Shown piece after piece: positions 1 through 34,619 of a DNA stretch of 34,619 nucleotides. Origin of the DNA: Bacillota bacterium. Its GTDB lineage: Bacteria > Bacillota > Desulfitobacteriia > Desulfitobacteriales > Desulfitobacteriaceae. Position 1 is the stretch's first letter. Every line of letters starts with the position of its first letter. The DNA lies in assembly GCA_021811425.1 (NCBI GenBank), contig JAJZPA010000012.1, forward strand, positions 1 to 34,619, written 5' to 3'. A program made the position numbers and the translations under genes. The notes under the pieces were generated by a model. That model saw only the letters and a list, made by a program, of their open reading frames with translations. It made no database searches and was not told the DNA's origin.

Positions 1-1835
1 CAGAACGGGTATTCCGCGTCAGGAATCTCCGGCGGGATTTGGTACTCTACCCCCCACAGTTGGGCACGCCCCGACTCATTGTTGAACTGTCCATACGCTT
101 GTGCTGTCTCTGGCGCCGTGTTGAACTTGCCATCAGTGTAAAGGCGTGGAGTTCCGGGAGCGTCCGGACTGGAACAGGGCCACTGCAACCCACCCTCGCG
201 TTCCAGACGACGGTAGGTCATCCCGGACATATCGTTCGGACGGCCCTTTGAAAGGCGTTGCCACTCTGCAAAGGCCTCTTCGGTTGAAGGCCAGGCAAAC
301 ATTTCTCCGGCCCCTAGTCGGCGCGCAACGTCCTGGAAAATTTCGAAGTCCGGTCTAGCTTCTCCCGGAGGCTCAACGGCTTTATACCCGACGCTGACTC
401 TGCGTTCAGAATTAGTGTACGTCCCAGTCTTTTCTCCCCATTGAGCGGCAGGAAGAAAAACATCCGCATAAACAGCCGTTTCCATCGGGTAATAAACATC
501 CTGAACCACCAAAAACACCTTATCTAAAAGTTTGCGTACTCTCCTTTGATTCGGAAGGGAAACAGCAGGATTAGTTCCCATGACCCAGAGGAACTTCAAC
601 TCGCCCGTCTCGATCATGTCAAGCATCTGCATGATGTCGCGTGGCTGAGAAGGAATCCTCTCCGCCGGAACCCCCCAGAAATCTGCTATTTCCTGACGGT
701 GCATGGGGTTTGCAGGATTGCGAAAACCCGGTAAAAACCCGCTCCCACCGACCTCCCGGTTACTCATGGCACTGGCTTGGCCGGTCAGGGAAAGCGGTGC
801 CGAACCGGGCTTACCAATTTTTCCCGTGAGGAGATGCAGGTTGTTGATGAGAGTTACTGTATCGGCTGCCGCCATGCTCTGATTGACTCCCTGGCAGAAC
901 AAGGTCACAACCGATTGGGAACGGCCAAAGAGAAGCGCCGCTTCCCGAATCGCTTCCACCGAAAGCCCGGTGATTTCTGCCGCCTTTTCCGGCGGATAGT
1001 TGTGAACGACCCCTAACATCTCTTCGTATCCCGTCGTATTCGTTTCAATAAAGGCAGGATCAATGAGATTTTCCTCAAGAAGTACATAGGCCAGACTGTT
1101 TAAGAGGGCGACATTCGTCCCCGGCCTGAGAGCTAGATGCATGTCAGCTACTTCCGCCGCCAAGGTGGAACGCGGATCAGCCACGATGAGCTTCGTCCCA
1201 TTTTTGGAACGATAATACATGATCCGTCGCCAAAGTTGAGGGTGCATCTCCGCCGGATTCGACCCAAAGACAAAAATGAGATCCGCTAAATCAAGATCTG
1301 CATAGCAGCCCGGCGGACCATCTGTTCCAAAAGAGCGGATATATCCATGCACAGCAGCCGACATGCATAGGCGAGTGTTGGAATCAAGATTGGGCGTGCC
1401 AAGTACCCCCTTGGCCAGCTTGCTTAGGGCATAATATTCTTCCAACAGGAATTGCCCGGTATGATAAATGCCAACCGCCGAAGGCCCGCTGGCCAGCGCC
1501 TGGCTTAATTTCTGCACCATCAATCCCAAAGCATCTTCCCAACTCGCCGCGACCAGCTTACCGTCTTGGCGAACCATAGGAGCTTGGGCTCTTTGAGGAT
1601 GATGCAGCACTTTCCATTCATAGAGCCCTTTAATACACAGATTTCCCTGATTCACCGGATAATGCGGATTACCCTGAACCGTAACCGCCTGTCCGTCCTT
1701 GACGCCGATATAGAGACCACACCCCACAGCACAATACCCGCAGGTTGAATACACCCATTCATCGGGAACCTCTTCGGAAGAGCCGTTTTTTGCAGCTATA
1801 AAAGATTGAATCGTTTGTCTTAACGTGTTGTCCAT
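1..1835 (-). CDS. Molybdopterin nitrate reductase catalytic subunit, NasA/NapA type (3' end outside window)
   Basis: Reads as the catalytic subunit of an assimilatory-type nitrate reductase (Mo-bis-MGD family). The N-terminal CGYCAVGC motif followed about 27 residues later by a fourth Cys (NLCIKG) forms the [4Fe-4S] site. The segment NTRLCMSAAV carries the Cys expected to ligate molybdenum, as in NasA/NapA rather than the Sec/Ser of other branches. GTDGPPGCYADLDLAD and RLEREGGLQWPC are also typical of NasA. I translated the frame back to base 3 without finding a stop, giving 611 codons; the C-terminal dinucleotide-binding domain is just starting (AEYPF), so roughly 80-150 residues are missing beyond the window. 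Start ATG at 1835 follows GGGAGG. It begins 13 bases after the stop of the sigma-54 activator, so the two are probably co-transcribed. No signal peptide is visible, which argues for a cytoplasmic enzyme. The electron donor and the true substrate are not shown by the sequence. Confidence 0.88.
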   Translation of the reverse strand, partial: MDNTLRQTIQSFIAAKNGSSEEVPDEWVYSTCGYCAVGCGLYIGVKDGQAVTVQGNPHYPVNQGNLCIKGLYEWKVLHHPQRAQAPMVRQDGKLVAASWEDALGLMVQKLSQALASGPSAVGIYHTGQFLLEEYYALSKLAKGVLGTPNLDSNTRLCMSAAVHGYIRSFGTDGPPGCYADLDLADLIFVFGSNPAEMHPQLWRRIMYYRSKNGTKLIVADPRSTLAAEVADMHLALRPGTNVALLNSLAYVLLEENLIDPAFIETNTTGYEEMLGVVHNYPPEKAAEITGLSVEAIREAALLFGRSQSVVTLFCQGVNQSMAAADTVTLINNLHLLTGKIGKPGSAPLSLTGQASAMSNREVGGSGFLPGFRNPANPMHRQEIADFWGVPAERIPSQPRDIMQMLDMIETGELKFLWVMGTNPAVSLPNQRRVRKLLDKVFLVVQDVYYPMETAVYADVFLPAAQWGEKTGTYTNSERRVSVGYKAVEPPGEARPDFEIFQDVARRLGAGEMFAWPSTEEAFAEWQRLSKGRPNDMSGMTYRRLEREGGLQWPCSSPDAPGTPRLYTDGKFNTAPETAQAYGQFNNESGRAQLWGVEYQIPPEIPDAEYPF

Positions 1836-1848
1836 CACGGGCCTCCCT

Positions 1849-3531
1849 TTAAGTCTCGATCGCGTACTTCTTCAATTTCTGGTACAAACCGGACGGGTGA
1901 ATACCCAGAAGGCGCGCCGCTTCCTGCTTGTTCCCTTTTGCCAAACGAAGGGCCTGACGAATCGCCTCTGACTCCGCCTCAGCGACTGCCTCATTGAGTC
2001 CAAAACCGCAGTCTCGACTCGCTCTTGCTAACAGAGCAGGCGGCAGATGCTCCGGCGCAACGATCTCGTCCCCCTCATCCAGAAAATTGAAGGCATGTTC
2101 GAGGACATTTTCCAACTCCCGGACATTGCCGGGCCAGTTGTAGGCAATCAGGCGCTCCTCGACACAAGGGGCTACTCCCTTGACTCTTAATCCGTATTTT
2201 AGGTTCAGCTTATTGAGCATCCGCTCAACCAACGGCTGAATGTCCTCCGGCCGTTCCCTCAGAGGTGGAATATGGAGGTTTATCACCGCCAAACGGTAAT
2301 AAAGATCAAGGCGGAACTTCTGCTGTTCAATCATCTGAGGCAAATCGCGGTGCGTGGCAGCCAAAATGCGCACATCAACGTTTAGCGTCTTCGTACCGCC
2401 TACCCGCTCAAATTCTTTTTCCTGCAATACCCTCAGGATCTTGGCCTGCATGGCTAAAGGCATGTCTCCGATTTCATCCAAAAAGATCGTTCCGCCCTGA
2501 GCCAGTTCAAATTTTCCCGGTCGCCCCCCGCGCACGGCCCCCGTGAAAGCCCCTTCTTCATACCCAAACAACTCGGATTCCAGGAGATTCTCCGGAATAG
2601 CCGCGCAGTTAATTTTAATAAAGGGTTCGCTATTGCGCGGGCTGGTTGCGTGAATGGCCTGAGCAAACAACCCCTTGCCCGTGCCGCTATCTCCTGTAAT
2701 TAAGACATTCGCTTCCCCACGAGCCACGCGCTGCGCCATCTGCTTTAATCGCTTCAGCTCTGCCGTCTCCCCCACAATATCATCGAAAGGAAACGCCGTG
2801 CGCCGAAGTTCCTGTAGTTCTTCTTTAAAAAAATGGAGCCGTCCTTCCAATAGTTGAAAGCGTTCTAAAAGATCGTCGAGGTTTTGTCCAGCCAAGGTTT
2901 CCTTGGATAAGATTTTGCTCAACCCCCCTAGGGTTGAGCGATCATGCTTAATCGGAATTTCCGATAGGAAAAGTGTATGCTCCCGGAAACGAAACCCACT
3001 ATCGACAATACGTTCACCTGAGCGCAACACTTCCGGTAACCGGGTGAATGGCACCACCTCCCGAATCGGCAATCCGAGAATCTTCTCAGGCTCCAAACCT
3101 AATAGCTCACAATACTGGTTATTAGCCAAGACCAAGCGCCCTTGTTGATTAACCACAGCCATGCCCAAGGGTAATTCATCCAATATGCCTTCATAAAGCG
3201 CATTCAGAACCCGTGCAGCTTCCAGCCGTTCCCCCCCACAATCCGGATCACTGTGCTCCAACAGCACAAAGACGCTATGGATGCTCCCATTGATCTGGAT
3301 GGGATGGTAATGAATTCGCACTTTGGCCTCACCAAAACGTTGTTCCTGAGCAATAGCCTGTCCGCTCGTAAATACCTCAAGAATCCGAGTTCCCGGAAAG
3401 ATTTCTGTAAACTTGTGGCTCACTGCCTTTTCGACCGGAATTCTTAACAATTGGCCTGCTCCATGATCCAAAAAAGCAATTACCCCACGCCCATCCACAA
3501 GGACAAACCCGATACTGGCAATATTCATCAC
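1849..3531 (-). CDS. PAS-domain sigma-54 dependent transcriptional activator
   Basis: Cytoplasmic enhancer-binding protein of 560 residues. Two PAS-like sensory segments (about 1-75 and 105-175) precede an AAA+ domain with Walker A GDSGTGKG, the sigma-54 contact loop GAFTGA, Walker B IFLDEIGD and the RLAVINLHIPPLRER segment. A Fis-type helix-turn-helix (NKQEAARLLGIHPSGLYQ) ends the protein. The start is a GTG at 3531 with AGGGG eight bases upstream; an ATG follows directly at 3528 and is the alternative. The gene lies immediately upstream of the nitrate reductase gene on the same strand, suggesting local control, but no -24/-12 promoter was found in the short stretch between them or in 3532-3703. 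The sensed signal is unknown: no haem- or flavin-binding signature in the PAS segments could be recognised by eye. Confidence 0.93.
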   Translation of the reverse strand: MMNIASIGFVLVDGRGVIAFLDHGAGQLLRIPVEKAVSHKFTEIFPGTRILEVFTSGQAIAQEQRFGEAKVRIHYHPIQINGSIHSVFVLLEHSDPDCGGERLEAARVLNALYEGILDELPLGMAVVNQQGRLVLANNQYCELLGLEPEKILGLPIREVVPFTRLPEVLRSGERIVDSGFRFREHTLFLSEIPIKHDRSTLGGLSKILSKETLAGQNLDDLLERFQLLEGRLHFFKEELQELRRTAFPFDDIVGETAELKRLKQMAQRVARGEANVLITGDSGTGKGLFAQAIHATSPRNSEPFIKINCAAIPENLLESELFGYEEGAFTGAVRGGRPGKFELAQGGTIFLDEIGDMPLAMQAKILRVLQEKEFERVGGTKTLNVDVRILAATHRDLPQMIEQQKFRLDLYYRLAVINLHIPPLRERPEDIQPLVERMLNKLNLKYGLRVKGVAPCVEERLIAYNWPGNVRELENVLEHAFNFLDEGDEIVAPEHLPPALLARASRDCGFGLNEAVAEAESEAIRQALRLAKGNKQEAARLLGIHPSGLYQKLKKYAIET

Positions 3532-3571
3532 ACACCATTCCCCTAACGAGAGTGTTCACACGTCGGTTAAT

Positions 3572-3604
3572 TTTTGTCAGATATAATTATATTCGCTGAC
3601 AAAA
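3572..3604. repeat. 9-bp inverted repeat around an AT-rich centre
   Basis: TTTTGTCAG and CTGACAAAA flank a 15-base AT-rich centre containing TATAATTATA. It lies between cimA and the sigma-54 activator gene, 41 bases upstream of the activator start. It could be an operator dyad or a weak terminator of cimA; the tail after the hairpin (AAAAATTAACC on the minus strand) is not a proper U-run, so I favour an operator. Confidence 0.5.
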
Positions 3605-3649
3605 TCTCATATCCTTCCCATCGAACCACGAACGCCGAATCTCGAGAAA

Positions 3650-3682
3650 GACACGGACACCAAGAACCGTCCCCTCTGTCTT
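3650..3682. repeat. Dispersed short repeat, copy A (GGGGACGGTTCTTGGTGTC)
   Basis: On the minus strand this reads GGGGACGGTTCTTGGTGTC followed by a second GTGTC. Related copies occur at 10943-10966 and 22798-22825. A separate 13-base match, ATCGAACCACGAA at 3620-3632, recurs at 12414-12426. The copies are intergenic or at gene ends, as expected for small REP-like elements. Confidence 0.55.
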
Positions 3683-3703
3683 CCTTGCTCCCTCGAACCT
3701 CGC

Positions 3704-5275
3704 TCACGCCCTCCGGATCGCCAAATACAATCCATCCAGCAGCGCCTGGGCACTGGCTTTGAGGATGTTAGTCGATACCCCGATGGTTCCCCAGGTTTCA
3801 GTATCCCGACGGGTTTCGACGATAACCCGAACGACAGCCTGCGTGCCGCGGGAGCCATCCAAGACCCTCACTTTGTAATCGATAAGTTCGCTACTTTCCA
3901 AAGCGGGGAAGAACGGGCGCAAAGCCTGGCGCAGGGCCTGGTCAAGCGCATTCACCGGGCCATTGCCTTCAGCCGCGATATGCACGTGCTCCTCCCCGAC
4001 CCGCACTTTCACCACGGCAACGGAATCTAATTCTCCCCGAAGCGGGTCACTCCAGACGTGATAGTCGATCATTTGAAAAGGGGCTGCGAAAAACCCCAGG
4101 GTTCGCAAGAGTAGAAGTTCCAAACTCCCATCCGCTGTCTCAAAAAGGAAACCTTTGTTTTCCATATCCTTGATTTGCAGCATCGCTTCTTCGACCAAGG
4201 GATCCTCTTTGCGGATATCGGGAGCGTACTTTCGCATCTTAGCCCAGACATTGGCTTTGCCCGCCTGATCAGAAATAAGAATTCGTCGTTCATTCCCGAC
4301 CCGGCTCGGTTCGATATGCTCAAAGGTGCGACGGTTCTTCAAAATCGCATCCACATGCATCCCAGCTTTGTGGGCGAAGGCGCTCCGACCCACGAAAGGC
4401 TGTTTTTCGTCATACTTGGCGTTGGCCAACTCCGCCACATAGCGCGAGAGAAAGGTGATCTCCGCCAAAGACTCTTCGGGCAGAAGACGATGACCCAGCT
4501 TTAGCTGCAGCCAGGGAATAAGTGTACTCAGATTGGCATTACCACAGCGCTCTCCAAATCCGTTCCAGGTTCCTTGAACCTGCGTGACCCCTGCATCTAC
4601 CGCAGACAGGGTATTCGCTACCGCCAAGCCCCCGTCATTATGGACATGGATGCCCAAAGTGAGACCCGGGAACTCCTGCCGTACCGTTTCCACCCCTTGG
4701 CGTACCTCCTCTGGGAGCGCCCCTCCATTTGTATCGCAGAGAACGACCGCAGAAGCGCCTCCGGCATAGGCGGCCTCAACACACGCTAAGGCATAGTCCG
4801 GGTTTTCCTTACGCCCATCAAAATAATGCTCTGCATCAAAAATGACTTCCCGTCCCTGAGACATCAGATAGGCCACAGACTCCTTAATCATACGCAAATT
4901 CTCATCGAGCGATCCCCGGAGCACATCGTTGACATGGAGATCCCAGGCCTTCCCAAATATCGTAATCACTGAGGCCCCTGACTGCAGAAGGTGGGAAAGG
5001 ATCTCGCTCTCTTCCGGGGCTTCTCCGATGCGGCAAGTGCTGCCGAAAGCCGTCAATTTCGTCTTTCCCAAGGCTAAATGCTGCGCCCGGGCAAAAAACT
5101 CCTCATCGCTGGGATTAGCCCCTGGCCAACCCGCTTCAACATAGGGTATGCCAAGTTCAGCCATACGCTGGACATAAAGAAGTTTATCCTTAACCGAAAA
5201 GTGAATTCCCTCGCCCTGGGCTCCATCCCTCAAGGTTGTATCGTATATCACAATCCGCCGAGCGACATTTCCCAT
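3704..5275 (-). CDS. cimA: (R)-citramalate synthase
   Basis: Condenses pyruvate and acetyl-CoA to citramalate, the first step of the pyruvate route to isoleucine, in the cytoplasm. The HMGL-like TIM barrel starts with IYDTTLRDGAQGEG and includes the metal-binding HVHNDGGLAVAN (two His) and the GNANLSTLIP segment. A C-terminal LeuA-type allosteric domain covers about residues 390-523. Length (523 aa) and the LRDGAQGEGI variant match the CimA/AksA-like type 2 group rather than LeuA. Start ATG at 5275 follows AGGGG with seven bases spacing. It has its own sigma-A promoter at 5346-5374 and is separated from rex by a terminator, so it is probably monocistronic. No leucine leader or T-box was seen before it. 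A homocitrate synthase or 2-isopropylmalate synthase role is the less likely alternative. Confidence 0.9.
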   Translation of the reverse strand: MGNVARRIVIYDTTLRDGAQGEGIHFSVKDKLLYVQRMAELGIPYVEAGWPGANPSDEEFFARAQHLALGKTKLTAFGSTCRIGEAPEESEILSHLLQSGASVITIFGKAWDLHVNDVLRGSLDENLRMIKESVAYLMSQGREVIFDAEHYFDGRKENPDYALACVEAAYAGGASAVVLCDTNGGALPEEVRQGVETVRQEFPGLTLGIHVHNDGGLAVANTLSAVDAGVTQVQGTWNGFGERCGNANLSTLIPWLQLKLGHRLLPEESLAEITFLSRYVAELANAKYDEKQPFVGRSAFAHKAGMHVDAILKNRRTFEHIEPSRVGNERRILISDQAGKANVWAKMRKYAPDIRKEDPLVEEAMLQIKDMENKGFLFETADGSLELLLLRTLGFFAAPFQMIDYHVWSDPLRGELDSVAVVKVRVGEEHVHIAAEGNGPVNALDQALRQALRPFFPALESSELIDYKVRVLDGSRGTQAVVRVIVETRRDTETWGTIGVSTNILKASAQALLDGLYLAIRRA

Positions 5276-5345
5276 TTCTCTACCCCTTTCACGATCCGTT
5301 CTATTTATGAAGCTATCCCGCTACACGTTGGCGAATTTTCCCCTT

Positions 5346-5374
5346 ATTATAATACAGGAGATTCTACTCTACAA
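5346..5374 (-). promoter_or_regulatory. Sigma-A promoter of cimA
   Basis: TTGTAG (-35) and TATAAT (-10) are separated by exactly 17 bases on the minus strand. The transcription start would lie near 5339, giving a leader of about 65 bases before the cimA ATG. Confidence 0.7.
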
Positions 5375-5413
5375 CAGGTAAGCCTTGCATTCAGGATCCC
5401 CTGCAGCATAACG

Positions 5414-5437
5414 AAAAAAGGCCTCCCGGCCTTTTTT
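5414..5437 (-). terminator. Rho-independent terminator after rex
   Basis: Perfect stem AAAAAAGGCC / GGCCTTTTTT with a 4-base loop, 36 bases past the rex stop. Because both arms end in A/T runs it can work on either strand. Confidence 0.92.
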
Positions 5438-5472
5438 CTTCGCTACAATCCATGTTCCAATCGATTCCGAAC

Positions 5473-6105
5473 TTAGAAACGCTGTGCCCCCACATTAAAT
5501 GTCAAAACTTCCAAGTTCACCGCCAAATCCACGTTCCTTAGTTCAATTTCCGGCGGAACATTAAGTACGACCGGAGCAAAATTCAAAATCGCCTGTACTC
5601 CGCCTTTGACTAATTTGTCCGTGATGTCTTGTGCTGCGGAAACCGGAACTGAAATAATCCCGATCTGAGTGCGGTTTTGTTTCACGACTTCCTCCAACCG
5701 CTCGACAGGCATGACCTCTACCCCATTCATGATCGTGCCAATCTTACTGGGATCATTGTCAAAGATACTTGTAATGATAAAGCCCCGCTCTCTAAATCCT
5801 TTGTAGCTGCACAGTGCGAGCCCCAGATTGCCTAACCCGACCAGCGTCACGTTCCAATCCACACTAAGTCCGAGAATCTTCAAAATATGGCGGCGTAAAT
5901 CCTTTACATTGTATCCGACACCCCGAGTGCCGAATTCGCCGAAGTAGGCCAAATCCTTACGTACTTGAGCCGGACTGACACCAACTCCCTCGGCAATGTC
6001 CCCCGAGGAAATGGTGATAATCCCTTTACGATCCACTTCAGTCAAGTAACGAGAATACACGGAAAGGCGAATAATCGTTGCCTCCGGAATCTTCAGTGTC
6101 TTCAA
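5473..6105 (-). CDS. rex: Redox-sensing transcriptional repressor Rex
   Basis: Senses the NADH/NAD+ ratio and represses fermentation and respiration genes when NADH is low. The N-terminal winged helix (about residues 1-80; [23 protein letters not shown]) is followed by a Rossmann domain with [10 protein letters not shown] (GxGxxG) and the C-terminal swap helix ([13 protein letters not shown]). I chose the TTG at 6105 ([15 protein letters not shown]), preceded by GGGGG at six bases, because it gives the usual 210-residue Rex. An ATG at 6138 would add 11 residues but has no ribosome site and lies only about nine bases from the predicted transcription start. It has its own promoter and terminator. 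A convincing Rex operator (TTGTGA-N6-TCACAA) was not found in its promoter region, so autoregulation is not supported by what I can see. Confidence 0.95.
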
Positions 6106-6153
6106 CAGGATCCCCCATTTCTCACCCAAAATAGGCATGAAAGTATGAGCTAT

Positions 6154-6181
6154 ATTATAGCACTATCTTTTGAAAATGCAA
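6154..6181 (-). promoter_or_regulatory. Sigma-A promoter of rex, extended -10
   Basis: TTGCAT and TATAAT with a 16-base spacer; TGC before TATAAT gives an extended -10. The AT-rich stretch upstream (6185-6215) could be an UP element. Confidence 0.7.
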
Positions 6182-6242
6182 TTTATTTCACGAACATTTT
6201 TTTAATTTAGCACAACAATAGGTTTTCCCGATCATTATTAGC

Positions 6243-7685
6243 CTAAACATGGACTCCCCCTGATTTTCGGGAGGTGACGACCCGAAGCTTCTCCACCAAG
6301 GCCTGCCGGGCATCAGCGAGCATATAAAGAGAACCGGTGACGCAAAGCATATCTTCATTCTCCAGGGAGGCTAAGCCCTCAAGTACCGCTTCTTTCGGAT
6401 CTTCAATCACGCGTACCGGGCGATTGTGCTTCTCCGCAATGTCGGCCAAAGCCTGCCAATCCCCGGCCCGAGGGGAATTCGGGCGTGTGACGATCACCTG
6501 ATCGGCAAGCGGAACGAGAAGATCAACCACCTTCTCCCGCTCCTTGTCGGCTAGCATACCCAGCACAAGCACCAAGCGTTTGCGGCTGTAAAGATCCAGG
6601 CTCTTGGCAAGGACGCCCGCCCCGTCAAAATTATGCGCCCCGTCCAACAGCACCTTCGGTTTCAGGGAGAGAAGTTCGAGTCGGCCCGGCCAAACGGCCT
6701 GCCTCAGCCCCGTATAGATGGCCTTTCTGGGGATCGCTGCTCCATATTCCGACTCCAGAATTTCGCAAATCGTGACGGCGGTCGCCGCATTGGCTAACTG
6801 ATGGCTCCCCATAAGGGTGAGGCGGAGTTTCGGATAGGTCGCATGCAATCCGATCAGATCAAATTCCTGCTCCACCTCGCCGCTCCAACGACTTTCCCAG
6901 CGCACATCCTCCCCGACATGCCAGAAACGGGCACCCACTTCCTGCGCCTTCTGCCGGATGATCGCCACCACCTCAGAGCGATCCGAGGCCGTAATGGCTA
7001 CGGAATTAGGCTTAATAATCCCTGCTTTGTTATGGGCAATCGCAGGAATGTCCGGTCCCAGATAATCCATGTGATCAAGCCCAACATTGGTGATCACACT
7101 GATCAGCGGGATGACCACGTTCGTGGAATCAATCTCCCCACCCAAGCCCACTTCGATCAGCGCGTAATCCACCTTCTCTTCTGCAAAATAAAGAAGGCAC
7201 ATGGCGGTATTGACTTCGAATTCCGTCGGATGCTCTACTCCACTCGCAACCAAAGCCTCTAAATGCGGACGCAGCCTCTGAATCAAATCGATGACCCTAG
7301 GTTTGGGAATCATCTCCCCATTGATCGTCATCCGTTCCCGGTAATCCTGAAGATGGGGGGAGGTAAACATCCCCACCCGGTATCCGGCTTCCTGTAGGAT
7401 CGCTGCGGCCATCACCGTAGTCGAGCCTTTGCCATTGGTACCTCCTATGTGGATGATCTTCAGTTCCTTCTCAGGATGGCCCAAACGGTCAAGAAGTTCG
7501 CGAATCCGGCCGAGCCCGAAATTCATACCAAACTTCGTGAGGCTCACGAGATAACCTAAAGCCTCCTGATAGGCGCTATCCCCAACATCCTCGCCGCCAG
7601 CCTCTAAAGCTAAACCGTCTGTCCTCACTGTATTCAGCCGTTCTGCGCCTGACCGCAGGTTTTTATCATCTTCCTGTCCTAGCAT
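6243..7685 (-). CDS. folC: Folylpolyglutamate synthase / dihydrofolate synthase
   Basis: Adds glutamate to (dihydro)folate in the cytoplasm using ATP. Seen: the Mur-ligase P-loop GGTNGKGSTT (about residue 80), FTSPHLQDYRERM, the metal and substrate segment LGGEIDSTNV, and VLLDGAHNFDGAGVL in the C-terminal domain. At 480 residues it is longer than usual (about 430) because of a roughly 38-residue acidic N-terminal extension before AYQEALGYL; the ATG at 7685 has GGGGG at eight bases, and I did not find a better internal start. It follows valS by 54 bases on the same strand with no terminator between, so valS-folC is probably one transcript, an arrangement common in Firmicutes. Confidence 0.94.
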   Translation of the reverse strand: MLGQEDDKNLRSGAERLNTVRTDGLALEAGGEDVGDSAYQEALGYLVSLTKFGMNFGLGRIRELLDRLGHPEKELKIIHIGGTNGKGSTTVMAAAILQEAGYRVGMFTSPHLQDYRERMTINGEMIPKPRVIDLIQRLRPHLEALVASGVEHPTEFEVNTAMCLLYFAEEKVDYALIEVGLGGEIDSTNVVIPLISVITNVGLDHMDYLGPDIPAIAHNKAGIIKPNSVAITASDRSEVVAIIRQKAQEVGARFWHVGEDVRWESRWSGEVEQEFDLIGLHATYPKLRLTLMGSHQLANAATAVTICEILESEYGAAIPRKAIYTGLRQAVWPGRLELLSLKPKVLLDGAHNFDGAGVLAKSLDLYSRKRLVLVLGMLADKEREKVVDLLVPLADQVIVTRPNSPRAGDWQALADIAEKHNRPVRVIEDPKEAVLEGLASLENEDMLCVTGSLYMLADARQALVEKLRVVTSRKSGGVHV

Positions 7686-7739
7686 ACCTCTATCCCCCTG
7701 CTTTGAGATTCCCGTACTCGCTTCACCCCATCTCTATCC

Positions 7740-10406
7740 TTACCTTAATCCCTGCAGGCGGGCCTGCAATGCCGCTTTGCGGCTCACGATCCCGTCCAGT
7801 TTTTCGCGTTCTTTGGCCACCACGTCTGCTGGGGCCTTGCCTACAAATCCGGGATTGTTTAATTTCCCTTGCAGACGGATCGCTTCTTGCTCGGCCACCG
7901 CAATTTCCTTTTCCATACGGGCTATTTCTTTATCCAAGTCTAAGAGCCCCTTGAGTGGGACATAAATCTCGATTCCCTCAAGCACAGCACTGGCCGCCTG
8001 AGACGGCTTCTCTATCAGCTTAGTCAGAATTTTCACCTGAGAACCGCCCGCCAAATGACGAATATACCCAGCACCTGTCTCCAGCACCCCCCGGATGGTC
8101 TCGTCGGAGGTCACCAACATCATCTCCGCCTTTTTGCCAGGCGCGATATTCATTTCCGCCCGGATGTTGCGTACAGCCTTAATCACGTCCATGATCCGAT
8201 TTAGCTTCTGTTCCACCGCTACATTCTGATCCGACACATGCTCTGGCCAGGATTTCAGCATCAACGTCTCGCCGTCCTCTGCCAAGTGCTGTTTCAGATT
8301 CTGCCAGATTTCCTCCGTTAAAAACGGCATAAACGGATGCAGCATCGAGAGCATACCATCCAAAACCTCGATCAGCACCGACTGGGCTGTATGGCGGGCC
8401 GCCTGGTTTTCCTTAGCATAGAGCCGAGGCTTCGATAGTTCAATATACCAATCACAGAACTCATTCCAGATGAATTCATAGAGAGCCCGTCCCGCCTCAC
8501 CCAGGTCAAAGCGCTCCAAAGCCTCAGTTACCGTCGCCACGGTGACCGCATAGCGCGAGAGGATCCACTGATCCGCCAAGGTCAATTCCCCCCGAGGCCC
8601 TGCCTCATAATCCTGAACATTCATCAGCACAAATCGAGAGGCATTCCAAATCTTATTGGCAAAATTCCGGGTCGCCTCCAAACGCTCCGGATGGAAACGC
8701 AAATCGTTGCCCGCGGTGTTCCCGGTAATCAACATGAAGCGCAACGTATCTGCCCCATATTGGTCGATAACCTCGATGGGATCAACCCCATTCCCTAAAG
8801 ACTTGCTCATTTTCCGTCCCTGGGAATCCAGCACTAACCCATGGATCATCACCTTATGGAAAGGCACCTCCTCTTGAAACTCCAAGGCCATAAAGATCAT
8901 CCGCGCCACCCAGAAGAAAATGATGTCCCGAGCGGTCACCAACACCGAGGTAGGATAGAATTGCTCCAGCTCCCGCGTTTTTTCCGGCCAGCCTAAGGTC
9001 GAAAACGGCCAAAGCCCAGAAGAAAACCAGGTATCGAGCACATCCGGATCCTGTTCCAAATGTTGGGATCCGCAGGTCGGGCACTGTGTGGGATCCTCTT
9101 TAGCGCAAATTTCTGCCCCACAATCCTGGCAGTACCAGACTGGAATCTGATGCCCCCACCAAAGCTGCCGGGAAATGCACCAATCCCGAATGTTCTCCAG
9201 CCAGCTGAGATAAATCTTGGCAAAGCGCTCCGGTACAAATTCCAGCTTCCCTTGGCGCACGACCTCAATTGCGGGCTGGGCAAGCGGCCCCATCTTCACA
9301 AACCATTGACGGCTCACCAGCGGCTCAATGACGGTCGAACAGCGATAGCACTCCCCAACAGCATGGCTGTGGCTCTCGATTTCCACCAACACCCCGGCTG
9401 CCTGCAAGTCTTCCACGATCACCTTGCGGGCCTCGTAGCGATCCAGCCCCTCGTATTTGCCCGCTTGTTCATTCAGCTTGGCTTCATTATCCAGAACCAC
9501 AATGCTCGGCAGGTTGTGCCTGAGGCCGATTTCAAAGTCATTCGGGTCATGAGCGGGAGTGATCTTCACGGCCCCTGTGCCAAATTCGCGCTCCACATAC
9601 GCATCCGCAATCACCGGAATCTCACGGTTCACCAACGGCAGGATCAGAGTCTTGCCGATAAGATGCGCATAGCGTTCATCCTCCGGATGCACCGCCACCG
9701 CCGTATCCCCGAGCATGGTTTCCGGCCGGGTTGTGGCCACAACCAGCGCTTCAGCACTCCCTTTGACCGGATAGCGCAGATGATAGAGATGCCCTTCCCG
9801 CTCCACATGCTCCACTTCAATATCGGAAATCGTGGTGTGGCAGTGCGGACACCAGTTAACGATATAATTGCCCCGGTAAATCAAGCCTTTGCGATAGAGA
9901 TCGACGAACACCTCGCGCACCGCCTGGGAGCACCCTTCATCCATAGTGAAGCGTTCCCGCGACCAGTCACAGGACGCGCCCAAGCGGCGAAGCTGCTGGG
10001 TAATCCGTCCGCCATATTGTTCCTTCCAATCCCAAACCCGTTCCAGGAAACGGTCCCTGCCTAATTCATGGCGGTTCGTCCCCTCTTTGGCGAGCTGCTC
10101 TTCTACCTTGGCCTGAGTCGCGATCCCCGCATGATCCGTCCCCGGCAGCCAAAGCGTGTTATAACCCTGCATCCGCTTAAAACGGGTGAGGATATCTTGC
10201 ACCGTAGCGTTTAACGCATGTCCCAAGTGCAGCGAACCCGTCACATTCGGAGGGGGCATCACAATGGAAAAGGGTTTCCGGCTCTTATCCACTTTTTCCT
10301 GGAAGAAACCATTTTTCTCCCAGTATGCATACCATTTCCCTTCCACCCCATGAGGATCGTAAGCACTCGCCATATCCAGTGTCCCTTGGTTCTTCTCATC
10401 AGCCAC
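7740..10406 (-). CDS. valS: Valyl-tRNA synthetase
   Basis: Class I aminoacyl-tRNA synthetase charging tRNA-Val, 888 residues, the usual bacterial length. Domains in order: Rossmann fold with HIGH-type motif PPPNVTGSLHLGHAL (about 50-64), the CP1 editing domain (about 190-350), a zinc-type CQDCGAEICAKEDPTQC segment, the GRKMSKSLGNG KMSKS loop (about 525), the anticodon-binding domain, and a C-terminal coiled coil (about 820-888). Start is GTG at 10406 with AGGGG at eight bases. It is controlled by the T-box leader upstream, so it should be induced when uncharged tRNA-Val accumulates. Confidence 0.98.
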   Translation of the reverse strand: MADEKNQGTLDMASAYDPHGVEGKWYAYWEKNGFFQEKVDKSRKPFSIVMPPPNVTGSLHLGHALNATVQDILTRFKRMQGYNTLWLPGTDHAGIATQAKVEEQLAKEGTNRHELGRDRFLERVWDWKEQYGGRITQQLRRLGASCDWSRERFTMDEGCSQAVREVFVDLYRKGLIYRGNYIVNWCPHCHTTISDIEVEHVEREGHLYHLRYPVKGSAEALVVATTRPETMLGDTAVAVHPEDERYAHLIGKTLILPLVNREIPVIADAYVEREFGTGAVKITPAHDPNDFEIGLRHNLPSIVVLDNEAKLNEQAGKYEGLDRYEARKVIVEDLQAAGVLVEIESHSHAVGECYRCSTVIEPLVSRQWFVKMGPLAQPAIEVVRQGKLEFVPERFAKIYLSWLENIRDWCISRQLWWGHQIPVWYCQDCGAEICAKEDPTQCPTCGSQHLEQDPDVLDTWFSSGLWPFSTLGWPEKTRELEQFYPTSVLVTARDIIFFWVARMIFMALEFQEEVPFHKVMIHGLVLDSQGRKMSKSLGNGVDPIEVIDQYGADTLRFMLITGNTAGNDLRFHPERLEATRNFANKIWNASRFVLMNVQDYEAGPRGELTLADQWILSRYAVTVATVTEALERFDLGEAGRALYEFIWNEFCDWYIELSKPRLYAKENQAARHTAQSVLIEVLDGMLSMLHPFMPFLTEEIWQNLKQHLAEDGETLMLKSWPEHVSDQNVAVEQKLNRIMDVIKAVRNIRAEMNIAPGKKAEMMLVTSDETIRGVLETGAGYIRHLAGGSQVKILTKLIEKPSQAASAVLEGIEIYVPLKGLLDLDKEIARMEKEIAVAEQEAIRLQGKLNNPGFVGKAPADVVAKEREKLDGIVSRKAALQARLQGLR

Positions 10407-10454
10407 AAGAATTACCCCTTTCCAACTAAATAAAGCCTCTCATCCTTACACATA

Positions 10455-10797
10455 CACAAAAGGACGAAAAGCTTCGCGGTACCACCTTTTTTCCGAGAAA
10501 TTGAGCCTGTATCACCAACTCCTTGCCCCAAAAAACGATAGGCAATTCATCACACCAACCGGCGAGCCGCAGTTATTCTCTCGGCAACTCAATAAGCCTT
10601 AACGGGCTCACCCGTCAGGAAGTACTCTATTCCCTCCTGCCCCTCCCATGCGACCCTAGCGTCCGTTCTGAAGAGGCCTTTCAGCGCAGCAGCCCCTCTC
10701 TCTTGCAGCCAGTTCCTCACTATTCCTCATGTTCCCCGGGTTTACATCATAAAGGCACGCCGTTCGCGCAAGAGCCTTATTTGTACCCTTATTATAT
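10455..10797 (-). promoter_or_regulatory. T-box leader of valS
   Basis: The T-box core AAGGTGGTACCGCG is present at 10475-10488, followed by a CGAAGCTTTTCGTCC stem part and a T-rich run, as in T-box terminators. The leader spans about 340 bases from the predicted start near 10797 and contains the purine-rich GGGGAACATGAGGAATAGTGAGG stretch typical of stem I. Uncharged tRNA-Val binding would favour the antiterminator. The specifier should be a Val codon; GTC at 10652-10654 is a candidate but I could not fold stem I well enough to be sure. Confidence 0.93.
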
Positions 10798-10803
10798 GCA
10801 TAC

Positions 10804-10832
10804 ATTATACTGATAGGTTTAAGGCTTGTCAA
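10804..10832 (-). promoter_or_regulatory. Consensus sigma-A promoter of valS
   Basis: TTGACA and TATAAT, both perfect, with a 17-base spacer. The first 13 bases (TTGACAAGCCTTA) are identical to the promoter of the cobalt transport operon near 25989. Confidence 0.92.
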
Positions 10833-10842
10833 AAATTCGAAC

Positions 10843-10922
10843 CGCTAAAGAAAACTCGGCTGACGCTGCGAACATCCCGGTGGGATGTTCGGCGACGGCG
10901 GCGACACAAGTTTTCTTATGCG
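10843..10922. repeat. Large imperfect palindrome with GC-rich core, REP/MITE-like
   Basis: Outer arms AAGAAAACT (10848-10856) and AGTTTTCTT (10909-10917) enclose a perfect 10-bp hairpin CGAACATCCC-GGT-GGGATGTTCG at 10869-10891; arms extend to CGC/GCG with two mismatches. It encodes no plausible ORF and has no U-run, so a mobile palindromic repeat is more likely than a terminator. Confidence 0.55.
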
Positions 10923-10942
10923 CTGTGAAAATTATAAGCTGA

Positions 10943-10966
10943 GACACCGGGGACAGTTCTCGTGTC
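10943..10966. repeat. Dispersed short repeat, copy C
   Basis: GACACCGGGGACAGTTCTCGTGTC, related to the copies at 3650-3682 and 22798-22825. GACAC and GTGTC at its ends form a small inverted repeat. Confidence 0.55.
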
Positions 10967-11075
10967 TTTAATGTATGCTGTTTGAAAAATGTGATATAAT
11001 ACTCATGTAACGGTTTGCAAATTGTGATAATACCACCCTAGGATGGTTCTTCAAATGTGAAGGCGGTGCCGGTAT

Positions 11076-12398
11076 ATGCATAGAAAATTGCTCGCCGATT
11101 TAAAAGCCTGGAAAACCAAAAAAGGCAGGCTGCCATTGATATTGAAAGGTGCACGGCAGGTCGGAAAGACCTGGCTGTTAAACGAGTTCGGCAAAACCTG
11201 CTTTGATGATGTTTTGTATATTAACTTTGAGAATGCTGCCAATTTAGAGGATTTGTTTCACGGCGTAATTAAACCTCAACGCATCATTGATATGCTCGGC
11301 GCTTTGCATGGTAAAAGGATTGTTCCCGAAAAGACGCTGCTGATATTTGATGAGGTTCAAGAAGTCCCCCGTGCCTTAACGGCGTTAAAATACTTTGCCG
11401 AAAACGCACCGGAGTATCCCATCTGCTGTGCTGGCTCTCTAATGGGTGTTGCGTTGCACAAGGGAACCTCTTTTCCGGTGGGGAAGGTGGACTTTTTAAC
11501 CTTGCAGCCTTTAACCTTTGAAGAGTTTTTGATGGCCAGTGGTGAGGAAATGCTTTGTGAGTTTATCAGAGAATCTGCCCTTGCGCCACTGGCACAGGCT
11601 TTTGCAGATAAGCTCTACGACCATTTAAAGTTGTACTTCATTATCGGGGGTATGCCGGCTCCTGTACAAGCATGGCTGGATGACCGTGACTTTGCAAGGG
11701 TTGAGGAAAAACAGCTGGCCATTCTGGATACCTACACACAAGACTTCTCAAAACACGCACCGTCCGCTCTGGTCCCCAAACTTAGATATCTATGGAACAG
11801 CATTCCTTCCCAGCTAGCAAAGGAGAATAAAAAATTCATTTACGGCTTAGTCAAAGATGGCGCACGGGCACGAGAGTACGAAGATGCACTCCTTTGGCTA
11901 TTAGACAGCGGACTAATCCGGCGGGTGGGGCGAGTCAGCAAGGGAGCGCTGCCTTTAAAGGCTTACGAGGACTTGAAGTCCTTTAAAATTTACCATCTTG
12001 ACATCGGACTTCTGCGGGTGATGAGCGAGTTGTCTCCCCACACTCTTATCGAGAACACCCGGATTTTTGAGGAGTTCAAGGGTGCGCTGACGGAACAGTT
12101 TGTTTTGCAGGAGCTATCCTCGTTTTCAAATGTCCGAAGCATTTACTATTGGACCTCCAATGCCACGGCAGAAGTCGATTTCATCTTTTCCGATGGGTAC
12201 AACGTCATTCCGGTTGAAGCCAAAGCCGGTGAAAATGTGCAGGCACAAAGCCTTAAGGTTTATCGGGCAAAATATGATACAGCACTTGCAGTTCGTACAT
12301 CGCTTGCAAATCTCCGCTTTGATAACGGCCTATTGAACATTCCCTTATATGTCCTTTGGAATTTTGAAAAATATAAAATACAGTTGGATTCACATTAA
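11076..12398 (+). CDS. AAA ATPase with DUF4143 domain
   Basis: A 440-residue stand-alone ATPase of the AAA_14/DUF4143 group. Walker A is GARQVGKTW (about 26-34), Walker B LLIFDEVQE (about 90), and the arginine-rich sensor region follows. The C-terminal DUF4143 part ends with EVDFIFSDGYNVIPVEAKAG, which has the D-(x)n-E-x-K spacing of PD-(D/E)XK nuclease-like folds. The family is common and often laterally transferred in anaerobes; its cellular role is not established. The ATG at 11076 is preceded by GAAGGCGGTG. Possible -10 TATAAT lies at 10995-11000. It is one of only three plus-strand genes and is flanked by a palindromic repeat and copies of small dispersed repeats, which fits an acquired gene. 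The reading frame is intact. Confidence 0.88.
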   Translation: MHRKLLADLKAWKTKKGRLPLILKGARQVGKTWLLNEFGKTCFDDVLYINFENAANLEDLFHGVIKPQRIIDMLGALHGKRIVPEKTLLIFDEVQEVPRALTALKYFAENAPEYPICCAGSLMGVALHKGTSFPVGKVDFLTLQPLTFEEFLMASGEEMLCEFIRESALAPLAQAFADKLYDHLKLYFIIGGMPAPVQAWLDDRDFARVEEKQLAILDTYTQDFSKHAPSALVPKLRYLWNSIPSQLAKENKKFIYGLVKDGARAREYEDALLWLLDSGLIRRVGRVSKGALPLKAYEDLKSFKIYHLDIGLLRVMSELSPHTLIENTRIFEEFKGALTEQFVLQELSSFSNVRSIYYWTSNATAEVDFIFSDGYNVIPVEAKAGENVQAQSLKVYRAKYDTALAVRTSLANLRFDNGLLNIPLYVLWNFEKYKIQLDSH

Positions 12399-12523
12399 CA
12401 TCCAACTTCAAATATCGAACCACGAATATCGATTTTCCCCTCCCCAATAATTCGGAATTATGTTAGAATGAGTAAGTTAGGAGCTTTCCTACTTCTAATA
12501 AAAGGCATAAAGGGGATGCATGT

Positions 12524-13861
12524 ATGGAACAACTTTTGGAACGCGCGAGTCAATTTTTCTTCAGGCACGTTGGCATCGTTCGTTGGTGGTTTAATTTAAC
12601 TTTGGCCAGCAAATTAGTCCTCGCCTTCTCCATCAATGCCATAATTACCTTGGCAGCCGGGGGATCGGTTTACCTTATGGTTCACTCCGGTGTGAACATC
12701 GCAGAGCGCATCCATGTTATCCTCATTCTAACCCTTGTTGCCAGTGGTTTCATCATCTTCTACGGCATGTACATCGCCTTCCTCACGTCCACGCCGCTGC
12801 GGCGGGGAGTGGAATTTGCCCAAACCGTCGCTCAAGGGGATCTGACCCCGAACATGTACTGCCTGACGCAGAAGGATGAGATCGCCAATCTTTGCAAAGC
12901 CTTAAATACCATGGTGGAAAACTTTCGTTCCTTGGTCAGTAATATTTCCCGCGGGGCCGATGTCTTCGCTGAATCCTCCCATATCCTGGCTGAACGCGCC
13001 GAAGCAACTGTCAATGCCGCCCAGCAAGTCGCAGAGGCCATTAACCAGGTCGCGGGCGGTTCGCAAAGCCAAGCCAACAGCGTCCAGAACATTATGCTGG
13101 CCGTACAGGAAATGACAAAGGTGATCCAGCAAATTGACCGCAGCGTCGTTTTGACCGATCAGGCATCCAGCCAAGCCCTGCAGATGACCAACGAAGGGGA
13201 AACCGCCATCTCCAAGATCAGTGCCCAAATGACCCATGTCCATCGAACGGTTCAAGAAACTGGAGATATCATTTCCTCCCTGGGTGAAAAATCGACCTCC
13301 ATCGGTACGATTGTAGAGACCATTAAGGCCATCTCGGATCAGACCAACCTTTTGGCTCTCAATGCGGCCATCGAAGCCGCCCGCGCCGGGGAACACGGGC
13401 GTGGGTTCAGTGTCGTAGCCGAAGAAGTGCGGAAACTCGCCGAACAATCCACCCTGTCGAGCGCCCAGATTGAACATATTATTCATGATATCAAAAACAA
13501 TGTCGATATGGCCATTGAGAGCATGAATTCCGAGAAAGAAGTGGTTCGCAACGGCTCCCATGTTATTGAAGAAGCCCAAAAATCTTTCACTCGCATTAAA
13601 GACAGCACTCTAGTAGTAAATCGTCAGCTTCAGGAAGTGTCGGCGTTTGCTAAGAATATTGCAGCCAGCTCAGAGCAAATTGCCCAAGAGGTAACCCTCG
13701 TCGCCGCGATCAGCCAAGAAACTACCGCTCAAACTGAAGAGGTAGCCTCTAACAGCACAGAACAGATGAGTTCCATGCAGGAAATCAATGCCTCTATTGC
13801 GGAACTTTCGGCCGCTGCCGTGGAGCAGCAAAATGCCGCTCGCCGATTTAAGCTGGCATGA
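12524..13861 (+). CDS. Methyl-accepting chemotaxis protein without extracellular sensor domain
   Basis: Inner-membrane chemoreceptor of 445 residues that would signal to CheA/CheW. Two membrane helices (about 31-53 and 63-86) are joined by a loop of only about nine residues, so no periplasmic ligand-binding domain is present. A HAMP segment (about 87-140) leads into a long coiled-coil signalling domain whose hairpin tip, with [16 protein letters not shown] and [17 protein letters not shown], is well conserved. It probably senses membrane or cytoplasmic state, or works with a partner. ATG at 12524 follows AAGGGG. A TAGAAT-type -10 near 12464 and a small leader hairpin (12475-12495) precede it; a strong terminator follows it, so it is monocistronic. 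No other chemotaxis genes are in the window. Confidence 0.93.
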
Positions 13862-13883
13862 GAAACCAATGATGATCTGTGGC

Positions 13884-13909
13884 AAAAGCGCGGGTTTTCC
13901 GCGCTTTTT
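13884..13909 (+). terminator. Rho-independent terminator after the chemoreceptor gene
   Basis: Perfect stem AAAAGCGCGG / CCGCGCTTTT with a 5-base loop, ending in T5, 22 bases past the stop codon. Confidence 0.93.
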
Positions 13910-13946
13910 GATCCCTATATTTGTGAAAGCAGAATGTCAATAATAG

Positions 13947-14011
13947 AAAGGAGGGAATACCCGGTAAGATACCCCCACCTACGCTTCGCTCAGAGCTGAG
14001 CTACCGGGATC
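13947..14011 (+). promoter_or_regulatory. Split ribosome site of the PII gene: SD, 49-base hairpin, start codon
   Basis: A very strong Shine-Dalgarno AAAGGAGGG sits at 13947-13955 but 56 bases ahead of the ATG at 14012. Between them lies an element bounded by the perfect inverted repeat CCCGGTA (13960-13966) / TACCGGG (14002-14008). If the stem forms, the unpaired distance from SD to ATG is only seven bases. No other start codon lies at a suitable distance from the SD. Confidence 0.55.
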
Positions 14012-14353
14012 ATGATGAAGAAAATAGAAGCCATTGTCAGGCCAGGGAAACTAGAAACGATCAAAGAAGCATTATCCAAACTCGGCATTCGAGGTTTGAC
14101 CGTAAGCAACATTTTGGGATGTGGAAATCAAAAGGGATATACAGAAATCTACCGTGGCCAGGAAGTTAAAATTCAACTCTTACCTAAAATACGCCTTGAG
14201 ATTGTCTTGCCAGATGAGTTAGCCGAAGAAGCGATCGATGCGATCATCGAGACGGCCCGCACCGGAAATGTCGGAGATGGAAAGATATTTATTTATGATG
14301 TACAGGAAGCCATTCGCATTCGTACAGGGGATAAAGGTTTAAGTGCTCTGTAA
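14012..14353 (+). CDS. glnB: PII-family nitrogen regulatory protein
   Basis: Small trimeric signal protein (113 aa) that reads 2-oxoglutarate, ATP and ADP and controls ammonium uptake and nitrogen enzymes. The PII core is clear: KKIEAIVRPGKLETIKEAL, the T-loop GCGNQKGYTEIYRGQEVKI, the B-loop TGNVGDGKIFI and C-terminal IRTGDKG. The T-loop residue equal to E. coli Tyr51, the uridylylation site, is Val52 here, so control by uridylylation is not expected. Two Met codons stand together; ATG at 14012 is used. The gene converges on amtB, with only 13 bases between the stops, instead of the common glnK-amtB operon. The name glnK would suit equally well. Confidence 0.93.
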   Translation: MMKKIEAIVRPGKLETIKEALSKLGIRGLTVSNILGCGNQKGYTEIYRGQEVKIQLLPKIRLEIVLPDELAEEAIDAIIETARTGNVGDGKIFIYDVQEAIRIRTGDKGLSAL

Positions 14354-14366
14354 GATTTTAGCCGAT

Positions 14367-15620
14367 CTAAAAGTATATGGTCTCCGCTGATTCAAAGTCT
14401 GGGTACGCACTTTCACCATGCTGGCTCAAATCCAGCCCTGATTCTTGTTCTTCCAGGCTGGCTTGTAAAGGCGTAACCAAAGAAACAACTTTCAGGATAC
14501 CCCACGTCATCCCCCCCACATAAAGATACGTTGCCCCTATGGCCAAGAGTTGAACCCCGACCAGATGAAAGCCACCGCCATTGAAAAGGCCCTTTGCCCC
14601 CAGGGGATTCAGCGCAAGATCCGCGAAAATGCCGGTTGCTAACGTTCCCCAGGTTCCACCGAGCCCGTGGATTCCGAACACATCCAAGGCATCATCATAG
14701 CCCAATTTTGTTTTTAGGAAAGCAACACCTATGTAACCAATCCCACCCGCAATGAAACCAATCAGAAGCGCACTCGCCGGTGTGACATATCCCGCAGCAG
14801 GCGTAATGGCCACAAGGGCTGCAATCCCTCCGCTACTTACCCCGAAGATCGTAACTTTCCTGACCTGCAACCACTCCAGCACAGCCCAGCCAATCATCCC
14901 AAAAGCTCCGGCAATCTGTGTTGTCACTAATGCCAGGACAGCTAGCGCATTGGCACCCAGAGCTCCCCCAGCATTAAAACCGAACCAGCCGAACCACAGC
15001 AGCCCCGCTCCCAGTACAACGTTGGGCATGTTATGCGGTACTGATATGTCTTGTCCTGCCATGTGTCTTTTTCCCACAACTAGGGCCGTTACTAAACCGG
15101 AAACGCCTGAAGCGATCTCCACGACGGTCCCGCCGGCGAAATCCAAAACACCCAGCTCTTTCAGCCAGCCTCCGTTTCCCCAAACCCAGTGAACCAGAGG
15201 AATATATACGAAAATGCTCCAAAGCGAAACCAACCCCAAAAAAGCCGGAAACCGTAGGCGCTCAGCAGTGGCTCCTGTCATAACGGCCGGAGTTATAATC
15301 GCAAACATCAATTGAAACGCGAAAAAGAGAAGGTGAGGAATGTTGGCAGCATATTCTGGATTGGGTTCCAAGCCAACACCTTTAAGCCCAAACCACTGGA
15401 AACCGCCAATTAGATGATAGTGATCCGGGCCAAAAGCTAGGGAATATCCGAACAAGACCCAAATCAGCGTAACAATGGCGATCACAAAGACACTCTGCAT
15501 CATAATGGAGAGCACATGCCTTTTCCGCACCATCCCTCCGTAAAAAAAAGCTAAGCCCGGAGTCATTAAAAAAACCAACACCGTGCAAAGAAACATAAAA
15601 GCAATGTCTGCTGAACTCAT
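14367..15620 (-). CDS. amtB: Ammonium transporter Amt
   Basis: Integral membrane ammonium channel, 417 residues, about 11 membrane helices. Seen: the N-terminal helix (IAFMFLCTVLVFLMTPGLAFFYGGM), the family signature around DFAGGTVVEIASG, and the pore twin histidines in VHWVWGNGGW and FGIHGLGGTWG. The cytoplasmic tail SGLDLSQHGESAY matches the conserved PII-binding end of AmtB. ATG at 15620 follows GAGGAGG. A possible promoter, TTGTCT and TATAAA with 18-base spacing, lies at 15645-15675. The neighbouring PII gene and the tail suggest direct PII gating. Confidence 0.96.
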   Translation of the reverse strand: MSSADIAFMFLCTVLVFLMTPGLAFFYGGMVRKRHVLSIMMQSVFVIAIVTLIWVLFGYSLAFGPDHYHLIGGFQWFGLKGVGLEPNPEYAANIPHLLFFAFQLMFAIITPAVMTGATAERLRFPAFLGLVSLWSIFVYIPLVHWVWGNGGWLKELGVLDFAGGTVVEIASGVSGLVTALVVGKRHMAGQDISVPHNMPNVVLGAGLLWFGWFGFNAGGALGANALAVLALVTTQIAGAFGMIGWAVLEWLQVRKVTIFGVSSGGIAALVAITPAAGYVTPASALLIGFIAGGIGYIGVAFLKTKLGYDDALDVFGIHGLGGTWGTLATGIFADLALNPLGAKGLFNGGGFHLVGVQLLAIGATYLYVGGMTWGILKVVSLVTPLQASLEEQESGLDLSQHGESAYPDFESAETIYF

Positions 15621-15690
15621 ATTTTCCTCCTCGCATGCAAACAGCTTTATACCTAAATATTTCCATGTAAGACAAAAAGAGGCTCAAACT

Positions 15691-15740
15691 AAGATAAAAC
15701 GAGACTCAAAGAAAGCGTGTTGCCTTCTTAGAGCCTCGTT
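15691..15740 (-). terminator. Long hairpin with T-rich tail between the GltB-like gene and amtB
   Basis: A 19-bp imperfect stem (15698-15716 with 15722-15740; 16 identical positions, two more as G-U pairs), a 5-base loop, and a TTTTATCTT tail on the minus strand. It lies 74 bases past the GltB-like stop and upstream of the likely amtB promoter, so it is most simply a terminator. An attenuator of amtB is possible if transcription starts further upstream. Confidence 0.7.
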
Positions 15741-15813
15741 GCTCTTGCCAGAATTAACTGATTCAAGTTTACCACTTTACCATTCAAAAGTCGAGAAGAT
15801 ATTTCACAACCAC

Positions 15814-17214
15814 TCACGCTTGAGTCACTCCCGTGACTTCAGCCGTCCAAGCATCGAGAGCCACAAGATCATTGGGGCCAACTTCAGAAAGCGACGTCTT
15901 CCCCAAAGCCCGGATCGCTTCCTGCATTTCCAGAACCATTGCATTTAAGACATAGGTTACACTCTGAGCCGCCAGGTTAATATCCAGGCGGTTTTTATAT
16001 TTGGAATCATAGTCCACCAGCCGGGTCAAAGGCTCCCAAGGCATCACCTTTTCAATCTGTTTATGCACAAGGGCAAAAAGCGGCACGGTTCCGAGATAGA
16101 CGGCGTCCGCTCCTAATGCCAAGGCCTTCAGGCATTCGCCAGGTGTGAAATACCCCCCGGCGGTAATGAGGCTAACTTCGTTTTTCACCCCCTGGTCTTT
16201 CAAGTAGTGCACCGCGCGCACGAGAGCCTGAAGAGTGGGCAAGCCAAAATCATCTTCGATCGTCGGCGAAGACCCATCGGTTCCACCCTGTGCTCCATCC
16301 AGGACGATCACATCAAAGCCGGCCTCCAAAGCGACCGCTAAGTCTGCTTCCAAGCGTCCCCCAGACATGATCTTGAGGGCAATGGGCCTTCCTGGCACTT
16401 CTTGCTGCAGATCAGAGACATATCTCGGCCAATCCCAAGGAGACTTAATCCCCGGCGTAACAGCCGCGCTTTTTACCGTTTCCACCGGCGACACTTTCAT
16501 CAGCTTCTGAGCCCGGCCTTTGATCGCTGCGGGTTCGAGAACGTGCATGCCGATACGGGCCCCCTGGCCCATTTGCACTTCGATCATGTCCGCTACCGCC
16601 AAAGCCTGGGGCTCGCGTCCCCATGAGCTGCGGCCGATCTGCCAAATGTACTTGCCTGCCGCCTGTCGTTCTTCGGGTAAAAAGGGCCCTTCTCCTGAAT
16701 TAATCGCCGTCCCAACCTTGCGGGCAGCCTGGGCCAAAGCTTTTCTTGCTTCTTCGCTCAAAGCGACACCGTATCCCATGCCCGATATGATCAGGGGAAT
16801 CGGAAGTTGCAGCGGCTTTTCGGCCTTCGGGCCCAAGGTCACGGACATGTTAACCGGGACATTCCCTTCGATCGGAAGCCTCGCCATCTGGGCTGGGACA
16901 AACATAAGTCCATCGAACCCAAGGTACTTTTTCGCAGATCCTAAAGGCCGTTTGATTATTTTTCCTTCTTCAGCTCTCAGACTGATTTCGAGAATGTTTT
17001 GCCAAGATGTCCGCTTCACGGCACTCCAGAGTTCCATTATATTCTCTGAAAACTCATCAGAAAGGAGCCTGTTGAGCACCAGGCCGAATATTCGCTGAAC
17101 CCCTGTGCGAAAAAGCCGTCGGCCGATGAAGACAAAGAGAAGGATGAACGTCATCCCTCCCACTAAAACCCCGCCCACTGCAGCTAAGGCGACAAACAAA
17201 ATCGTAGTGGTCAA
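15814..17214 (-). CDS. Membrane-anchored FMN-binding glutamate synthase family protein
   Basis: Carries the FMN/TIM-barrel synthase domain of GltB (IISGMGYGVALSEEARKAL, GEGPFLPEE, LDGAQGGTDGSSP, LITAGGYFTPGECLKALALGADAVYLGT), but lacks the glutamine amidotransferase domain and the C-terminal beta-helix. The cysteine cluster that follows ADAV.LGT in real glutamate synthases is replaced by VPLFALVHKQIEK; only one Cys is left in the whole chain, so no iron-sulfur cluster can be bound in the normal way. An N-terminal hydrophobic helix (TTTILFVALAAVGGVLVGGMT) suggests a membrane anchor. I chose the TTG at 17214, preceded by GGGGG at about six bases; the frame is open 41 codons further up to 17337 but without a ribosome site. 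Substrate and partners are unknown. It lies between amtB and an acyl-CoA dehydrogenase on the same strand. Confidence 0.82.
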   Translation of the reverse strand: MTTTILFVALAAVGGVLVGGMTFILLFVFIGRRLFRTGVQRIFGLVLNRLLSDEFSENIMELWSAVKRTSWQNILEISLRAEEGKIIKRPLGSAKKYLGFDGLMFVPAQMARLPIEGNVPVNMSVTLGPKAEKPLQLPIPLIISGMGYGVALSEEARKALAQAARKVGTAINSGEGPFLPEERQAAGKYIWQIGRSSWGREPQALAVADMIEVQMGQGARIGMHVLEPAAIKGRAQKLMKVSPVETVKSAAVTPGIKSPWDWPRYVSDLQQEVPGRPIALKIMSGGRLEADLAVALEAGFDVIVLDGAQGGTDGSSPTIEDDFGLPTLQALVRAVHYLKDQGVKNEVSLITAGGYFTPGECLKALALGADAVYLGTVPLFALVHKQIEKVMPWEPLTRLVDYDSKYKNRLDINLAAQSVTYVLNAMVLEMQEAIRALGKTSLSEVGPNDLVALDAWTAEVTGVTQA

Positions 17215-17397
17215 ATCAATCCCCCGCACGCGGCCGATACAAACCAGCCCTAAAGTTGCATTGGCGTTAGTCTGCGTGGAGTTCGGCCTGAATATGCGGG
17301 TTTCACACGACAACTTAAGCGAAAAGCTTAGCCGCATGCCCCCGGCTTCAGCCAGGCTTTAGTCATCGGGAGAGTCAGTGTGGCTATAAGCAAGGGC

Positions 17398-18537
17398 TTA
17401 TCCCCTTAAATGCTTGGCAATCACCAGGCGCTGGATCTGGTTCGTCCCTTCATAAATCTGGGTAATCTTGGCATCCCGCATGAAGCGTTCCACTTTGAAT
17501 TCCTTGCTGTAACCGTACCCGCCAAAAATCTGGACTGCGTCGGTCGTCACTTTAACCGCCGTATCGCTGGCAAACATCTTCGCCATCGAGGCCTCCTTGG
17601 CGTAAGACAGCCCGGCCATGCGCCGAGAAGCCGCTTGATACACCAAAAGCCGCGCAGCCTCAATTTGGGTCGCCATATCCGCCAGCATAAACTGAATCCC
17701 TTGAAAGTTCCCAATGACCTGTTTGAATTGAACCCGCTCTCCGGAGTAAGCAAGAGCCTCATCAAAAGCAGCCTGGGCAATCCCCAAAGCCTGGGCCCCG
17801 ATGCCGATCCTGCCTCCATCCAAGAGGGACATGGCCACCTTAAACCCTTCGCCCTCTGCCCCGAGCCGATTTGCGACTGGAACGAGCGCATCCTCAAAAA
17901 CAAGCTCACAGGTCGAGGAACCATTCAAACCCATTTTTTCTTCTTGTTTGCCAACACGGAAACCCGGTGTATCCTTATCCACCAAAAACGCAGTGATCCC
18001 GCGTGCGCCTTGGCCGCGATCCGTGGAGGCCATTACCGTATACACCGAGGCATACCCCGCATTCGTGATAAAACGCTTGCTGCCATTGAGAACATAATGA
18101 TCTCCCTGGCGCACGGCTGTGGTCTGCAGGCTCGACGCATCTGAGCCTGCATTGGCCTCTGTCAACGCAAAAGCGCCAATAAATTCCCCGCTCGCCAACT
18201 TTGGTAGATACTTTCGTTTCTGCTCCTCTGTACCGAAATAGAGAATCGGAAAGCTCCCGACGGATGTATGAACCGCCAGGATGACCGCCGTCGAGGCACA
18301 CCCCCGTGCGATTTCCTCAAGGGTCAGGATGTAAGAGAGAAAATCCGAACCCGCTCCCCCATACTCCTCTGGGATCGGGATCCCCATTAACCCCAGTTCC
18401 CCCATCTTGCGTATCAATTCCCAAGGAAACTCATGGGTCGCATCCGTAATCACCGCCTGCGGGATCACTTTGTCCTCCACAAAATCCCGCACCATCTTGC
18501 GCATCATCTGTTGATCCTCATTCAACGCAAAATCCAA
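17398..18537 (-). CDS. Acyl-CoA dehydrogenase, short-chain (butyryl-CoA type)
   Basis: FAD enzyme of 379 residues that oxidises (or, with Etf, forms) saturated acyl-CoA at C2-C3. Seen: FALTEANAGSDASS for FAD binding, GSKRFITNAGYA, SLLDGGRIGIGAQALG, the QIFGGYGYSKEF segment, and the catalytic Glu in QIYEGTNQIQRLVIA near residue 364. This canonical set contrasts with the second acyl-CoA dehydrogenase at 27866-29011. It lies 20 bases after the thiolase gene, so the two form an operon. Start ATG at 18537 follows GGGGAGGAGAATG. No crotonase, 3-hydroxyacyl-CoA dehydrogenase or Etf gene is next to it; the Etf pair at 26010-27851 could serve it but sits in another operon. Confidence 0.94.
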   Translation of the reverse strand: MDFALNEDQQMMRKMVRDFVEDKVIPQAVITDATHEFPWELIRKMGELGLMGIPIPEEYGGAGSDFLSYILTLEEIARGCASTAVILAVHTSVGSFPILYFGTEEQKRKYLPKLASGEFIGAFALTEANAGSDASSLQTTAVRQGDHYVLNGSKRFITNAGYASVYTVMASTDRGQGARGITAFLVDKDTPGFRVGKQEEKMGLNGSSTCELVFEDALVPVANRLGAEGEGFKVAMSLLDGGRIGIGAQALGIAQAAFDEALAYSGERVQFKQVIGNFQGIQFMLADMATQIEAARLLVYQAASRRMAGLSYAKEASMAKMFASDTAVKVTTDAVQIFGGYGYSKEFKVERFMRDAKITQIYEGTNQIQRLVIAKHLRG

Positions 18538-18557
18538 ATCATTCTCCTCCCCACGTT

Positions 18558-19739
18558 TTAGCGCACCTCGACCATGATCGCATCCCCTTGCGCCGCACCG
18601 CTGCAGATTGCAGCAATCCCCAGACCCCCACCTCGACGCCTAAGTTCATAGATAAGCGTCATGATGATTCGGGCCCCGCTTGCTCCGATCGGGTGCCCGA
18701 GCGCAATCGCCCCACCGTTGACATTCACCCTTTCCGGATCCCAGTGGGCGATCGTCTGGCTGGTTAGGGCCACCGCCGCAAAGGCCTCATTCACTTCCAA
18801 AAGGTCAATATCCTCAATCTTCATGCCCTTTTGCTTTAACAATTTATTGATCGCAAACCCCGGCGTCGTCGCGATATAGGCCGGTTCCCGTGCCACTGTC
18901 GCATGTCCTAAAATCCTGGCCAATGGCTTTTTGCCGAGCCGTATGGCCTTCTCCTCACTCATCAGCACCAAGGCTCCTGCCCCATCATTCACGCCCGGGG
19001 CGTTTCCCGCTGTGACCGTGCCATCTTTGACAAAGATCGGGGGGAGAGCCGCCATCTTCTCTAGGCTCGTGTCCGCTCGGGGACCTTCATCCACCGCGAA
19101 TACCTTGGTTTGGCCTTTTTTTGGAGGGATATCGATCGGTGCGATTTCCTCCTCAAACCGACCTTCGCGAATGGCCGCCAGGGCGAGGGTTTGCGAACGG
19201 AAAGCAAACTCATCCTGGGCTTCCCGGCTGATGCCATATTCTTTGGCCACCGTCGAACCATGGACGGCCATGTGCACATTGTGGAAAGCACACCACAACC
19301 CATCGTGCACCATGAGATCAATCACACTGTCATTGCCCATACGGTAGCCAAAGCGGGCCTTTTTCAAGACATAGGGCGCATTGGACATGCTCTCCATTCC
19401 TCCGGCCACGATCACCTCCGCGTCCCCGGCTCGGATGATGGTCTCAGCCAACGTCACCGCCCGCAGTCCCGAGGCACATACCTTATTGATCGTCTCCGAA
19501 GTCACTTCCTGGGGAAGCCCCGCCTTAATGCTCGCCTGCCGGGATGGAATCTGCCCCGCTCCTCCCTGGAGCACCATCCCCATTAGGACATTATCCACCA
19601 TATCCCCGGATATCTCCGCCCGCTTGAGAGCCTCGCGAATCACATGCGCCCCCAAATCCACTGCCGGCAAATCCTTAAGACCTCCGCCAAGCACCCCAAA
19701 CGGCGTGCGCGCTGCACTGACAATCACCGCTGTGGTCAT
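18558..19739 (-). CDS. Acetyl-CoA acetyltransferase (thiolase)
   Basis: Joins two acetyl-CoA or cleaves 3-ketoacyl-CoA in the cytoplasm. The nucleophile Cys is in [11 protein letters not shown] (about residue 88), the catalytic His in [11 protein letters not shown] and the second Cys in [12 protein letters not shown], where the usual CIGGGQG is altered to CSGAAQG. Length is 393 residues. I use the ATG at 19739 because GGGAGGG sits eight bases before it; a TTG 24 bases further upstream would overlap that ribosome site. It is first in an operon with the acyl-CoA dehydrogenase. The IS200/IS605 right end and its predicted omegaRNA lie only about 60 bases upstream, so transcription from the element may reach this gene. 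No native promoter was recognised in the remaining gap. Confidence 0.94.
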
Positions 19740-19800
19740 ATACTCATCCCTCCCTTTCCTCAACCAGCGATTAGATTAACATGGTAAATTATTCTCCTTT

Positions 19801-20047
19801 TTGAACTTCTCCACGACTGAAGTCGCGGGATTCATCCGGCCCTTTATGCGAATATTAAGGGCCGGACCGAAACCCCATCCGCTTCATTGATTCCTGTTTC
19901 ATCGTCCTCAGCCCCCCTTACGGGATAGGTCTTACAAAGACTCCTCCAGGCTATCCCCGCAGTCCCTGCGGTTAAGAGGTCAGGGGACACACCTCCTCAT
20001 TAAGAAAACTCTGGAGTGGCTCGGAGGAATGTCCCCATTGGACATCC
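19801..20047 (-). ncRNA. Predicted omegaRNA (reRNA) and right end of the IS200/IS605 element
   Basis: The non-coding stretch downstream of tnpB contains a perfect 10-bp hairpin TCCGGCCCTT / AAGGGCCGGA at 19835-19866 and a terminal hairpin CGACT-TC-AGTCG at 19813-19826, then ends in GAAGTTCAA. TnpB proteins use an RNA from exactly this region, with the guide read from the flanking host DNA. The guide would begin at base 19800 (AAAGGAGAATAATTTACC, minus strand). The 5' limit of the RNA, which may overlap the tnpB 3' end, is not determined. Confidence 0.65.
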
Positions 20048-21166
20048 TTAACCTGCCAATATCCGCAGACCTTCATTGAGAATATTGATGGCGGCGTTCT
20101 CATCGCGGTCATGAACCGTTCGGCAGACGGGACACTGCCATGAGCGTACATCGAGTGTCAGCATAGGCACGGTATGTCCGCAGACGTGGCATGTCTTAGT
20201 GGATGGATAAAACCGACCGACCGTTACCACCACCCGTCCGTACCAGCGGGCCTTGTAATCCAGCATCGCGTGCAGCATTCCCCATCCGGCATCCTGAATG
20301 GATTTGGCCAACTTTCTGTTTCTGATTAAGTTCTTCACCGATAGATCCTCAATGCACACCACTTGGTTTTCGCGGATGAGCTTTGAGGAAAACTTGTGCA
20401 GCAAATCTTTGCGCTGATTGGCTACCTTTTCATGCTGGCGGGCTACTTTTAACCGTGCCTTTTCCTGATTCTTGCTCCCGTTCTCTTTGCGAGCATAGGC
20501 TCTCTGGAGCCTGATGAGCTTCTGTTCCGCTTTCCGGTAATGCCTGGGGTTTAGAATATGCTCGCCGGTTGAGAGAACGCCCAAGTCCTTGATCCCCAAA
20601 TCCACACCGATTGCGGTCCCCACAGACGGTAAGAGTTCAACCTCCGTTTTACAGACCACGGACACATAATACTCACCACTGGCTGTGCGGCGAACGGTGG
20701 CGTTTAGAATCTTTTCCGGAAACTTCTTCAGCAACTTATCAGTACGGAATTCCACCCAGCCCAGTTTCGGCACTTTGATCGTCCGACACTCCAGATTCAC
20801 GGCAATATTGCCATGCGTGAAGTTCGTCCTGTACGACTGTTTCTTGCCGTGCTTTTTCTTGAAGCGCGGAAAACGGGCGCGACCCTGAAAAAAATTCGCA
20901 TAGGCTTTGTCCAGATCTCTGAGGCTGTTCTGTAAAGCAAACTTATCGACCTCCTGTAACCAGGACGTCTCTTCTTCCTGCTTCATCACGGTCAAACCTG
21001 CGGAACACTGGTTATAGGACAGACTCTTTTTCTCAGCCTTATAAAGTTCCATCCGTGCGGCCAGAAACTTGTTGTAGACATATCGCGCACAACCGATGGT
21101 TTTGTCAATTAAGGTTTTTTGCTCCGCCGTGGGATAAAGCCTTAATCGGTATGCCTTTTCACACAT
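20048..21166 (-). CDS. tnpB: IS605 OrfB / RNA-guided nuclease TnpB
   Basis: A 372-residue TnpB, ancestor type of Cas12. N-terminal helix-turn-helix part (AYRLRLYPTAEQKTLIDKT), then the split RuvC domain: Asp in IGVDLGIKDLG, Glu in VVCIEDLSVKNL, Asp in VHDRDENAAINI. A zinc ribbon (CHVCGH and CPVC) lies between the last two. All three catalytic residues and four cysteines are present and the frame is open, so the nuclease may be functional. Start is the ATG at 21166, preceded by GAGGGGGG, one base after the tnpA stop; an upstream in-frame extension has no support. Known role: cutting the excised donor site to help retain the element. Confidence 0.95.
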   Translation of the reverse strand: MCEKAYRLRLYPTAEQKTLIDKTIGCARYVYNKFLAARMELYKAEKKSLSYNQCSAGLTVMKQEEETSWLQEVDKFALQNSLRDLDKAYANFFQGRARFPRFKKKHGKKQSYRTNFTHGNIAVNLECRTIKVPKLGWVEFRTDKLLKKFPEKILNATVRRTASGEYYVSVVCKTEVELLPSVGTAIGVDLGIKDLGVLSTGEHILNPRHYRKAEQKLIRLQRAYARKENGSKNQEKARLKVARQHEKVANQRKDLLHKFSSKLIRENQVVCIEDLSVKNLIRNRKLAKSIQDAGWGMLHAMLDYKARWYGRVVVTVGRFYPSTKTCHVCGHTVPMLTLDVRSWQCPVCRTVHDRDENAAINILNEGLRILAG

Positions 21167-21167
21167 C

Positions 21168-21478
21168 TTATTCCCCCCTCTCTTTCTGAGATTCAATATA
21201 CTGCCGGACGGCAGTCTCCGAAATTTCACGGACGGATGTTACAAAATAGGACGGATTCCATAAGTGACCGCCCCATAGCCTTTTCTTTAACTCTGGCATC
21301 TCCTTGAACAGCAAGCGAGCCGAATATCCTTTAAGGGTTTTAACGATATCCGGGATAAAATGTTGCGGCGAACAGTCGAGCAGTAAATGCACATGATCAG
21401 GCATTACTTCCATCGTGACAATTTCAAACTTATGTTCGGTGGCAAGTAGACATAACCGCGTCCATGCCTAATTTCCAA
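21168..21478 (-). pseudogene. tnpA: Internally deleted IS200/IS605 transposase TnpA (Y1 HUH)
   Basis: The C-terminal two thirds are clear: HUH motif MPDHVHLLLD, LWGGHLWNPSYF and the nucleophile Tyr in AVRQYIESQ, ending at 21168. Upstream, another frame gives the normal N-terminus (LEIRHGRGYVY from a TTG at 21478, with AGGGGG seven bases before it). The roughly 35-40 codons that should lie between are missing and the two parts are out of frame at about 21445, so this is a deletion plus frameshift rather than a gene start error. An extended -10 promoter TGCTATAAT remains at 21498-21506. Confidence 0.85.
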
Positions 21479-21572
21479 GTTAATTCCCCCTACTCATATT
21501 ATAGCATATGATACGGGAACACGCCGGGAAATTTTGCGTATTTTCAGCTGTTATTTGCGTGTTATATGCAAG

Positions 21573-21614
21573 AGCGCCCAGACTCATAACTGAAGTCGCG
21601 AGTGTGCGGGCGCT
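21573..21614 (-). repeat. Left-end hairpin of the IS200/IS605 element
   Basis: Outer stem AGCGCCC / GGGCGCT and inner ACTC / GAGT around GCGACTTCAGTTAT. The centre CGACTTCAGT is shared with the right-end hairpin (CGACTTCAGTCG), as expected for paired TnpA recognition hairpins. Confidence 0.75.
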
Positions 21615-21618
21615 GTTC

Positions 21619-22020
21619 ATCAATGCTCATAAACTTCTCCGATACCTTGGGTTTCTCTTCCCGATCCGGCACTTCAACTACGGCAATCAACTCATATTTT
21701 CCGTCGGGCAACGGCTTAAACTCCAAAGTTTTAACGTGTTCGGCTTCAAGTTGTAGATGGTTCGGGACATCTACATAAAGAAACGTGTCCTTAAAGTCGA
21801 ATTTTTCCCGTAAGTATCCTCGGAGTTGTTTCGAAATGGCAAGCCTTACCCGGTTCCCGGTAAGCACAGTAAACCCGTCTTTGAGGTATTTGACGTTAAA
21901 ATGATCCTGCTTATACCTGGGAGGCTTTGGGTGTTTCAACAGGCTGCGATCATGGTGCAAGCGGATATCGAGATCCTACATACCGGCAGGATTGGCAAGA
22001 ACCTGGAGATCAAACAGTAA
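21619..22020 (-). pseudogene. Fragment of a different tnpB, cut at the RuvC-I catalytic motif
   Basis: The translation contains PPRYKQDHFNVKYLKDGF, GNRVRLAISKQLRGYL, TFLYVDVPNHLQ, LEFKPLPDGKYELIAVVEV and ends in KFMSID, all typical of the middle of a TnpB lineage unlike the one at 20048. The upstream part has a stop codon (TAG after NPAGM), and the N-terminal third is missing. The frame breaks exactly at the Asp codon of SID, where TTGAT is followed by the left end of the IS. The remaining C-terminal half is not found on the other side of the IS, so a deletion must have gone with or followed the insertion. Confidence 0.8.
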
Positions 22021-22072
22021 CTCCGTTCTTGGCGTTCATGGATCGGCAACCGAACATAAAAATTCAGGACAG

Positions 22073-22339
22073 TTAACTCTTATCTACTATCGAATGATAA
22101 CCGACATCAAGAATTATGATTATATCTTCTCCATCATACCGCCATAGAATCCGTATATCCATATTCACACTGCATTCGAACAAATCCGGAAAGCCTTGGA
22201 CCTTCTTGGTACGAAGGGATGGATGAAAGGGATTTCCCATCATTAACATAAGCTTTCTTGCTACAAGCTTTTGTTCCTGTGCTGTTAATCTTCTGAGATT
22301 TTTCTCAAAACCTCTTGTTGGTTTAATCTTATACTCCAT
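22073..22339 (-). CDS. RelE/ParE-superfamily toxin
   Basis: 88-residue basic protein with the RelE-like layout: FEKNLRRLTAQEQKLVARKLMLMM helix pair, then LFECSVNMDIRILWRYDGEDIIIILDVGYHS, where Arg and the C-terminal GYHS are typical of YafQ/RelE mRNA interferases. It would cleave ribosome-bound mRNA or act on gyrase; the subgroup cannot be fixed by eye. ATG at 22339 overlaps the antitoxin stop by 11 bases, so translation is coupled. An upstream in-frame TTG directly precedes this ATG. Confidence 0.82.
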   Translation of the reverse strand: MEYKIKPTRGFEKNLRRLTAQEQKLVARKLMLMMGNPFHPSLRTKKVQGFPDLFECSVNMDIRILWRYDGEDIIIILDVGYHSIVDKS

Positions 22340-22595
22340 CAATGTCTATTCCCATATCGCCAAACATTTTGGAAACATCATCATAAACCTTAAGATTAGG
22401 GTATTCAACCTCAACTTCTTTAATGAGTCTGGCAACCCTTTCCATCTCTGCTTTAGGATAGACCACCACAGGGCAAAGAAAAATTCCCCCATCTTTTTCT
22501 ATGATTTCAAACTTATCTCCTTCTGCCGCGCCTATTCTTTTTAATATTTCGGCAGGAATGGTGATTTGAGAGCGGGAACGAAGCTCTACAAGCAT
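22329..22595 (-). CDS. AbrB/MazE-type antitoxin
   Basis: 88-residue protein with an N-terminal SpoVT-AbrB swapped-hairpin domain (VELRSRSQITIPAEILKRIGAAEGDKFEI) that binds DNA, and an acidic C-terminal tail (about 50-88) expected to neutralise the toxin. ATG at 22595 follows AGAGGG; a TTG nine bases upstream would overlap the ribosome site. It has its own promoter and precedes the toxin, the usual toxin-antitoxin order. Pairing an AbrB-fold antitoxin with a RelE-fold toxin is less common than the RelB or HTH pairs. Confidence 0.85.
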   Translation of the reverse strand: MLVELRSRSQITIPAEILKRIGAAEGDKFEIIEKDGGIFLCPVVVYPKAEMERVARLIKEVEVEYPNLKVYDDVSKMFGDMGIDIDGV

Positions 22596-22636
22596 TGTAT
22601 GCAACCCTCTTTCTGAAATTCGTATTTTCTGATATT

Positions 22637-22666
22637 ATTCTACTCCATACCAATGATGTTTGTCAA
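22637..22666 (-). promoter_or_regulatory. Sigma-A promoter of the toxin-antitoxin pair
   Basis: TTGACA and TAGAAT separated by 18 bases, 42 bases upstream of the antitoxin ATG. Two TCAGAAA direct repeats lie between promoter and gene and could be AbrB-type operator half sites. Confidence 0.72.
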
Positions 22667-22716
22667 CTTTGAACATGGGTCAGCCGCAACATTGCTTGGC
22701 ACCGATAGAACAACAC

Positions 22717-22751
22717 AAGAAAAAGACGGTTACCTGAAATAAGGATAACCG
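22717..22751 (-). terminator. Rho-independent terminator of the cobalt transport operon
   Basis: On the minus strand CGGTTATCC / GGTAACCG (one bulged T) with an 8-base loop is followed by TCTTTTTC. It lies 38 bases past the cbiO stop. Confidence 0.85.
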
Positions 22752-22788
22752 CCGGGAATATTTTATCACCAGAACTAGACCTATATTC

Positions 22789-23679
22789 TCATGGCAAGAC
22801 ACGAAGAACCGTCCCCGTTGTCCCCGCCGTTATCTTGCCTTTATCATGCCCCCCTAGACTTGCAAACAGTGCTTCTTTCGACCGTGGCAAAGGCGCGTCC
22901 GGCCTCAGCCAGTCCCTGCGCATCAATTCCCCATGCATTTCCACCAACCACGGTAAGGCTAGATCAGCGGCTATGATCGAATCAGGGTGCCGGAATACTT
23001 CCGTGGGAACGCCCGAGGCCACAATCTGCCCATGGTTCATGATCAAGATGTTATCCGCCCAAGCATAGGCTATATCCACATCATGGGTCGAAATGATAAT
23101 GGTTCGTCCAGCCGCAGCCAGGTGATCCAACAACTGCATAAACTCGCGAGCATGCCGGGGATCCAACCAGGCTGTCGGTTCATCAAAGATAATCACTTCC
23201 GGCATCATGGCCAAAATGTCGGCAATCGCCACCCTCTTTTTTTGCCCAAAGCTCAACATGTGGGTTGGCTTGTCCGCTAAATCTTCAATTTCCGTCTCGG
23301 ACATGGCCTTCAAGACCCGTTCTTTCACTTCACGCTTCTCCAGTCCAAGGTTAAGCGGGCCAAACGAGATCTCCTGCAAAACACTGGCTGAGAAAAGTTG
23401 ACTGTCCGGATCCTGGAACACAATCCCCACTCTTGTCCGCAATTCCCGCAGCCCGGCGGCGTTATATACCACCTCTCGTCCATCGTAGCGGATTTTCCCG
23501 CCCGCCGGACGCAGAATCCCGTTGAGATGCAGGAACAGCGTCGATTTACCGGCCCCGTTGGATCCGAGGATAGCCACCTTTTGCCCTTTAGCCACAGCCA
23601 TATCGATTTTCCTTAAGGCCTGGGTGCCATCCGGATAGACGTACTCGACCGCTTCAGTTTCCAAAATAAACGCTGCCAA
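22789..23679 (-). CDS. cbiO: Cobalt ECF transporter ATPase CbiO
   Basis: ATP-binding subunit (296 aa) of the CbiMNQO cobalt importer, on the cytoplasmic face. Walker A GSNGAGKST, Q-loop VFQDPDSQLF, signature LSFGQKKRVAIA, Walker B VIIFDEPTAWLDP (Trp in place of the usual Gly before LDP) and H-loop STHDVDIAY. The start is a TTG at 23679 with GGGAGG nine bases upstream. It is last in cbiM-N-Q-O, 28 bases after cbiQ. The last residues (about TTGTVLRVLP) are encoded by a copy of the dispersed GGGGACGGTTCTTCGTGTC repeat at 22798-22825, so the natural C-terminus was probably replaced or extended by a repeat insertion. Confidence 0.96.
   Translation of the reverse strand: MAAFILETEAVEYVYPDGTQALRKIDMAVAKGQKVAILGSNGAGKSTLFLHLNGILRPAGGKIRYDGREVVYNAAGLRELRTRVGIVFQDPDSQLFSASVLQEISFGPLNLGLEKREVKERVLKAMSETEIEDLADKPTHMLSFGQKKRVAIADILAMMPEVIIFDEPTAWLDPRHAREFMQLLDHLAAAGRTIIISTHDVDIAYAWADNILIMNHGQIVASGVPTEVFRHPDSIIAADLALPWLVEMHGELMRRDWLRPDAPLPRSKEALFASLGGHDKGKITAGTTGTVLRVLP
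22798..22825. repeat. Dispersed short repeat, copy B, inside the cbiO 3' end
   Basis: Minus strand GGGGACGGTTCTTCGTGTC. It matches copy A at 3650-3682 in 16 or more of 19 positions and copy C at 10943-10966 less closely. It supplies codons for the CbiO C-terminal tail. Confidence 0.6.
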
Positions 23680-23707
23680 CGGATAGTCCTCCCTCTAGTG
23701 CACTTGT

Positions 23708-24523
23708 TCAAGTAAAGTTCAACAAGAGTAAACCCAGTTCAATTCCCAGGATCACGGCATAATTCCGTTTTGAAACCGGATATTCTTTTTCCAGGGTTCT
23801 TATTTCTCCTGTGTAATTTCTGGCTGTGAGCGCTGTCGCCAATTCTCCGGCCCGGTGGAAGGAACGCACAAACAGGGAAGAGATGAGCTGACTCAAGGAA
23901 CGAAACGTATTCTTAGCGGAAACATAGCCCAAACGCGACGTCTGGGACATACGGATGAGAGCGGTCGTATCCATCAAGACAAAGATAAAACGGTAGACCA
24001 ACCCCATTAACTCCAAAAAAAGAGAGGGTGCCTTCAACTTTCTCAGCACTGAAATCACTTCCAAGACCGGCGTCGTCAACGACAGGAAATAAAGGCAGGA
24101 AACAGCTCCCAGGGATTTAAAGAAGATAAATCCCGCCTTCATTAAATTCGCCTGACTGGCTCCAACCGTGATGCTCCCAAATGTAAACCCAAATAAGAAG
24201 CCGCCTGGATCGTGAGAGACAGAAAAGGCAATGGTCAACACACCCGTCAGAATAAAGGAAAAAGGGATCATCATAAAGCGAAAGAATTGTCCAACCGGAG
24301 TTCCCGCGCCCTTCGTACTCGCTACGGTCATCAGTAACAGCACTGCCCCAACCACCACCACCGAGGGGGAGATGAGGCAGACAAGCATGGTCGCCAGGGC
24401 AAAGACGAATTTCTCTAAGGGATGAATCTTGATCCAGCGATTGGTATAGGCATACGTATCAAGGTCAAACACACGCTCCTCAACCTTTCTTCGCTTTTGC
24501 CGCTGTGTGTTTGCCTTTGACAT
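23708..24523 (-). CDS. cbiQ: Cobalt ECF transporter transmembrane subunit CbiQ
   Basis: Integral membrane coupling subunit with five or so hydrophobic helices. The N-terminal DTYAYTNRWIKIHPLEKFVFAL is typical of CbiQ, and the cytoplasmic coupling segment MSQTSRLGYVSAKNTFRSL and the later RSFHRAGELATALTAR contact CbiO. The open frame starts at 24523 and would overlap cbiN by 44 bases without a good ribosome site. A GTG at 24472, just after the cbiN stop and preceded by GAGG, gives 254 residues and fits the family start better; I regard it as at least equally likely. Confidence 0.93.
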   Translation of the reverse strand: MSKANTQRQKRRKVEERVFDLDTYAYTNRWIKIHPLEKFVFALATMLVCLISPSVVVVGAVLLLMTVASTKGAGTPVGQFFRFMMIPFSFILTGVLTIAFSVSHDPGGFLFGFTFGSITVGASQANLMKAGFIFFKSLGAVSCLYFLSLTTPVLEVISVLRKLKAPSLFLELMGLVYRFIFVLMDTTALIRMSQTSRLGYVSAKNTFRSLSQLISSLFVRSFHRAGELATALTARNYTGEIRTLEKEYPVSKRNYAVILGIELGLLLLNFT

Positions 24524-24776
24524 AGCCTAAATAATAGAAGACCATCCCACTGCCCAAAGCAGCCTGTAAAGCAAACAGGAAAGACTCTATTTCACCGCTG
24601 GGCGGCTCCCAGAGCGGTTTAAACCACGGCTGGTAATTGGCATCAATGGTGCTAATCGCTTCTCCCGCCTGATCATCGGCCCCGGCGAATTTGGCGTTAT
24701 GCGCAAACACAAGCGGACCGAAGGCCAAGCCGATGACCAAAATCCCCAAAATGACGTTCTTCCAAACCAGTTTCAT
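24480..24776 (-). CDS. cbiN: Cobalt transport accessory protein CbiN
   Basis: Small two-helix membrane protein (98 aa) that works with CbiM for cobalt loading. Helices at about 6-25 ([17 protein letters not shown]) and 68-85 ([20 protein letters not shown]) flank an extracytoplasmic part containing [10 protein letters not shown] and the conserved [21 protein letters not shown] at 24776 overlaps the cbiM stop as ATGA, with GGAGGTG before it, so translation is coupled. Confidence 0.95.
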
Positions 24777-25567
24777 GCTTTCACCTCCGTTTTGCTGGGG
24801 GAGATCTTCTGCCATTCGTCAGCACGGAAAACGGACAAGGCTATTAATTCATTGCGGCTGTAAGCCACTAAGAGATTAAAGACCATCACCGTCAAAAGGC
24901 CTTCACTAATCGCCAGCGGCACTTGCGTGAACGCAAAGATCCCCATAAACTTCAGTGCGGATCCCCATACCCCTCCGCTCGGATCCGGAAAGGCTAAGGC
25001 CAGCTGAAACGAGGTCGTGACGTACGTCATTAAGTCTCCCAGGGTGGCCGCCAGAAAAATACTCAACCAGCGTGGTGCTCTCAGTTTCTGTAGCCCTTTG
25101 TAAATTCCATAAGAGACAAAGGGACCTACAATCGCCATGGAAAACGTATTCGCTCCTAAGGTCGTCAAGCCGCCATGGGCCAATAGCAAGGCTTGGAAGA
25201 TGAGCACGATCATCCCTAAGACCGTCATGGGTGTCGGACCGAACAGAATAGCCCCCAAGCCCACCCCTGTCGGATGAGAACAGCTTCCCGTCACCGAGGG
25301 AATCTTCATCGCCGAGAGCACAAAAGCAAAAGCCCCGGCCATAGCCAATAACATTTTTAAACTTGCACTGTCGGAGACCGTCTTGCGAATCGAACGCATC
25401 CCCCAAATGACAAAAGGAAGCATCACGGCCATCCAGAACGCTGCCCAATTAAACGGCAAAAAACCCTCCATGATATGCATGGCATACACGTTATCGGGCC
25501 ATATAAGGTAAACCATCGCAAGATAGCCGATAGACAATAAGATCAGCTTGACCGTATTTCTCTTCAT
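24773..25567 (-). CDS. cbiM: Cobalt ECF transporter substrate-binding subunit CbiM
   Basis: Membrane S-component (264 aa) that captures Co2+. After an N-terminal hydrophobic segment (about 8-28) ending in [11 protein letters not shown], the mature-type N-terminus MHIMEGFLP supplies the metal-binding Met/His residues of CbiM. Later helices carry [19 protein letters not shown], again with a conserved His, and [22 protein letters not shown]. The N-terminal extension may be cleaved. First gene of the operon controlled by the cobalamin riboswitch; ATG at 25567 follows GGGGAGG. Confidence 0.96.
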
Positions 25568-25646
25568 CCCATAACCTCCCCGTTCATCTCATTTTTTCGT
25601 TCTTTTCAAGAATCTCCTATTGGCTTGTATCAAGCTCTGATAGGTA

Positions 25647-25685
25647 CAAAAATAAACCCTCCACAGAAAATACCTGTAAAGGGTT
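25647..25685 (-). terminator. Riboswitch-controlled attenuator before cbiM
   Basis: A 12-bp stem AACCCTTTACAG / CTGTGGAGGGTT (two G-U pairs) with a 7-base loop followed by TATTTTTG on the minus strand. It lies between the B12 box and the cbiM start, so it is the likely off-switch when cobalamin is bound. Confidence 0.85.
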
Positions 25686-25774
25686 ATGGCTATCTGAGCT
25701 AGCCAGATGACATACGTTGGCTACTCGACATAAGCGACACCTCCCCTAACCTCCGTAGGTTCCTGTGTGACTTC

Positions 25775-25910
25775 AGAACGAGCAGGTCTCCTGGCTTAAG
25801 TTCATCGCTGCCTTACGTCTTCCCGGTTCCCCAGTGACATCCTGTAAGACCGCTCACTATTACAGTGGCGGGACCGCGTCAGATTGGCTGACTTCCCTTT
25901 TTAAATACTT
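25775..25910 (-). promoter_or_regulatory. Cobalamin (B12) riboswitch
   Basis: The B12 box AAGCCAGGAGACCTGC is at 25782-25797. The upstream core includes GCGGTCCCGCCACTGTAA, GGGGAACCGGGAAGACG and AGGCAGCGATGAA, in the order of the class. Adenosylcobalamin binding should lower expression of cbiMNQO. A short hairpin AACCT/AGGTT downstream of the B12 box (about 25749-25762) may belong to the antiterminator. Confidence 0.94.
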
Positions 25911-25959
25911 TCCCTCGAGAAAGTATACTCATTCCGCAACTATGAAGTTTTTCATCTTG

Positions 25960-25989
25960 AGGTTAACACATAAGCCTAAGGCTTGTCAA
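25960..25989 (-). promoter_or_regulatory. Likely sigma-A promoter of the cobalt transport operon
   Basis: Consensus -35 TTGACA at 25984-25989 and a poor -10 TAACCT with 18-base spacing. A palindrome AAGCC-TAA-GGCTT (25972-25984) overlaps the -35 and spacer and could be an operator or the end hairpin of etfA transcripts. Confidence 0.5.
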
Positions 25990-26009
25990 TCCCAGAGTAA
26001 CGACATATG

Positions 26010-27038
26010 CTACCCACTATCATCCTCGTTTTTCGTTCTCCGAATCTCCTCCAGCAAAGCCTCAACAACTTTCTTGGCATCGTCAGTTACACAATAATCT
26101 GAATAAGCATGGGCCGGGGCCAAGGCATCCCGGTTGACATTTATAATGACGCCGGAATCCTTGATCCCTGCAACATGGTGAGCCGCACCAGAAATCCCGC
26201 AGCCAAGATAGACTTTCGGGCGCACGGTCTTGCCGCTCGTGCCGATCATCGTATGTTCGCCGGCGGTCCAACCTTCGTCAAGTGCCGGGCGCGTACAACC
26301 CACAGCTCCCTGGAGTTCGGCGGCCAACTGCTCCAGCAAGCCCCAATTCTTTTTGCTGCCCATACCATATCCGCCCGCGATGACGACATCCGCCTTTTCC
26401 AATGGCAGACCTGACGGTTCGAACTGAACCACATCCATGATCTCTAGCCGTATATCTTCGTCAAACAGCAGGCTTGAAGCATCCTCCCGGACGATTTCCC
26501 CGCGCCCAACCCGGCGCTCGGTCACGGTAAATGTTCCCGGCTTAATACTCGCCATTTGGGGGCTAGTACTAGGACAGAAGATTTCTCCTAACACTCTTCC
26601 CCCAAACGCCGGTACCTTCATCACCAATTGGCCGTCAGCATTTATATCAAGACCGGTGCAATGAGCTGCGAGGCCGGTACTTAGCCGGGCCGCCAACGTC
26701 GGGGCCAACTCCTCGCCTGCACCGGTCGCGCCAAAGAGAAGGATGTCTGGCTTTTCCCGCTCCACCAGTCGCTGCAGCACCGCAGCATAACTGTCATTTT
26801 GATAATGCTTCAAACGGGGATCATCCACCCAGTACACTTGATCAACTCCATAAGCGCTCAGTTCCTCGGCCAAATCCTCCACTTGATCCCCCAGGAGAAC
26901 GACCGCCACCTCGCCCGAGAGCGCGGACGCGGCTTCGACCAAACGAACCGCCTGTCCTAAAACCTCAATACTTACAGGAGCGAGTTTTCCCTGATTCTGT
27001 TCGACCACAACCCAGATCGCCAATCTTTTTTCTGCCAC
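26010..27038 (-). CDS. etfA: Electron transfer flavoprotein alpha subunit
   Basis: FAD-binding subunit (342 aa) passing electrons between acyl-CoA dehydrogenases and other carriers. The C-terminal FAD domain is clear: VIAGGYGMGSKKNWGLLEQL, GCTRPALDEGW, IGTSGKTVRPKVYLG, CGISGAAHHVAGIKDS and NVNRDALAPAHAYSDY. There is no added ferredoxin domain, unlike CarE. Start GTG at 27038 follows GGGGGTGA. Last gene of the five-gene operon, 15 bases after etfB. Confidence 0.95.
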   Translation of the reverse strand: MAEKRLAIWVVVEQNQGKLAPVSIEVLGQAVRLVEAASALSGEVAVVLLGDQVEDLAEELSAYGVDQVYWVDDPRLKHYQNDSYAAVLQRLVEREKPDILLFGATGAGEELAPTLAARLSTGLAAHCTGLDINADGQLVMKVPAFGGRVLGEIFCPSTSPQMASIKPGTFTVTERRVGRGEIVREDASSLLFDEDIRLEIMDVVQFEPSGLPLEKADVVIAGGYGMGSKKNWGLLEQLAAELQGAVGCTRPALDEGWTAGEHTMIGTSGKTVRPKVYLGCGISGAAHHVAGIKDSGVIINVNRDALAPAHAYSDYCVTDDAKKVVEALLEEIRRTKNEDDSG

Positions 27039-27053
27039 TCCAACTCACCCCCA

Positions 27054-27851
27054 TCAACCCAGGATACCTGCCGAACGGAATATCCCCACGAGGCGCTGAG
27101 CCACTTCCCGTGCCTCCCCTTGAAGGACTTCACCTTTCCGTTTCATGTCCGGCTGGTAAAGCTTCCCTGGCTGCGTCGGTGAACCGGCTAAACCCACTTT
27201 TCCCTTATCCAGGCCCAAATCATTCAGGCTCCAAACGTGGACTGGCTTACCTTGGGCCGCCATAATGCCCATCAGGGAAATATAACGCGGGGTATTCAGC
27301 TCCCGCCGAATCCCCAAAACCAGAGGCAGCCTCCCACGGCTCTCCCGGTAGCCGTTTTCCATCTTGGCCCTCACCGTAGCCCGCCCGTCTGGACTAATCT
27401 CCATCTGAATCACATGGGTTAAATGAGCAAAGCCCAACAGCTCCCCAACCTGAGAAGGAACATGCGCCGTTCCCCCATCCGCACTCGTGCTGCCGCAGAG
27501 CACCAAGGCAAATGGCCCGGCCTTATTGATTGCCTTCGCCAAGACCCGCGAGGTTGCCAAACTGTCTGCTCCCGCAAAGGCCCTGTCACTGCAAAGAAAC
27601 GCTTCATCCGCCCCTATCGCCAGGCCTTCTCTGAAGGTCTCAACAGCGCTGGCAGGAGCCATACCGATTAAGGCCACCCGCCCACCGTGTTGCTCCTTAA
27701 GCTGCAACGCCGCTTCCAAGGCATGCTTATCCTCCGGGTTGATTACGGTCTTCAGCCCTTTCCGGACGAGAATGCCTGTTGCTGGGTCAATCTGAATCTT
27801 ATCATACTGCGCCGGATCCGGCACCGGCTTTAAAAGAACCGCAATCTCCAT
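27054..27851 (-). CDS. etfB: Electron transfer flavoprotein beta subunit
   Basis: Partner of EtfA (265 aa) with nucleotide-binding fold. Seen: IAVLLKPVPDP at the N-terminus, NPEDKHALEAALQLKE, REGLAIGADEAFL, and LCGSTSADGGTAHVPSQVGE. The last segment resembles the DGDTAQVGP motif of bifurcating Etfs but is not identical, so electron bifurcation cannot be claimed. I chose ATG at 27851, with AAAAGGGG eight bases upstream, over the TTG two codons earlier. It begins 14 bases after the acyl-CoA dehydrogenase stop, pointing to a complex with that enzyme. Confidence 0.95.
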   Translation of the reverse strand: MEIAVLLKPVPDPAQYDKIQIDPATGILVRKGLKTVINPEDKHALEAALQLKEQHGGRVALIGMAPASAVETFREGLAIGADEAFLCSDRAFAGADSLATSRVLAKAINKAGPFALVLCGSTSADGGTAHVPSQVGELLGFAHLTHVIQMEISPDGRATVRAKMENGYRESRGRLPLVLGIRRELNTPRYISLMGIMAAQGKPVHVWSLNDLGLDKGKVGLAGSPTQPGKLYQPDMKRKGEVLQGEAREVAQRLVGIFRSAGILG

Positions 27852-27865
27852 CGCCAAATCCCCTT

Positions 27866-29011
27866 TTAGGCGAGCGTCTGCCCCGCGATCACAAGCTGCA
27901 TCACATGCGATGTCCCTCCTGAAGGAATCGTCGCCATCGCATCCCGCAGGTAACGCCCGACCGGGTAATCGTTCATAACCCCGTAGCCGCCCATCAGATC
28001 TATCGTCCGCTTCGCGGAGCGTACAGCGGCCTCGGTTGAGAAGTACTTAGCGGCTGCAATTTCCGCATCACAGTTGGCCCCGGATTCCTTCAACCCGATC
28101 GCTTGGTAGGTGAGTAACCGGGCTGCTTCGTAGTCCACCCGATTCTGCGCAATTTCCAGCTGAATCGCCTGCAACTTGGCAATCGGTTTGCCATAGAGAA
28201 TGCGTTCTTTGGCAAACTTAACCCCTTCTTCCAAACAGCCACGCAGAATCCCCACCGAAATCGCGGACATGCCGGTTCGACCCACTTTGGCAATCGTTGC
28301 CAAAGCCAGCTTTGCCCCATTGCCCGGGGCACCCAAAAGCGCTTCTTCCCCAACTTCGCAGTCATTCAGGAGCAGATCCCCGGTGCCCGAACCTCTGAGG
28401 CCAAATTTGTTTTCCTCCCGTCCCGGAGCAAACCCGGGTGTCCCGGCCTCAAGGATAAAGGCTCCAAAGGCCGGACGCCCTTTCGCATCTTCGCCGGTTC
28501 GCGCCGTAACCACGGTGACATCAGCACTCGAACTATTGGTAATAAAGCACTTGCGCCCATTAAGTACCCAGCGCCCATCTTTAAATTCCGCACTCGTTTG
28601 CTGCCCGCCGACATCAGAGCCTCCTGAGGGTTCCGTCACAGCCAGACCCCCGATTTTCCGGCCTGAGGCTAGATCGGGCAGGTATTTTCGTTTCTGTTCC
28701 TCCGTGCCATAGGCTAGAATCGCTTCCACGCCCAAATGATGCGTCATCAAGATCATGGCAAACCCGGCAGCATGGCGGCTGATTTCTTCCAAAATAATCG
28801 CCCGTTCTGTCAAACCCATACCTGCGCCGCCATATTCCTGCGGCACAAACACACCCGCGAACCCGAGCGTCCCCATCTTCTTGAAGACATCGACGGGGCA
28901 CTCATTGTCCACATCGATCCGGTGGGCGATCGGAAGGACTTCTTTCTCCACAAATTCTCTCACGGCTTTACGCAGCATTTCCTGGGCTTCCGTAAACTTT
29001 AGCTCCGGCAT
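27866..29011 (-). CDS. Acyl-CoA dehydrogenase-family protein lacking the usual catalytic Glu
   Basis: 381 residues with full acyl-CoA dehydrogenase fold: LAVTEPSGGSDVGGQQT for FAD, GRKCFITNSSSAD, KVGRTGMSAISVGI, DLMGGYGVMNDY. The catalytic base position normally read as YEGT is SGGT here (Gly365), checked in the DNA (TCA GGA GGG ACA). The alternative base position used by isovaleryl-CoA and long-chain enzymes (residue before Arg in KVGRTG) is also Gly. It may therefore work mainly as a reductase, use another base, or act on an unusual acyl-CoA. It sits between the HpaB/AbfD-like gene and etfBA, so Etf is the natural partner. ATG at 29011 follows GGAGGAGAG. Confidence 0.9.
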   Translation of the reverse strand: MPELKFTEAQEMLRKAVREFVEKEVLPIAHRIDVDNECPVDVFKKMGTLGFAGVFVPQEYGGAGMGLTERAIILEEISRHAAGFAMILMTHHLGVEAILAYGTEEQKRKYLPDLASGRKIGGLAVTEPSGGSDVGGQQTSAEFKDGRWVLNGRKCFITNSSSADVTVVTARTGEDAKGRPAFGAFILEAGTPGFAPGREENKFGLRGSGTGDLLLNDCEVGEEALLGAPGNGAKLALATIAKVGRTGMSAISVGILRGCLEEGVKFAKERILYGKPIAKLQAIQLEIAQNRVDYEAARLLTYQAIGLKESGANCDAEIAAAKYFSTEAAVRSAKRTIDLMGGYGVMNDYPVGRYLRDAMATIPSGGTSHVMQLVIAGQTLA

Positions 29012-29121
29012 TGTTCTCTCCTCCGATCCTATTCCTTGATTCCTTGAGCTTCTCGCCTAAATCCATAATAACTTAACTCTTCATAAAATTCACTCTCTAG
29101 ATTGTGGTATCCTGCAAATTT

Positions 29122-30582
29122 TTACTTCTTCCCAGGATCCAGAATTTCCTCCTCGATCCCAGCAATCCTCGTTGCATAGGCGGCATACTCCTCAAACGGA
29201 GTTCCGGCGCGTACCACCAACTTCGCCCCATCGGGTGAACCCCCCCCATGCATAGTCCCTGGAACCCCTGCCCCAAGTGTCAGCCATTCCACGAGCCTCG
29301 CAGCCCGCACCCGGCTTTCGGCCGTGACTTTTTGCCCGCCTTTGACATATTTTTGGACCAAGGGCCCAATGTTCGGATCCATAAAGTCTTGATAAGATGG
29401 CAGACATCCTGTCTCTCCGATCCCTCCGGCAATATCCTGGCAGAGACGCTTCGTCTCATAGGGCAAAGTCGCTACCAACACCTTATTGGTGTGGGCAGCC
29501 ACTGAGTCAGCCATCCACACCCCGGCCTCGTGCTGTTTTCCCAGGGCGAGCGCTCCCGCTCCGGCCGTATAAGTGGTCTCATTGTTAAGGGCCATGTCCA
29601 CTAATTTCGGCATAAACGTCTTGGCAGAGAGTCCATTCGTACGCGCCATGAGCATCGCGGCCCCGATCATCACATCACCTTGCCCAGCCACACAGGCCCC
29701 GATGCAGGCCCGATAATTGGCTGTAAAATACTGAATGATCTTGCCGGTATACTTGTACTCTTTGCACATGAAGACTCGCTCCTTGGGTACAAAGACATTC
29801 TCAAACATGAGATAAGCTTGAGTAATCCCGGTTTCCGGGATATCAAACCCCGCTTCGAATTCTCGCGAATCGCTGGCTCTTCGGGCTTCAACAATCGTAA
29901 GCCCTTCGATATCCCTAGGGATCACAAATGCGACGGCACAGTCTTTGTCATCTTCCCCATACCCTGAACCCGGAATAACCATAATCTCATCTGAGGCTGC
30001 AACCCCCGCAATCATCACCTTGGCTCCGCGCACCACGATCCCGTCTTCCCTAACCTCCACCACATGCACATTGCTGTCCGGATCCGGTTGCTGGGATGGC
30101 TTTAAGCTCCGATCCCCTTTCGCATCAGTTAAGCCCCCGGCCACCACGAGCCCTTTCTTTTGAGCTTGAAAAAGCCAATTTTTCAAACGGGCTTGGTAGG
30201 CTGTCCCCATCTCTTCGTCCATGTCATGGGTTACGGCCCAGAGCACATTGGCCGCATTCCAGCCCACACAAGTGCCTCCAGAGCAGGTCCCCGTCATCCG
30301 GTAACTGGCGCGTTTCAGTTTCATGTTGTACAGGGTATCTTCCAGCGAAGTCATCAGGGAATTGAAGCGATGAATCAGTTCACCGTCAAAACTTGACCGG
30401 GTTGTAAAAATGTCCGCCAGCTTCGGATCAGCCACCGCATCAAAAGCGCGGGCATGACTCTCTACCACCCGCCGGGTCGCGGGATGGGTCGTCACATCCT
30501 CGATCCGTTCCCCGAACTTATAAATATTTGGACGCATCCCCTTGAGCACCGTCAGATAGTCTTCGCGAGTTCGCAAAGTCAT
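29122..30582 (-). CDS. HpaB/AbfD-family flavoprotein (4-hydroxybutyryl-CoA dehydratase-like, active site altered)
   Basis: 486 residues, similar along the whole length to 4-hydroxybutyryl-CoA dehydratase/vinylacetyl-CoA isomerase and 4-hydroxyphenylacetate 3-hydroxylase. Family landmarks: KFGERIEDVTTHPATRR, LTDAKGDRSLKPSQQPD, ENVFVPKERVFMCKEY, QGDVMIGAA, LCQDIAGGIG and TMHGGGSP. Compared with the clostridial dehydratase as I recall it, its C99/C103 pair aligns with C100 and C105 (different spacing), H292 becomes Tyr290, Y296 Ile294 and K300 Val298; E257 becomes Gln255 and only C299 (Cys297) is kept. A normal [4Fe-4S] dehydratase site is therefore doubtful. An oxygen-dependent hydroxylase seems odd in an anaerobe, so the reaction is open. 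Second gene of the operon, ATG at 30582 after GGAGGTG. Confidence 0.85.
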   Translation of the reverse strand: MTLRTREDYLTVLKGMRPNIYKFGERIEDVTTHPATRRVVESHARAFDAVADPKLADIFTTRSSFDGELIHRFNSLMTSLEDTLYNMKLKRASYRMTGTCSGGTCVGWNAANVLWAVTHDMDEEMGTAYQARLKNWLFQAQKKGLVVAGGLTDAKGDRSLKPSQQPDPDSNVHVVEVREDGIVVRGAKVMIAGVAASDEIMVIPGSGYGEDDKDCAVAFVIPRDIEGLTIVEARRASDSREFEAGFDIPETGITQAYLMFENVFVPKERVFMCKEYKYTGKIIQYFTANYRACIGACVAGQGDVMIGAAMLMARTNGLSAKTFMPKLVDMALNNETTYTAGAGALALGKQHEAGVWMADSVAAHTNKVLVATLPYETKRLCQDIAGGIGETGCLPSYQDFMDPNIGPLVQKYVKGGQKVTAESRVRAARLVEWLTLGAGVPGTMHGGGSPDGAKLVVRAGTPFEEYAAYATRIAGIEEEILDPGKK

Positions 30583-30633
30583 AATTTCACCTCCGAGTAT
30601 CGTTGATATGTGTCGGTCAGGAAGTCCCGGCTT

Positions 30634-31974
30634 CTATTTTCTTTCATCAAATACCCGTTTTGCCTTGTGCGTAGCCCGCTCCAAGGTATTAGGCGGCAAG
30701 ATCTTCACACGCGGCTTTATGCCCAGAATCTTAAAAATATCTGAAACAACTTCGTGTTCCAGCCTGTCTGCACCCCCATTATATCCCTCGGCCTGCTCGA
30801 CTTCCACCGTCAGTACCGCGAGATGCTTCTCCTCGTTGACCACCAAGCGGTATTCCCCTGTCAGATCTTCATTCTGACGCACAACCTTCTCAATGTCGCT
30901 CGGGAAAACATTGACACCTCGGATGATCAGCATATCGTCCACTCTGCCATGAATTCCGTGAAGCCTTAAGTGTGTGCGCCCACAGCTGCAGGGCTCTGTC
31001 GTATGGGAAACGATATCCCCCGTCCTGAAGCGAATAAGCGGTCGGGCCTTTTTCCTCAGCGAGGTAATCACGAGTTCCCCGCGTTCTCCTTCTTTGACCT
31101 CCTCACCGGTATCCGGATTGAGGACTTCGACCAGGATATGGTCTTCCGCCCAGTGCAGACCGTTCTTGGCCTCACACATCCCGGCACAGGCACCGAAAAT
31201 ATCCGAAAGTCCATAGTAATCGTAGAGTTCTGCACCCCATAGGGCCTCAATACGCTGTCTAGTCTCGGGAATAGACCCTCCCGGCTCCCCGGCCACAAAG
31301 ATCCTCCGCACTGCCAAATCCCGCATTGGATCGATTCCCTGTCCTTGAGCGGTCTCCCCCAAATACCAGGCATAGGAAGGCGTCGTCCAAATCGCCGTCG
31401 GTTTCCACTTCTGAAAGATGTCCAAAAGCCTTTCCGACGGAATGGCACCTGCCCAAATACTGAGCGCACCCACCTTCATGGCCCCCACAACATCCGGTCC
31501 ACCGACAAACAAAGTGAACTGAAGCGAATGGCAATAGATATCCGTCGGCCTTAAGCCTGATGACCAAAACAAACGGGCTTCATAATCCTGCCAGTCTTCA
31601 AAGTCTTGCCAGGTAAATGGCGAGGCGGTTGGCACCCCCGTTGAGCCGCTGGAAGCGGATAAGTAGACCAGATCATCATGGTGGACACAGACCAGATCCC
31701 CATAGGGCGGAACCACTTCTTGCCTTTTTCTCAAAATCTTCTTGTCGATAAAAGGAAACTTCTTTAAGTCATCGAGGCTGTGCAAGTTCTCCGGGGAAAC
31801 ACCGGCTGCCGCGAAGGTTGTGCGATAATAATCCGAGTTGTGATAAGCAAGCTCCACGGTTTCTTGTAAAAGTTTAAGTTGAAGCTCCTTAATCTTTTCC
31901 CGGGGCATCGTCTCTAACTCCTCATCCCAATAAGAAGCATAGCCGTTCCCCCTCCACAATCTGTGGTTCGGCAT
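30634..31974 (-). CDS. Phenylacetate-CoA ligase family acyl/aryl-CoA synthetase
   Basis: AMP-forming CoA ligase of 446 residues, PaaK-like in length and order. P-loop SASSGSTGVPT, adenine site YYGLSDIFGA, RFRTGDI, hinge GRVDDMLIIRGVNVFPSDIE and the C-terminal catalytic Lys in TLERATHKAKRVF. Two cysteines in CSCGRTH are typical of the group. It should activate a carboxylic acid, often aromatic, to its CoA ester. First gene of the sigma-54 operon; ATG at 31974 follows AGGAGGG. The CoA ester is presumably the substrate of the next two genes; its identity is unknown. Confidence 0.9.
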   Translation of the reverse strand: MPNHRLWRGNGYASYWDEELETMPREKIKELQLKLLQETVELAYHNSDYYRTTFAAAGVSPENLHSLDDLKKFPFIDKKILRKRQEVVPPYGDLVCVHHDDLVYLSASSGSTGVPTASPFTWQDFEDWQDYEARLFWSSGLRPTDIYCHSLQFTLFVGGPDVVGAMKVGALSIWAGAIPSERLLDIFQKWKPTAIWTTPSYAWYLGETAQGQGIDPMRDLAVRRIFVAGEPGGSIPETRQRIEALWGAELYDYYGLSDIFGACAGMCEAKNGLHWAEDHILVEVLNPDTGEEVKEGERGELVITSLRKKARPLIRFRTGDIVSHTTEPCSCGRTHLRLHGIHGRVDDMLIIRGVNVFPSDIEKVVRQNEDLTGEYRLVVNEEKHLAVLTVEVEQAEGYNGGADRLEHEVVSDIFKILGIKPRVKILPPNTLERATHKAKRVFDERK

Positions 31975-32020
31975 CTCATTCCCTCCTCTCTATTGTACGA
32001 ACCCCCTGCCATGCTTAGAA

Positions 32021-32036
32021 GCAAATAGCGTGCCAA
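32021..32036 (-). promoter_or_regulatory. Sigma-54 promoter of the CoA ligase operon
   Basis: TTGGCACGCTATTTGC matches the -24/-12 consensus TGGCAC-N5-TTGC at every position. Start of transcription is expected near 32010, about 36 bases before the ligase ATG. Confidence 0.92.
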
Positions 32037-32109
32037 GTGAGGGTCAGTCAGCACGCTTGCCCCCTCCCTCACTCTCCCCGCACTTCAGGATGTTAAGTGT
32101 TTGGCTATC

Positions 32110-32124
32110 CATACACCCTGTATG
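32110..32124. promoter_or_regulatory. Candidate activator-binding dyad upstream of the ligase promoter
   Basis: Perfect palindrome CATACA-CCC-TGTATG about 75 bases upstream of the -24 element. The same half sites are clustered upstream of the MFS promoter at 33829-33866. Confidence 0.5.
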
Positions 32125-32156
32125 TTATTCAAGACACTTCCGTGCAGTCCTAAGCG

Positions 32157-33503
32157 TCATGCTTTCATGCTGTACCCTTTCTCCGTTCCAGGCAGCCGCT
32201 GCGTCATGGTGTCCCGACTGAAGAACACACCGAGCGTGCCGACGATCATCCCCACAAAGCAGAGGATGAAGGTCGCCCGATAGGCGTTGACAGGGAAGAT
32301 CTTTCCGACCTTGCCATAGGAATCGAGAATGACCCCCATAATTTGCTGGAAGAGCGCTCCCCCGATGAAAAACCAGGGATTATACACGCCAACGGCCGTA
32401 CCCGCAACCTGTTTTGGGAGGAGTTCGGTGATTTGGGCATAGGTCACAACATAGAATCCTCCCGTGAAGCCCATCGCGAAGAAGAGGATACTGAGCAGAG
32501 TCGCATTGAGCGTCCCTGGCGCGAGCACCAAGAGAAGCCAAAGCAACGTGTAAGTTCCTGAACCCAACAACACCACGGTCCGGCGGTTATGGAAAATTCG
32601 ATCCGATAAGACCCCTGCGATGGGGCAGCCGAAAATCATGCCGACAGCCCACATCATTAGGACATTGCTCGCCACCTGTTTGCTAAACCCATAGGTGTCC
32701 ATCATATAGGGAACGCCCCACAGACCCTGAAAACCCATCATGGTCCCATAGACAAAGAACGCATAAATCGCTAAGGGAAAATAGTTGCGACTGGACACGG
32801 CCATTTTCATAGCTCTCCCGGGTGGGATTTCCTCTTCAACCGTCGCACTTGCGCTTGTACTGTCTGCTTGCACCCCGTCGATAGCATCGATGGTCGGCAG
32901 TCCCAGGTCCTGCGGTTTGTTGCGCACTAAGGTAAACGTCAAAATGGCAAGTACGACCGTGACTCCGCCCAGGTAATAAAACGACTCCCTCCAGCCTGCC
33001 TGGGCAACGAGCCAGGCCAAAGGAGCTGAAGCCGCCAAGGCGCCAATATTTCCAACCGTCAGCAAAGCACCCGTTAACGTCGCAAACTCATGCTTTCTAA
33101 ACCATACCGCCAAAATCTTCATCACAGGAATATAAACCACTGCCACCCCGATCCCCATGATGCCCCTGCCGACCAAGGCAATGTCATAAGACTGGGCGGC
33201 TCCAAATAAAACCGTCCCCACTCCCGCGATGAGGATGAAGATGCTGACCGCCCGCCGTGGGCCGAGGTAATCGGACAACAGCCCGGACGGAAACTGCATG
33301 ACTGCGTAAGGGTAAAAATAAGCAGCGGACAACAACCCTAGGGAGGCCGCATTGATATGGAATGTCTTAACCAGTTCAGGGGAGACCACAGCTGGAGCCA
33401 ACCGATCAAAATAAACAAAGAAATAGACCAACGCCAACATACCATAAGCCAACCAACGGTAGGACAAAACCTTTCTGCGCGTGGTATCCGTTATGACCGC
33501 CAT
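32157..33503 (-). CDS. MFS transporter (12-helix, organic anion type)
   Basis: 448-residue major facilitator with about 12 membrane helices and a longer central loop (about residues 205-235, IDGVQADSTSASATVEEE). The N-terminal part YFDRLAPAVVSPEL and the loop motif SDYLGPRRAVS (2-3 loop) place it near the anion:cation symporter/oxalate-formate antiporter group. It likely imports the acid that the divergently functioning neighbours degrade, since it shares a sigma-54 promoter type and dyad with the ligase operon. ATG at 33503 follows GGAGGG. Substrate not assignable. Confidence 0.9.
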   Translation of the reverse strand: MAVITDTTRRKVLSYRWLAYGMLALVYFFVYFDRLAPAVVSPELVKTFHINAASLGLLSAAYFYPYAVMQFPSGLLSDYLGPRRAVSIFILIAGVGTVLFGAAQSYDIALVGRGIMGIGVAVVYIPVMKILAVWFRKHEFATLTGALLTVGNIGALAASAPLAWLVAQAGWRESFYYLGGVTVVLAILTFTLVRNKPQDLGLPTIDAIDGVQADSTSASATVEEEIPPGRAMKMAVSSRNYFPLAIYAFFVYGTMMGFQGLWGVPYMMDTYGFSKQVASNVLMMWAVGMIFGCPIAGVLSDRIFHNRRTVVLLGSGTYTLLWLLLVLAPGTLNATLLSILFFAMGFTGGFYVVTYAQITELLPKQVAGTAVGVYNPWFFIGGALFQQIMGVILDSYGKVGKIFPVNAYRATFILCFVGMIVGTLGVFFSRDTMTQRLPGTEKGYSMKA

Positions 33504-33590
33504 GTTTTATTCCCTCCATCTCTCTAGCTATCGCCAAGCTTTCCTCCCCACCCTGTTCTGCTCCAGCCTAACCCGATAACCCCTGTACTT

Positions 33591-33631
33591 AAAAAGCCAC
33601 ACCCCCTTTCGCGTCTTGCCAAAGAGGGTGT
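33591..33631 (-). terminator. Terminator overlapping the MFS transcription start
   Basis: Stem ACACCCTCTTT / AAAGGGGGTGT (one G-U pair) with 11-base loop, then GGCTTTTT on the minus strand. It would stop transcripts coming from the activator gene upstream. The first arm ends before the predicted MFS start near 33620, so MFS transcripts would not form it. Confidence 0.7.
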
Positions 33632-33646
33632 GCAAAGTCTGTGCCA
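33632..33646 (-). promoter_or_regulatory. Sigma-54 promoter of the MFS gene
   Basis: TGGCACAGACTTTGC, a full match to TGGCAC-N5-TTGC. The start of transcription would be near 33620, giving a leader of about 115 bases. Confidence 0.9.
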
Positions 33647-33828
33647 CATGTCTAAATATTCTGTCTCTTATTTGATTGTACCCCGTATTGTGCGACCACC
33701 TTCACGTTACAAACCAAAACTCCGCTTAGATTCTGCCTTGTGGCTGAGAAGCAGTCCCAGCAGCTTCCTTAATGCCTTAGAAGTAACGGTTCCCAGTAAA
33801 GTAACGCCTGCGCCCACAGCCTTGAAAC

Positions 33829-33866
33829 TGTATGGTCTGGCGCACGCCTGTATGTTTTCTCATACA
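33829..33866. promoter_or_regulatory. Candidate activator-binding cluster upstream of the MFS promoter
   Basis: Three half sites: TGTATG at 33829-33834, TGTATG at 33849-33854 and CATACA at 33861-33866. The last two form a hairpin-like dyad with a 6-base centre, and the first two are spaced by 20 bases, about two helical turns. The cluster lies about 185-220 bases upstream of the -24 element, a normal distance for enhancer sites. The rest of 33650-33913 holds no gene I can support. Confidence 0.5.
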
Positions 33867-33913
33867 GTAGACTCGCGCCAAATCACCCTTCATATTGGCC
33901 AAGGCCATCCGAA

Positions 33914-34619
33914 TTACGAGAATATGCCATGTTTTTTAAGTTTGTCATAAAAACTACGCCGATTGATCCCGAGCAGGCGCATCGCCAGCGATTTGTTGTT
34001 GCGCGCCTTCTCAAGTGCGAAAAGGATGGTTTCCTTTTCCGTCTGTTCCAGAATCGTCCTTAAATCCAGGCTACCCTGCATCCGTTCGGTTTGGGAATCT
34101 TGGCCATGGCGTAAATACGGGGGCAGCTCATCAACCGTAATCAAGCTGTTGTCACAGAGAAGCACTGCATGTTGAACCACATTTTGCAATTCGCGCACAT
34201 TTCCCGGCCAATGGTAGGCCAGAAAAATCTGCTTCACCTTTTCCGAGAGCCTGATCAGACCCTTCCCCTGCTTTTCACTGTACACTCCTATGAAATACTC
34301 GGCAAACAGCAAGACATCCTCTTGACGCTCCCTGAGCGGTGGTATACTGATAGTTACGACATTGAGCCGATAGTAAAGATCCTCTCGAAATGCGTCATTC
34401 TGAATCAGCGTCTCCAAATCCCGATGGGTCGCCGACAGGATGCGGATATCTACCGGAATAGGACGAGTGCCGCCCACTCTTTCGATCTCTTTTTCTTGTA
34501 CCGCGCGCAGGATTTTAGATTGCATCGCCAAGTTCATATCGCCAATTTCATCGAGGAAGAGCGTTCCTCCATCGGCCATTTCGAACTTGCCTATTTTGCC
34601 GCCCCGCTTGGCTCCGGTA
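33914..34619 (-). CDS. Sigma-54 dependent transcriptional activator (5' part outside window)
   Basis: The window holds the C-terminal 234 residues. It begins within the GAFTGA loop (TGAKRGGKIGKFE), then Walker B LFLDEIGDMNLAMQ, GGTRPIPVDIRILSATHRDLE, RLNVVTISIPPLRER, WPGNVRELQNVVQHA and a Fis-type helix-turn-helix (NKSLAMRLLGINRRSFYDKLK). The sensory domain is outside the window. Position next to two sigma-54 promoters with shared dyads makes it the best candidate activator of the MFS gene and the CoA ligase operon. Codons were read upstream of the first Met at 34579 because the frame stays open to the window edge. Confidence 0.95.
   Translation of the reverse strand, partial: TGAKRGGKIGKFEMADGGTLFLDEIGDMNLAMQSKILRAVQEKEIERVGGTRPIPVDIRILSATHRDLETLIQNDAFREDLYYRLNVVTISIPPLRERQEDVLLFAEYFIGVYSEKQGKGLIRLSEKVKQIFLAYHWPGNVRELQNVVQHAVLLCDNSLITVDELPPYLRHGQDSQTERMQGSLDLRTILEQTEKETILFALEKARNNKSLAMRLLGINRRSFYDKLKKHGIFS

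Follow-up and report, generated by a model that had tools for sequence, protein, structure and literature searches.

The five-gene operon described here probably converts a small organic acid into its CoA ester and then remodels that ester with a radical flavin/iron-sulfur enzyme of a new type. The gene content, the residue changes across whole clades, the co-occurrence of the genes, the promoters and a fold prediction were established in the window, i.e. the whole 34,619-nucleotide stretch of DNA that was analyzed, and in comparisons with other genomes; the order of the reactions, the radical chemistry, the direction of the acyl-CoA dehydrogenase-family enzyme (ACAD) and the product are what we infer from them.

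Operon layout and promoters

Five open reading frames lie on the minus strand between positions 26010 and 31974 in the tight order ligase, HpaB/AbfD-fold protein (hereafter the HpaB-like protein), ACAD, EtfB and EtfA (Table 1). The intergenic gaps are 51, 110, 14 and 15 bases, the 14-base gap being counted from the internal ATG of EtfB; the reading frames, same-strand order and gap sizes of the original prediction were all reproduced at the positions given there. A scan for tandem repeats in the window found none, and scans for sigma-70 promoters and terminators returned counts within chance expectation. The host is an anaerobic, Desulfosporosinus-like bacterium.

Table 1 Features of the window and the matches that identify them.
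Feature	Coordinates	Strand	Remarks
cbiMNQO	22789-25567		CbiM/CbiQ identified
Cobalamin riboswitch ahead of cbiMNQO	25764..25947	-	Rfam RF00174, 107.6 bits
EtfA without N-terminal ferredoxin domain, 342 aa	26010..27038	-	Pfam ETF + ETF_alpha
EtfB, bifurcating-type sequence SDRAFAGADSLATS	27054..27857	-	Pfam ETF; TTG start called, ATG at 27851 likelier
ACAD, 381 aa, without canonical catalytic Glu	27866..29011	-	Three ACAD Pfam domains
AbfD-fold, putatively flavin/[4Fe-4S]-type protein, new clade, 486 aa	29122..30582	-	Pfam HpaB_N + HpaB
PaaK-type AMP-forming acyl-CoA ligase, 446 aa	30634..31974	-	Pfam AMP-binding + AMP-binding_C_2
Sigma-54 promoter TGGCACGCTATTTGCT before ligase gene	32020..32035	-	Exact match to TGGCAC-N5-TTGCW
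MFS transporter	32157..33503	-	Pfam MFS_1
Second sigma-54 promoter TGGCACAGACTTTGCA before MFS gene	33631..33646	-	Exact match to TGGCAC-N5-TTGCW
PAS-type sigma-54 enhancer-binding regulator, C-terminal part	33914..34579	-	Gene runs past window edge

Because the window contains two exact sigma-54 sites, one serving the operon and the other the MFS transporter, the claim of a single promoter needs correction. When one mismatch is allowed, 2 matches were found against 1.3 expected, so that the count alone is not above chance; both sites are, nevertheless, exact and upstream of genes, both are conserved in genome G001 (the ligase one identically), and an exact site precedes the ligase gene in G039. 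The enhancer-binding regulator is full length in G001 (608 aa, PAS included), and similar regulators occur near the module at five other loci (L069, L187, L158, L055 and L057). The operon is probably inducible via sigma-54, and the suggestion of an inducible CoA-ester operon is supported. The MFS protein is the probable importer of the substrate; at a Syntrophaceae MAG locus (L058), an MFS protein 49% identical to it adjoins the HpaB orthologue.

Active site of the HpaB-like protein

AbfD (PDB 1u8v), the textbook FAD and [4Fe-4S] enzyme that cleaves an unactivated C-H bond by way of a ketyl radical, is the closest solved structure to the HpaB-like protein (310 bits, vs. 108 bits for the HpaB oxygenase), and the predicted fold is that of AbfD (TM 0.94 to 1u8v). 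The two proteins share fold, length, a conserved KGDR motif, three cysteines and a CoA-ester context, but are only about 36% identical. C100, C105 and C297 align with the AbfD cluster ligands C99, C103 and C299, with one extra residue between the first two (C-x4-C), and these three cysteines point to a [4Fe-4S] cluster in the HpaB-like protein. The fourth AbfD ligand, H292, is replaced by tyrosine (Y290) in 52 of 52 aligned rows. The same holds for the four residues that we take to be the catalytic acid/base residues of AbfD, namely E257 (Q), Y296 (I), K300 (V) and E455 (gap). The invariant residues gained by the clade are Y290 and E390-T391-G392-C393 (ETGC), the latter absent from AbfD, and the invariant C393 is, judging from the alignment, a candidate replacement ligand of the cluster. 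C293 was dropped as a substitute for H292 because this position varies among orthologues (A, Y, G, P).

In the phylogenetic tree, a branch with full support (100) separates the HpaB-like clade from the AbfD-type paralogues; the motifs C-x-G-[GA]-x-C and ETGC are present in the clade and both are absent from the paralogues. The genomic contexts differ as well. Cat2-type CoA-transferases were found near AbfD-type paralogues at 12 of 35 loci compared to 1 of 63 loci of the HpaB-like clade, and thiolases at 14 of 35 compared to 4 of 63; G000 and G001 encode separate AbfD-type paralogues besides the clade member. The HpaB-like protein is, in all likelihood, neither a monooxygenase nor a 4-hydroxybutyryl-CoA dehydratase.

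ACAD and electron transfer flavoprotein

The ACAD of the window has PSGGTS where YEGTS is canonical. The catalytic Glu is missing from all 31 members of its clade (G in 24, A in 5, S in 1 and D in 1), a 100/100 clade in which the subgroups mirror the HpaB tree, but is kept in ACADs near AbfD-type paralogues; among 61 relatives, a Glu-less ACAD (E ≤ 1e-100) was detected only in the 3 genomes with the HpaB-like clade. The two predicted active-site variants are, thus, real and clade-wide and, together with the AbfD-related insertion, suggest unusual chemistry, in line with the new chemistry envisaged originally. Without the Glu, a reduction would also lack its customary proton donor, which renders the direction of the ACAD, and even its reaction, uncertain.

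The top five PDB matches of both EtfA and EtfB were CarDE, LctBC, CdEtf, 7koe and the 4kpu Etf, and the bifurcating-Etf motif DRAF(A/G)GAD is conserved; by these sequence criteria, EtfBA resembles bifurcating types. EtfA aligns to residues 70-392 of CarE only and, as predicted, has no ferredoxin domain. The nearest NCBIfam models of the ACAD (360 bits) and EtfA (260 bits) are acryloyl-CoA reductase subunits (AcrCAB, Clostridium propionicum type), yet all scores fall far below the equivalog cut-offs (360 vs. 640, 260 vs. 600 and 167 vs. 475 bits). 3-Sulfinopropionyl-CoA desulfinase, which has the ACAD fold, an altered base and a CoA ester as substrate, scored no more than 215 bits and was outranked by five other ACAD models.

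Distribution and genomic context

All five genes in the same order were found in 3 genomes from two families (G000, G001 and G039), with 93-99% identity to the window in G001 and 61-83% in G039, a conservation far beyond chance. Permuted or partial sets are present in Clostridia, Desulfobacterota, Bacteroidales, Aquificota and other MAGs. At L073-L075, L158, L161, L069 and L187, a Glu-less ACAD, EtfBA, HpaB and the ligase are found together in permuted order. The order is kept in related genomes, and the cluster extends beyond both the genus and the Peptococcaceae. The HpaB-like enzyme is the most widely recurring member of the set and is often encoded away from any ACAD/Etf (Zixibacteria, L147-L150, L163-L167); the enoyl-CoA reduction step is, accordingly, not universal. 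The open-access literature searched yielded no study of the cluster under the gene combination, 3-mercaptopropionate, 3-sulfopropionate or isobutyrate.

The best PDB matches of the ligase are PaaK (4r1l, 288 bits) and 2-hydroxyisobutyryl-CoA synthetase (6hdw, 269 bits). Its orthologues, at 56-99% identity, are present in one copy each in 12 of the 23 genomes with the HpaB-like clade; elsewhere, it is replaced by CoA-transferases (L057, L058, L150, L194) or by VorBAC (L189, L190), and all these variants are routes to acyl-CoA. The transporters and activating enzymes co-clustered with HpaB-like genes suit varied small carboxylates and, given that transporter types differ widely, substrates may differ between subclades. 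MmdA, MeaB and CbiM are encoded on the same strand near several module copies, and non-orthologous CbiM-type importers also lie next to the module in G039 and next to the HpaB gene in G126; the riboswitch-cbiMNQO neighbour in the window is possibly linked functionally to the operon. A B12-dependent acyl-CoA mutase was found in 16 of 16 carrier genomes tested compared to 33 of 58 non-carrier relatives, these controls representing one lineage. The neighbourhoods point to small acids and, perhaps, to an exit through propionyl/methylmalonyl-CoA.

Proposed reaction and alternatives

The reading that we tentatively prefer, at slightly less than an even chance, is a sigma-54-activated catabolic or respiratory module for a small carboxylic acid, with a ligase, a radical lyase or isomerase, and an enoyl-CoA reduction sink. 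The acid would be imported by the MFS protein and converted to a CoA thioester by the PaaK-type ligase. The HpaB-like flavoenzyme, retaining the three putative [4Fe-4S] cysteine ligands with the fourth ligand and the acid/base residues rebuilt, would then act on the thioester in a flavin/FeS radical reaction, as a lyase or isomerase, to yield an α,β-unsaturated acyl-CoA. The Glu-less ACAD and the bifurcation-type EtfBA would reduce this enoyl-CoA, possibly coupled to ferredoxin reduction, with propionyl-CoA as the favoured product. Through this reduction the module would serve as an electron sink, as originally proposed, a likely arrangement considering that the Etf is closest to the bifurcating CarDE, LctBC and CdEtf.

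C-S cleavage, a special case in which the leaving group is named, is possible although unlikely. The substrate would be an organosulfur acid (3-methylthiopropionate, 3-mercaptopropionate, 3-sulfopropionate or similar), from which HpaB would release thiol, sulfide or sulfite, leaving acryloyl-CoA for reduction by ACAD-EtfBA; the NCBIfam matches to acryloyl-CoA reductase and the B12 mutases of carrier genomes fit this scheme. In G134, an HpaB-ligase pair has CysK on one side and an SsuA-family ABC transporter on the other, with a MetY-type enzyme and LarE following. In G205, the pair is flanked by MetY-MetQNI on one side and by a mercaptopyruvate sulfurtransferase-like protein, SsuABC-type genes and CysK on the other; the MetQNI-HpaB-ligase arrangement recurs in G745. 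This side clade in sulfur-assimilation operons hints at C-S cleavage, but it comprises 3 genomes among 63 loci, its HpaB is 49-54% identical to that of the window, and none of its loci includes ACAD/Etf. Furthermore, no sulfur gene adjoins the operon in the window, and β-elimination of a thiol does not obviously need a radical enzyme. The route by which Bilophila uses 3-sulfopropionate, which is reported to await study (PMC11489063), leaves room for such a pathway.

Oxidation or isomerization of the CoA esters of branched-chain or related short acids (isobutyrate, 2-methylbutyrate, isovalerate) en route to propionyl-CoA appears doubtful too. In L189 and L190, HpaB-ACAD-EtfBA comes immediately after a VorB-type 2-oxoacid:ferredoxin oxidoreductase (542 bits, exceeding the cut-off), Liv-type ABC transporters were read from sequence near L151, L154 and L162, L073 has an SSS symporter, and both the resemblance of the ligase to 2-hydroxyisobutyryl-CoA synthetase and the MeaB, CbiM and mutase links are compatible with such acids. 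Known ACADs for branched-chain acids, however, use the catalytic Glu that all 31 clade members have lost, and no AbfD-type enzyme is known to take part in these pathways.

Reduction of an aromatic enoate such as caffeyl-CoA or cinnamoyl-CoA is improbable. The likeness to carB-carC-carD-carE holds for gene order and for Etf similarity to CarDE, and PaaK-type ligases act on aryl acids. It does not extend to the ACAD, for which CarC is only the 17th PDB match (240 bits vs. 320 for the best); compared to carABCDE of Acetobacterium woodii, the window adds the AbfD-fold enzyme, which is needless for enoyl-CoA reduction, and lacks CarA, the ferredoxin domain of EtfA and the ACAD Glu. Specificity for caffeyl-CoA or cinnamate is, accordingly, disfavoured, also by neighbours suited to varied small carboxylates. 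Shikimate/quinate dehydroxylation in the rumen was also weighed as a reading and set aside; a search of the open-access literature on it yielded nothing.

A 4-hydroxybutyryl-CoA dehydratase/vinylacetyl-CoA isomerase pathway, with 4-hydroxybutyrate or vinylacetate as originally suggested, would agree with AbfD being the closest structure, but is very improbable given the invariant replacement of one cluster ligand and of every acid/base residue listed above, the separate clade, the rarity of Cat2 and thiolases nearby, and the separate AbfD-type paralogues in G000 and G001. An O2-dependent flavin monooxygenase (HpaB proper) is scarcely credible: the Pfam family name is offset by the AbfD-like score, the lack of an HpaC reductase in the operon, the anaerobic hosts and the Fe-S-type cysteines.

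Two further candidates were rejected. BbuA, the γ-butyrobetainyl-CoA TMA-lyase (PMC8364193), offers the idea of a redox-neutral flavin lyase acting on an acyl-CoA, but the bbu cluster consists of CoA-transferases, ferredoxin and thioesterase, without an AbfD-fold protein, PaaK ligase or Etf, and a CaiT-like BCCT transporter adjoins the HpaB-clade copy at one locus only (L185). The paper on the benzene 'Magic' cluster (PMC13101534) cites AbfD only as an analogy, and the genes of that cluster differ.

Implications

There is a small chance that the HpaB-like clade represents a new class of radical lyases, anaerobic flavin/[4Fe-4S] enzymes that break C-X bonds in CoA-activated acids (C-S bonds in one branch or more). 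The Glu-less ACAD-Etf would then be a bifurcating enoyl-CoA reductase dedicated to it, and the outcome would be a new organosulfur or related respiration common to sulfate reducers, rumen Bacteroidales and subsurface lineages. Being compact and probably inducible, the operon can be tested directly. A large, separate clade seems to keep the cofactor frame and replaces every named acid/base residue, which implies a different reaction on the same machinery, and its partner ACAD clade lacks the residue by which ACAD catalysis is defined. As the two clades spread together across phyla in anaerobic settings, an unassigned anaerobic conversion of carbon, possibly of sulfur, is likely.

Conservation and spread of the gene set

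The five genes of the original prediction (CoA ligase, HpaB-like protein, acyl-CoA dehydrogenase (ACAD), EtfB and EtfA) were located at the positions claimed, each with a Pfam match bearing out its class, and with gaps of 51, 110, 14 and 15 bases, given an EtfB start at the ATG at 27851. The search for this order in other genomes showed that it is identical in genomes G000, G001 (same genus) and G039, which belongs to a different family and has five genes 61-83% identical; at the G039 locus (L034), there is a four-base overlap between HpaB and ACAD. A copy with 97% identity, as seen in G001 (L004), also occurs in a MAG that bears the label Desulfosporosinus sp. (L053), and the full order is present at L162, with a probable frameshift. 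Other loci show the order ACAD-EtfB-EtfA-HpaB-ligase (L073, L074, L075, L158, L161) or HpaB-ACAD-EtfB-EtfA (L069, L070, L187, L189, L190). The five-gene set is a conserved unit. A sigma-54 promoter precedes the ligase, as proposed, but it is not the only one, given a second exact site before the MFS gene; both are kept in G001, and the G039 ligase also has an exact site in front. The upstream regulator, a PAS-containing enhancer-binding protein, is truncated by the window edge and complete in G001.

Features located in the window
Feature	Position	Strand	Remark
Sigma-54 promoter	32020-32035		before ligase; exact
Sigma-54 promoter	33631-33646		before neighbouring MFS gene; exact
cbiMNQO cobalt importer behind strong cobalamin riboswitch	22789-25947	-	directly downstream of etfA
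IS605 OrfB/TnpB-type transposase gene	20048-21229	-	
Canonical ACAD (YEGT), then thiolase	17398-19763	-	outside the five-gene module

The HpaB-like protein and its relatives (the HpaB clade) were found in 3 of 83 genomes of the window's class, 12 of 398 of its phylum (12 different genera) and 18 of 395 of a second phylum, and further in named MAGs of Bacteroidales, Zixibacteria, Aquificota and Thermoplasmatota. A 'DPANN' record may be misbinned, because its sample, S016, also yielded L072. Three copies, one adjoining a CaiT-like BCCT transporter, are present in a genome that is either Clostridiales PH28_bin88 itself or a relative of it (G870: L184, L185; G061: L055).

Active sites of the HpaB-like protein and the ACAD

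The best structural relative of the HpaB-like protein is 4-hydroxybutyryl-CoA dehydratase, AbfD (310 bits; AlphaFold model with mean pLDDT 92.4 and TM 0.94 against 1u8v), true HpaB oxygenases scoring far lower. Across 52 clade rows, one a fragment, the AbfD ligands C99, C103 and C299 are retained, with one residue inserted between C99 and C103, and these three cysteines suggest a [4Fe-4S] cluster. In every row, H292 is replaced by Tyr, E257 by Gln, Y296 by Ile and K300 by Val, and E455 has no counterpart; E390-T-G-C393, new relative to AbfD, is invariant. Clade members are 49-100% identical to the window protein, all with ETGC and all but two, one truncated by a contig end, with the Cys motif. 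They are separated by a clean gap from AbfD-type paralogues (at most 40% identity, neither motif), and form one side of a fully supported branch. Given these changes, this break and the separate clade, the protein has an AbfD fold but should not be classed as a 4-hydroxybutyryl-CoA dehydratase.

None of the 31 ACADs in the linked clade has the catalytic Glu (G in 24, A in 5, S and D in 1 each); Arg70 and Arg153 are newly invariant in them and Cys155 and Tyr273 nearly so. These ACADs form one clade (support 100/100) with subgroups matching those of the HpaB tree, and among 61 relatives occur only in the three HpaB-clade carriers; ACADs adjoining AbfD-type paralogues retain Glu. In other carriers the Glu-less ACAD can be unlinked (L119, L120, L121, L123), and in Zixibacteria carriers none was found. 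Near the unlinked ACAD-EtfBA of PH28_bin88 (L119:1-7000), an operon encodes an aldolase-like protein, an acylating acetaldehyde dehydrogenase, a QRPTase/MoCF fusion, a BenE transporter, a ferredoxin/BFD protein and a 482-aa protein without a Pfam match.

AbfD fold, ACAD fold and Etf are known kinds; their combination and active sites are new among the models and open-access papers searched, none of which describes them, and a published assignment may exist elsewhere, the literature search having covered open-access papers only.

Neighbouring genes

The ligase is replaced by a FadX-type CoA-transferase (L057, L058), a CaiB-type (L150) or a Cat2-type transferase (L194). At L189 and L190, VorBAC takes its place directly ahead of HpaB-ACAD-EtfBA and is preceded by a TRAP transporter and an alanine-dehydrogenase-like protein, an apparent entry of an amino acid or 2-oxoacid into the same pathway. 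Transporters near the clade vary (MFS, SSS, CitMHS_2, Liv-type ABC, TctABC-like, TRAP, BCCT, SsuABC/MetNIQ), and a PurT-like permease (336 bits to 7tak, no Pfam match) adjoins it in four lineages (L055, L072, L158, L194). What these contexts share is an acyl-CoA made from a small carboxylate or from the 2-oxo compound that precedes it. AOR-type proteins (aldehyde:ferredoxin oxidoreductase homologues) adjoin seven copies (L147, L149, L150, L152, L157, L187, L194), and an AbfD-type paralogue adjoins the new type at L152 and L157.

Several copies have genes for MmdA, MeaB and cobalt importers close by on their own strand; CbiM-type importers unrelated to that of the window stand beside the module in G039 (L034) and, in G126 (L152), beside the HpaB gene. 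Together with a B12 acyl-CoA mutase in 16 of 16 tested carriers versus 33 of 58 non-carrier relatives, these neighbours favour, but weakly given that these controls come from one lineage, a propionyl/methylmalonyl-CoA exit.

In G134, G205 and G745, the HpaB and ligase pair stands alone inside sulfur-acquisition operons, the only clade context that names an element, among CysK, MetY, MetNIQ, SsuABC-type and mercaptopyruvate sulfurtransferase-like genes (L163, L164, L167); in G205, HpaB overlaps metI. As this setting is confined to 3 of 63 loci in one side clade, it should not be transferred to the window without a test.

Proposed pathway

A 4-hydroxybutyrate pathway fails both on the active-site residues of the HpaB-like protein and on gene context, Cat2-type CoA-transferases and thiolases lying beside AbfD-type paralogues and rarely beside the HpaB clade. 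Reduction of the caffeyl-CoA type, to which the operon had been likened through carBCDE, matches the Etf subunits, nearest to CarE/CarD, LctC/LctB and the Etfs of 5ol2, 7koe and 4kpu, but leaves unexplained both why the HpaB clade is present and why it occurs without the ACAD. These closest Etfs are known or proposed bifurcating types and the DRAFAGAD motif is retained, suggesting that the window Etf may bifurcate. Most likely, an acid would be imported and activated with CoA, as family knowledge indicates, and then undergo a radical lyase or isomerase reaction, suggested by the fold and cysteines; judging from the Etf type and nearest families, ACAD-EtfBA would reduce the resulting enoyl-CoA, serving as an electron sink.
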